From positions 37,176,801 through 37,240,800 of the forward strand of contig OX359247.1 of NCBI GenBank assembly GCA_947179485.1: a DNA stretch of 64,000 nt. Reading direction: 5' to 3'. Below the pieces are notes generated by a model. The model was not told the DNA's origin. It made no database searches and saw nothing but the letters and a program-made list of their open reading frames with translations. The translations under genes and the position numbers were made by a program. Every line of letters starts with the position of its first letter. Position 1 is the first letter of the stretch. This document shows positions 1 through 64,000 of the stretch, piece after piece. This stretch comes from Allacma fusca. Taxonomy: Eukaryota > Arthropoda > Collembola > Symphypleona > Sminthuridae.

Positions 1-2640
1 CATAATTTGTTTGTCAATGTAGATACCCACATATGTATGTATGTATGTGACATGTAAGGTTCGGAGAGTAGAGTAATTATTAGTATTCAAGGGATTTGCA
101 AAAAATAAAAAAGCTCATGGAGATGGGAGCATTGGAGGACTTTTAATTAGCAACGTGGTATCTGTAAAACGTGAGATGCACGTGTGGCATAAAAATGGTT
201 TTAATGCTTTCATTAAAAATGATCAATGTTAATCTCCCCTCCCCGCCTCCTCTCCTCCAAGTTCCCAGTCAGGAGCTCTCGGCTGCCCTTTTAATCAAGC
301 CAATCGAATGGAGCTTGAATGCTCGCATGTTACATGGTCCCTGTATACTTTTACTAGATATAATTATGACAGTGGCAGTATGACTTGACTTTGTCCGGAG
401 TATAGTAGCTTTAACAATAAGTAGCAACTGGCTGGGCTACTGGAGCTCGGTTGATATTGGATGAACTGTACAGATAGGAATGAATTACTATTTATGATTA
501 TCGAAGGAAGCCTCTCAGCTATCTGTAGAATATAGTTAAGTGCTTCCTACAAGTTTTTAAGTGTATTTCAACCTTTACGCTTCATCTTGTGGGAAATGAA
601 GGGTGGGGTTGTTTCAATTTGTAAATTAGAAATGTGACTGTCAGAACCACAAGCACTTTTAGTTATTGATGGAAATGAAATAGATTTCGAGATGAGATTT
701 TACAACCCGACCTTGATACAGTGTCGCTCCTAGAGACGTGTATTACTGCATTATAACATCATGTCATTTGTGCATGAGTAGTAGTATCTCCCGAGGATAC
801 ATGTTTTAGGATCAGGATGAAGCTCCTTGTATAACCCCTGTTTTATTTTTCAGTCGGCTGTCGGTGATGATCATCCAGTCACAAGGTATTTACTTATTGT
901 GTAAGTGATGCGGAGCTAAAAAGGGTAAAGGTTATAACTTCTGCTAGGGAGTAGCTTAGCTAGGACATACTCAATGTACATGGACGGATTGCATATGACA
1001 TTACGTAACTTTCCATGTGCACATATGTAAATGTAACCATGTGCATACTGCAATGGTCTTTACAGAATAATTGATAAACAAGGGCAGAGAACAATCCCTC
1101 TCGTTGACGCATTTATTTTTGAAAATCATGAGAAGGTAGGATTGATCATTAAAAATGCTATTTCTCAAGTAGTATTTAACATATTTGCCTCTCTGGAGTC
1201 GGCACAACTCAACTTCAACGCCTCTGCTTTTTTTCCCTTTTGCATTGACAACATGCGAGTGGATCACGACATAGTCCAATTTAATATTATAACCTTAGTA
1301 TATGCATTAATAAGGCTCTCTGGGATTGGATTTTCTAGTTTTTAGTCAACTTCCATCCTATTATCTGTAATACTACTGAATGAGCAGTATGCACGTACAA
1401 TCATCATATATGGATCATAACTTATAGAATGTACCAACAAATGTACAGATAATAAGCAACACAACTTGCACTCCCACAATCAGATCCTTCCAACTTATGA
1501 TTCCGAGCTACAAAAGTGTGATAATGTGGAGTGTGACTGCGGGACACATGGCTTGACTTGATCTTGACTTCACCTTTTGTCCTCTTGATTGTTCTTGCTA
1601 ACAATTTAGATAAACCTTGATCCTGGTTAGTACTTCCGAGTTTCTTTTGAGCGTATGTTTCTATATGTAATTATGTATGTATATCTCCAGCATTACTTTT
1701 CTAAATTTTGTTCCCCTTCTGGTTTCCTTATACTGTGCTGTGTGTGTGTGTGTGTGGGTATTGTTGAGCGAAACATTAACTTTTAGTCATTACAAATTAA
1801 TGTTGTGTGTAACTCTCATACAAATGTTCAGTATTGTTCTTGTTCGCTCGTAATTAAATGTCATTGGGATAAATAAACCAGTCTATTAAATAACTGAAAT
1901 TTTTTCGTATCTGCCTGCATATACATACAATGTGGAACGTCTATTCAAACATCTATATCTGACGGATGCTTGACAAGTCATATATAGGAATTCTGGGAGT
2001 TGTGGTGACTTGTGACCATTATTGAAACGTGAGCTCATGCGATGTGATGTAGATTACTGCATCTAAATAATTGGTAGGTAGCTGCTAATAGGGAATTTGC
2101 ATGTAATGAGCAGCAAGGTTATGTCCCATACGTATGTAGATCCTGAAATATGCTTGAGTATTATTATGCCAATATATTCCATTGTGTCCTGTCATGAGAC
2201 ATAAACTTGAGGTTTATTACAAGTGAAGGCATTTTAAATTCCAGGGTGTTTTATAGTAATATTTTTACTACTCCTATGAATAGCTCAGGTGGAGTCAGGT
2301 AGGTAAACACCCACGACAGTAAAAACCGGTAATGATAGCATCTCTGACTGAATTATTAGAGTACTTTTATAATATGATACTTCCAACGATACAAGTTCCT
2401 CAAGCATTTGAGAAAGTAATGGAAAATATTAAAAATGATGTTATCATATTTATTTTCACGATGGGATATTATTATATGTACTAACAGGTTTATATGCGTA
2501 AATTAAAAAGGGGATTTTTTGTTTTGTTTTGTTTTGTAACTACTAGTAAATCAAACCTAGGAACAAACAACGTGATCATCACCTTCTCACGTGAGTTTAA
2601 TATATGTTACATGCTGTGTTATGTTTCAGGGGTTATAAAA
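1..2640. other. Intergenic, no gene recognised
   Basis: No open frame here has a recognisable domain, a plausible exon chain or a signal peptide with a body. The short frames present look like chance frames in AT-rich DNA. A TG microsatellite lies near 1738-1757 and a GTTTT run near 2519-2537. No RNA gene was recognised. Confidence 0.6.
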
Positions 2641-2684
2641 TATAAAAACTTGGCAGGTTGATTTTCTTTTTTTTTCAGGATAAT

Positions 2685-3764
2685 CTACGTATTTAGTCCC
2701 AACAACCATGGAATTATTTTGCTAGCCGGTAAAAATGCCAGTATGATAAGGCCAACTTGTTGAAAAACATCTCCTGTGTTTGGTAAACAAGCCTTCACCG
2801 TGACCCACTGGGGGATCCCTGGGATAGGGACATCTCTGCAGCTGGTGTCGGGCTGAGCGCAATGAACATCCACAAACGTGTATGGTGTTCCGGAAGTACC
2901 CCGAAATGTTATTTTACAGACGGAGTTCCTTTCCGCTTCGCAGCGACCATTGACGGGCGCGTATCTGAAGCGCTCTCCATACGTGACACAGACACATTGA
3001 CCATTATCCGAACATTCCTAGTTGCACCAAACTTATATGAATTGATGAGGAAATATTCCAAACAAATTATTTCTAACAATAAGTTAGGAATAAAATTCAA
3101 GAAATAAACGAACCAAACTCTCTGGGTTTTGCTTGTCACCGAAAATCCCATTGTTGTTGTAGCAAGCTCGTCTGATGTCACTGTGTAAAAAATGTTCCAC
3201 TCGGTATTTTCTAAATCCTTCTTCCAAATCCTTAAATGCCAGTTGGATATCTTCGGCTTTTTTGGCATAGTCAATTTTAGATCTGAAGGGGTAGTAAAAA
3301 TCCTGATTCATCACTTTCGTTCGAAATGGTTTACATGGGGAGCCTATGGAAGGAGACACAACTCGGCAACTACCTGAAGGAGTCGAGGTACTTAGATAGG
3401 GTTCTTCATTGCTGCATTCGCAACTTGGCTCCGACTGACCAGTGACTGCCCGGCATTGCAAATACCTGTACTTTTCGGGTGCATTTTGCGTGGGGTCTGC
3501 GTGAGTGTAGGAAAAACAAGATTTGGATTCTAAACCAGGAGTTTGATTTAGATGTAAGCTCAGGTTATTGAATCCCTGAATGAAAATCGTCCGGGTAATT
3601 GCTTGATACATTGGCACCAGGTAAGTATTGTATAAGTCCAGGTCACATGGTTGACCCTTGGTGGCTCCGTTTATTTCGGGGAAGCTATTGCAGGAAATAT
3701 TATTTACAAAGAAGAAAATCGTCAAACATACTATTAAAATCAATCTAGTACACATTGTGATCAT
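2685..3764 (-). CDS. Secreted cysteine-rich protein, family member A (unknown function)
   Basis: Two exons, 3764-3114 and 3017-2685, joined in phase 0 (TTG|GTTCGT donor, CAACTAG acceptor), give about 327 residues. An N-terminal hydrophobic signal (about residues 1-25) leads into a body with the family signature: GxPCDLxLYxxY near residue 37, LESKSCF, C-x-CSNEEPYxS, IGSPC and DIRRACYN. Exon 2 opens with ECS-x3-CxC and carries a second cysteine cluster. The last 25 or so residues are hydrophobic, as in a GPI signal or a membrane anchor. N-linked sites (NLS, NQT) support a secretory route. The nearest neighbours at 4294-5573 and 10233-11523 are paralogues with the same intron phase and position. 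I do not recognise a named domain. Extracellular or surface-anchored location is inferred; function is unknown. Confidence 0.82.
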
Positions 3765-3793
3765 TTGTTAGGAATATAGAATGCACGTGACAG

Positions 3794-3802
3794 TTTTATA
3801 TA
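3794..3802 (-). promoter_or_regulatory. Candidate TATA box of secreted protein A
   Basis: On the minus strand this reads TATATAAAA, about 30-38 bp upstream of the start codon at 3764. That would put transcription start close to the ATG with a very short leader. No experimental evidence; AT-rich sequence makes chance occurrence possible. Confidence 0.35.
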
Positions 3803-4293
3803 TGTATGGCAATGCACAAGTTGAAAGTTGCAATAATATTGTAGAGTCATTGGTTAGTTCATGTTTTCTGCCAATAATAATTCCTTTGAATATAAAAAAA
3901 TGCCCTAAAAAACCTGGAAAATGAGCCGAAATAATATACAAGGTATGTTTATACAGTAAATAATATTATTTAAAAATTCTGTACCCATTTTTATTACAGT
4001 ATGACAACTTGGAAAGTAATTTTGTTCGATTTTTTTTATAGAAAGTAAGCCGTTGGAGTATACAACTACTGACAATGAGCGATCTAGTTTTACATTTTTT
4101 GGTAATCTTATTTTTTTTTAAATGTCCCATATACTGCCTATTGTATGTTGTTTGACCTGTATATCAAAGCATAGTATAATTCAGGAAGCTAATTTAAATT
4201 ATAGGGTAATAAGTGCAAAGGTGCATTCGTTTTACATTCATAAGCTTTATTGCACACAATTATGAACTGGTTTTGAAGTAAGTGCAATAATAA
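3803..4293. other. Spacer between paralogues A and B
   Basis: About 490 bp of AT-rich DNA between the start of copy A and the end of copy B. Apart from the possible promoter of A, nothing is recognised; it should hold the 3' untranslated region of copy B. Confidence 0.5.
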
Positions 4294-5573
4294 TTATTTT
4301 TCAATATAATAGTTACTCAGATCATTTTGTTGACAACCTGCTAGCACTGAGACAAATTTGTACAGGAATAGGGTGAGAAGGTAGAGCTGAATAGGAGCAG
4401 GTCCCAAGGCTGTGGTCTTATTATCGTCAAAGCCGTTGCTGCCGCAAATCATTACCGTCATATCTTTATGAAGCCTTGTTTTGAAATGTCTGCACCCTGA
4501 AGGGACTGAACAATTCACATAGGACACTATAGTTTTTGTAGCTTTAAAAACACAAATAGCATTCTTTTTAGCAATGCACTCGGGAGTCGTTGCATTGTTT
4601 GCGAAATATCCGAACCTCGGACCGTAATTCACACATTGACACTCACCAGCCGGCGAACATTCCTGTGCCGAATAGGAAACGAACGAGGATTTATGGATTA
4701 ATTTACTTTTGAATATTTTTCTTTGATTAGTATATTCCCTTTGACGTTCTGGACAGGTAGAGTACAAACTATGTTTGGTAGGAGTACGCTCATAAATCAG
4801 CCAGGGACATAACATAGTATAGCATGGGATGGAATGAAAGGTATTACCAAGTTTTCTGCATTAAAAAAGTCATCGACGTGGTTGAAACAGGCCTGTCTTC
4901 TGTCACTCTCCAAAGAATCATCTTCCAAGAATTTCTTTACTCCTTCTACTAACTTATTCCATGCTATCAGGAAATGTTCCCTTGTTCTCGCGTCGTTAAT
5001 CGCTGTCCGGAATGCCGTGTAAAATCTCTGGTTAACGAGAACGCTTCGAGAGCGCCTACATTTTGAACCTATAGTTGGTTTGTCAATTATGCATGCTTTC
5101 CCGTTTGATTTGGGATCTACTGTACTCTTGTAGGGCTCCTCATCATTGCAAATACATTTGTTAGTGGCTGAGTCACATTTCAAAAATTGTAACTTCCCAA
5201 GCTTATTGTTTTTATCTGGTGGGATACGGGTAAAGCAGGATTTGGATTCGAGTGCCGGGTTTTCTTTGAGATGCTCTAGAAACAATTGCATTTTGTCTAC
5301 AAATTCCGTTCGGCTCCCTGCTTGATATAAGGCACGTAAGTAATTGGTGTACAGGGCAATGTCACAATCCTCCCCAACGGCTGCTCCCTCTACTTTGACC
5401 GTTATATATTGTCCAAGTATTTTATTGCTTCCCTGAGAGTCAACCAGTCTATTAAAATCTACTATGGAACCAGGTAGTTGCAAGTCAAGGAGCTCTTCTT
5501 CCGTTCGAGCATTCCAGGGAAGAGTTAAATAGCAAAAGTATAAAAATATATTAATTGCCAATGATGATGCCAT
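4294..5573 (-). CDS. Secreted cysteine-rich protein, family member B (unknown function)
   Basis: Exons 5573-4848 and 4662-4294 join in phase 0 (AACTTG|GTAATA donor, GGCACAG acceptor), giving about 364 residues. A signal peptide (about residues 1-22) is followed by an extra acidic N-terminal stretch absent from copy A. The shared core then begins (GEDCDIALYTNYLRALYQA, LESKSCF, CxCNDEEPYKS, IGSKC, RRQACFN). Exon 2 starts ECSPAGECQC, nearly identical to copy C and related to copy A, and has further paired cysteines. The end has a hydrophobic stretch (PIQLYLLTLFLYKFVSVL) followed by a polar tail, so a membrane helix rather than a clean GPI signal is possible. Same orientation and gene structure as its neighbours argue for tandem duplication. 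Function unknown. Confidence 0.82.
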
Positions 5574-5884
5574 ATTTAGTTGGTCCTCTTTACTGTAAAT
5601 TACTTCTTTCAGTTAAAATCTGGTTATAAGTTACACTACAAGTTGTAGTGTAAAGCAACCAACATCCCCGAGAACTGAGATGAATCGAGTGATATGTCGA
5701 TTTCCTTGAACGAGTTACGGTTTTTTTAGAGGTAAATTCTGACACGGTTATGGTAACAATTAACTTTTCGACTCACTTGCCGTGGCCCACTTTAAAAAGA
5801 AGCAAGAGTCAAAAAGGACACTACTACCCGACTTTATTTTGGCCTTCTTGATTTGATTGAATTTAGGACGTAATTATATTTGAA
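5574..5884. other. Spacer upstream of paralogue B
   Basis: About 310 bp between the B start codon and the left end of the foldback element. It should contain the B promoter, but no convincing TATA/initiator pair was picked out. Confidence 0.45.
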
Positions 5885-5888
5885 CTAG

Positions 5889-8800
5889 CAATCAAGCCAT
5901 CCGCCGAGGCTTACAGGACGTCTGGCAGCAATTGAATTTTAATTTTAATAATAATTTAAATGCAACAATAATACAAATACCCATTAAAAATACAACCCTG
6001 TTGAGAAGTGAAATGGCATAGTTTTGCTACTGTGTAGCAGTGGTAATTGTTACTGCTGTTAATTTTATTTGAAGAAAGTGAATTTATTTTATTTAGCTAT
6101 TTTTGTCGTTTCTAAGTTATTTGACAATAGCAAAAGTATTGAATATTACTTTTATAATAATAATTGTAATGCAAGTACTATGAAATGTAGCATAGCAAGC
6201 GTATGTAAGTATTAGTGCATTGATCTGGTTAAGATGCAATGATGACTAACGCTTGTAACAGGATGCATTAAGACACGGAACTGTTAACATCTCAATAAAT
6301 ACTCTTGTTAATCTTTAGAATAGTAATTCTTGTATTCGGGCAAGTCAATTACTTAAATATATGTGCAATCAGTAACTTTCATAGTAAATCAAACTACATC
6401 GGGATGTTACTATTTATCAGTCACACACACCTCAACACAACCCCATTGTATGAAATACAAAATATAAATTCTATTTTTTACAGTAATTACACAGAATTAT
6501 TACATAAAATACATTTGCCCCATCTGTAGCCTATTTACGAAATTACCAAAATATTAAATAATTGATGTTTTTTTTACATTTTGTAAACAGCTATTTGTAG
6601 CAACATCATTACTGGAGTGGCTTTTACTGTTACAATAAACAAAAATCGTATGGATACTGGCATTGTAGCCCATCATCAACAATAAGAAGCTCATCCAATT
6701 TAAGCTAGCATCATTAGCTCATTCGTGGGTTAATATCGAATCAGCTATTTTTAAATTACGTTAGAATGCATCAGGGTGGCTTGATTTAAATCACGTTGAT
6801 TTAAATCGTGATTTAAATCAAGATTTAAATCACTTGATTTTTTTCAAATAAATCACTGATTTAAATCAATGTTGACCATTCAACTTTCGGGGTTAGGATA
6901 AATGTAATTTTACATCTCGAAACGTTGTAAAACGTGCAATTTTGTGTTTTTATGAATTTTGGTCATGAGACCATTTAGAATTTTGATAATTTTCAGGATA
7001 ATTTGGGTACGCAACCGTATTGATTATCTGTCATGCTGTCACAGTGCCATAAAATTTAGATATGAGTGAGTTTTGAAATATTGTATATTAATAGAGCCTC
7101 TGCTGGGGACAATTGTAATGCCCACAAAAGATTCCGTCTCGCTTTGGAATCCAGGAACAAAATTAAGTATCCCGATGTCATCCCGAAATAACACGGGACA
7201 ATATTTATGTCCCAAAATTGTCTTGTCCCTAACAGAAACTCAGTATCTACAGAAAACATCCCAACATCCAATCATTGTAAAAGAGTTTGCATTTTTTAAA
7301 TGCTGTACTCATTATACTATTTTAACTATATTCAATATTAACTATTTTATATTATTTATGCTTTATAAATTTTATACATAATTTAAATGTTGTACGGAGA
7401 GATATTCACATTTTAAACGGAATACAGTATATTCCCAATTTGCAAATAATTTTTCTGTCCCAACATACTCTACCATCTCGTCCCGAAGCACAAATATGTA
7501 CACGATGCACATTTTATGAAATGTGTATAGCGTTTGGCTTCAAAGACAAAACTCAATTCGAAATTGTTACAATTTACAAACAATTCTGTTAATGTTTGGA
7601 ATTGGCCTTTGACCAGCTTTTTATTTCATTAGGTAGTTAACTTTATTTTGTAAATTTCTCTCAATATATTTTCCTAATTGTTCAAGTATCATTAGTACCA
7701 ACAGTATACAATATTATTAGGAAAATTAAAATCCAAAGATTTGTACGGTAAATTTAATTGTATGATAAAATTTTGAATTTAAATCAGAAAATATTGATTT
7801 AAATCAAAAAAATCCGATTTAAATCAAATAAATCCGATTATTTTGATTTTTTTCAAAAAAATCAAAAAAATCAGCAACCCTGGAATGCATGTAGGACGGT
7901 AGACAAAAAAAAATTCAACGTTGATTTTAAGTTAATCTGATGTTGCGGGGTATAAATGTTTTTCAAAATAATTAAATGTTATGATAAATAAAGGTTACAC
8001 ATGGTACGTTTAAAAAGAGCAATAATGAACGAAACAATGCATCTCGGGTTCTACCGAATAATATATTATGTATACGTATGTTTGTGTTTGTGTGAATGCT
8101 AAACAAGTTACCAACATGCTTATATCTTGCATCTTGGAATTTTTATGGTTAATTAGAATAAACTACCACTTACTTATTATGCACGCCTTTGAATATTTAG
8201 TACATTGTGGCTTATATGACCAGTCATCATCTTTTAACCAGCACTATTAAATTCTAAATTTGGGTAAATCGTCCACCAATACATATTAGACATTAAATGA
8301 ATTAAACTGATGTAGCTGTCATGCGCTGATAGCGTTCTGGATGGTGCACAAATTTTTACCCGTTCGTGGTCCAAAAACAAGTGAAGTAATAGTCTAGAAC
8401 CTAAGTATGTTAACATTGTTTGTAAATAACCAGTTTTTGTAAGCCACTGTTGAATGTTTCATGTGCACGTTAACAAAATCTCCAACGAATAGCCTACACT
8501 TTCGTGCATATAGTTTACTGGCTCACATAACCAAATTAATAATTAGCCCACTCGATTTTAAAAATAATTCGACACTGGTGCTCACCTTTAGCGAGAGAGT
8601 CGCTGTAACGAATATATTTAAATTACACTGCAGTACTGAAAATAGTTAGAGCCTTTTTTGAAACAATATTAGAGACATAATGTTGAAACGCGTTTTTCCT
8701 AGAATCAAAGCGTTCATTCAAAAATATTGTGACCACGTCTAATAGTTTTAGTAAAGTTGTCCAGCATAATGCATATTAACTAATATAATTTCAAAACAAG

Positions 8801-9471
8801 GCTGGTTGACAAGAATTCAGTTTGCTTAAACAGTTTCAGTTACCGTTTTAAAAGCATCATATCGTTGGGTAAATCCTAAAAAGTACCATTTTCATTGGAG
8901 ATCCCATTTAAAAAGCATTAATTTAGGCATTTAATTATTTTAAAAAACGTTTATACCCCGCAACGTCAGATTAATTTAAAACAATTCTGAAATTTATTTT
9001 TTGTCAACCGAGCTACAGGCATCCTAACCTAATTTAAGAAACAGCTGATCCGATATTGACCCACAATTGTGCTAACAATGCTAACATAAATTGGATGAGC
9101 TTATTTTTGTTGATGGGTTATAAAACTCCATGCCAGTTTCCATACGATTTTTGTTTATTGTCACAACAGATAAAGCCACTCCAGCAATGAAGTTGCTACA
9201 ATTAGATATTTACGAAATGTTGCAACAGTAATTATTTCATATTAGAACATTTCTGAAATGGGCTACAGGCGGGGCTAATTGGATAGTTAAACCCTTCGTG
9301 TTAAAATTATTTAGCTGTTTTGTTATTTTATAAAATGATTCTGTGTAACTACTGCAAAAATAGAACTTCTAGGGTATTTGTATAGAATATTATTGTTGCG
9401 TTCAAATTATTATTACAATTAAAATTAATTGCTGCCAGACATCCCATCCGCCTCGGCGGATGGCTTGATTT
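5889..9471. mobile_element. Foldback (long inverted-repeat) element, non-coding
   Basis: The two ends are inverted copies. The left end reads CAATCAAGCCATCCGCCGAG and the right end closes with CGGCGGATGGCTTGATTT. Both flanks carry CTAG (5885-5888 and 9472-9475), a possible 4-bp target duplication, although CTAG is palindromic. The arms stay alignable deep into the element: TCTGGCAGCAATT near 5930 matches its complement near 9430; CATCCAATTT near 6690 matches near 9090; and the run ending GGGGTATAAA near 7950 matches the complement near 8955. The unpaired core is roughly 7980-8930. The left arm is longer because it holds an inserted MITE (6772-7882). No transposase frame is visible, so it is non-autonomous. 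Superfamily unassigned. Confidence 0.75.
6772..7882. mobile_element. hAT-type MITE nested in the foldback arm
   Basis: A 1,111-bp insertion bounded by CAGGGTGGC on the left and GCAACCCTG on the right, which are imperfect inverted ends starting CAGGGT. It is flanked by a perfect 8-bp duplication GAATGCAT (6764-6771 and 7883-7890). Eight-bp duplications and CAGGG ends are the established signature of hAT transposons. Both subterminal regions are packed with copies of the palindrome GATTTAAATC and A/T runs. No transposase frame is present. Removing it makes the left arm of the host element collinear with the right arm, so it inserted after the host element did. Confidence 0.85.
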
Positions 9472-9475
9472 CTAG

Positions 9476-10232
9476 TCTAAACCTAATTTTGAATTAAATT
9501 ACTTGTTTTGCAGGCACCAAATAACCAGGAGGACAGGAAGATTAATATTCCAGATTCCAAAATTTCCAGATTCGAAGAAACTAGTAATTTTATTTTACAA
9601 TAATACATATATTATAGTGTATTTATATTTAGGCAGCTTATAATATAAGAATAAAGCGGAATTGTAGATCAGAAAATGAATATTCACATAATATTATCCC
9701 AAGAATCCCTAAAAAGAAAAATAATCCTAGAAAAATGGAAGATTTCCCATCAAAAAATTTGATGGACTGTCTAAAATATTGCAAACGTTTCGAGTATTGG
9801 GTGTAATTTTCATAACACTTCGTTATCATTCAGAACCGATCTTCTACTTGAAAGTGCGTTTGCATACGTATTATGTTTGTGTTTCCACTGCGAATCAAAC
9901 ACCATTGAGCATAAACTATTTCGGTCTTGGTGGAACCCCCGTCAATAAATTACTATTGACAATCATTGTCAATTTTACGAGTAACGGCTACATTGTGATA
10001 GGTTCATCCTGGGCATTTCAGCATTCGGATCTTCTGTCTCAATATCTATTTAAATAATTTTTAAAAACAGATCCTAACTAATTGGTTTGTAGCAAAAAAC
10101 CTTGAGAAGTAATAACAAATACGAATGCAATAATTTCGTTGGAATTCAAATGCTCTTTTAATTGAGGGGTTTATACTTAATAACAAATCAATCGGAATGC
10201 AGGTATAATGTATAACCTGAAAAATAGTTATT
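9476..10232. other. Spacer downstream of paralogue C
   Basis: About 750 bp of AT-rich sequence between the foldback element and the end of copy C. The frames at 9638-9829 and 9779-10057 have no recognisable domain. It probably includes the 3' untranslated region of copy C. Confidence 0.5.
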
Positions 10233-11523
10233 TCAACTGGCGTCCTGGGGGGTTTGTTTTGTCATAATTACTGATATTACAGTAGCAAATATTGTTAAAG
10301 CAGTAGATGGCTCTGGGGTCGCCACACTACCCTTTGCTTGACCGGTGCCGCCACAAGAGGTAGCGCTGACTTTCGTGCCCTTTTTAAATAGTATTCCATT
10401 AATTTTCCCACAACCCATTTTTGGGCTCCTACAGATTGTATCCGAGAACACGAACATCCTATTATCTGATTGGTCATAGTCAGTATTCCTCTCTTCTGCT
10501 TCCAGCTTACAGATGGCTCCATGCTCCGCATAACATTTCCCTTGATAGTCGAGGTATTGCATTCGACTTGAACTATGCCATATGCACTGACACTTGCCCG
10601 CTGGTGAGCATTCCTGGTATTTGGAACAAGCAATATCACATTATTCTAAAAGTTACAAGGTTCCGTTTTAAAATATGTATAATTATACATACAAACGTTC
10701 ATGCATAACAAAACCACAATAAGTACTTCATATGTGCAAGCCCACTCACCAGATTCTCTTTGTTGAAATCAATAAATCGCCTGGGATTGTGATTTTTTAG
10801 ATTGAAGCACGCCAGTCGGATATCTCCAGGTATCGACAATGCGAAAATATAATTCGAAACACTTCGTATAAACACGTTGAGGGTATCAATGACGTGCTGA
10901 CTAGTTCTGGCTTGGTCTATTCCTTTTCTCATGTCATTGTAAAATAAGTCTTTAAGATATTCTGACCTGGAATGTAAACATGGAGTGCCTACTTCCGGTT
11001 CATCCATTTCACATTCTTGAGTGTATGTATCCACATGAGATTTGTAGGGCTCTTGTGTGCTGCAGTTGCACACATGTCCAGTTGACCCAGGCGCGGGATC
11101 AGCAACACAGTCCATGTATCGCACAACTGGTGTTTGGCCTACAAATTTGAATGTAAAACATGACAGAGGCTGTAATGCAGTGGCGTTGTTTGGCCAGTTA
11201 TTCGAATCGGAGATGTAGTTGACTAAATTCTCGTACATAATTAGAAAAGACTCTCGATCTATTGCTCTGTACATTGGAAGAATATATTCTTCATACAATT
11301 TAAGGTTACAAGGCTGGTTTAGATTTGCTCCATCTACGGTATAAAAACTAGGAAATTCAATTTGTCGCCCCACTGGAAGTACTGGAACTGTGTAGTCGAA
11401 ATTATAATTGAAGATTGAAAGATTCGTCGTTTTGATAAGGCTTGTATCTAAGGACTCTTCCATTCCGAAAGCTGTGGAAACTATAAGGACTACGGAAGTG
11501 ATTGCAACTGTAGCGCATTTCAT
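10233..11523 (-). CDS. Secreted cysteine-rich protein, family member C (unknown function)
   Basis: Exons 11523-10750 and 10613-10233, phase 0 (AATCTG|GTGAGT donor, ATACCAG acceptor), about 384 residues. A signal peptide is followed by about 60 extra residues, then the shared core (NQPCNLKLYEEYILPMYRAI, LSCFTF, CNCSTQEPYKS, VGTPC, DIRLACFN). Exon 2 begins ECSPAGKCQC, then has a cysteine-paired module and a C-terminal GPI-like end: a small-residue region (GGTGQAKGSV) before a short hydrophobic stretch. The frame of the upstream part of exon 2 is fixed by the intron: other frames through this stretch would lose the CxC motif conserved in all three copies. Expressed role unknown; a secreted or surface location is inferred. 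Confidence 0.82.
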
Positions 11524-11973
11524 GTTATCGGATGATTGAGAACTGATGAATGTTCCTCCGGATTATAGTATTCAGTAATATTTTTTAGTCAAAAAATATT
11601 TAGAAAACTGAGAACTACTTTAAGCAAATTATTACATACATAATAATGTCTTTTTATTCTTCATGTTTTTATTCCATGCGGGAATAATACTCACACAGAG
11701 AGTCTTAATTAATTGGACATCGTACTTTAGCATTACCTTAAAATGAATGCTAATAATATTGCTAATAGTGTCAAAATAAAACACATAGAATGTTAAGATC
11801 GAGTAAAGTACAATATTGCATCTAGCATCGTCGCTAAAAATTATAATCGTAAGTTGAACTGAATAATAATAATAATTGTTGAAAGTCAAAAAAAGCAATA
11901 ACAAAAATTTTTTGCTCTTAAAATTGTTATTCCTTGTTACCATATAATTTTGTAACGTAATCCATTTTAAAAC
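11524..11973. other. Spacer between paralogue C and the ZDHHC17 gene
   Basis: About 450 bp, AT-rich. The frame at 11632-11943 is low complexity and not supported. AATAAA-like signals on the minus strand near 11650-11675 could serve the palmitoyltransferase gene. Confidence 0.5.
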
Positions 11974-14570
11974 CTACTTTATATTTGTATTTAATATGTA
12001 TCTATACTTCCAGTCAACTCTATCTTGAGGGCTTATATTGTTCCAGAAGTCAATTTCAATAAAATTGAACATATTTCTCAAAATGCCCTCATTGAATGGT
12101 GAGACATTTGAGGGGTAGCTAGAGTATAATTCTTGGTGGTAGCGTTTCCAGTTTAGACGCTCATTGGTAGTCATGCCCAACCATACTATCTGAATAGGTT
12201 TTAATGAATGAAATAAATCTTAGTTTCCCTTCAATAAAAATGTAAGAAATATGTCGGAAATTCCAACTTGAGATTTTACTTGATAAATTTGAAGGAGCAG
12301 AAGAACCAGAGTAATGACAGCCATAATGAATACCCAGGTTGCAAAGTAACTCAAGCAAGTATTCTGTAGGCAGTTGGACAAAAATCCGTTCACTTCGGGA
12401 GAGTTTTTTGTCTCCAAGTGAGACACTACACCTGATAGGTAGATTAAGCAAGATAGTACGTCTCCAGTTAAGAACAACATAAAAGATTTATGATTTTTCC
12501 ATCCAATGCAGTTTCGCATCCAAGGGCAATGGTGATCGTGCCTGGAATTCAAAAATAAAACTGTCTCAGGCAAGGATTCAGGATGTAAGAAAAAAAACTT
12601 TTAATAGCTCATTATTAACTATACCTGGCCACGCATTTATTACAATGCACACAATGTTTAGATCTCAAAGGCTTCCTCAAGAGACATGTCGAGCACCAGT
12701 GGCGATCATTCAGATTACCTTGTTGACACAGCTCAATAATTTGCTGGAAAAAATAATTAGCTGTCAGGTTGTCATCAATATGCAGAAAAAAACATTAACA
12801 GTCATCTCGTTCATCGTAATGGACCTCATTTCTGATCCTGTCGGAAACTTTGCAATACCCAGGGTCTGACTTCGAAGACAAGAAAAATCCGACCCAGGCA
12901 ATCAGAGATGCTAACACAAAGTAAGCCGAAATGGAAGTTTGAGTACTTACCCAAAAAAACCAAGTCCAATTCATAAGAATCTACACAAATGAAGTAATAC
13001 AATAGTTGTTTATGTGCAAAATGTATGGGATTTAATAGATTACGAAAATACATACTTTTAAACTTAAATAAAAGCTGAGTGGGATGATACGATTAAATTC
13101 GTCTTCCCCGACGTTTTTCAAGGATTTATTCACTACAAAAATGCACAAGCAAAGGAGCAACACTTTGACCCAATACGAAGCTTCCGACTGCAGAATTTGA
13201 CCTGGCCAGGTAAGCAGAAGGAAGGGAAGTAGAAAAATTGGCCAGGAATATACACGCACCTGTTATGAATTTGTATCTCAAAAATAGGAACAAATCTCCA
13301 AAAATATTATTTAAAATAAGCTTTGGAACTGGTTCAATAAACAAAGACTTATATACGCTCAGATAAGAAGTAAATCGGAGAGACGGCTAGCTATAGGTAA
13401 ATAATTACTAAAAATAATAATACTGTCTAGAGCAGCGCTTCTCTATTAGTTCTTATCCGAAAATAAAATCTAAAAATTTAATAAATTGTTCCGTATCAAA
13501 ATACCTTTCGAAACTTTTTAATCCTCTCGTACAAAACGCCCCTTCGTTTCCCAGTCCTGATTATAGCTAGACGCACCAGCTCTTGATCCGCTTGAAACCA
13601 AAACCTATCATCTTGTAATAACAACTGTAACGGACTTTCCCTTTCATAGTTTTCATCTAAAATATTTGCTCCATTTTTTAGCAGTAATTTTACAACAGCT
13701 CTGTTTTTACTCCTGATTGCCCCGTGTAAAGCATTATTCCCTCCAATGAAATCTTTGTTATGAGTGGTTGCTCCAAACTGCAATAGAGCCCTTGTGGAGT
13801 CATCCCTGTTTCCAATTTGATTTTGTTCATGGTGGTAATTCAGCATTGGATTCATGTTGTATGAACTGTTAATGAAATTAACTTACCCTAAAATCCCTGA
13901 CGCATAAATCAGTGGAGTCTTTCCCTCCAAATCTACTGAGTCTCTGGGGTAGTTCTTGGCGAGTAAATAAGTTATTATTAAAGCGTTCCCCCGGGCTGCA
14001 CTCAGGTGCAAGCAGTTTAGGCCAAAGTTGTTCCTTTTCATAGGATTTGCAAGCTGTCTTAAAAGCAGAGCCACAATTCGTAGATGCCCGCACTGACATG
14101 CAATGTGAAGCGGTGTAAAACCGTCTGAACCACTCGGGTAATCTATTATAGCACCTTTCCGGATTAGGAGCTCACAGATATCAGGACGATTCGTCCGAGC
14201 TGCGTGATACAGTAATGAGTGCTTATATTTTTCTGCCTCAATGTGGTTGATATTCAGGCGTTGACTCAGCAGCTTCATACATTCATCCAAGTTACCGTTC
14301 TGGAAACGTAAGAAAGGATGTTCGTGTGATTTTCTCGTGTCTGTCATAATTTTTAGCTGGAATTAAACTTCAATAGCTTACTGGTTGTTTTGCTAAGAAA
14401 TTATATGCAATTACCAGAACCGCCTGCTTGAGTTGAAAAAATTTACTTTCATCAAAGTCTGTAGTCAATTCCTTATAATTTTTGTTTTGATTTAAGCTTG
14501 GTCCAAATTGAGCAGGAGCAGATTCGTGGTTTATTTGGCATTGATTTCCTTCTTCTGTTTTCGGATCCAT
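11974..14570 (-). CDS. ZDHHC17: Palmitoyltransferase ZDHHC17/HIP14 type
   Basis: Eight exons (14570-14415, 14356-13887, 13805-13505, 13259-13056, 12980-12825, 12743-12625, 12541-12280, 12189-11974) join without breaking frame to 627 residues, close to the 632 of the human protein. Order: polar N-terminus; ankyrin repeats (about residues 55-290; e.g. [37 protein letters not shown]); two membrane helices; the SDPG motif; then the zinc-binding DHHC domain [32 protein letters not shown]; two more helices; the family motif [10 protein letters not shown]; and a C-terminal domain. It transfers palmitate from acyl-CoA to cysteines of substrate proteins at Golgi and vesicle membranes, recruiting them through the ankyrin groove. 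The catalytic DHHC cysteine and the zinc cysteines are present. Divergent upstream neighbour is the carbonic-anhydrase-like gene. Confidence 0.93.
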
Positions 14571-16864
14571 TGTTCAAACAAGGTTCAGTTCTCTGGATTT
14601 GGAGTTGGACTGGGCAGTGAGTTTAAAATTGTACTTACAATAATTAGGTATGCAGATTACAGTATGCCGAACCAGTTTTTTGTGCCGTCCGTAAACATTG
14701 GTTTAGAATGTAGGGAGTCTAGAAGGAGTTCCGATCTCCATCTTTCTAGTATCTACTGCTAAATACTAGATTGGGGTTAGATAGTTGAGTACATTGAACT
14801 GGTACTGGTTGACTTGTATTTTGGCATTGGTGAATACTTAAATTATTTTTGCAATAGAAAATGAACATTATAAGGTCGTAAGTAAGTAAGTTATACTTCA
14901 ACTTTGTAACCTTATTTTCTTGGTTTGAGCAATATTTTTATGAAAAATGATTTTAAATGTTCTCAAATTGGAAAAATATAATATGGATCTGCGTCTGTGC
15001 TGCAGTAAAACTGTTCAAAAAACATATTGCACTAAACTAAATGATAATATTTACTTAATATTTACCTCAAGAGCTTTTCAAAATTTATTAAGAGCGTTCA
15101 TTTGATCGTTGAATAATAGTCTAACTTGACTGGAAATATTAATTTTACACTAGAATAAATTCCTGTTTGTTTATTTCTAACTCGGTTTGTGTTGTACTGT
15201 AAAATTTATCGACGGTACGTATACAAAATGAAATTATTAGAGCTGTAGCAATTTCTTCGGATTACAAAAACAATCGGAGGCACTATGTATGTAAATGTAT
15301 TTGGGAAATTTTCGCTACTTTCCTTGGCTTTGTGGAACAAATTTGTACACATATTAGTATTTTAAACTTTACAGTAGATAATTCATTTGCATTATTTTGT
15401 AAGATTTCCAGTATCAAAATCAGTAGCAACATTATCAATACTTATTTTTTCAGTAAGGCTCAATAAGCATGCAGTGGGAAGACTCTCTTTTCTGTTTGCA
15501 GGATTTTCATACCAGGTCAATGGGAACGTGGTAGACACAATCATGTGGACTGGGACATAGCAATAGTACTACAAGTATGTATCTCTGTATATCTTGAGGT
15601 GGCGGATATTCGAGAGGATACACTAAGGCCGGGCGAAAGTAGATCCAGGATGTAGAAACATTCCAGAAAGTATTTGATTTCACAACTGTCTAGAGACAGT
15701 TTGTCTTGGCAGTCAAACTGATTTTCCGAGATAAACAAATTAAAACACTTTACACTTCCGTACACTAAACTGAATTACAATACTCTACAATTCAGATAAA
15801 CCACAATAGCTGAAGTCTCACAAATTTAGCACTGCCAAGCCAACCCTACCAAGTGCCAAAACAAAACTAACCCAATACAATGATGATTGCCTTTTTACGA
15901 AGATGCTTTTTACTCATTCGCAAAAATTAGAATTTTCAACTTTTGAAAAAATTCGTTTTCGTAAAAAACGCAAAGCGTAGATATCCACTTACCCCCCCCC
16001 CCTTGAAAAAAAAAGATTTAAGGATAACTTCTACACCCTTTGACCAAATCCGAATATTAAAGGCTTAAAGTCAATGACAGAATTTGTACAACCTCCAATG
16101 TTTAACTCACCTCTTCAGCATGTATAATTAGTTTACGAGAGCTGAAGCTGTTTATACTCAAGTTTTCCCTTGAGTCTACGGAATTGCCTAACCTAATACA
16201 TTGCAGTTTTTTAAAGGTCTTCCCCCACAACAACTTTGATAAAAACTTGCACACATGACTGTCTAATTATTGCAAACTAGTGTGCAAAATCTTATAATGT
16301 GCGAACAAGGGCTTGGACCCTTAAAAATTAATTACTTAAAAATGCGAGTTATGGTTGTCATAATCATAACGTTCAATATTCGAGACGTAACTTGAAGTCT
16401 TTCCAATATTAACAACTAATTCAATTATTTGAGCTTCATGAAAATTTTAGTAATGAATTACTATATTATGTGGACTCATTAAGTCAAGAAAAGTTGAAAA
16501 CAATAATTATTGAATAAAAAATGAGGTTTTAAAAAAACCAAAACGAAGATGCTTAAAATTATTTTTTTATTTATTATTTCAATAACAATATTTCAATTTG
16601 AGCAAGCCAAGGAATGAATGTGCATAATCATATCAATCATCAATCACGTCACTACGTCGACGACGCCCTTCACTGGGATTTTTATCCAAGTCCAAATATT
16701 TGATTCACCTGTAACAAGATTCACGCCAATGCTGGAATTTACCAAAATTGTCTGACACTGGATTGACTTCACAAGACTGGAGGAATAAATAAATAAATAA
16801 ATTGTAAATTACGTTAGAGAAACCTTATTTTGAAAGTGGCTATACCGTACCGATTAACGACAAA
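14571..16864. other. Divergent intergenic region
   Basis: About 2.3 kb between two divergently transcribed genes, so it should carry both promoters. No clear TATA/initiator pairs were singled out. A C9 homopolymer lies near 15993-16001. No RNA gene or mobile-element ends recognised. Confidence 0.5.
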
Positions 16865-19800
16865 ATGTCGAGAATAAAGTACGAGAAACTACTTCTGGTG
16901 CTCTTTCTGAGCTGCTTCGTAGCGGAGCAGACACATCAAATAGACCAAACCAAGGAGGAAGGTATAGGCAAGTGTTTTACTTCAAGTACTTCCAAGGAGA
17001 AGTTCCGATAATTTTCTCCAAAGATAGAAATTACTGAATTAAGATGATTTGAAAACTTCAATCAGAGGCATCCAAAATAATAATTTATCTAAACCAGTTT
17101 TTTCAACCAGTTGGAGGCAAGTCCGGGACACTCGGAGATAAAGACACACAATCAGCTGTACAGTACCCTGCTGATGATGGAATAATAAAAAATGTTGGCC
17201 CTGACGGCAGAATCGTGTTTTCCAGAGCAGCTGCACATAAATCATCGTCAAACACGAAAGAGGCGACCAATTTTACGCTTCATTTCTTGGGGGGCACTCC
17301 CAGAGTACTAGACTACACACCGGAGTTCAGCAGTAAATATACCCCATTTTTGATTTTAGGTTTTGGTTTACAGAATACAAATTACAGTTAAGAATTTGCT
17401 TAAATGTGGACCTCATATTTTAGAGTGGAATACATGGCCTACAAATTATCCTTTATGTGATCCCACAACAAATCCGAACCTCTCACCGATCATAATAGAC
17501 ACCAAGGGAGCAACCCGAGACAAAACTACTCCAACACTCTTCGTTTACTCAGGCACTCCAATCACAGACTATACTCTTTCGACCGAATTCCATGGAGAAC
17601 CTGAATTCAACATGACTGCACGTATGCAGAAACAACTTTTACCCTATCCGTTGAGTTTAACATTACAGAATTAATAATTCGCTTCAAATTTATTTGGGAC
17701 AGTTAATTTAAATTAGTTTTTTATCTGTCGTGATTGCTCTTCGTAGGAAGACGACAATAGTTTTTTAATTAATTTTAGTTTGTTGGTTCATTATTGTATA
17801 GCGATTTATCATTTTTGATAAATCGGTCGTATGTAGAATATTTTTAGTAAGAAGATGATAGCAAATATGTGTATATATAGATACTAATACATGATTTACT
17901 TTTTTGAGTGCATGAAATTTGTAGTAACCATATCGTTGACGGGTGAAAGACACCACGAAGCCACCTATGTCACCGGCCTAGGGGACACCAGCTATCGATT
18001 CTTTGAGTACGCTCTGTTTCTGTTTAGCAGAAAGAATAAAAATCCCAGATTATCACTTCATCAAATTGACAATAAGATTTTCCCTATGGAAATTGTCATG
18101 TACTTCACAACGGGCAGAACTGAAGATGACACAACTCAAATTCATGTTATGGTCAACGTAATGAGTTTTTTATCCTTTACAAATGCAAAGCTAATTTTTT
18201 GGTCTGTGATGAAAATACAGTATTCACTGTTATGAACCACCTGAGTATTTTACATATAACCAAAATGTATTAAATACGTTGATGTTTTCACAGATCAGTG
18301 AAATAGAGAACCCATTGCTTGTGCCGGTGGTTAGAGCAGCAAAGATAATTGCAGATCGAGTGACAAACACAGATGCAAATAATATAAAAATAGATGCTCA
18401 ACAGTCTAAGATAGATGGAATGCAGGCGACGATCCTTGCAGATACAAAAGCACGGGAAGAGAAGGGATTTTATACATATGCTGCAAAGGTGACTAGCTTT
18501 TAGGGCATTTCCAATAGTGCATCGCATGGGTTCAGGTCGCACCCGGGTATTTGGGTTCAGGTCCAGGTTCATGTCTGGTTGTCCGTCATCACGATAAATG
18601 CCGAACCAATGACACCACACAATTCAAATTTTTAGAGTGACACGCTGCCTAATGTGTCAGAACCCTATTGATTTTGGAGACGATCAATCTTGTCTTCAGG
18701 AAATTAAAATAGGTCACGTTTAAATATATGCTAATTGCTAATACGTACTACTTATACTGGTTGTAGAGTCGGGCGGGATGAGATTTGGATTAAGATTTTC
18801 GTAAGAATCCATGTGAAAATTTGTATTTAGAGTATCGATTTGGATGTCGTTTCCGATTTAAAATTCTGCCAATAATTCTGAAATCCTGAGTTTTCATCAA
18901 TTCAGAATTCAATTTTAATTCGATTGTGATTTAGATTCAGAATTTAGCCTGCAATTTTGAGATTTCGTATTCGATTTGAATTTGGACTGCGATTTCGGCT
19001 TTTAGAATTCGGTTTAACTATTTTGTGCTGAGAATTCGCATGAGAATTTCGCTCTGTCAGTGTGGAAACTGACAAGAAACCGTCACTTTCACTGTCACTT
19101 TTACACACACACACACACACACAAACACAAACACTTTCCCCGGATAATGTTGAGGACTTCCACTGCTTTCCCCAGTCCTGCAAATTACAATAAAAAGGAT
19201 TAGTGAGAAAATGTAAACTCATTGTTTACATTTTCTCAATCCTTACCCTATACTAATGCCTAACCTACTTAAAACTAAAAATAGAAAAATGTAAAAGAAA
19301 AGATAAAAACTTACCATATGTACCTTCTGTGGAAATCCTGGACCCCTCCAAGGGTATAAAAAGGCGAGGGATTTCCACAGAAGGAACATTCTGTAATCCA
19401 CTGCCTTAGCGGTTGGTTCCGAGGTCTTTACCTCTGGCTCCTGGTTCCGGAGAATTCTCCTGGATTTCCGACCGAAAGGACGGTTTCTATTAGGTAATTT
19501 CTTACCTTCTCCCGCTCCTATACCACCAGACCTTTACCCAAACCTAACCACCAATCCCTGCCTACCCAGACCATCCAGCGCCAAGTTTAAAAACTTGGCA
19601 GCTTGGTTTCTTTGGCATTTTTTATTGCAGTTGTGATTTTTTTTTGGTCTTAAAATTAAAATTTAAAATTTTGAAAGTTTTTTTTGAAATTGTTTTGGTT
19701 TTGGGATAATTTTTATTAGGACCTTCCCGTACTACATAAGGTGATTTTTTTGGGACCTTTAAGTAAGTTTTTTTGAATATTTTGGGATTTTATTTTTTTA

Positions 19801-22288
19801 TTTAGTAAAAAGCCGGGTCTGGCAGGCATGGGCATTTACCCTACCGTATTTTATTTTTGCCTACCCTCCTTAAAAATAATAGACGTGCATCTGCCCTGGT
19901 AAAATTCAATAAAAGAGTGGATTTTTCCGAGCATTAGCTCCGGATAAAAATTCTACAAATAAAATAAGTGTTTTCCGGGCAATGCACATTTTCCGCGCGG
20001 AGCGCTGGAATAATTCCTAAGTCCCCAACCTGTTACTATGCCAGTTTGAATTTTGCTCTACCTACTCCCGATAATTTTGAGAACCCCCTTTTGTGAAATT
20101 TAAATTACAACACCCTTGCTCTACCACTCCAATAAATTAAAGAATTAAATTTCCAAAGTTTATTGAATTTTGCTCTACCACTCCAATTAATTCAATTAAT
20201 TAAATTCAAGTTTATTTTGATCAAATAAATTAAACGTATCCATTTTTAATAACCCTTTGAATTAAAACTTATGCACCCTCACACGCTCAACGGCATTACT
20301 CGGGCACGGCATTACAGAATGCATAGAAGAATAATTTAAAATGGCAGATGGGTTTTTGATTTCTTACTTTCTAACGTGCCATAATTTCATTGATTTCCCG
20401 GTAGCAGGAATATTAACTATTGAAATCTTCGTGGAAATCCAGTTTGAAGATTTCATGAAAGATCATTCAGATGATAATCATTCAATTATTACTTATTAAG
20501 GAGTGCATGAGTGGATAACATTTTAAACGTTTAAGTTCACCCGTTATTTTTCCCGTCACAAGCGAATTTCGACTGTGTCCGCCGACAATTTTTAGGTTGT
20601 ATTGCAGTACAGAGGGATACAGTAATAATAATTACTGTTGTATTATTATCCGAAAAGTATACATATAATTATACATAAATAGTATGATCTTGATTGTATG
20701 AAGGGAAAGTAGTAAGTGTCAGGAGTTCTGTATGGACAATAGCTATTTAACTGTTTACAGTTGAACGAGAACATTGAGAAGATACAAAAGTATGGACACG
20801 AAATTACGCGTATCAGAGAAGACCTTCAAAGTTTAGAGAATAAAAACGTGTCAATCCGCGAAAAAATCCAGAGATTGGAAAACTGTGTCAATAATAAAAC
20901 CGCCAGACAGAATGATTTAGGAGTGAGAATTAATGAGCTGCAATTAAAAGTGAGTAGTTCTGCTGGTACTATAAGCAGTGAGGAGTTAAGTCTCATAGAG
21001 AAAGAACTACTAACTCTCCAGGCGGATCTTGAAAGTGCCACCAATGTCCTATCAAAATGTTCAAAAAACCTTGAAAAAGAGCAAAATGAACTGAAGTCGA
21101 CATTAGACGAAATCCAATCTGCCCAAACTAAGTTAAATGATTGTGAAACAGCGCTGGCCAAAATTTGTGTAGATCTTGGCCTTCCAGAAAGAACGACTGT
21201 CTCAGAAGCTGAGGAGAAACACAGAAAGGCACAAAGTACGTTAGCAGATGAGGCGCAGGCAAAGGTGGGAAGACAAAGTATCAATTTTGTAAATAAATAT
21301 GTAGATTTGTACAGTATATTATGCAATAGTGTTTCCGTGCATTCTCCCGATAGACGTCAGTTGTCACATTTTTGGTAATGACTATTGTATGTCCATATTG
21401 GTAGAAGTTCTAATCATATTAATTGTGTAATGGCCATGTGTTGAACAGGCGGATGTTAATAAGGAAAAACAAGTACTCCAGCAATACAAAAATGAATTGA
21501 GTCTCGCATGTGATCTTGAAATTTTTCAAGTAAGATGTTGGTACTTTGCATATATAATATGATAATTACAAATAATAAATATATATAAATATTATAAATA
21601 TAAATAATAATAAGAGATATTGTTTGCATTTCATGCACACAATACATATGTATATATGGAAATTGATTTGCAAAATCAGCATTAATTACTATACGAAACC
21701 ATAACCATAACGTAGAATTTTACAGTTCAATCCTCAAATCAACAATCATCAAATGGGTTGTACTTAAATAAGTTGTCATTGTAGGTTTCCTGGCTTCTGC
21801 CCGCTTCCGGGGGCCACTACATCTACAACGGCTCATTACCAGGTTGACATTTAAATAATTACCTTTTTATTGAATCTGCTCAGGAGAAATTATAATCTAG
21901 CCCGGTGATCTTTCAGCATGTGACTTGTTTTTGTTGATCAGTTCCTCCATGCACTCGTAGGGGCTTCACTATTGTTATGGAACATACAGTGTCAATTTCT
22001 CAGGAGCAGTTTGATACCATTGCTGCTGTTGGGGATTTACCACCTTTCAAGCATATGAAGGAAAGCTTACCTGTACTGGCGGGGAGCGTTGGCCGGAAAG
22101 TTCGCTACAATAGAAAGAATCTTCAGTTCCTACTGGATGATGCAGTACATATGAAATCGAAGTTGAGGAAGAGGATAAAGGTCAAGATGCAGGATAACCA
22201 ATGCAACAGCTTGATCGGAAGTATTTTCCTGCTTGTGGCCAGTATTTTTAGCTTGATAATATTATTTCCTTGCCTTCGGCCTCAATAG
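16865..22288 (+). CDS. Inactive alpha-carbonic-anhydrase fold split by a coiled coil, membrane-anchored
   Basis: Nine exons (16865-16961, 17111-17332, 17388-17621, 17925-18157, 18294-18488, 20761-21264, 21449-21529, 21785-21842, 21942-22288) give 656 residues in one frame. Signal peptide (1-20); unassigned region to about 106; carbonic-anhydrase start (WPTNYPLCD, LSPIIIDT, YR-core) to NPLLVPVV near 268; about 235 residues of heptad-rich coiled coil (about 285-522); fold resumes at WLLP, Y-x-YNGSLPVPPC and SISQEQF; then GRKVRYNRK and a C-terminal membrane helix (about 632-652). The three zinc histidines are lost: HFHWG becomes ALFLF (A214, F216), ELHLVH becomes EIVMYF (V242). Thr199 of GSLTTPPC becomes V542. 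Cysteines 130 and 545 fit the disulfide of secreted family members. So it should not hydrate CO2; an extracellular scaffold or binding role is inferred. The third-exon acceptor (17387) is the least certain junction. Confidence 0.8.
19102..19132. repeat. AC microsatellite in intron 5
   Basis: A run of AC dinucleotides with a few A-rich interruptions inside the 2.27 kb fifth intron of the carbonic-anhydrase-like gene. Low functional content. Confidence 0.9.
19320..19387. other. Inverted repeat with TATA-like loop, intron 5
   Basis: Two arms of about 18 bp (TTCTGTGGAAATCC and its complement GGATTTCCACAGAA) enclose a 30-bp loop with GGGTATAAAAAGGCG. Downstream to about 19510 lie further small potential stems: GAGGT/ACCTC, the palindrome GGAGAATTCTCC and CCG/CGG closing a GAAA loop. 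This may be part of a degraded mobile element or a structured RNA. No match to a known RNA class was made. Confidence 0.45.
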
Positions 22289-22314
22289 CGATGACATGCT
22301 ATCCATCTCTACAC

Positions 22315-22324
22315 AATAAATAAA
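22315..22324 (+). terminator. Poly(A) signals of the carbonic-anhydrase-like gene
   Basis: Two overlapping AATAAA hexamers 27-36 bp after the stop codon, consistent with a very short 3' untranslated region. Confidence 0.55.
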
Positions 22325-23684
22325 ATAGTAATAAATACTCTGATTCAATCATGCATAGGAAGCAAATGCTGCAACACATGATCTATCTTATGTATATACA
22401 AAGTGTTTCATTCCCATTTTCCCCATTGCTCCCATATAGGAAGGTAATTCATAAATTATTTCAGGTACTCATTTTGTAGCAAATTATTTTCCAGATCTCC
22501 AAAAATATTTTCATTGACGGTCAATTTTTGCAGTCACGGGGGTCCCGGACGTGAATCAAAGTCGAATTTTTGCAAGACATTGAGTAAGTTCATGACTTCT
22601 GGTAATTGTAAAAGATTTCAGCAGGATTTAATTTGAATCTAATATCATTTCTAAAATCAAAATATGTAGTCTCCGGACTTAAAATATGAGACAAAGTGTA
22701 TGAATTTGTTTTTCACCGCTGTATTTAAACTAATTTTTCTTTGTTTCAATCTTCCTGCACTTTCATAGGACCTTAGATTGTATCTTTTGACTTAAGAGGA
22801 TTATACTAGACTCAAATGAATCCCCATATTTTCTATAATTTCATTTCATTATTCGAAGATCTTTCTGAAAGGCTGTCCATGAAAAAATGTCAAGATCAGA
22901 CAATCTTGTTTTCCCACATATTTCTCACTTTCTCTCCTGAAGCTAAATTTTACTAACTTGCCCTCTTGTTCTCACGGGTCATGGTAATAATTCTCAACGT
23001 AAAAGCCCCCTGGAAAGCCCATAAACTTTTCTACAACTAGAGTACACAGACAAAATTTTGTGTTGAAATAAACAAGCGCTGAAGGAATGTCTGTATTTTT
23101 ATGGATTACCTCCCTACGTGGCCTCGAGGGGGCGGGATGAGATGTACCCTGTATTACAGTATATATACGCATATATTAGCATTTGCAACCATTTTTCATG
23201 TCACCGTTCCGTATGCGTCACTTCTATTACATCGTGTTACTTGAAACAACACTTGGATGCATTTCTTCACGTATTATATTTTTCACACTCATACAACTTC
23301 CCCAGTAATAATAATTACGTGTGTATTCCGTTACTCAAATACCTGCAATAAGTCCATGTAAAATTACGAAGTAGTATTGACATTGCGTCTTTGTTACGAC
23401 TGTACATCGTAGCAAAATTTTCCAGGTAGGTTTTAAATGGCGTTTAAGTCTTAATAGAGCGTTACTGGCGTTATATTAGCCGTTGAGGTTAAATGTGTGA
23501 TGTGGTAAACAAAGTTCTCTCCCTAATTCCCTTCTAAATACTGGAACGGACTCACTTAAAATTCAAGCGGATCCATTAGTGAATCAGAAGAGTGCTGGCC
23601 ACGGAGTCTCCATTTTGTTATTCGGGCACAACCTAAGCAAGTTGTTTATTTCATTTGCGGAGTTATTGTGAGAGATACTTCGAA
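22325..23684. other. Intergenic, no gene recognised
   Basis: About 1.36 kb between two plus-strand genes. Small frames at 22972-23351 have no exon logic or domain. It should contain the promoter of the dsRBD gene; GC-richer sequence near 23540-23680 may be its leader. Confidence 0.5.
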
Positions 23685-25676
23685 ATGGAAATTCCTGGGA
23701 GGGGTAGACCGTATAGGCATAGAAACAACAGAGGTTCAAAAAACCGAAACAGATATGGGGAAGACCCTTCAGGGATTTTCCCAAATGTGGAGAATGATAA
23801 CATGCGGACGCAAATTCTGATTGGATTGAGTGAAACGTCCAGGAGATTTCTGGACAAACCCAGAGATGAGATTTTTAAAACTTATCTCGCCCATACCAAA
23901 TCCCAGGTTTGCTCACCGCTCCAAAACTTACGGCTGCTGGAACAATTTGGATTCTCATTCAAGCAGGAGTTCTATTGTTTGAGGAGTAGCCTCGCAGCAG
24001 ATTTCCCGGATCATGCTTGCAGGATCGTAATTTATGCCTTTTGGAATACGGAGTGTATTGACTGCCGAGGTGGGGGGATAATATATAAAGCTAGTATTTG
24101 ATTACATTTTGTCGTACTTGATTCCATATTAGGTTGATCAAAATTTAACGATACTTGTTGATGTTATTTTAGGGGAAGGGGAGTCCGAGTTTGTGGTCCT
24201 GGCGAAGGAACTAGCTGCGGCAGAGCTTTGCGAACGTATTGAATCTCGTTATGATACCAAGCTTCCAGATTACAGCATCGCTAATGTTTTGCAAGTTCGG
24301 CCAGGTATTGCGGAGATGCTTGAGAAACGATGCAAGGATTATATGAAAAATCTTAATTTTGAGACCCGAATGGTTAAAAAGAACCCATCTCCTCGGAAAT
24401 ACGAATGTGTAGGGAAGATGGGGCAAGATATTGTAAAGGGTATGTTACTACATTGTATCCAAACTTACGTGAATGCTTTAAAAATATTAAAATCGTGTAT
24501 TTATTTAATTCTTGAAACAGTTCAAAACAGTCGGATTGATTCTAAAGACTAGATGCAGATTTATGAGGGTGCTTATTTAACCGTGATTTATTGTTTTTGG
24601 AATTACTTCAGCTTACGCCTACAATCCGGACATCGCTAAGTTTCTGGCTGCAAAATTGATGTACGAGAAGTTGAAATGCACCGAGGATGGGGAGGGTGTT
24701 GAAAGAGTTCAAATGGTCAACGACACTTCTGCCTCATTATCAGAAGAGCGTGCAAGCAGATATGTCCTGGTGATACTGCGTCATTTGGATTTAAGATCGG
24801 TTCCTGTAATAATTTCAAAGCTAATTTGTACAGTATTTTAAACATTAACATTAATTAGAAGAATATTGTCACTCCTCCTGATTTTTTTTACTACAGAAAC
24901 CGGACGTGAATCTGATTCCAAAGACACTGGAACTTGTTTTTACACAGGGATCGGAGCATCAGGTTAGACATCAGAATCAGGTCCGCGATAGCTCGAGTAG
25001 TGGAAGCGACGAAGTAACCTCTGAATCGATTATAGAACTCATTCCGGGTCCCAGCAGTAGTGTTGTTGTAGAACCCAAGCCAGGGCTGAACTCCGAATAT
25101 AACATTCCTCCACTGATGTCGATCCATGTCCTCCCTGAGAAGGTCAGAGTTCCAAAAATTGGGAATTTCGAAACGGAAGCGTCAGTAGAAGCTCCGCCTG
25201 AACTGACTCAAATCGCCTCGGAGAAACCCCAAGAGGAATTATCTGCAGGAACTTCAAATGAAGCTCATCCTGATCTTGACTCGGAGACAACGTACGAGGA
25301 ACCAGAGCCAGATGTTGGAATACATACTGAAGGAAAAACGCCAGAAGTATCCCAAATGACGGAGCCTTTCCAGGAGGACAAGATTGGAGTAGAAATTCCT
25401 TCAGCGTCCGATGAATCTTTCGAGACTACAGAAAACGCGACGAAAACTGTCACTGAGGACGTTACCATTCGTGCGAAGGAACAGGAAGCTCTTCGAAATT
25501 TGGTCAAATTTGTGGATGTCAATAATGATTTCTTCGAACCGACGCAGGGAAGTGTTTTGCCAGCGTGGTTGAAACCCCCTGGTGCTACTTCTCTTTGGTG
25601 GTGGCTCAGCGGTTGGGCTTTGGTCATTTATTTTGTCATCCTTCATGTATTTTTCCTCAGAGAGTGGCTCAAGTAA
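23685..25676 (+). CDS. Two dsRBD-like folds with acidic stalk and C-terminal membrane anchor
   Basis: Four exons (23685-24069, 24173-24439, 24612-24805, 24897-25676) give 541 residues. A basic RG/RN-rich N-terminus (about 1-25) precedes a first dsRBD-like fold (about 77-151: SPLQNLRLLEQFG, HACRIVIYAF, AKELAAAELCERI). A second one is at about 172-240 (PGIAEMLEKRC, RKYECVG, DIAKFLAAKLMYEKL). The helix-2 lysine motif KKxAK, which grips the RNA phosphate backbone in active dsRBDs, reads VVLAK and PDIAK, so RNA binding may be weak and the folds may serve protein contact. A long Ser/Pro/Glu-rich stalk ends in one hydrophobic helix (about 511-535) before REWLK, which is tail-anchor topology with the dsRBDs in the cytosol. 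No known protein of this architecture comes to mind. ATG 23685 is the first methionine in frame. The exon 3 donor could be CCT|GTAATA (used) or TCG|GTTCCT. Confidence 0.75.
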
Positions 25677-28357
25677 TGTTTTAACTTGCTCGAGTTCAGA
25701 GTACATTTTGGGAATGAATTAAACCTGTCATGTTGGACTATTCCTACTGTTAAAGATTCGTTCGTAAAAAAAATGACATTTTATTTAAATCTGTTTCCCT
25801 AATTACTTTTGTGTTTTTCTGTTATTGTTATTTTGTATTTTGGAATCGTTAGACTTGACGGCATTATTTATGCATTGGTTCATTAAGAATTTGTGTAGCA
25901 TTACCCCGGAATGTAATGGATTTTGATATATAGAATTTTTGGTCGATTGTAGTTATATTCGTAATTGTTTTTGTTTTGCAGTCAGGTATGAGGGGTTGGT
26001 AATGAACTCTATCCCAATCGTTTATTGGCTAGAGACAGCTCTTGTGTTTTATTGACGTTGTCCATTTAATATTCCTACGGATACTATTTTATATCCCATA
26101 TGTATTGGTCACCTTTGTGGTAATTTGAATAGATTTGTGCGCGTACATTTTAGTACCTCATTTAATTAATAAAGTTGAAGGAAATAATCCAATAAAATAT
26201 AATGTTTTGATAATTTGGAACACTCATATGTAATTATGTGTTGGGGAAATGACGGGACTTTCACTTGGACCTTATACATACTAGTGCATGTGCATTTCCC
26301 GAGTACTTTTACAAGAGAAAGATGGATGACGTAATCATTTCCTTCGAACTATATTCAGACCAAGAATCGACAGATTCTTGGTCCAGTATTCATCAGTCCT
26401 TCAACCTGTAGTAAGCCCTGTTTTTGAAACAGACTGATAAACACTACCCTTCTGATTTTTCCTCTGTAAATTAAATTCCATACTAACAAAAAAATTGCTA
26501 GCAGATTGCATAAACTTCTTCGTTGATTACGATTCGAATAAAACTTTATGGAGATTACCCCTTGAATGAGCATCCTTGCTCACCCTGAATCACCTGGTCT
26601 GTTTATTCCATGTTACAATAATTATTCAAATATAAGTCAAACAAGTGGAATTATATAAAGGTCGACGGGTACTAGCAAGGACAGCACTAAATATTTAGAC
26701 AATATTACAAAATGCTATGAATTGTGAAGCCTGGTCTCAATGAAGAATATTAATTGGACACATGCTATAAGCAGCAATCATCCCCCCCCTCCCCCCAGAA
26801 ATTGTTAGAATTTAGGGCGCAGCCTGCCATTGACAGTAACGACAGTGAATGGAGATGATATATTTTAACTTTTTAAAGGTACTATTTTCACAGGAGCTTC
26901 TTTTCAAAAAAATGCTTTTTAGAATTTACCCAACGACAACGACTCTGCAGTTTGCATTTCCTATAATTTATACAAAAGACCCTTTATACTACTTTCTCTG
27001 TAGGAGCCAATAGTTCCCCCTGTACTGGAATGTTAACTTGGTATTAATTTGCTCCTTTTATGTGGGGGGCCATTCAAGATTTAATTACGGGCACCTTTGG
27101 GTGAGTGTCAAACCATATAATAGTAGCTTGGCTGTGGATACGGGCAAGATAATTAGCCCGTTTCCATTTTTTTTTTGTGTACTACATTCTTGTTTTTTCC
27201 CTAGTAAAAAAATATACTTGACTGTTAAAAGGTCAAAAGGACTTCAATGGATGTTGTTGTAGGGATAGTTACATTTAACGGCTTTAACCGCAGAGTCGAC
27301 ATGAGTCATAGTCATGAGGAGACTTCAAGCGAGGCGAACTCAAGCACTGGTTCACACTGTCTGACACTTTTGCATGCTACAAGCTACAAGACTAAGACTC
27401 CTCCAACTCCAACTCCAACATTGTACTGTGTGCATAGGCCAAGTTGATCTACTACAAAGTGTTCCTTTCTCATTGCCAGGCTCGGAGGACCCAAAGGCTT
27501 ATCTTATCAGTTTTTGGAGGGAATCCTTGCATTGTAATGTTTTTTCAATAATAATTGAATTTCCGACTTCTCCTGTACTTACATAATACAAATGTCAGTT
27601 TGTACATAAATAAATACAGCCACTTTTTACAGTGTACTGTAGTGTTTAAAAATAAGTGTGGCTACTGACTGCATGCAGTATGTCGTTCTTCCAGTTTAGT
27701 ATTAAATTCTAACGAATTCAACTGACACAGTCAAAGTGTCTCTCTCCGGACGCATGCAAAATAAATAACAATAATTTTAAATTTAAAGCACGATAAATAA
27801 TTACTACTCCGAACCCAGTCTTCCATTGTAATAGCACGGGATGGTAATAACTAAACTGGAGGAAAGGTAATAATTGATTCCACTGAAAATTAATATTCTT
27901 TGAAGGTGGATAATAATTATTGTATTCCTTTCTTGGTAGAAGTAATTAGACGGGGTTTGCAATATATTTAATTGTATTCTGGAATTTATTGTAAATTCAT
28001 AAAAGCTGTGGTAGTCAAATATATTTAGCATGAGTCATGAGTCGTGAGTCTTCGTTTTTCCCACCACGAGAAAAATTTTGACGTGGATTATTATTTGGTA
28101 ATAATTAGACGGTAGTAGTTGTTGATTTGATTTGTTAGAGAAGCTTGTGTTGGATTTGGGTTTTATTGTAGTTAAGTTATTATTGCTTAATGCTTAGTTG
28201 AGTTTTTTTAACATGTGAATCATTGTACTATTGTTTTAGCCTTGGCTGCAAAAATTTCAACGTACTGACATTGACAAAGCTGAGAACAAGTTTTTGCAGA
28301 GCTGGGATTGAGGATTGTCGAGGAGCTGTGTGAGCTTTTAGTGTTCCGCAAGGCCTA
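25677..28357. other. Intergenic and 3' UTR, no gene recognised
   Basis: About 2.7 kb. An AATAAA at 26168-26173 may end the dsRBD transcript. A C-rich tract lies near 26782-26798. A TTTTAG acceptor-like site ending at 28239 may join a 5' leader exon to the BolA-like transcript. No coding frame with a domain was seen. Confidence 0.5.
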
Positions 28358-28996
28358 ATGGATCGCGATGAGGACATTTATGCGGCGGCTGAGAGACAGT
28401 TAACTCTTTTGGAGGAGAAGCTGAACGCGGCTGAGGGTGGACTTTTCAGTGTGAAGAACGTCCTCACGACAACCAAGAGCAATTTATCCACTTTGGACTG
28501 CATCACGAAGGAGGCCAGAATCAAGAAGAACTTCCGTGTTGAAGGAAGTGCCTTACAAGTCAGCAACGGAGACTTCACCTCTGGTTTGGCGAACCAACAG
28601 GAGACTGATGTGGCAAGAGATATTCAGGAAGTTCTAGAGAAACAATTTTGTCCGACGGAGCTGGTAACGACTGAATTTGGGATTTGATTTTTCTTTTATG
28701 TGATCTGGTTTACATAAGAAAGGCTATATTCTAATTATATGCGATTGTTTGGTGCGATTTGAGCGATAACTTTATGTTCTTTTGTGTAGGTTGTTGAAGT
28801 TGTGGGTTCGTTTGGCGGCAGAGCTAAAGTTGATATTGTCATTGTGTCGGAGCAATTTGAGCGAGTGGGGTTGAACAAGAGACATAAGTTGATTGAGGCG
28901 GCAGTTAAAAGTATCTTCAACTACGAAAATCGAATTCATTCAGTTGAAATTTCAAGGGCATTAGATTCGAGCCAGTACAAAGCACGAGTGGCTTAA
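28358..28996 (+). CDS. BolA-like protein with long N-terminal extension
   Basis: Exons 28358-28663 and 28790-28996 (phase 0, GAGCTG|GTAACG and TTGTGTAG) give 170 residues. The C-terminal 80 or so residues match the BolA fold: PTELVVEVVGSF, then VDIVIVSEQFE, the helix LNKRHKLIEAAVKSIF and VHSVEI-like IHSVEI. BolA proteins work with monothiol glutaredoxins in iron-sulfur cluster handling and iron signalling. The conserved RH of the helix (a metal-ligand position in BolA-glutaredoxin complexes) is present. The usual ESxxH loop reads VGSFGG without histidine. The first 85 or so residues, helical and charged with no clear mitochondrial presequence, are not part of the family domain. It lies 105 bp upstream of mevalonate kinase on the same strand. 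Which BolA subgroup it belongs to is unclear. Confidence 0.72.
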
Positions 28997-29101
28997 GTTT
29001 GTTGCTCTGGTTCCTTGTTTAGTTTTGATTTAAAGTTACCTCTTCCTAATATATATTATTACATTAGAGCTTAGATTTAAATTTTAGTTCAAAATAAGAA
29101 A

Positions 29102-30500
29102 ATGTCTGGAAAAATAACAGTATCTGCTCCTGGAAAGGTTATTCTTCATGGAGAGCATGCTGTAGTGCATTTTAAGAAGGCCATTGCGGTCAGTGTTGGC
29201 TTGTACACTACTGTGGAGGTCCAACCGTTGAATTCGGACAGAGTTACTTTCCAGTTTCCAGCTATTGCACTTGATGTTTCCTTGAGTTTTGATCATATTC
29301 GGGAGTTACAAGCCAGTGTCGGAATTGATTACAGGTGGGTGATATACGAGCGTTAAAACATTATTAAATATTATTTCGGCAATAATTATTATAATAATTA
29401 TTATATTTGTTTTATTTATCACAGATATTCTCGTCTGGATGCCCACAAGAAGATTCCTCTGGAGCCTGCATCTGTAGCAGTAATTCAAGATTTTGTTAAA
29501 ACCATGAACTTGATTCCTCCGAGTTCAGAAGCCGCAGGAGCACAGGCTAAGGCCGCTGAGGCTTTTCTTGGCCTTTATTTAGCCATATTTGAAGAACCTA
29601 CTGCGCTGTTGTTTAATTGCCAAACGGAGTTACCGGTCGGAGCAGGGCTTGGAAGTTCTGCGTCATTTGCTGCTTCCCTTGTGGGAGGAATGCTTCAAAT
29701 TTCTGGAAAGATATCTGAGGATTTTTCTTTGGGGGATCTGGAAAAGGTCCGTAGGCACGCTGATTCAAATTTACAAATTGTCAAATAAATTATTGTTAAA
29801 TAATAGAATTACTGGATTAATTAATAGATCAACCGCTGGGCATTCTTCAGTGAGAAGTTTGTACACGGTTCCCCAAGTGGAATTGATAACCACGTCACTA
29901 CTTACGGTGGAGCAGTGGTTTTCCAGCGAGGAGAAGGTGGCAAAGAAGAAACTACTGAGAATATCATCTGTCCCGAAATCCGAGCATTGCTTGTTAATAC
30001 TAAAGTGGCCAGGTCAACCAGTGCTATTATACAAAAAGTAATGTGAATTTGTTTTTCTCAAAGTGTGTTTGTATTTCTCAAGTAAACTAACCTAACAATA
30101 ATTTCACTATTTGAACTTTCAGACAAACCAACTAAGACAGGAAAATCTCGAGAAGTGGCAGAAAATAATGGATGATATTGGAACTCTTGTAGAACAGGCT
30201 GTAGAAGGATTTCGAAAAAATTCTGTGCAAGCAGAATTAATTCAGAAGAACCACGAACTTCTCCAGCAACTAGGAGTTTCTCATCCAGCTCTGGATAAAA
30301 TTATTGACTTAGCTCAACTATTTGGTTACTCGGGCAAACTCACTGGTGCTGGCGGCGGGGGTTGTGCTTTTATTTATATTCCAGATAGCACTTCTCAAAA
30401 ATCGGAAGAATCTTTAAATAGCCTTAAAAATTCTTTGACAGAAGCTGGATTTTTGTTCTGGGACACAAAGTTAGGGAGCCGGGGTGTTCGTTCTCTGTAA
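29102..30500 (+). CDS. MVK: Mevalonate kinase
   Basis: Four exons (29102-29334, 29425-29746, 29828-30037, 30123-30500) give 380 residues, near the usual 390. It phosphorylates mevalonate to 5-phosphomevalonate with ATP in the isoprenoid pathway, which in arthropods feeds juvenile hormone, ubiquinone, dolichol and prenylation rather than sterols. Visible GHMP-kinase motifs: PGKVILHGEHAVV near residue 9; the ATP-binding loop PVGAGLGSSASFA in exon 2; HGSPSGIDNHVTTYGG in exon 3, containing the catalytic aspartate; and KLTGAGGGGCAF near residue 350. ATG 29102 is set by the motif spacing. Introns are phase 2, 0 and 0. It faces the D-amino-acid oxidase gene tail to tail with 267 bp between. Confidence 0.95.
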
Positions 30501-30562
30501 TTAAATTACTCCATACGCCAATTATCGTTATAATGTTACAAAGAGCGATTTTTTTAGGATAA

Positions 30563-30568
30563 TTTATT
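30563..30568 (-). terminator. Candidate poly(A) signal of the oxidase gene
   Basis: AATAAA on the minus strand, 200 bp beyond the oxidase stop codon. It lies within the short convergent interval after the mevalonate kinase stop. Confidence 0.4.
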
Positions 30569-30767
30569 CATGTAAATTACTATATTGTAATTACTGCTTT
30601 TCAAACTAGTGTCATATTTTAATGAAAAGAAATGATTAAACATTGTTGTCATCGTACATTCGACAGTACTAACTTCATCATTATTCGGTTTTCATGTATT
30701 ACTTACAACCGTTTATTTGGTACATTAATTTTATATCTCGTTAAATGTCCAATGCATCAGGTGCCTT

Positions 30768-32362
30768 TTAGATCTTAGATCTCCAAAGTTTCCAAATACC
30801 ACGATGTGACTCAGTAAACGTTTTGACAGAGTATTTACAAGAGCCGGGTGCAAAAGTTACTCCATAACCGCCATGACCATAATTATGAATCACCTGTAAT
30901 ACAAAACATTTAGGGTGAGCTATTATCCATCTTTTTTTAAACCACCTTCTTTAAGATACGTTATTCCAGTGAGATTGAGCATCAACATCCAACCTTCAGT
31001 TGCTTGCTTCCGTCCTTTATAATTTCCAGCTCGGACCTCACACCTCCATCTCTATAGGGTCGAAGTCCCACCCATTCCCGGACAATATCACTTCGCTTAA
31101 GATTTGGTAGAAGCTGAGTGGCCCTTTCCCAAATTCCTGCGGAGTCATGAGGATCAACTTGCAAATTGTAGTTGTCAAACTGTCTTGTTCCTCCCAGAGT
31201 TACAGTATTCATGCCGGGGATGATGTACGTATCGGAATTTGAATAGAAAAACATTTTTATCCACGGTGCTTTAACCTATAAGATACAAAGATCTATATAA
31301 TTACCTTTAGTTACGTTTATTTGTGCGCTACACTGCAGGATTTCAAATTCAAATTAAATTTTTTGTTGGCTTATTTGGAAAATTACTTTATAAACTTGTC
31401 CCCGAATAGGCACAACTTTGTCGTCTGCACACAACCATTTGGACCCAAGCCCAGTGCAATTGAAAATATAGTCGTATTTTCCTAGCTCCTTGAAGTTATT
31501 CAACTTGGTTTGGTAAATCTTCACACGACCATCAATTCTTAATGCATGCAATAATTTATTTTTCATTAATTTGTGCTATCTGCGGAAAAACTCTGTATAC
31601 GCCTTAGGCTTAGGAAAGTGAAAGTAAAATGGTTTTTCTACAGCTTCTCACTTTGCTCGGAGGTACTTCAAATGAAATTGCGAGTCCACAACGAGGGTTG
31701 AAAAGTAGGACCCGTATTTCCAATCCCCTGGGCATATTTTCAGTTCATCCTCCGTTGCCGAGCGGTAGGTTGGGACAACGTCACTTAAGAGATCATTCTG
31801 CAAGTTCAATTATGCACTACAATCAGGAACCAGAGCACTACTGTCTAGTAGTCACACTAGTTTTGATTTCCCTTCTTTGTCAGCAATTGATATGTCATCT
31901 CTGAAAATGTATGCCTACCTTTGTCAAGTCACTCTCTGAGGAAAACATATAGCCCGAAACTGACTTGATACCATGTAAGGACGGAGCCTCACTTGATGCA
32001 CACACAGCATTGTAATAGTCCCAAGAATCTTTCAGCCAGGTTCTGAGAGCAAATAAATTGTAAATAATTTTGGTACAGTTTTATTAAGTTATTTATATTG
32101 TTTATAGATTATTATTACATGCATATAAGCATTTCAAGTATCTAATTAAAAAGCAAAATATTTACTTTCTAATAGCGCCGGTTGTGTCACCCACTACAGA
32201 GAAACCTCCACCAGGTCTGAAAATCCCTGCCGCGCCATTACTTGTCGTATCCTCTCCGAACTTATCCGAGACTATGGTCACGTCTGCCGACGGGTACTGT
32301 GCCAGGAGTTCACTGGCAGTAGATAAACCTATAATACCCGAGCCCACAACGCAGAATTTCAT
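30768..32362 (-). CDS. FAD-dependent D-aspartate / D-amino-acid oxidase, peroxisomal
   Basis: Exons 32362-32166, 32042-31919, 31797-31652, about 31575/31537-31387, 31275-30994 and 30893-30768. It oxidises D-amino acids to imino acids with H2O2 release. N-terminal dinucleotide fold GSGIIGLSTASELL; then TSNGAAGIFRPG; later FNCTGLGSKWL, PIRGQVYKV, MNTVTLGGTRQF, the arginine of GLRPYRDGGVR (substrate carboxylate) and NYGHGGYGVT. The C-terminus SKI is a variant PTS1 peroxisomal signal. The weak point is exon 4. Exon 3 ends in phase 2 (GCAAA|GTGAGA), but the best-aligned start of exon 4 (KNKLLHALR) has no AG acceptor in the required phase. The acceptor TTAAG at 31538 keeps frame (341 residues in total, family length) but drops a helix turn. 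Sequence error, odd splicing or a splice mutation are all possible. D-aspartate versus neutral D-amino-acid specificity cannot be told reliably. Confidence 0.85.
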
Positions 32363-33259
32363 AGTGTCTGTATACAGGTTCTATAAAGTTTCTCACGTCT
32401 GACTACACGGAGTTGAGTTCTAATCTTACTCATAGAGCACAAGAACCAACTAGAGTCGAAATATGTGTTCCCAGTTATCTCAAGGTCACTCACACTGTAT
32501 TTTCAGAACCCTAAATGTCTTTATCACAAATTTCCTGACCCTTCAACCTTACTATCCCAGGTTTCCTATCAGCTTTTAAACTGTATCTGTTGAGTCAAAT
32601 TACAAAATGTTTCATCAGAATAACAAATACTGAGAGAGTATAAACGCAAGTTTAAGTTCTAGTACTAGCACTCGTGCACACCGGAGGTTTTACAGACTAT
32701 TGAATGACTGTTGTGATACGGCAAGGGAGAAGTGAAACCTGCGTTGAATGCTACGAAAGCTTTTCGTATACTTATACCGTTTAGTTTAGTCTTATTCGGC
32801 CATTAAAAATATTTTTCTTCAAAATTTGGACTTCTTAACATTTTTTATAAAGTTGTAAATTTTAACATGTATAATCACTTTCATGCATCAAATTACTATC
32901 CCGGCAGTATTCATAAATTATCATTCCTAAAATGCTAATGCTAAAATGGGTAATGTACTGAAGAAGATTAATCTTAACTAAATGGAGTTTAAATTAATAT
33001 TTATGGACTAAAACACGTGTAGGTGATTAATGTTTTCAAATTAAGGTCTATATTCCGTTCAAATACTGGAATGATAGACTTGATAGCAGTTGGCTTGAAT
33101 TTCTGAGTTCCTGCTGGCAGTAATATATTTATTCATTCATTGAAAGAATATGAAGAAAAGTTTATCCATATCCCTGTGAGGAGAAGAATTATTGAAGTAC
33201 GATTGTAATGCCATAAAAACTTTGTATCCACCCTACCATCCTAGACAAATATTCAATTT
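32363..33259. other. Intergenic, no gene recognised
   Basis: About 900 bp upstream of the oxidase gene, AT-rich, with no supported coding frame or repeat. Confidence 0.5.
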
Positions 33260-34265
33260 CTCCATGTTGGAGCAAATTTTCTTCCAGATTTGTTTTTATT
33301 TGTTGCGGATTATTATTTCTTTCACCTGTGTAGCTCAAAAATTGTGGACATAGCGGCCAAAGATGTGGAGCAAAGTCGGGGTTTTTTTTTGAGAAAAGCA
33401 AATATTTGGCGGTTTTTGTATTTGTACTTGTCATACATTTTATCAAAATAACTTTTGATGCTTATTTCAAGGAAAATGCGTTGAGAATTGTGGGTGTGAT
33501 TCTTGAAAACACACCAAGGTCAAGGAAATTCATTTTCAGGAGCAAAAGTTAAAAAGATACGGAAAAGGAAGAATTTCGTATCTCGCCTTTTTAATGGACG
33601 GTCTGGTGTTCCCAGAAAAATTACAGAACGCTGTTTTTGTAGACAATTTCACAGGGATTTATTTAAAGCTAATATCTTCCTCTGTCAAAAATTGCAGTTT
33701 TAGGAGCTAACAATGTAAACCAGCGTTGAAACAAAGAAAAAAACATCTTTTTAGCAACTCTTCAAAACAATTCAGTCTTTGCGTCACATTGTTAGCTCCT
33801 GACTCCGGAACTTTTGACTGAAGATGTTATTAGCCTCAAATGAAATTCTCTTAAGGTTTACTAGAAGCACAGCGTTCCAACAAATTTTTGGGAACTCTAA
33901 ACTGGCCATCAAAAAATCGTAAAATAAGAAATTCGTGCTTTTCCACATCTTTCTAACTTTTGCTCCTTTAGATTAATTGCCCTAACCTTACCATGTTTTC
34001 ACGGGTCATTGAACCAAATTTTCAAAAAAGGGTCTTGCGGGACAGTTCTCCGAGAAACCAGTGAATTTATTTTAGAAAAGCGACAAAAGTTATTTTGGCA
34101 AAATATTGAAATACAAAATAAATTCAAAAACTGTCAAAAATTTGCTCGAAAAATCCTAACTTTGTTCTACATCTTTGACCGCTGTATTCATTCTGAGTTT
34201 TTGAGTTGTTACAAGGATGAAACAAATAAAGAAACGTCTGGAAGAAAATTTGCTCCGATGTGAGG
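33260..34265. mobile_element. Foldback/MITE-like element with about 450-bp inverted arms
   Basis: The left arm (about 33260-33715) and right arm (about 33785-34265) are imperfect inverted copies around a loop of about 70 bp. Paired landmarks: GGAGCAAATTTTCTTCCAGA near 33268 against its complement near 34230; AAAATAACTTTTG near 33444 against its complement near 34088; GGAGCAAAAGTTA near 33538 against its complement near 33958; and GGAGCTAACAATGT near 33702 against ACATTGTTAGCTCC near 33787. Similarity may continue a few dozen bases outward. No transposase frame. Short frames on both strands here are by-products of the palindrome. Target duplication and superfamily were not determined. Confidence 0.75.
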
Positions 34266-36723
34266 GAATCTAATATTTTTAACATTTTCACTTCTGTGGG
34301 TTAGGGTCGGGGAAACGAAGATTTTACTGCAAGCCGTCAATATATTAGACAAAATCTTAAACACTGTTCATAGTCAATTATCTGTTTAGTGAATCCATTG
34401 AACTCAATTTTGTTAGCGTATTCTGTACTAGTCTACGTCTAAAAAAGGCATATTACTGGCATGTATACATATCAATATTATTATTTGCATAAAAGTCATT
34501 TGTGACAAAGCCACTGAACCATTTCCGTTGACTGCTCCGAAACAAGTGAATTTTGTCTCCGATTACAAAAATATAAATTTCCCAGTATGCCATTATTGTA
34601 GATAACATACATATCTATACAATATGCCAACTCACTGATTTATTGTCTGTATTAGTAATACTACGGGGAAATCGCGTTCTAATTTGATCATTGATAGTAA
34701 AGAATTACTTGGCACTAGCCCCAATAAATATTAGATTTCCAAGTTTATGAATGGATATACATAGAATCTGACTTGGGTTTCCCCAAATAAAAACAAAGTA
34801 TGTATAGTACTGCATGCGCATATAATTTTGCATAGTTATAACCATAATACTTAAGTGCACTCAAGCTCACTACGAAATTGAGAACAGATTCAAAAAAATG
34901 CATATTTAATAAATCTTCCCTAGAATAGTCTGATAATGCTGCGGGTGGATATCGTATCAACTAAATGTCCATATTATAGTAATTATCAGAGCTCAGTACT
35001 AAATTACCTTCCGATCTGAATCATCCTGTGAGAGTTCAGTTTACCTACCCTGAAAAATGTGAGTCAAATATTGAGCTCAAATGTGTTATTGACAAGTCAC
35101 AACAACCTCTGAATTATTTCTGAACTCGTGTAAGCACTTCTGCAAAGAACCATTGTCTATGATGTATCAACCTCATCAATCATAGCATGAATGTCTACCT
35201 AGGCACTGAATAAAGTAACATCCGTGAGTGTAACCAAAATAATGCAGTAATTTCAGAATGTGAATCAGTGTCTTGAATTAGTCACTCAACAAATACTCAA
35301 GCCTCCATTCGAGTCTATTCCAATCGAGTGGGAAATATCTAGAGGAAGCCCTAACACAGCTGATACAAATTATTGTTTATTTGTTCAGGGAGGAGCGCTT
35401 TATCGTCTTTGATAGTTAAACAAATAGAAAGGCAGTTAAGTGTGGTATTGGGAGAGCTTTCAGTTTTCCTCAACTCAGCCAATCACTAGATACAAATTAT
35501 CTTGGTCTCCTCAAAACCTTTTATTACAATGCAAATTTGAAGATCTGCCAGTGCTTCGGAGTTTCAATGAATTTTCAGTGTCTAATATAAACTAAAAAAT
35601 TGCCCTGCAATTTTATGCCACAATAGTTCCTCACAGTAAGGGGTCATATGGTCACACTATAATTCATTACACCTAGCATTACTACACTCTCTAGTCTCCG
35701 TATTTTACTTCCTCAATAATTTGGGGGGTCATAAGGTGACAGGGAGCATACTCTTGTTCAATTGCGCAATGTTTACAAATTATACTGATTGTAAAGAATG
35801 TTTTCTTTCTCAAGTCCAGAATTTCCTGAAAACAGTCGGACAGCTCTGTTAGAATCGAAGAATGTTTTCGCTTTTTATTTCCGCATCCGTCCCAACGTTT
35901 CACAGAGTAGAGTGCCCCATGCAAGCTCACAATCAGTCGGGATTCGCCACACTGACGATTTGAGAGCAAAAAAAGTGAAAATTGACGATCGTAGTGTAGC
36001 CCCACAAAGCTGTTACTAGCCCATAGTTCATTGCTGTGTCTCTATTCAATATTTTTTTGTGACTGGACTATTGTAATAAACTAGACATAATTTCCCCTTA
36101 AAGTTTGTTTTCATAAATAGTTGACTACAGCGATATTAGCAACACTTTAGGTATTGTGTGCTCGTAATGATCCAGGGAATTAGAACATCCGATACGGGTA
36201 AATGCATTTGTAGTAGTAATTCACAGCGTGTGTCTGTAACTACCTAGATGTTGTGTACTTAGGTCTGTGACCACAAGGATTGACGCTCCATTGTGTGATG
36301 GGACAGAAGAGGTACAATGCTGAAGATAACAGCAGTCAGTCGTCACCCAATTACAGTAACGACGGCACTCACAATAGTGACAATGCATATTGAGACTGCG
36401 AGCTACACTTGACATATTTGTATACATATACATGTAATTACATATGTACTCCCTAAGTTCTTACTGGTTAGAGATATGTTGGCTCAAGAATCTTCTGAAG
36501 GCGAAGTAATTAAGTCACTGTGTGATAAGATTATGACAATATATGACGCATGGGTTTTCTGTAAAAATGTCGGATAGGGTTTCAAGGGAAGGATTTCTGC
36601 TGTTATGAGGGAAGGTGCATTTTTTCTCACTTGTTGACAAAATGTTTTTGTATCAAAAGAAACTAGTTAAATACGGAAGCCTAATAAAGGACTAGTAGAG
36701 TGGTATTTGAATGAATTTTAATA
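34266..36723. other. Intergenic, no gene recognised
   Basis: About 2.5 kb. The frames at 34745-34960 and 35691-36019 lie on opposite strands or in different frames with no shared domain or exon signals, and are judged chance. The promoter of the ionotropic receptor should lie near the right end. Confidence 0.5.
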
Positions 36724-38721
36724 ATGTTCTATATCCTAATTGTCCTAGCATCCCTTCCTCCGGTATTTACTGTTCAGCAAAAAGTTTCAACTCTGTCTCT
36801 GTATTTTAATAGAAGTTGGAAGTCTCAAGGAGTGGAGGAGACTCCTTTTGTGGAGCTACCTGCCTCTCCTCTACTTGGCTCTTGTGCAACGGCAGTAGTT
36901 TTCGGGAGATTTGCTCTTCTGAACAACTTCCCTGTTCTACTATTTAATAAAATACCAAATCCAAAATCCATTGAAAATGTTCGTTTGGAAGTTCGAAGGA
37001 AATTAAATTGTTTTAACTTCATTGTTGAAAGGATGAGACTCAGATTGTATGAGTACAAAGTTCGTAGTAATGTTTTCCAACCTCGGATTGACAGAGAAAC
37101 TGTGATTAGTTTGGATGAGAGGGTTACAATGGTTAGGGCCGGTACTATGGACACTTTGATGCGCTCAAGCATATTATCCATTTTGGATGGGAAGCGCCTT
37201 GAAATATCCGGAAACCATTTCCCTCCGTACGTGTATTCCAAGTTAATAGATGGGGTTAGACAGTTCGGTGGTGCGAATTACCAGATAGTGAATAGTGCGT
37301 CGAGCAAACTTAACTTCACGTTCTATTTGGACGCCCCGATGGGGAAGCCAACGGGGTCCCTACTCCCAAACGGGACTTGGACAGGTTTGTTCGGAGATGT
37401 TTTCTATAAAAAATCGGATTTAGCCATTGTTTTGGCACACACAGTGGATAGAAACGGACTTATTGATTTTACGACGTCCTTCGGAGCTGCTAATTTAATA
37501 TTTTCGACGGCATTCCCTAAAGTTAGTCTTAAGCCCGAGGCTATTGTGTACTCCTATGACTACCTCGTTTGGTCTCTGATATTTGTAACAATTTCGGCTA
37601 TGATACCTGCGGTATATTTTAGCTTGCGGAGATTGCCTGGAAACTGCAAGAAAGACTGGAAAGGCTCCCTCATTAGATCTTGTACGATGATCTACAAAAT
37701 GACGTTGGAACAGTGCGCGGAGATACCGCCGGGATTGGAGATCCTGGCGGGGATGTATCTCATGTTTATAATTATTATAGGCACTGGCTATAAAAGTAAT
37801 TTACTGGCTTCGCTCTCTTTCCCTGAAGCGGGGAAGATTCCCAGAAGTTTTCCAGACTTGGCTACCAATACCAATTATGACGTTCACTTTGACATGAGTG
37901 GGATTGCGGGCTATAACTACTTCATGCAAGGGGATTCCCCGATGTTAGTCAATCTCCGAACAAGATTTGCCCCCAATTTAGTCCGGAATAACCCGGCTAA
38001 ATGTGCAGCCGCATCTTTCCTCGATCCCTCTACTGTTTGCATAGGCTGGGACACAGTTCTGAACCAAGCTATAGGGAAGAACTTGACGTTAATGAGGGGC
38101 CTCAAGCCGGTGTACTTAGCTCAGGAAGCCATAACCAGGACTTGGGTAACCATTGGGTTACAGAAGAACTCACAGTACACTGCAGCGTTTAATTATATTT
38201 CATCGTCGTACTTCGAAACTGGGCATATAACCAAGTGGCATAAGGATATTGTTGAGGATTTCATTGTGGGTGGGATCCCTTGGATGAAGTCTCAAAAAGA
38301 TTCACAAACATACAAAGCACTGATAAAACTTGCCGGAAGTAAAACTAAGACAGTACATGCTCTGAAACTCAACAATGTTTACATTATATTCCTTGCGCTT
38401 ACTTTCGGGGTTATTATTGCTACTTTGACCTTTGCCTTTGAAATGGGTAGCTCTCAGTCCAGTAAGAGTAAAAATTTCAAAGGGAAGTTACACCTTTGGA
38501 AAACTGTAGCAATTTTGGGACTGGGGCAGAAACAGCATAACCCTTTGGAGATGCAAGAAAAAGAAATATTTGAAAAGGACGCTGCTCGAATGGAAGAACT
38601 CAAGCAGCATTACATTTTCGACTTTTCAAATTACACTAACAACTATGAACCTGAGTTGTCAAAGGCTGTTGATTATAATAGAGGGGATGAGTTCAAGGTG
38701 TTGTATTTGAGTAAAGAATAA
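36724..38721 (+). CDS. Divergent ionotropic receptor (IR family), intronless
   Basis: A single uninterrupted frame of 665 residues. A short signal peptide leads to an N-terminal region, then the ligand-binding S1 lobe with FPPYVYS and NGTWTGLFGDV. Membrane helix 1 is near 278-301 (YDYLVWSLIFVTISAMIPAVYF) and a pore/second helix near 335-360 (GLEILAGMYLMFIIIIGTGYKSNLLASL). The S2 lobe follows, then helix 3 near 551-573 (VYIIFLALTFGVIIATLTFAFE) and a cytosolic tail of about 90 residues. This is the layout of ionotropic glutamate receptors adapted in arthropods for chemosensing as ligand-gated cation channels. The canonical glutamate-binding residues are not evident, as in divergent IRs. The SYTANLAASL-like motif reads GYKSNLLASL. 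It has no co-receptor signature (IR8a/25a). Lack of introns suggests a retroposed or lineage-expanded divergent clade. Confidence 0.88.
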   Translation: MFYILIVLASLPPVFTVQQKVSTLSLYFNRSWKSQGVEETPFVELPASPLLGSCATAVVFGRFALLNNFPVLLFNKIPNPKSIENVRLEVRRKLNCFNFIVERMRLRLYEYKVRSNVFQPRIDRETVISLDERVTMVRAGTMDTLMRSSILSILDGKRLEISGNHFPPYVYSKLIDGVRQFGGANYQIVNSASSKLNFTFYLDAPMGKPTGSLLPNGTWTGLFGDVFYKKSDLAIVLAHTVDRNGLIDFTTSFGAANLIFSTAFPKVSLKPEAIVYSYDYLVWSLIFVTISAMIPAVYFSLRRLPGNCKKDWKGSLIRSCTMIYKMTLEQCAEIPPGLEILAGMYLMFIIIIGTGYKSNLLASLSFPEAGKIPRSFPDLATNTNYDVHFDMSGIAGYNYFMQGDSPMLVNLRTRFAPNLVRNNPAKCAAASFLDPSTVCIGWDTVLNQAIGKNLTLMRGLKPVYLAQEAITRTWVTIGLQKNSQYTAAFNYISSSYFETGHITKWHKDIVEDFIVGGIPWMKSQKDSQTYKALIKLAGSKTKTVHALKLNNVYIIFLALTFGVIIATLTFAFEMGSSQSSKSKNFKGKLHLWKTVAILGLGQKQHNPLEMQEKEIFEKDAARMEELKQHYIFDFSNYTNNYEPELSKAVDYNRGDEFKVLYLSKE

Positions 38722-38726
38722 CGAAA

Positions 38727-38732
38727 AAATAA
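38727..38732 (+). terminator. Poly(A) signal of the ionotropic receptor
   Basis: An AATAAA within 15 bp after the stop codon (approximate position). A very short 3' UTR is implied unless a later signal is used. Confidence 0.35.
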
Positions 38733-39339
38733 ATTGGAAATCAAGAAACGCTTTTGAACTTTTTGATTTTGTATTTTTACATGTAGACTATTGTTACACC
38801 CTGTACAGCACGTCGGGGAAGAAGAAAAATATTCTAGATGCACTTTCGATTACAGAAAAACACTAATAATTGTAATCCCAAAATTGCAGGTAGTGAAATT
38901 ATCCATCGAAGGTTATGTTCATTAGTAATGAATCATTGCCACCAATCGCATTAACCAGCTAGGTAGTTTAAAATTTCAGCTTAATGACAATAAATGCTTA
39001 TCCATAATATTAAGCATTATTTTGCAGGTAAACAACTGTGAGTATAATCAAATCGTGACTGGGTAGGAGATGACGTTTCAGTGTTTACATGTTTCAAATT
39101 GTAACTGAGATGGATTCTAATTGCGAAATATTCTAAAAAAATTAAATTACTGCATTTCCATTAAAGAAAGTACACCTACAAAGTGCAAGTCTATATAAAG
39201 TATAACCCTATAAAGAGGAGCGTCAGGTTTCCCACAATAAATTCCGAAACCAAGGAGAGGGTCCGCACTATTTCCTAAAATCTATGTTTGAACCCAGATT
39301 AGACCTGTGAGCCGGTAAAATTTTTATCTGAAATCCAGC

Positions 39340-39560
39340 ACAATTAATTTCAGCCCGGCCCGTAGCGCCAGCGGGTAGTTTTATCAACCCGGCCTGGTCC
39401 GCCCGGGTCGGATTTCATTTACCGGCCCGTACCCGTCAGAAACGGGTTGTTGGTTATCCCGAGCCCGTTATAAACCCGGTAAAAAAAATTCCACCACCCG
39501 AATACGTTAAAAACCGGTTAATTTTTTTCTTAACAGCCCGAACCCGTTAATCCCGCTGCA
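39340..39560. repeat. CCCG/ACCCG-rich degenerate repeat
   Basis: Repeated words AGCCCGGCCCG, CAACCCGG, CCGCCCGGGTCGG, TACCGGCCCGTACCCG, GAGCCCGTTATAAACCCGG and GAACCCGTTAATCCCG stand out in an AT-rich setting. A short related CGCACCCGGGTATTTGGGTT run occurs near 18538. Such GC-rich simple repeats are typical inner parts of some DNA-transposon MITEs. No ends were defined. Confidence 0.6.
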
Positions 39561-39659
39561 ATTTTGCAGAATAGGATAACTAGGAAAATGTAAAATTACT
39601 TTGTGAGCTAATAGGAAACAATGCTACCTTTTCTGTAATTTTTAATAAAGAAAACCATT

Positions 39660-39960
39660 ATAACAATCCAGTCTTATACACTGGATTGACGACTCGATAT
39701 GGGAGTATGTTCCATGCTTTGAAGATAACGACTGGGAAACACTTTATAAAAAGGAAGGAGCGTAAAATAATTTTTTGGACTATTATTTAGGCTCCAAACA
39801 ACGAATTTACTAAATAGTATAGACTCTCTCCCCCTTCTTTTCGGGACTCCATTTTGGTAAACTTGCCAGTAGCCTGTGCGTGACGGTGATAGACACAATG
39901 GTCAATAACCTTTGCGTGTCTAGGTTCTCCGACATCTGTCCTGCTACACATTTGTGGAAA
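39660..39960 (-). pseudogene. Possible non-LTR reverse-transcriptase 3' fragment
   Basis: On the minus strand one frame reads FPVVIFKAWNILPYRVVNP and, in another frame upstream, LDTQRLLTIV. The WNxLPxxVV pattern resembles the end of reverse-transcriptase proteins of jockey/CR1-type non-LTR elements. The two pieces are in different frames with stops, so if real it is a decayed copy. Weak evidence, by motif only. Confidence 0.25.
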
Positions 39961-40377
39961 GAAGTTGTTACACCGACTTTTATTGAGGATCTATTGGTAT
40001 TTTTTCAAAGCAATTTGTTCATAAACACACAAGTCATGAGCTATTTCCCAAACTAAGTCAAAAATAGGAGGATTTAGCCTAGGAGCCTTCTCGCAAGGGG
40101 GTTAGTGAAACCGCATATCGTAAATCATTTATGTAGCTTTCAAACGAAAATGAATTTAGCTTATTTTCCATCTGCACTGACGTTGTCATATATTTGACCT
40201 GAGGACCTGACATGCCTAAATTCTATGTGTTAGTACATCTATATGTACAAGCTGTGAAAGCATTTTTTATACACAAAATATAGTTTCACAATAATGTAAC
40301 TTACAATTAGCTTACAATTATTACCCATTTACATGCTATATTCACACAAAATTGTAAAATGGATCCCAAAACCATAG

Positions 40378-43300
40378 CTACACCTGCCTTGGTCCCAGTT
40401 TCGTGGGTTTAGTTGGTTTAACCTTTTCTTTGACACCTTTTACCGCAGTACTTTTAACACTTTGTGATGTGACTGGTTTGGTTGGTTTTGTTCGTTGTTT
40501 TTCAGCACTCTATAAAGTATTATTTTGTCAAGGGAAAATTGTTTCAGCATAATGAAAGGCCATGTATGAATAAAAACTAATGTACCTGTTTCTTGGGCTG
40601 TTGGGGCCTAGGTATTAAACTTCTTCTATTCAGTGCTGAAATTACCAAATGCAAGAGAGATTTTAATTCCTATGTAGGTATTTAATATGCTACTATTTCG
40701 TATAAATGATGTCTGTAGGTACTTGAGTACATAAATGTACATATGCATGCTCATACATACATTTTCTTTTCCCTGGAAGGCTATTCAATCGAGGCTGATC
40801 TCTATCTGATCCATTTTTGGTTCCATAGGTGATTACTGCACTATTGTCTCGTTTAATTCGTTCGGCTTCCTGTACGATGAATTATTTATTTACGAAAGGT
40901 TGAAGATATTTAGATGGAATATATTCAAGAGATGTTTAGGTGAACAGCAAACAATTAATAATTTGTCTCAAAAATCTCACCGTGGGTCGTAGAATTTCTA
41001 CCACATGATCCGAATCAGCTGCTAAAAGATTATCGATACGCTCCAGTACATTCACTGGTGACATCATTGCTTCAAGTTTCACTTCATCTGTAGATTCTAG
41101 TTGTTCTCCCTTTTTTATTAGAATTGCCGACTGAGGACTCCGGTTAATTGCAACATCAACAGACCCTGCTCCTCCTTCTAGTAGCTTTACTGGATCTGAA
41201 AGTGTAAAGTTTCAAATAGCATGCTTCAAACTTTTTGTATGAAACGACGGGAGCCAAATTACAAATAGTTGCCATAAATTTAAATGTTTTAAAATGATAA
41301 AACTACCTGCATGTAAAGTGGAATGAGACTAACTTAAAGTAATTTTAAGAACTTATTTAAGCTGAAACCCACACAAAATTGGATGATTCTTGCGTTCAGC
41401 TTAATTCAAACCCATAGAGTTATTCACTAAAATGTCTTGATTTTTGGTCCTTAAAACTCGATATAAAAATTCCTTTTTAACATATCATATTTTAAAATAA
41501 TGAACAAATCTACATAATTTTGACAAGTGTGACAAGCATTCATTCAAAAGTTCATTTTCCCCAAATGCCCTAGTTATCATAAGCCATAAGCCTGGTGTGT
41601 GGGAATTGGAGGATTTTATGCCAACAATTTAATTTTACAAGATTGTGTATGGGAAGAAAGAAAGAATTGAACATTTCAACAATCTACTAATGCATACAAG
41701 AGTCAGCCCTTCGTTCAAATAATCTAGATTATCAATACAGAAAAACCCCACAAATCATCGACTCGCCTGCCTGTAATTCATTTGTGGACACCCGAGCGTC
41801 ATCCTTCAGACTCGTCATCTTGGAAGGAGGTACCATCGTACAACTTGACTGATTAGCAAGGCGAAAGACTCCAGTGCTCCCCCCACTCTTTGAGGGGCAC
41901 CAAGGTTCTTCACCTAGTCTCTTATATTCTTCACTTAGGCTTGGACTAAGGTTTGATGCCTCCAAAAACTACAGACGCAAAGGAAAATGTTAATAATGGA
42001 TGAGCAATAAACTTGAAGGTTTATTATAATTATTCATATTTAAAAGCAATTCACGCATTGTAATTTCAATAACATTATTTTAATAAATATTTTAATTCAA
42101 ATATCACTCGAACCAATTGCTTATTCAAGAATATGACTTCCCAAGGAAGATCGGGTTTGGGTGGGGGTGGGGGGACACATTCCGGCAACAATTGTTCCGT
42201 TTCTTCTTCCATTTCCGACTCCGCTGACACATTAGGCTCTTTACTTTCTTCAGGCTTGAACAATAACTTCTTGGATTTTGGCTTTGATTTACCTCTAGAT
42301 TTATTTTTCCCTCCGGGTTTTCGTTGACTGCGTTTTTTTGCTGCTATTACCTTTTTGGACTTTGGTTTCACCTTTGATTTATTACTTCCTGTGTCATTTT
42401 TCCCCTTGGATTTAGATTTAGTTTTTTTCTTTTTCTTTGTCGGAACTGACACTATGGAAGCCAGGGGTTCTCCACTGCCACCTATGCTCGATTCAACTTG
42501 TAGTCGATGAGGGAGTGGCCTTTGCAAAGCACAGTAAATGTTAAGACAAAATCAGGAGAGTTGTTTGTATGGTACTTGATATAATTCTGAGTAATTTAAT
42601 TTTATCCTATGTGGTATCCAAAGATAAAAAAAAATGACATTAAATGCGTTCCAAGACGCTCTACAATACCGGGAGTTTAGAAATAATTCCGTAGATGGAG
42701 ACTCTATCACTAATGGCGGGGGAGGTTCATCCGACTGGAAAACCTCGGGAGAGAATTTCATCTGAGGTTGATCCTGGTCGAGCCATTCCGCCTGTAATAA
42801 ATCCATATATGTATATAATGATATAATTACATATATGTACATGTATGGTATGAGTACGGTTAGTTATTGCATGCTTCAATTTTTCAGAAAATTTTATGAT
42901 GACATCTCTTCGTGTCGCCAATAGTGTCGGAAATATTTTACCTCAAGTATACGCAACCAAGTATTCCGAAGTTCTAATGATATTGAAAGAGGTGCAGTTC
43001 CAAAGTAGAATCTTTCCGCACAAACGCTCCATGCCGTTTCCCAAAAATGATCAACTATCGAGTGACCTGAAGAAAGCAACGATTGCCAATTTTAAGTATC
43101 TACCTTTTATGAATTGTTGTGAAAATGTGAAATAAAATAACAAACATTATTTGTAAACATTTGCTGAACATCTTGGCATTGAATAACTCTTGAGCTTTAT
43201 ATTTTCTTATCAGCAATATATGAGATTTTTGTGTAAAGGAATACTCAATGGGATTATACAAATATCTAATTTCTATTCCAATTCTAAACTTACACAATTT

Positions 43301-43489
43301 ATCAATGGAATGCCTTTCTTTTGACATTTCTGTCCCGGTTCTAACAAGATCAAATGAGATGTCATCTTCTTCATCTTCAATCACAAACTCTAGGGGGGCG
43401 ACTGCCTCAAAACTCAATACCAGGGATTCCTTTGCGGCTACAATTCTTCTCGAGCTTTTCTTCTTTCCAATAGTTACTTCGGTCGACAT
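40378..43489 (-). CDS. C2orf81-like protein, lysine-rich, unknown function
   Basis: Nine exons (43489-43294, 43066-42942, 42791-42670, 42519-42114, 41968-41767, 41195-40981, 40869-40761, 40635-40586, 40509-40378) join in frame to 518 residues. Exons 2-3 carry the recognisable part: IVDHFWETAWSVCAERF, then PLSISLELRNTWLRILEAEW. This resembles the conserved N-terminal helix region of the poorly studied vertebrate C2orf81 family (helix, then a TISQAR-like segment and ITEW-like ending). Exon 4 is a disordered Lys/Ser/Pro stretch (KKKKKTKSKSKGK) with PPPPP, suggesting a basic intracellular protein. The C-terminus is also basic and disordered. Exon 5 fits a GC-AG intron (GCAG|GCGAGT) better than any GT site. 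Functional role unknown; the family link is moderate. Confidence 0.68.
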
Positions 43490-46028
43490 TTTCCAACGGT
43501 CATTTAGAGGGCACTGATTGATTAAGTATTATTAACTTCTGGGATGTTTTTGGAACTTTGAGCTGTTCCGTTTGAAAAATAGTCTTGATTGTTGATAAGC
43601 AAGAATCTATGTGACGAAACCCAGGGGAAAATATATTTTTATTCAAATTGACCTTTGACCTTATTATATGTCCATGCTCTTAACTTTTTCAACATTTCAA
43701 ATTTCAACTGTCAAAGTTTGAACTGAATCAGCCTGAATCCTGAACTGTAGTGAGACAAACTTTAGTAATGGAAAAGCACTGAGATCTTGTGAAATTTAAA
43801 GTTGTTAATGCTGTAGGTGGAACGGAACCATTTTCAAAATCTTTTCCTTCATTAAACAATAATAAAATTACTGAAATCACATGAACTAATTTTTATGTTT
43901 TTCAAGATAGAAAGATAGAAACTTTCCAATAACAACTTTTGGTCGAATAATAACTTTATTAATGTAATTTCAAAAATTTATTTGAGCATCAAGAACCAGG
44001 ATTCCAGAAATTAATGTTGTTCAAGTTTCAGTTTATGTTGTTCAAGATAGAAACTGTTCAATAATAAATAAGTTTGGCCGAATAATAACTTTATTAATGT
44101 AATTTTAAAAATTTATTTGAGCATCAAGAACCAGGATTCCAGAAATTAATGTTGTTCAAGTTTCAGTTTATGTTGTTCAAGATAGAAACTGTTCAATAAC
44201 AACTTACTTACTTTTGGCCGAATAATAACTTTATTAATGTAATTTCAAAAATTTTTTGAGCATCAAGAACCAGGATTCCAGAAAATGTTATCAATAACGT
44301 GAACTTAGCGTCATCATCCTCCTGGAAACATTCCCAAGGAAAATTTTGAGAAAATACGCTAATGCTTTTAAAGTGATTTTAATGTAAAGGCGGAAGTAAA
44401 TAATTCGAGAAGGGAATGGTAATGAGCCGGAAAGCATTTTTATTTCTTCACGTATCCCAATATGCAAAGTCCAATATATGAAAATAAAAATGAAACCATG
44501 GTGAGTTAACAGTTAAAACAAGTATAGTTTATTAGAACCGAATAGTTAAAATTAAATGTAGAAGAGAGGTGGAACATATGCATATAAAATATTTTTAAGA
44601 TCCTATAAGCTTGACTAATTCTAAATCAGAGTATGCTGGATACATTTTTGTACGCTTTAAAATCACAGCGTCTACAATCAATTATGACTATGAACTTACA
44701 TATTACTACAACCTTCAAATTTTGTCTTAATGACCATAACATTTGTGTGACTAAAAATAGACTAAATATTTTACGCACTATATCAACTTTTACAATTTAA
44801 GTACATATGGTTTATGGTTCAAGTACAAATTGCCATGAATTTCTCAACCCCTGTACTTTCAAATCAAGCTTTTTTTTTTATGTCCTAACCGAAACCAATA
44901 TAATAATTCCCAATGAAAAGAATAAAACACCGAAAGTAAAATAGTAGTACCATAATTTCACACCGAAAATTGGTTCATGATATACATCCCATTTACACAA
45001 TTGTACGTTAAAACGAAACGGTTAAAGTGGAGTGAGAACCGCGACAGTTGGTAAAACATCACATTCGACAACGTCAGCATTACATTTTGTCCTTACTTGA
45101 GTACAGATACAAACACACGTGGATTTATAAGACATTTCTTACTATGTAATCATTAACTCAAAATAAATCAATTGAGTTCTCACACAATTAGCCTGAGCCT
45201 CAAAAATGACCAGCATCATGGGAGCAACGATTTATAATACGATCAAATGGTAATGAACTAGTGATCACAGGAGCGCCTTTGTTCTATCACCATTTTCCGC
45301 AAGAAAAAAAAAATTTGGATGCGTAATTCCAATATTTATAACTAAATTAATTAAAAAGTTTGTAACATACATGCAACTTAAGTCAAATTAATAGGATTCA
45401 AATTAAACAAAAGTCTGAGTTCAGTCCATATAAGTATCCATAATGGATACACATAATTAAATTAGTATATTTCCAAATTCCAAATTAACATTTCGTCTGC
45501 GTTTATCCCAGCGTCTTCTATACTCCCTTCATTTGCCGTACAATTTAAACATCAAATTCATTTGAGCATTCGATTAAAAATTTAGACTGCATGGCATGTA
45601 TCATAATGGTAACTCTTGCCTTAGCATCTTCAAAAAAAATATGATCAGTCTGTCGGAAAAAAAAATAACGTTCATAAAAAAAAAGAATCAAGATACTTGA
45701 AAGAAAAAAATGACAGTACTTTTTATAATATTACTTGGAAATCGACATATATATATGCTCACTGGACCAGCCGGTGCTCATGTCTACAAAGGTTGGGAAA
45801 ATTGCTTTCAAAATAATATCATGATCAAACCATTTCTTTTTGCATCAATGAACTCAAGGAAAATTGACGGGATAAATTTAAGGATTAGTACTTGCAGCGT
45901 CCATTGCTACCACCGGTAATTACCTCTGGGTGTCTAAATTAAACTAAAAGTGACTTAAGGGATGTCATGTGTAATGTGAATGCTCTGGAATGTGGGCTCC
46001 AGAATTCGGTGAAAACCCGACCGCTCTG
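43490..46028. other. Intergenic with tandem repeat
   Basis: About 2.5 kb, very AT-rich. Apart from the three-copy tandem repeat at 43901-44286, no gene, RNA or element ends were recognised. The right side probably includes the 3' UTR of the insulin-like peptide gene. Confidence 0.5.
43901..44286. repeat. Three-copy tandem repeat, about 135-140 bp unit
   Basis: Copies begin TTCAAGATAG at 43901, 44041 and 44176. Each holds GAATAATAACTTTATTAATG and GAGCATCAAGAACCAGGATT in the same order. The third copy is truncated just after ATTCCAGAAA. Copies differ by a few substitutions and small indels, so the duplication is recent but not brand new. Confidence 0.9.
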
Positions 46029-46722
46029 TTATGAAGATGAAGAGGAGTTTCTGCTACCACCACAATACCGAACTAAGTCCGAAATTGAGCACGCAGCCTT
46101 ACAGCACTTGTCACTAATCGACCTACGAATACGGCGCAAATGAAGCCCTGCAAATAAGAATAAAAATAGTGTCAATGATTTTTGTACGAAACATCCAAAT
46201 AAACATAGTTATTTGCACGTCTTGAATTTGGAATAATTATATTATGGGAGTCACAATTTATACGGTCATGAAATCATGAGTCCCTGTTCCCTCCAAATGA
46301 GTCAACAGTCGTAAAAAATACAGGATTTCAACAAATTCATAGGTGCCAGTCCATAGGTACAATTTAGACTCATTATGATGGGAAATTACGGGAAATTAAT
46401 AGGAGATGGGGAAAGTGCGTGTGGTGTGTAAATGAGTATATAAGGAGGAAAGTAATTAGTAATTACCTGTTGAGACGGAGCGTTTACGATTGTGTCCAGA
46501 AAATAGCTCGCCCTTGCATATGGATCTAACCGCCTCAACCAGTCGTGCTCCGCAAAGTTGGACAGCACTTCGCTTGGAAAGGCGGATAGATTGCTCCCAG
46601 GGATGTGAAGATCCTCCGTGACGTACGACGCCCTGATCTATCGATGCCGAAAAGATGGACGGAAGAACTGCAACCAGGAGGAAGAGGAGAGGCAAAACAA
46701 GCATAGAGCCCGCTGTTCTCAT
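46029..46722 (-). CDS. Insulin-like peptide precursor
   Basis: Exons 46722-46467 and 46147-46029, phase 1 (CAACAG|GTAATT and TTTGCAG), give 124 residues. A signal peptide (about 1-27) is followed by a propeptide stretch. The B chain has LCGARLVEAVRSICKG, with the insulin spacing C-x11-C. A dibasic site RKR leads to a short connecting peptide of about 10 residues, cleaved again near RRIRR. The A chain is CCKAACSISDLVRYC, matching CC-x3-C-x8-C. The phase-1 intron in the connecting peptide is the classical insulin-family position. It should be processed to a two-chain hormone acting on an insulin-type receptor tyrosine kinase. The Ser-rich tail after the last A-chain cysteine (GGSRNSSSSS) is unusual. 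Subtype (ILP number) cannot be assigned. Confidence 0.92.
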
Positions 46723-46796
46723 TCTGCAGCTGCCACTGAGAACTGTTGCGGACTAAGTTTCCTCTGGAATTGATTTACTTCGAAAAGTCTCCGTGT

Positions 46797-46804
46797 CCTT
46801 TTAT
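46797..46804 (-). promoter_or_regulatory. Candidate TATA box of the insulin-like peptide gene
   Basis: The minus strand reads ATAAAAGG about 75 bp upstream of the start codon, with a TCAATT initiator-like site about 33 bp downstream (near 46768-46773). Spacing is right for a core promoter; unproven. Confidence 0.4.
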
Positions 46805-47345
46805 GTCCGAAAGATGAACCATTCAAGATTGCTCACGCGGCTCCCTCGCATTTCGTCTTGGGATGGCCTGTCATCCTAGGGGTTGACCATGTGTTTCCCA
46901 ACATACATATACATATATGTGTATCCACTCTACTGGGCTCTGTCAGTGAAATCGTGGTGGTGGAATGCAGTGCACAGGAGTCCGTAATCATCAGGGGTAC
47001 ATATGTAATCATTTTGATGACAATAGTATAATATTCTGTCAATGTTCCAAATGTGATACACATATTCCGAGTGCAATATGAGAGGTGTGTTTATGTGTAA
47101 TCCCATGTATTATTGACATACAGAAAAACAATCTGAGAGCGGAGTGATACTGTGCATACTGAACATGTGTTCCGAGCCTGATCTCCTCTAGCTGTGTGAC
47201 ATGGAAGGGTCTAATTAACGGGATGAACCATCCTAACTGTGCAGTCCCGTCAAAAAATTCAATATTGGCATATCCTTGCAGCCTGAACTTAATTGGTTAT
47301 CTAAAACAAATAAATTATTATTATTATTAATAATTTTCTAGTACT

Positions 47346-47390
47346 TGTGTGTGTGTGTGTGTGTGGGTGTGTGTGTGTTGTGTGTTGTGT
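47346..47390. repeat. TG microsatellite
   Basis: TG dinucleotide run with a few GG and TT interruptions. Confidence 0.9.
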
Positions 47391-50300
47391 GCGGGTCTGT
47401 GAAAGTGCCGCTTTGTGTAACGTTCCCACGAACCGTGGTGCAGCCTGGTCCCCACTCCTAGTGTGAAGTTACGTAAAGGAAATTCGATGCGATAAATTAC
47501 AAAAGCAAGGTAATTGTTCTGCACTCTGTTACTATGTAATTAATTACAGGGGCACACACAGACACAAATCCTCAAACACACATTAGATCTGAAGGGATTT
47601 GCTCTGTCAGCCATGACGATGAGTGGAAAGGGCCGTTGATTGTACAATTACCCTTTAGTTCTGACATTTGATAAGGCATCTCCTAGAGTTTTGTAAACTC
47701 TCTGTTGACACGGCGGCATCGAAAACTATGGAATTCCATAAAACGTGCTTCCATCAATCCCCGCATATGACCTCGTGAAGAGACGATGATTCTATAGATT
47801 ACATGCGCAAGCATTGAAAAAAAAAATTCCTCAAGGAGTTGGGAGCATACAATTTCTTCATGTTTGAAAAGTTAACTTATGTCAATAAGTCGCATATAAC
47901 GTGTGGTTTTGTCCCGTTGTTGAAAAATATTGAAAAATTCCCTTGATGTTGCGTTAGTAGCTTCGAGAGCCATCATTGTCGTCCAGCGTCATCTCCGTGT
48001 ACACAACGATATAATAATGACTCCTTGTAAGGGGCAAATATGCGACGACTCCCGTGTGCTTTGTCAGCTTGTGATTGGGATGTGTGAACTTTTATTGCAA
48101 CATGGCAATGTGTTCCTTAACAATTTGATCAAAAATAATTATTGACATAATCTTCTTTTCGGAAGGGTGAATTGGTTTGAATTGGATTTAGAACTTTTCA
48201 AAGGATGAACAATGAGAACGACTCTCTGATTACGCTTCTCAGTATAATAGTTGGGGAGATAAAAGGAGGTATTTAATTTTCACATTGTTGTGGACACAAC
48301 GATTTTGCTATCGATCTGGTCAAACAACTGCAATAATTGGATGTGACTATGTGTGACACATAATGCACGCGATAAAGCTGGGGTGGGTACGAGTCTTCCC
48401 GTAGTTGTAGTTCCCTATTAGGTACTATAATGCATATAACAAATTCCACAATAATTCCAAATCCAAACATCTCCCCAGTAGTTTCTGGTAGTAGATGTTA
48501 TAATTACTAAATTATGTGATAGGGCCCTTGACTTATTACAAGACTATTCTTGTAATTAAGACTCATCTACTGTTTCTTCATCCTGAAAAACTAGCTGAGC
48601 AAGGAATAAAAAGATCAACAATCATATTTCATTATTTCCGAACAACGGAGATGAGTCTTATATAAAAAAAATACCTCTCAGGAAATATTCCTTATAGATC
48701 CATAGGTACATATATCCATAGTAGAATCACAAACACAAATCGGACTCTATATCATTTTATAGAAATAAGACATAACATGAGCAAATACAAGTTATGTCAA
48801 AGTTAATTGGGATTTCAGCAAACAACCCACTGTCAAGCTGGCGTCGGAGTTTAGATTACAATACCTTTTGTAAGTTCCAGACGGTTACGTCGTAACTAAG
48901 GAGCCCTTGAGTTTAATGAAGCTTACATTACTACATACAACACAGGGCTCCCAGGACAATGCTCAGTGAGGATCAGAATGACTGATTTTCCAACAGGGGG
49001 GACCATTGTCATGTTTTCATTCAAATGTTTTTAGTTTCAAGTCAAATTAATATGTATTTCTACTTTTCCTATTTCCACCCTGTTTTTGTTTTCGGTTGTT
49101 ATGAGACCCCAGGCTCTGTTTTGAATTCAAATGCCTTAGCCTGGACATGTGGCTGGGATCTAATGTCAAGATAAAGATTTTGTGTATTTTGAGAGATTAT
49201 GTACTTTGAAATACTTTGGAATATAGTTTGGAATACTCATCTCAAGAATTATGAGGGTATTAACAATATCTCGTGGTCAATGGAGGATTTTATTTTTAAT
49301 TTCCAACCTTGAAGCCTCAATTTTTACCTTGTTTTTTTTTTCTCCTCAACCTCTCAATATGAAGCTTGAAAAAAATTAATTGTCTCGCCAATACGTTGAC
49401 TGTACTACTAATTACCCAGCCAGCCAACTCATCCAAACATTATTTTGGGTCATTTGGTTAGCATTCTCCTCAAAAGGGTAATAATAATTTCCATTTTTAA
49501 GTAATTGCATTTATTCCCATCCTAATGCTCAGAGCCAAGTACAAGGGCTTAATTATTTTCGTATGGAAATATGTGATGGACTGGACAGACGCATGGGTAA
49601 ATTGTTATGTATGTATGTTTGCATGTGCAGTGCTATGCATGTAATTGTAGGTGTATAAAAACCAGATCCATAAATGCCACAAAGGGTGTCAGGATGGCTT
49701 GAATGACATAATGATTGTGCAACCTCAACAGGGCATGAATGCAGCAATCAAGACCATTATGAATAGTTAACACTGCCCTTCCTGTGTCCATCCCTGGAAT
49801 CTCTCTGTCCATCAGCATTAACCAACCCATGATGATATGTTAGAGCTCCGACTATGGTCCATTTTTACAAGTTCAGACTGACAGTAACAATTCCCTGCTA
49901 TGACGATGATACTCCCAAATGCTGTTGCTGTAGTTATGTGTGACTATATACTGTAAACATCTACATATAGGTATAATGACAACAAGTAGTATTACTAACC
50001 ACGATAACCATTTGCAAAATATTTTAATTAAAAATAAATCCATCTTTATTCCCACATGCAATCTCTACCTCCTTGCCATGATTCTCATGCCCTCACAAGA
50101 ACCAGAAAAAAAGTAACCTTGTTTTTATTTTATCATGCAATTATGGTTAATTACAGTCTAAACTGACTTCTTGATTTGATTTATTAGCATTTACCCACTA
50201 GAATGTTATCAAGTGGTTGAGGGTATCAGGAGACGTGACAAGTAAGAAATGAATTAACACCAGTCTGGGAAGAAACAAGTCTACACACACCACAACACAC

Positions 50301-50491
50301 AGTCTCGGAAGGAATCGCCCTCCTCCCCCTTGGTGAAGATGAAGAAATACAAGGTACTGTGTATACATTTGCATGAGTAACGAGGAGAGAAAAAGAAACC
50401 GCAAATCTTAATTAAATTATTAAGTGCGTGGGGAAGACACAAAACCCTAATTATAGTTTGAGGTTTTCGCTGAGACAAGTAAACAAACCAG

Positions 50492-50520
50492 TATAAAAGG
50501 CATTGTCACTCAGTCAGTCA
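50492..50520 (+). promoter_or_regulatory. Candidate core promoter (TATA plus TCAGTC initiator)
   Basis: TATAAAAG at 50492-50499 is followed 20-28 bp later by three overlapping TCAGTC/TCAGTCA initiator words, a strong arthropod-style core promoter pair. Downstream, about 810 bp end in a splice-donor-like AAAG|GTTAGT near 51330. This could be a non-coding first exon, possibly of ANKRD29 about 7 kb away. No transcript evidence. Confidence 0.4.
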
Positions 50521-51420
50521 GAAAGTCATGCTTTTGAGCTAAACATTTACTGTGCTTTGAGGAAATTTTATTGACATTATTTGCCAGGATTCAGTTTAAT
50601 CGTGTATGGCATTTAGTGTATGTGTGTGTGTGTGTGTCTCTCTCTCTGTGTATGGTAAATTTCCTAGTCAGTTTTCTCAATCAGTTTAATTCACCTCAAT
50701 CTGTGTACATATCCTGTCGTGTTTACTACTGTGACTGTCTAATAACATGACGGCCCTCGACAAGCCAGTGCGTTAGAGTCAAAAGATGAGATCTGTAGAG
50801 CGAGAAGAGATGCAAAGCTGATCGTTCGTGAGATGAAGCTTTTTTTATTCTCCCTTGCAACTGTATAAGCACAAAAGTGACTCTTTATGTGTTTGTTTCG
50901 TGTGAAAAGATTTCCAAACTCATCCTCTCGTGAACTTCCTTTGTGAATCCTGTGGTTGCACTTTCTGGTTAATACTCCCGGTGTGTGTGTGCATGCACGT
51001 TAGTCTGCGTAGACTGTAAATACTATTTCTCTACCTACTCCACTTTCCTGACGGGGACCTCTTGAGAGGATTTTCATGTGAACAACAATAATGAACATTG
51101 TTTTGTTTTAATTTTTACTCACAAAATCTCCAAACCATAAAGTTTGCATCATTTTTCTCGACGAGATTTTGGAAAGTTAAAACAACTCAACGGAGTTTTA
51201 AAAGTCAAAACAAAATTGCAACCCAACGTTACAACACTGAGGAAGATATCCTAGTGATTCCATAGCAAAACCCTGTACCACCCGGCAATTAGAGAAGTAT
51301 TAAATTGCAGATTGCAGAGGGAAGATAAAGGTTAGTCCTCCTTTTTTTCATTATTGACATATTTCAATTGGTAATTACTAGTTATATTACGTATCATATC
51401 TTGTTCCTTCTTTCCTTTCT

Positions 51421-51648
51421 CACTCTCTCTCTCTTTCTCTCTCTCTCCCCTCTGTCATCTCTTGACACTTAACCTTTGATTTGTAGAATAGTCTGGATTT
51501 TAAAAATAATACGTAATATTTGATCTAATAATTGGATTGTCACATCTGTAGACAGATTTTAAAGAAAAAATAGTTTTTTCACTGTATCTCTGTCCCCTCA
51601 CTCTCTCTCTCTCTCTCTCTCCTTCTCTCTCTCTCTCTCTCTCTCTCC
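51421..51648. repeat. CT microsatellites
   Basis: Two CT/CTCTT tracts (51421-51453 and 51599-51648) separated by ordinary AT-rich sequence. They lie just inside the putative intron that starts near 51331. Pyrimidine tracts of this kind bind GAGA-type factors on the other strand in insects, but that is inference. Confidence 0.85.
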
Positions 51649-53529
51649 GGTTCCTAGTATTTATCAAAATTCTTTAATAAAATATAGCCGACTCAGAAAA
51701 CAGTCGCATATGACACTGTGTGCATTACTAACAGAGAATGGAACAATTCTACCTATGACAAGGGCCAGAGAAATACAAGAGATATACATAACTGTGTATG
51801 CTCCTATAATGGAGTAACTCTGGTTTGTTATCGTGTAGTATTTTAGGGTGTTTACGAACCCAACTTATTTTCCCACACAAACATCCACACTTAAGAAATT
51901 TTATTATTGATTGGAGTTGCTCACACTGCAGCCATTAAGGAAGACTTTTATCTGTAAGCTAACAATACACACACAAGAGACCAAGTGTGTTCTGCGGGTG
52001 CATGTGCAGGCTAACTGACACCACGACGGATATTCAAAAAGACAACTTTTCTTGACATTTTGAAACAACACTTGTGGTGATGACACACTACGTAATGGAA
52101 TTTTCCTCGGTCAGGACTATTTTTTTCTCTCTCGGCATACAGATTGGTATTTTGAGAGGGAGACTGACGACATAACCCACTCCTGTGTACAGGACAGAGC
52201 TCCAAGAACATCTTGATCTCCCGATGAAGCATTATATTATTTATTCCCTTTTCCAATTTCAAAAAAAAAAACTATTTCATTACCATTTGAATTGATTTTG
52301 GTGAGAGACGAAGTCGTGTGGGGACAATTATAATAAGGCGGATAAAACCCACAAGGTAACGTAATAGGTAACGTCTGGATGGTTAATGGCTAATCAACTA
52401 GTCGGTCTGTCTGCATCTGCGGAGATATCCCTCAAAAATTAAACTATTTTTCATCCTTTCATGGGTGAGGCTCATAAATTTACCAGAACCCGTTCTTGTT
52501 CAGTGAGAACATGTGAACCGAAGATGGTCAATTACTTACTCAAATAAGTATGCTGTAGGTGAAGGACTACGGTTGAGGATGCTCCTCTGCATGTCAAACT
52601 TTTTATCACATATGCAGACACAGGCTGTCAGAAACAGAAGCAACTAAACTTACCCAGAATCTTAAATGAAATCTAGGAGAGAAACTGTTTTAACTTAACT
52701 CAACTCTCAGCACTTAACAACTTTGACTCCATCCTCGTTGGGCAACATAATTCCGAGCTTCGTTCTTTGGAAACTCTAGATCCTAGGTCATGTTTCATGT
52801 ACAAATTGACATGCAAATGTCCATTGGAATTTTAATTTCCACATTGTAAATAACCCCGTCTGAGTGCAATTCTGACTGGGATGCTTGTAGGTGGTATTTA
52901 CTAAATACTTTATAGGGGTAGGTGGTTTGCATAAGCTTAGTCTCTGTAGTATTTGCCAACACAATATCTACTACCATCACACGTACATATTCACACGATA
53001 CTGCAGGATGTATGAGAACCAAAATATACAAGTACCCATGCATTAACTTGCAGTTAACTTTTACGTTTTTGTAGATGATTAGTCAGATTCCGTCCAAGAT
53101 CGCTTGAGACATAGAGTACTATAGACAGGGCTTTCAGAACGGAAACCAGAATTCTATTACTAAATATACCAGGTAGTTGTGACTCAGCAAGTAGGATTCT
53201 ATAAGCTACAAATTACACAGGGGATTAGTCAAGTCTCCTTACTCCACCTGTACTAACATCCAAGCATATGAATACTAAGCGTGGAATCCAAGAAAAACCT
53301 CGATTGCAAAATAACAATCAAAGTCCAAGGTATAATAATTATTATCATCACAGATTGCACTCAATATGCTTCGCTAAACACATCCAGCTCTATAACTCAC
53401 TCCGCATCTTATGCTCTGCACTGGGTCCCAATTACTGTAATTATTACCAGTGTACAAGCATCCATGTAACAACTGAGTGATCTTTACTCACATCTTATAA
53501 GATAGATGATAGATAGTGTATATAGGAAG

Positions 53530-53553
53530 CAGAGAGAGAGAGAGAGAGAGAGA
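53530..53553. repeat. GA microsatellite
   Basis: An uninterrupted GA run of about 12 units. Confidence 0.9.
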
Positions 53554-56319
53554 AATAGATTACTGTAAAAATCCTACTCGCCCAGAATAACAAGATTTTT
53601 TAAAAAAAGCTGCGAAAAATAAAATAAAACAGGATCAACAGCGCTATTGAGCATGCAATGAGGAAATACAACTGGTACTTTCGGCCAGCAGCTCTCTCAC
53701 AATCAGTTCAGAAAGAAATCAGAAGGTACTTTAATTTATACGTCAATGTGTCAGCGGCATTGTTTCCTTTAGTGTTTAGCAGTCTTGAAGTGGTAGTGCG
53801 AGAGTTGGTGAAGTAGGTGGATACTCAAGTGGGCTCTATTATCTATACATATGAGTTGATGTTGAAATATCCAAGAAAAAAAAAGTCATCATGGTTGAGT
53901 GAGCGAGGATGCAAATGAAATGCTCTACTCCAGCCGGTCATGAATTATGTAATGAGGAGGGACAGGTAACGTGGAATTAAAATATGTTAGGTATGTAAAT
54001 AGTAGTCAATGAGATTACGCATATTATTGTTCCCCTGAGCAAGGACACAATACTTACGTTTTAGTACAGCCCAGCTATCGCAAAGCCAACTCACCCTGGT
54101 TTGTAAACTGTCCAAACATTACTTGAACCATAAGTATTTTTGAATCCTCAAATTGTTTATCACACACTCCTATATTTAGTTTATTTGTCATGACGTGTAT
54201 GCATTGTGTGTGTGTGTAGTGTGAACTGGGGATTGGAAATACCTTCCCAAAAGAATTTCCTTCAGAGTCCGTCACAGCTAGTACAACATATTTGCAGTCC
54301 GTTGGAAATTATCATGGGGGAGATAAAAAAGCTAAATATAATACAGGAGGAAATGACGGACTTGTTACATGTTAGGCGTCCGAATTGAAAATTATTCATT
54401 ATTACATCAGACGTGTACACTCAGAGTCAATGCGTGGTCTTATCTTAATTCCTCAGGATTTCACAATTGGATAAAGATGCGAAACTCCGTATGTACGGAC
54501 GATAGTGTTCATATGGATGAAAAGCGTGCGTATGTACATATATCTTCATAAATACCCAGTTACATAAGGACATCAAAATGCCACTAGACTCTGGCAGGTC
54601 TAGTACATTGGATGTCTGGGACTCAAGTGTTTGTATACTTATATGTATGTACGTAGAATGTATGTAGCTTTGGGAGTATGAAATGAGCACAGTTCTCTCT
54701 GTAGAAGCCCTACAAGTACGTCCACACGTTACCAACAATAAATATTCCACATCTGCATTTAAAATCTATTGTTATTTTATATTATGGGAATAAAATCGGC
54801 AGTGAGTGAAAAAGTGTTATTATTTACGGTTCCCATTCTCTTCATTATAGGTGCATGTATAGTTACACACGGAGTCTTTTTAGCATGGCTCCCTTTCAAA
54901 TGTTTAGACATTACTGTATCACTTGCCGTTGCCTTGCCACTGCCAAAACAGTAACACTTCCACATGGTTCATTCATTGACTTTGTTCTCGGCATTCCAGC
55001 CTTTCTTGGGGTTTTTCGCAACGTTTTCCAACACTTCGAGAGTCTTCTGGGACACCATTAAAACTTGCACGCACATTAAAAAAATGCTTTGAGCACATTA
55101 GCCTAAACCCCTCAAAACTATTCATATGCCCATGACCATCATATAATAGAAACATATCACAACAATGCCTTCCCTCCTATTACACAACCCTTCTACAGCA
55201 AAAAGCCTCAGCTACTAAAAAAGCCAGTAGTAAACATTAGAGTAATAGAGACAAAACAGTAAAGTCAGAGGGAAATTTTTATCACATGAAGCGTATGAAT
55301 TTTACGACTATGACTCTATATACCCTCGCTACGATTTTTAAAGCTCCTTTTTTTATCAGCCTTTTCTGATCCTCACGAAAAACTGACACAGCTCACACGA
55401 TAAGACTTGAGTGAGCTATATAGCGGCAGTCCCAATTCTTGCTGATGGGATAATTGCCATCTCCTTCCGTTACCTCTACATTAATTTTATATATAATCCC
55501 GTTTTTTCCCTGACTATATCGTTTTTCCTCCGCACATTATTTCACTCTTCGAAATCATTTTAAGACACATACTTTCCAAAATGAGTACACACGCTGCAGG
55601 TACCCCAAATCCTCCACACAGAGTACTTAACAGACATACCTACACACAAGTGACATTTATATAGTGCGAGTGGGGACTCTCAGCAACAAGGAACCAGGAA
55701 CCTTTATAAAAAGCCCCATTAACCATACGTAAGGTATAAACTACATGTACAGGATCTTCCGCAAGCATAACCTTTTACAGTAGAACAAAACCAAGGTACA
55801 CAATTTAGACATATAAATCTCCAAAATCTACGTATTTATTAAGATCTTGTCGGGAGTGTCTGCGCAATACTCTGTATAAATCTGAAGAATAGTAGTAACA
55901 TTGGCTATATACAGTTTTAAGTATTCACATGCATACTTTATTGCTACCTCCAGTTCAGTTCACAATTCCTCCACTTATGACTATAGCCCCTTGTAAGATT
56001 ATGTGTAACATATGTTAATAGCTTTCAGTGGATTTCCTCGGTGAAGAGGCAAAATGGTCTAGATGCATTTTCGATTAAAAGTGAAATCCTCTACATGTCG
56101 TTTTGTCCACAGGCAAAATAAACTACTTCAGCCTCAGTTATAAAGGCAAATGAACTAATTGGCTTATACTATACAACACACACTATTCCTGCAACTACAG
56201 TACAATCTCATTACAAGGGATTCGAAAAGTCCCAGAGATTTTGTAGTATCCTTCCTATCACGAGTGTCCTTTGGAACCAAATAGATCCCTAGTGTCTACT
56301 CTCTAGCCCTAGCCCATTG

Positions 56320-56940
56320 TACTTTTAGGATGAATTGTGTCTATCCCCTTTTGATTAGAATTTTAGACACTTTTAAAGCAATTTTATTCCATTTTGTTTT
56401 TAGGATGAATTTGCTTTATCCCGTTGTCATTTAAATTTTAAGGTATTTTTAATTTAGTAAATCAATTTTAATTCATTTGGTTTTTAAATAAGCAATTTAA
56501 GCCCCTTGCATTTAATAATTAATTTAAAGGTAATTTTAATCCATTTTGTTTTTAACTTTTAAACAACTTTTAGCAGTTTGTTTTCGAGTTTCCAAGTTTT
56601 GAAAAATTTTAAGCCAATGCTTTCAAATTATGAGGAATTTGTAGCTCAATACTTTCGAATTATGAGGAATTTTAAGCCCAATGCTTTCAAATTATGAGGA
56701 ATTTGTAGCTCTATACTTTCGAATTATGAGGAATTTTAAGCCCAATGCTTCAAATTATGAAGAATTTGTAGCCCAAAACTTTCGAATTATGAGGAATTTT
56801 AAGCCACAATGCTTTAAATTATGAGGAATTTGTAGCTAAATGCTTTCAAATTATAAGGAATTTTAAGTCCAATGCTTTCAAATGATGAGGAATTTTTACC
56901 CCAATACTTTCAAATGACGAGGAATTTATACCCCATTTTG
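56320..56940. repeat. Two adjacent degenerate tandem repeats
   Basis: From about 56320 to 56560 the phrase TCCATTTTGTTTTTAGGATGAA and relatives recur with a period of roughly 85 bp. From about 56590 to 56940 a 31-35 bp unit recurs about ten times. It alternates between TCAAATTATGAGGAATTTGT and TCGAATTATGAGGAATTTTA forms, which makes a higher-order dimer of about 62-65 bp. AT-rich and non-coding. Confidence 0.85.
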
Positions 56941-57649
56941 CATTAGTGTAACTATTAAAATCAAATACCCTAACAAAAATCCATCCAGCCCAGTTTGCCT
57001 CTCCACCCCTGACAAGTATGTACGTACACTAGACTAGTGCTTTTAAGAGAATAGAAAAAAAACTGTTTTCACGTTTCGTCGATCAAGAGGAATTTTTGTT
57101 ACCGAAATAATCATAATTTGATATTTTGTGGGGAGCTTTGTTGTTCTTAAGCCGCCGGGAGGAGTACTTATAATACAAAATACAATGGTAATGTCTATGT
57201 AGGAAAAGGCAGAGAGGAGAATAATGCCATTAAAAATTTAGTGTTAAAGCATGGACTCTGTATATACTGATTGTGTGTTATAAAGGGAATGAGAAGGAAC
57301 GTTTGCTTAATACAGTATTGCAGAGCATAGACACGCTGTTCTTCTGACTACTGACTCAACTTTTGCAATGCTTTCGCACAGGTGCTTGGTCAGATGAGAG
57401 AGAACCTTGGACTTGCCAGACGTGTGCCGCGAGTTTTACATCTCTCCCAGTTATCTTCATCTCTGCAATAAACTTATCCTTTTCCGTGAATCCCTCTCTT
57501 ATTCTCTTCTCTTCCTTTTATCTTCCTCTTCTTCCTATTATTCCTTCCTGTCTTTCCAAAAATTCTTTTTTTCGTCTTTCTCGAATGATCCTTCTTAGGA
57601 TTTGATCTCACTTTCTCTAATTTAAGAGAATCGGGAGTGTTTGGGGAAG

Positions 57650-60316
57650 ATGTCATTTAAGGTGAGGTTCCTTTCCAGACTTTACTCATTTATTAATATA
57701 CAATTCTTTTAATGCTTAGTCGGTGCAAAAACGTATTGTTTCATTTGCTGGCGTTGATGCAATATGTGTCGTGTGTGTAAATGCCAACTCTTCTGTTTGT
57801 GTGTGTAATGAGTGGGATGACAAATCCCTGGGCTGGCTTATGGGAGCGTATGTAATTAAGTGGTAACAGGTGCTTTGGTTGGGAAAAATGAAATAATAAA
57901 AATAAATTAGTAAGAAAATAAAAGTTGAAGTGAGTGTGTATATGTGTGTGTGTGTGTTTGTGCTTTTAGAGGGATAATGATTTGGATTGTTTGGATTTTA
58001 TGTGGTGCCTTTGGGCATTGTTGATTGGAGTGTGTTTGAATTGAGTGTTGATATTAAAAAGAGAGGCTTTGATTTTAGTATAGAGACGCGCCTTATTATT
58101 TATTGTTATTGTTTATTGTTGGTGGTATGTTCTGTGCATTTTGTTTCAATTGGGGAGGAGGTGGGTGGATTGTTGTTGTTGGGCTGATGATGCTTGAGAG
58201 TTGATTTTTGAATTGGATTTGGGATTGTGCCGTGGATTAATTGTACTATGTAGGGGATGTTTTTGATGGTGGGAATCCCGGTAAAGAGGATGTTTATTTT
58301 AATGGATGAAAGGTTTAGGGATTTTAATGATGGTTGAAGGGATTACTGTAGCTGTGTTGATTTTAGGGATGGTTGAAAGGATTAGTTTGTTGATTTTAAT
58401 GATGGTTGATAATGTGATTTTGCAGAGGGAAACCCCTTGGGACATCCAGTTACATCGAGCGGCAATTAAAGGTGACCGGGCAACGATCATAAAATGTTGT
58501 GGGTCTGGGAGGGTTCATGTGGATTGCAGAGACTCGGTAAGCGAAAGCACACACGTGAATGTATATATGTATATGGTATTGGTGATGTAAGCCGTGGTTA
58601 TTGGATGAGTGTCATCTTGGAGAAGTTCTTGGGGATTTTAGTGTTGTTGAAAGTGAAGGATTGAGAAGGATAGGCATGTCATGTGGTAATGAGGGAATGA
58701 AACTTGGTTTGTGGGGTTGTTAATTTGGTTGGGTAATGGTCATGTACTGGTTACTGGATCAGTGTGCTTGCTTGTACGGGTGTGTGGGGGTATTGGGCAT
58801 TGTTGAGTTAAAGGAGGCTACAAGTATTGAGATATGAAAATGTTATTACTTTAAGGATAAAATAATAATTTGTGGGTTGACAGGATGGGACCACGCCTCT
58901 GATGTTTGCAGTAGCTAGGTGTCATTATGACTGTGTTCAGGAGTTACTCGAACAGGGTGCAGAACCAAATTTACGGCGATCGGAAGTAACACATCATAAT
59001 CAAATCCCATCAGTAGCTTATTATCTTGTTCTTGTTGAGTAATGTTGACGTGAGGGACAGTTTGGTTCAGAGGGATGATGGAAAATGTAATATGATTTTT
59101 GATGTTTGATGCAGACCGGAGCGTCGTCACTGTTCCTGGCGGCCCAGAACGGAGATTTAGAGACAATGCGTTTATTGTTGCAGTATAGTGCTATTGTTGA
59201 TCATCCGAACCTGGTAGGAAGTTGTGAAACCTTTGTTGGTTGTATGTAATGATTTAGGTAAAATTATTTATTTTGTTGAACTTTAATGATTTCAGGATGG
59301 TGGGACACCCCTGTTTGTAGCTTGCCAAGGAGGACACGAGCTGGCAGTACGTGAGCTTTTAGCTGTTGGAGCATCACCTAATTATCCTATGAAGGATAAG
59401 GCTACGCCGCTTTTTGTTGCTGCTCAAAACGGACATTATCTAATTGTGAAAATATTACTCGACCGCGGTGCTATTATTGATGCCAAACGAACTGATGGGG
59501 CAACTCCACTTTGGATTGCTGCCCAGATGGGTTGGGAAGACATTTGTTACGCTTTGATTGAGAGAGGAGCGGATGTAAACGCACTGAGACAGGTGATAGA
59601 TCGGTCATTTATTGTTTAACTGTTTGTGAGCGTATTTGAAGGTGGCCTCTGGGAGTGCTTGAAAAAGTTATAAGATTTTTGAATAATTTTTATTAATTTA
59701 TTCCTAGTCCTTACTTAAAATATCTGGTTTATTGTTGTTTTGACAGGATGGAGCGTCTCCTTTGTTCAAGGCTGCCCATAAGGGATATCTAGGAGTTTGT
59801 AAGACCTTGCTTCGGAGCAGACCATATTTGGGGCTTTTACCAGTAAGTCATTATCTTTTTACAATAAAATCAGTAGTAAAAAAGATTGCTACTGCTCTTT
59901 TGTCGCATCTGCTTATTCATATGTGTTGCTAAAAATATGTTAGCATTCACGTAACGACACACACGCGTTTTTTGTTTCCTACATAAACTGACTTTTGTAT
60001 GGTCTCGTGTGCACAGATAGGTGAAACAACTCTTCATGGAGCAATAATGTTTGGGCATCTGGATGTTGTGAAACTTCTGATAAAATTTGGAGCCGATCCA
60101 AACATTAGAAACCAAGACGGGCTAACTGCGTATGAATTCTCGTTAAGATACAACAACCGGAGAATTTCAGAGTATCTTAGAAGCTTACATGTAGAAGAAG
60201 CACACGAAGATGCAGCTTCGGCCTCATCATCATCATCTGTCGAAACTGCTGTTTCAACGCCTCCTAATACTCCTATAAAGTCTGTAACGGGCTCCAAGCG
60301 TCAGACTACTGTGTAA
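57650..60316 (+). CDS. ANKRD29: Ankyrin repeat protein, ANKRD29 orthologue
   Basis: Seven coding exons (57650-57661, 58426-58536, 58884-58985, 59115-59213, 59296-59592, 59747-59842, 60017-60316), all joined in phase 0, give 338 residues. The start MSFKRETP matches the MSFKxETP opening of ANKRD29 and is split by the first intron. Ankyrin repeats follow almost to the end (GRVHVDCRDS, DGTTPLMFAVARCHYDCVQELL, GASSLFLAAQNGDLETMRLLL, GTPLFVACQGGHELAVRELL, ATPLFVAAQNGHYLIVKILL, ATPLWIAAQMGWEDI, GETTLHGAIMFGHLDVVKLL). Most introns fall between repeats at the D|G junction, as expected of repeat-exon duplication. The C-terminus is a Ser/Thr/Ala-rich tail. Function of ANKRD29 is not established; it is a likely cytosolic protein-binding scaffold. 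Confidence 0.92.
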
Positions 60317-62497
60317 ACATAATATTCAATGCTATTATTCAAGTCATCACAAAAATGGCTTCAAAATTGGGAATTATAAGACTCTCTCTGTACTAGTGAC
60401 TTTAGTTAGTTTACGTGAAAAAAATGCTATTTTCGTTGTGAAATGCATCAAGTTATCTCAGTGTTAATATTTACACTTAAAACGATGCTTATATTCGTTC
60501 AACACCAAAGTGGCACACAACAATATGTGCGTGGCCGACATTATTGTGCTTCCTAGTCCTATAAACTTAAAGCAAATTATAATTATGATTATTGTTGTTC
60601 TCAAAACAGATATGTCTAACTATAAAGTAAATACTTAGGATTTACATTATTTTTCTTGAAAAATATTAAAAGACAAAGTTCATGAGTGTGTTTGTGTGTA
60701 AAAGTTGTTGTTAAACTTATACTCTTGTATTCAGAATCATAATAATAATAATATTTCAAGTATTTCCAGCGCTTACATTTTCCCCTTGTTGTCATGATAA
60801 CCAAGTACCTTATTTCTTATGTAAATATATGTATTGGTGTGTGTGAGTTTGTGTGTGAACAGCAGATTGTCCGTACATGTGAACTTATTATTTTGTCTGT
60901 GCATAGTTGCTAGTAAGATTGTTTTACTTAAACTTTACATGCAATATGGTTGCTCACATCGTAATTAACAGTAATTATTATTATTAGATAATGTCGCACA
61001 AAATATTCTCCCGAAAGCTAAAGCAAGCTTATACAATAAAGTCTGCTCCCGTATTAAAAGGAGCTTGAGTCAATGCAAAAGCGCTCTTTAACATGTAATT
61101 CAAGTGTAGTCATTAGTTTCATTTCACTTGTTTGTTCTGGCTTAGTGTACGTACACGTGATGAGCGGGGAAAACATCGCATCTGTGGAATGATCTTAAGT
61201 CACGTAACGTTTAATCCTGCTAATTAAACTCGTGTTGCTGATATAATGGTTTACGTCATTCTGTGTATTTGAGGTAAATACTGACACATGAGAAATTACC
61301 AAATAATTGGATTGGAGGCCTGTCTCTGTATATATTTATTTATATAAAGCGCAGTGATTACCTCACAATTTCTTTCACGAGTTTTGTCACGATCCGATTT
61401 TTCCATTCACTCATACGAAACATCCTTTGTATTTACCTTTGTCACATTCATAATAAGTATCGCACCGACAGCTCTTCATCTAAGCTTGATGTAAATTTAC
61501 TAACATTTTTGTCTCTCAAGGCATGGAGGAAATCTGCAGCAATAAAAATTGAGTGCCTGTAAATTGCACACGTGTTTCAGACTGTACAGCAATGGATTAA
61601 CGAATACAAAAAGCAATAGACATTACCTATAAGCATTTTTATTCACAATATGTGTTCTTTTAAATCACGAACTCATTCAAGTTCTCATTGAGCATTTTAA
61701 GACAGTATTCCAATTTTTATTATCTACACTCCTATCGAAAGCCTATAAATTCAAGAATAAAATTATTGCCTCAAGGACCCTGTATTTTGATATGATCCAA
61801 AATTGCTACATGGTTAACATCAAAATTGTTACTTTCACATTGTATGTACATAACTATTCTAGAAAGTCTGTAGTAGTTCTTAATGTAATAGTCATACTTT
61901 CAACAATTTTAAATTAACAACCTACGGCTGCGACATTACACCTAACAGCAGCTCTGCATTGGCTTCACAGAAAATTATAAATCATTAAGTAAAATATCCC
62001 ATGAAACAGGCTGAGTATCTTGTAACACTTGTAATACTAATTTAATGTGTTTTCTTGTCGTTTTCGGAGAGCAATATTCGACATTCGGGAAACAATTTTC
62101 GTTTTTCAATGCGCATTTGAGTTTAAGAGGTCCAACTCCACTTTGTATAAATTATGATGCCACTTACTACTACAAATGATATTAACCATAATTTAATGTC
62201 GGGGTGGGTTAATTGTGACTACCACAAACGTCTAGCAGATAATTTTATCCCGACCGCAATAGTTGGCAATCGTTAGAAGATATATGCTTCATAAATGTGT
62301 TTGGCATTTGCAGACTAATTTTTTTCTATAAAAGGTAGATCTTGAAACTTTCCTTTTAATTCCGATTCCAATTTTGATCAGAAGAATACACTACCCCCTC
62401 ATTTATCAAATCAATTAGCATTTCCTACGCCAGGGCTCCAGCTCACAATTAGTTGATTAATTTTGGGACTCAGAAGTGGATTTCTTTGAATTGGAAA
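60317..62497. other. Intergenic and 3' UTR
   Basis: About 2.2 kb. It contains the 3' UTR of ANKRD29 (AATAAA at 61035-61040) and the promoter region of the CRAL-TRIO gene. A TATAAAAGG-like TCTATAAAAGGTAG lies near 62325-62338, about 160 bp upstream of the next start codon. No further gene recognised. Confidence 0.5.
61035..61040 (+). terminator. Candidate poly(A) signal of ANKRD29
   Basis: AATAAA about 720 bp after the stop codon, in a CAATAAAGT context followed by T/G-containing sequence. Confidence 0.4.
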
Positions 62498-63802
62498 ATG
62501 ATCAAGTTACTTCCACTTCTTTATCTTTCCATTTTTTCGATACAAGAGCTCCTAGCCGCTAGCAGCGACGAGGTAATCAGAAAAAGACATTCAGTGCACT
62601 CCCCTATAGGAGACCCCTTTTAAGAGTACTTTCCCTGTTGGACGCATTCGATTTACCCCAATTTTAATTTTTCTCCTTATAAGAGCATGTAATTTTAAGT
62701 TTATAAGATTTTGTAATCTTACACGGAGAGTACATACATAACTATGTATGTATTCTAGACGCACAAAATACTGTGTTGCAGTCAATATTTGAGACTTACA
62801 AATTAGATGGTACAGTATACTGTATACAGATTAAATGAGCATAAATACTAATTAATTAATCAGACAGAACATTATTATTTATCAATACTATTATCCAACA
62901 GGAGCTTTTAGCTTGGGAAGCGCCTAAAGACATGATAGAGGACTGTCCTTACTATTTGACTGGCTACGAGGACGGGGTACCCAGTAAGCAACATTTGTAA
63001 CATTGATCTTCATGGATAGCTCTTCATCTCTGACTTTCAAAATTCAAAAGTATAGATATAATAATGTAAATGATTTCATTTCAAAATTCAGTAAACTAAT
63101 TAAATGTTTTGGCAGTTTGGCTTATTCCCTTCGGAAGTTGGAAGGATAAGAAGCACATGCAAGGCAAGAATAGACGAATCCTGTCTAAGTATGTAGATCA
63201 GGGAGTGGCGAGAGCCATTGCCAGCGGAAAAAACGGGACGGAATTTCTGATGGTAGTTGATTTAAAGGGAATGAATGGAGGACTACTTGATCCAAGTAAG
63301 TTCGGAATTATTTTGGAGTTTAACTGAGTATGCAGGACATCCGATTTTTAGGATATTCCTATATGAAAGGCAGGAAGGAAACGATTCTGGTGGTTAATTA
63401 ATTTTCTGTTTTTTTCCATGTAAGAGCTGCTTTTCTTCGCAGAGAAAACTAATGCTGTTTTTAAGGTTATCAACGGAAACGAGATGAAACATTTCTGGCT
63501 CGTAAACGGTACGCAAAGAATATGATGTAGTTTTGATATTTGCTTTAACGCTAATTTAACTTGGGAAGCATAAACTCAATTTTTCGTCTCTTATTGTAAT
63601 TTCAGGGGATCCTCTCATCGTTACATTGGTGAACGCATTTAAAATAACGCTGACCAAACCAAAAGCAGATAAAATTGAAGCTTTTACGAAAACTAATTTC
63701 AAGAAGGCTTCGGAAAGTATTGCTAAAGTTATATCTGAGGAGAATCTTATTGAGGCATTCGGTGGCTCTGCTGAATTTGACCCTGAATCTACTTATGGGT
63801 AA
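62498..63802 (+). CDS. Secreted CRAL-TRIO (SEC14-like) domain protein
   Basis: Five exons (62498-62572, 62902-62983, 63116-63295, 63425-63508, 63606-63802) give 205 residues. A signal peptide (MIKLLPLLYLSIFSIQELLA) is followed by a short linker and then a near-minimal CRAL-TRIO lipid-binding domain. Landmarks: YYLTGYEDGVPIWLIPFGSW (compare the GYDxxGxPVW opening), EFLMVVDLKGMN, FFAEKTNAVFKVIN, LVNGDPLIVTLVNAFK, LTKPKADKIEAF and the closing LIEAFGGS (LPxxxGG in cytosolic members). The usual N-terminal CRAL-TRIO-N helix bundle is absent. Family members bind retinoids, tocopherol or phosphatidylinositol. A signal peptide suggests an extracellular or lumenal lipid carrier, which is unusual for the family. 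The exon 4 acceptor (CATGTAAG|AG) is an inference from frame and alignment. Confidence 0.82.
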
Positions 63803-63890
63803 TCAGTAAAGTAGTAGGAACTTCTATTTTTCAATATATGAACCGTTATTAACCCGACTAGGTTGTGGAAATGTGGAGTCTTGAAAATAG

Positions 63891-63896
63891 AATAAA
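63891..63896 (+). terminator. Poly(A) signal of the CRAL-TRIO gene
   Basis: AATAAA 89 bp after the stop codon. Confidence 0.5.
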
Positions 63897-64000
63897 CGAA
63901 TAAAACATTCCAAGAGCACTTTGGTTCACTTGCATGACTTACAAATTATTTTACTGTAGATACATACATATGTATGTACGTACTAAGAACATTATTAAAA

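Follow-up and report, generated by a model that had tools for sequence, protein, structure and literature searches.

Alpha-carbonic anhydrases (CAs) are among the best-studied protein folds, and a gene of the springtail Allacma fusca raises the question of what becomes of such a fold when its two parts are placed on either side of a long coiled coil. The gene lies on chromosome 3 (by size), at positions 16865-22288 on the + strand of the window, the 64-kb stretch of DNA analysed here. A sequence-only reading had proposed nine exons at these coordinates and on this strand, and the exons do join in frame; the length it gave, 656 residues, has to be corrected to 646 residues (644 if a GT donor is used at intron 1). 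The reading frame stays open through all nine joined exons, AG ends all 8 introns and GT starts 7 of the 8. For intron 1 we prefer a GC-AG reading, with exon 1 ending at 16967 rather than 16961, because this reproduces the length of P0001 at that point, with one residue differing (G/V at 33). P0001 is a deposited predicted A. fusca protein of 622 aa whose layout is identical to that of our gene model; it lacks 24 residues (a 72-nt stretch) and differs at four further positions. The features of the gene are as follows.

16865..16967, + strand: exon 1, with the start codon and a signal-peptide-like start (MSRIKYEKLLLVLFLSCFVAEQ), followed by the GC-AG intron; the alternative GT donor ends at 16961
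17111..17332, + strand: exon 2, an N-terminal extension, kind not assigned, without a Pfam match
17424..17621, + strand: exon 3, start of the CA domain (WNTWPTNYPLC..SPIIID), carrying one Cys of a pair
17925..18157, + strand: exon 4, CA core at the expected zinc-ligand site (FLFSRKN, EIVMYF), with no His
18294..18488, + strand: exon 5, final helix of the CA N-part (ENPLLVPVVRAAKII), continuing into the insert; phase 0-0
19055..20283, no strand given: solo LTR of 1229 bp, TG..CA, in intron 5 and outside the protein
20761..21264, + strand: exon 6, main coiled coil, 168 residues, 504 nt, phase 0-0, without Met
20950..21021, + strand: intron-like 72-nt in-frame stretch within exon 6, with intron signals (GTGAGT...TACTAACTCTCCAG), missing from P0001
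21449..21529, + strand: exon 7, end of the coiled coil, 27 residues, 81 nt, phase 0-0
21785..21842, + strand: exon 8, where the CA domain picks up again (VSWLLPASGGHYIYNGSLP)
21942..22288, + strand: exon 9, CA part, with the CA end (VPPCTRRGF...SISQEQF) and the second Cys of the pair
21942..22288, + strand: exon 9, tail, with a basic stretch, a hydrophobic C-terminus (TM helix or GPI signal) and the stop

An Rfam scan of the 64-kb window gave no match.

Do the two flanking parts belong to a single CA domain? The Pfam profile PF00194 matches the whole model with E=6.2e-14 and 52.6 bits (curated cut-off 27 bits), and when the insert is removed from the model the match is one continuous stretch, residues 109-318 of the joined protein, with E=1.9e-12 and 47.8 bits. 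The domain is thus split at the loop before WLLP, as had been proposed, and is colinear with the family once the insert is taken out. An HMM built from 24 relatives scores the joined form at 48.3 bits as one domain, and with the insert kept it finds two pieces of 9.7 and 25.7 bits, although these relatives were retrieved with a profile that contained the joined protein, so that the score is not fully independent. Scored separately with the same HMM, the C-part reaches 28.5 bits and the N-part 11.2, a weak match to CA, and among solved structures the joined protein is matched best by PTPR zeta (E=1.3e-5), over the C-part only (query 274-316). The loop from the N-part to LLP is 257 residues long here, 39 in the sister paralogue L031 and 32-34 in two paralogues with a zinc site, an excess of 218-225 residues over the normal loop. 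The Cys pair that spans the insert is kept, both Cys being present in 19 of 25 relatives. Because the joined parts score colinearly as a single domain and keep this pair, there is indirect support for the view that exons 8-9 would complete the CA fold.

The body itself appears to have lost its chemistry. For the residue comparison we hand-picked 25 relatives from the 95 others of a 96-protein profile-search set. The three zinc positions hold His in 24, 25 and 24 of the 25 and are L, S and V in P0001; the active-site Glu, present in 25/25, is L219; and the Thr pair of GSLTT (24/25 each) is replaced by P507 and V508. Across the near-invariant columns of the relatives, P0001 retains 18 of 38. The best reading from these residues is a catalytically dead alpha-CA relative. 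That the protein is instead an active enzyme whose ligands have been displaced, as its PF00194 membership might suggest, is next to inconceivable, since His is absent from both the FLFSRKN segment and EIVMYF, and the active-site Glu and both Thr are substituted; we rejected it on the replacement of all these residues relative to the 25 relatives.

Turning to the insert, over residues 266-508 neither the observed number of residues at a and d positions nor the power at a 3.5-residue period was reached in any of 1000 shuffles. Leu occupies 9 of the 10 'a' positions between residues 391 and 454, and Gly makes up 2.5% of the insert. Near both ends the heptads fall to shuffle level (28-residue windows from 280, 287, 441, 448, 455 and 469 score 3-4 of 8), so the coiled coil of the sequence-only reading holds for most of the insert, whose excess of 218-225 residues is close to the 235 proposed, and not for its ends. 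Against NCBIfam and Pfam every match of the coil was below cut-off, and against solved structures there were eight weak matches (best E=0.0012), mainly to other coiled coils. The coil has two sequons, one of which, N344, occupies a core 'a' position and, if glycosylated, would conflict with a buried coiled-coil core. If the 72-nt stretch is retained, VSSSAGT has about 114 residues on one side and 121 on the other (counted from 266 to 508); if the stretch is spliced out as in P0001, this most obvious turn would be lost too. Several antiparallel registers score about equally, with no clear best.

Hydrophobic segments are present at both ends of the protein, the C-terminal one with a 19-residue mean hydropathy of 2.79. 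The protein looks like one that is secreted and surface-anchored; the membrane tether that had been proposed keeps its hydrophobic segment, but the anchor may be a GPI anchor instead of a membrane helix.

These pieces suggest a mechanism, toward which we lean by a narrow measure: a dead, surface-anchored CA domain serving as the base for a coiled-coil hairpin and binding partners. A single gene would encode a secreted alpha-CA-like protein, anchored at the surface and catalytically dead, in which both CA halves fold into one body, and the loop behind the NPLLVPVV helix would extend into a coiled coil about 220 residues long. Since the coil starts and ends on one CA body, it should fold back on itself as a hairpin arm, whose length, from arms of about 115 residues, would be very roughly 15-17 nm. 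The body without zinc ligands would form a base close to the membrane, and body and arm together would engage binding partners on the cell surface, or else in cuticle or matrix. The hairpin and the cell-surface location we infer, as we do the binding role, which is the one assigned to other dead CA domains; a rigid projecting arm, as in the sequence-only reading, would likewise be an inference.

How else could such a layout arise? The gene model could be an artefact in which two adjacent genes have been falsely joined, or a CA remnant with unrelated coiled-coil exons: it rests on genomic sequence and a predicted protein (the available part of the A. fusca genome note describes annotation as still to come, and that of a second A. 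fusca paper makes no mention of annotation, RNA-seq or BRAKER), and intron 5, the longest intron at 2272 nt, harbours the solo LTR. However, CA motifs flank the insert on both sides and in the correct order, every frame is open and the same join is present in P0001. The 646-residue model has no in-frame Met between residues 295 (exon 5) and 544 (exon 9), and with none in exons 6-8 a second gene would require an unseen first exon. The join in P0001 and the missing Met make two separate genes, one of exons 1-5 and one of exons 6-9, unlikely, and we consider any such artefact very improbable. The LTR, flanked by a 5-bp target duplication of CGCTC (19050-19054 and 20284-20288), has at least 40 copies in the genome (40 of 1265 candidates scored). 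The longest contig listed for P0001 is 5050 bp, and the gene spans 5424 bp here and 4190 bp minus the LTR; because the contig is shorter than the first and longer than the second, the source copy of P0001 probably has no LTR, yet it gives the same protein.

If the gene is accepted as one, the coil could still be an optional cassette: splicing would mostly leave out exons 6 and 7, and the gene would chiefly yield a dead, unsplit CA whose loop is somewhat long. The insert exons are in phase 0 and could thus be skipped in frame; exon 6 (504 nt) and exon 7 (81 nt) are both symmetric, and without the two the distance from N to LLP would be 62 residues, compared with 39 for the sister and 32-34 for the two zinc-His paralogues. 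P0001 nevertheless contains both exons, less the 72-nt stretch, and the long heptad run of exon 6 suggests selection on the coil, and so we judge this unlikely. Less easily set aside, though still improbable, is an intermolecular bundle, dimer or trimer, in which the insert would be an oligomerisation device. Its heptads are compatible with any coiled-coil order, and without the 72-nt stretch the first helix could continue past residue 379 into the Leu-heptad region with no obvious midway turn. Set against this are the two ends tied to a single CA body, which would imply an even number of passes, and the near-equal division of the coil by VSSSAGT (~114 / ~121) when the stretch is present.

The hairpin on a dead CA base also has to be placed among known proteins, for which the comparisons below draw on the accessible parts of the cited papers. 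In the open-access literature, with most subscription papers outside the search, we found no CA with an inserted coiled coil, and none of the ten papers listed there for CA and Collembola deals, by its title, with a springtail CA. The claim that no protein of this layout had been described therefore stands for the coiled coil, within the searches made, but interrupted CA domains as such have been published. Nacrein and nacrein-like proteins, secreted mollusc alpha-CAs, are like the springtail protein in having their domain broken by a foreign segment, a Gly-X-Asn or acidic repeat (PMC4066178), although another paper places the nacrein repeat in the C-terminal region (PMC6639325). Nacrein has the three zinc His, some CA activity and a low-complexity repeat as insert (PMC4066178), whereas the springtail protein has a coiled-coil insert, no zinc site and an anchor-like tail. 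In CA8, CA10 and CA11 the CA fold is likewise dead, at least one zinc His being missing. CA10 and CA11 are secreted and have a binding role (PMC8024894, PMC6609565), the dead domain of CA10 being a neurexin binding module (PMC8024894), but the accessible parts of these papers mention no large insert in CA8, CA10 or CA11 (PMC8024894, PMC6609565), and the C-terminal tail of CA10/11 is about 25 residues with one Cys (PMC8024894). The dead CA domains of PTP gamma and zeta, which also act as binding modules, with contactins as partners, are extracellular, membrane-tethered and CA-like, as proposed here (PMC10815196). Unlike the springtail domain, they are unsplit and lie within a phosphatase receptor.

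For the stretch from the third zinc ligand to the Thr, human CA2, with Thr199, serves as reference. In Toxoplasma TgCA_RP, a GPI-anchored CA relative predicted to be inactive, this stretch (Gln254 to Thr414) is 160 residues, the CA2 ligand being His119 (PMC5437132). TgCA_RP, about 80 residues longer than human CA2 there, thus seems to have an insert in the same stretch. It differs in that its insert is smaller and of no assigned kind, two of its three ligands are changed and it belongs to a protist parasite (PMC5437132).

Where did the insert come from? The closest gene is the sister paralogue L031 on chromosome 4 (G000:C12, about 27,724,400-27,725,200), which is 30% identical and, by eye, also without the zinc His. 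It shares with the window gene the dead CA, WLLP, PVPPC and a phase-0 intron ahead of the helix, but it has a normal 39-residue loop in a single exon and no coiled coil. The pairing has tree support of 99/99, although it joins long branches (1.68 and 4.44) and attraction may contribute. The gene does not group with the sole named CARP (P0089) in this tree, whose branches are long and which leaves out L041, an apparent Allacma CA10/11-like gene elsewhere in the genome that we take to be such from its CA10/11 motifs. A search for a second insert-bearing copy in the same genome found none, all ten matches lying within the window's own gene. A PF00194 search of the genome gave 42 rows, from which the window's own gene is absent, so that divergent copies can be missed; 19 rows cover the C-terminal part, and 15 of these start no later than profile position 148 and cover the loop with no space left for an insert. 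At the remaining four loci we saw by eye no coil-like ORF of at least 90 aa, the L041 loop being only partly traced. We rejected copying of the insert from another gene, as exon 6 matches itself and the other 7 of 8 genome rows have E of at least 0.416, and delivery by the LTR, which lies wholly inside intron 5 with its target duplication.

Outside the genome, a protein search with the whole model (7994 candidates scored) gave P0001 alone among the matches listed, and one with the C-part (322 candidates) gave P0001 and P0002 (809 aa). A profile search (7047 candidates) gave 96 proteins, of which the named ones include no springtail except Allacma and so say little about other springtails. Among the 97 proteins scanned, motif spacing is 63-83 residues in the 78 measurable of 96 rows; the other 18, P0001 included, lack the first motif in the pattern and could not be measured by script. 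By alignment, the spacing in P0001 is 272 (E230 to Y502). Within these limited searches no insert-bearing relative was found in another species.

It is possible, though doubtful, that a CA gene already dead was duplicated, that the arm then arose through phase-0 exons inserted into the loop, and that the 72-nt stretch is a coding intron, optionally spliced, that switches hairpin length or hinge in a new cell-surface design. The importance of the finding would be local rather than general unless the arm has a defined partner. If the proposed architecture is true, one CA loop taking about 220 extra residues would show the tolerance of the fold after catalysis is lost and would mark a loop where a coiled-coil arm can be grafted, and the insert-less sister gene together with the phase-0 exons offers a before-and-after view of domain insertion in an animal gene. 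The protein suggests that an old enzyme shape has been put to new use in a structural or binding role.

We find that the nine exons at 16865-22288, read from sequence as frame-compatible, do all join in frame on the plus strand, and a protein search with the whole model returns a deposited A. fusca protein of 622 aa (P0001) with the same layout: an alpha-carbonic anhydrase (CA)-like domain interrupted by a predicted coiled coil. With a GC-AG intron after exon 1 (exon end 16967) the model has 646 residues; dropping a single 24-residue stretch brings it to 622, the length of P0001, and leaves four differing positions between the two. Residue numbers here follow the 644-residue version (GT donor), to which 2 is added for the 646-residue version. 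Each of introns 4 to 7 is in phase 0, and exons 5, 6 and 7 each have a length divisible by three. We regard the split layout as well supported as sequence, with structure and function predicted only.

The two CA segments flanking the insert (N-part and C-part) score as one domain in profile searches. The Pfam profile PF00194 matches the whole model at E=6.2e-14, and with the insert removed, a check proposed in the sequence-only reading, it matches at E=1.9e-12 as one stretch (joined-protein residues 109 to 318). In a second profile, an HMM built from 24 relatives, the N-part covers positions up to 191 and the C-part begins at 206. The full score is 37.9 bits with the insert in, spread over two domains, and 49.0 bits once the parts are joined (one domain, 48.3); scored singly, the N-part is weak (12.2 bits) and the C-part stronger (28.6 bits). 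Cys 118 and Cys 533 align with a Cys pair of which both members are present in 19 of 25 relatives. This pair presumably forms the disulfide of extracellular CAs; in that case exons 3 and 9 would be linked over the insert. The C-part also matches an unnamed 809-aa protein (P0002) that seems, by eye, to hold three CA segments in series, with PVPPC also in the first.

At the three zinc positions, where relatives have His (24/25, 25/25 and 24/25), P0001 has Leu, Ser and Val. A second alignment shifts the first two of these positions, and under neither alignment does the zinc-ligand segment of P0001 contain a His. Leu also stands in for the active-site Glu (25/25 relatives), and Pro and Val for the two Thr of GSLTT (24/25 each). 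Because the zinc His, the Glu and both Thr are all replaced, the protein is a CA relative that, on this evidence, would not be a CA enzyme.

How large is the insert, and is it a coiled coil? Between the Asn of NPLLVPVV and WLLP the spacing is 257 residues for the model and 233 for P0001; it is 39 for the sister paralogue and 34 and 32 for two paralogues with the zinc His intact, so that the insert adds roughly 220 residues. In 28-residue windows an average of 5.21 of the 8 a/d positions are hydrophobic (shuffles: 4.21, sd 0.20), and the 3.5-residue power is 30.0 against 10.2 (sd 3.1); 0 of 1000 shuffles reach either value. The signal is patchy, with 3-4 of 8 in windows from 280, 287, 441, 448, 455 and 469. 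One heptad register occupies roughly 315-379 and another roughly 386-454, the latter with Leu at nine of its ten 'a' positions and Ile at the remaining one; VSSSAGT separates them, and GLPERTT at 455-461 makes a further break. With a turn at VSSSAGT, the outgoing and returning arms (span 266 to 508) would be about 114 and 121 residues, near-equal lengths that suit a hairpin rooted in a single body. When antiparallel registers are ranked by a simple search, several peaks come out nearly equal, so the hairpin is a candidate only.

Two features lie within the gene:
20950-21021, plus strand, exon 6: 72-nt intron-like stretch, open in frame, with GTGAGT donor, TACTAAC and AG acceptor.
19055-20283, intron 5: solo LTR of a retrotransposon, with 5-bp target duplication CGCTC.

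The 24 residues encoded by 20950-21021 are missing from P0001. An open frame occurs in 25% of 125,282 72-mers of the window (plus strand outside the model exons, minus strand unfiltered); 6.1% combine it with an a/d hydrophobic count no lower than that of the stretch (4 of 7), and 1.2% are in addition free of Pro and Cys. Being open and heptad-compatible and carrying intron signals, the stretch appears coding and spliceable alike, and looks like an exitron, a term used in PMC10985678. The LTR matches at least 47 rows in its own genome (40 of 1265 candidates scored), including at least eight pairs spaced 8.7 kb, as expected if each pair marks both ends of a complete element. Since the longest contig given for P0001 (5050 bp) is shorter than the gene span in the window (5424 bp), the other sequenced copy probably lacks the LTR.

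Elsewhere in the window we note:
3084-5612 and 10233-11562, minus strand: adjoining ORFs resembling related secreted Cys-rich proteins (three ORFs tested, none with a Pfam match).
12220-14362, minus strand: adjoining ORFs with ankyrin repeats and a DHHC palmitoyltransferase domain, perhaps one gene.
29357-30500: parts of a GHMP kinase, which from the PVGAGLGSSASF motif we presume may be mevalonate kinase.
36715-38721: open frame of 668 codons matching ligand-gated channels, ionotropic-receptor-like.
43912-44284: tandem array of 135-bp units.
56605-56935: tandem array of 32-bp units (64 and 127 as other readings).

The origin of the insert can be approached through the sister paralogue locus, L031, on chromosome 4:
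About 6602-7932 of L031 (reverse-complement coordinates): second dead alpha-CA gene, likely the sister.

In this gene too the zinc His are gone (S, C and N in their place, by eye). It has WLLP, PVPPC and the same phase-0 intron before the helix in common with the coil gene, and contains its loop within a single exon. In a tree of 25 rows, made from four Allacma genes plus 21 relatives (the trimming pattern left out a 22nd, P0084), the two genes pair with support 99/99, though both branches are long. The most economical account would be duplication of a CA gene that was already dead, after which one copy acquired coiled-coil exons in its loop. Exon 6 searched against its own genome gives no good match besides itself.

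With a signal-peptide-like N-terminus and a strongly hydrophobic C-terminus, the protein should reach the cell surface or secretory path. The sequence-only reading had a membrane helix close the protein. Few residues follow the hydrophobic tail, and a basic stretch, KSKLRKRIKVK, lies on its outer side, which under the positive-inside rule is atypical for a membrane helix; a GPI signal is thus the slightly better guess.

Interrupted CA domains have been described. Nacrein is reported to have a CA domain broken by a repeat insert (PMC4066178), though another paper places the repeat in the C-terminal region (PMC6639325), and residue numbers of Toxoplasma TgCA_RP imply about 80 extra residues (PMC5437132), falling in the same stretch as the insert here. 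We found no coiled coil inserted in a CA in the open-access literature, and no second such CA among the listed protein matches (whole-model, C-part and profile queries); the novelty would therefore lie in the coiled coil as insert.

Dead CA domains elsewhere bind partners: CA10 with neurexins (PMC8024894), and the CA domains of PTP gamma and zeta with contactins (PMC10815196). By analogy, the CA body may serve as a base for binding or anchoring, and the coiled-coil arm may lengthen its reach or cluster it.
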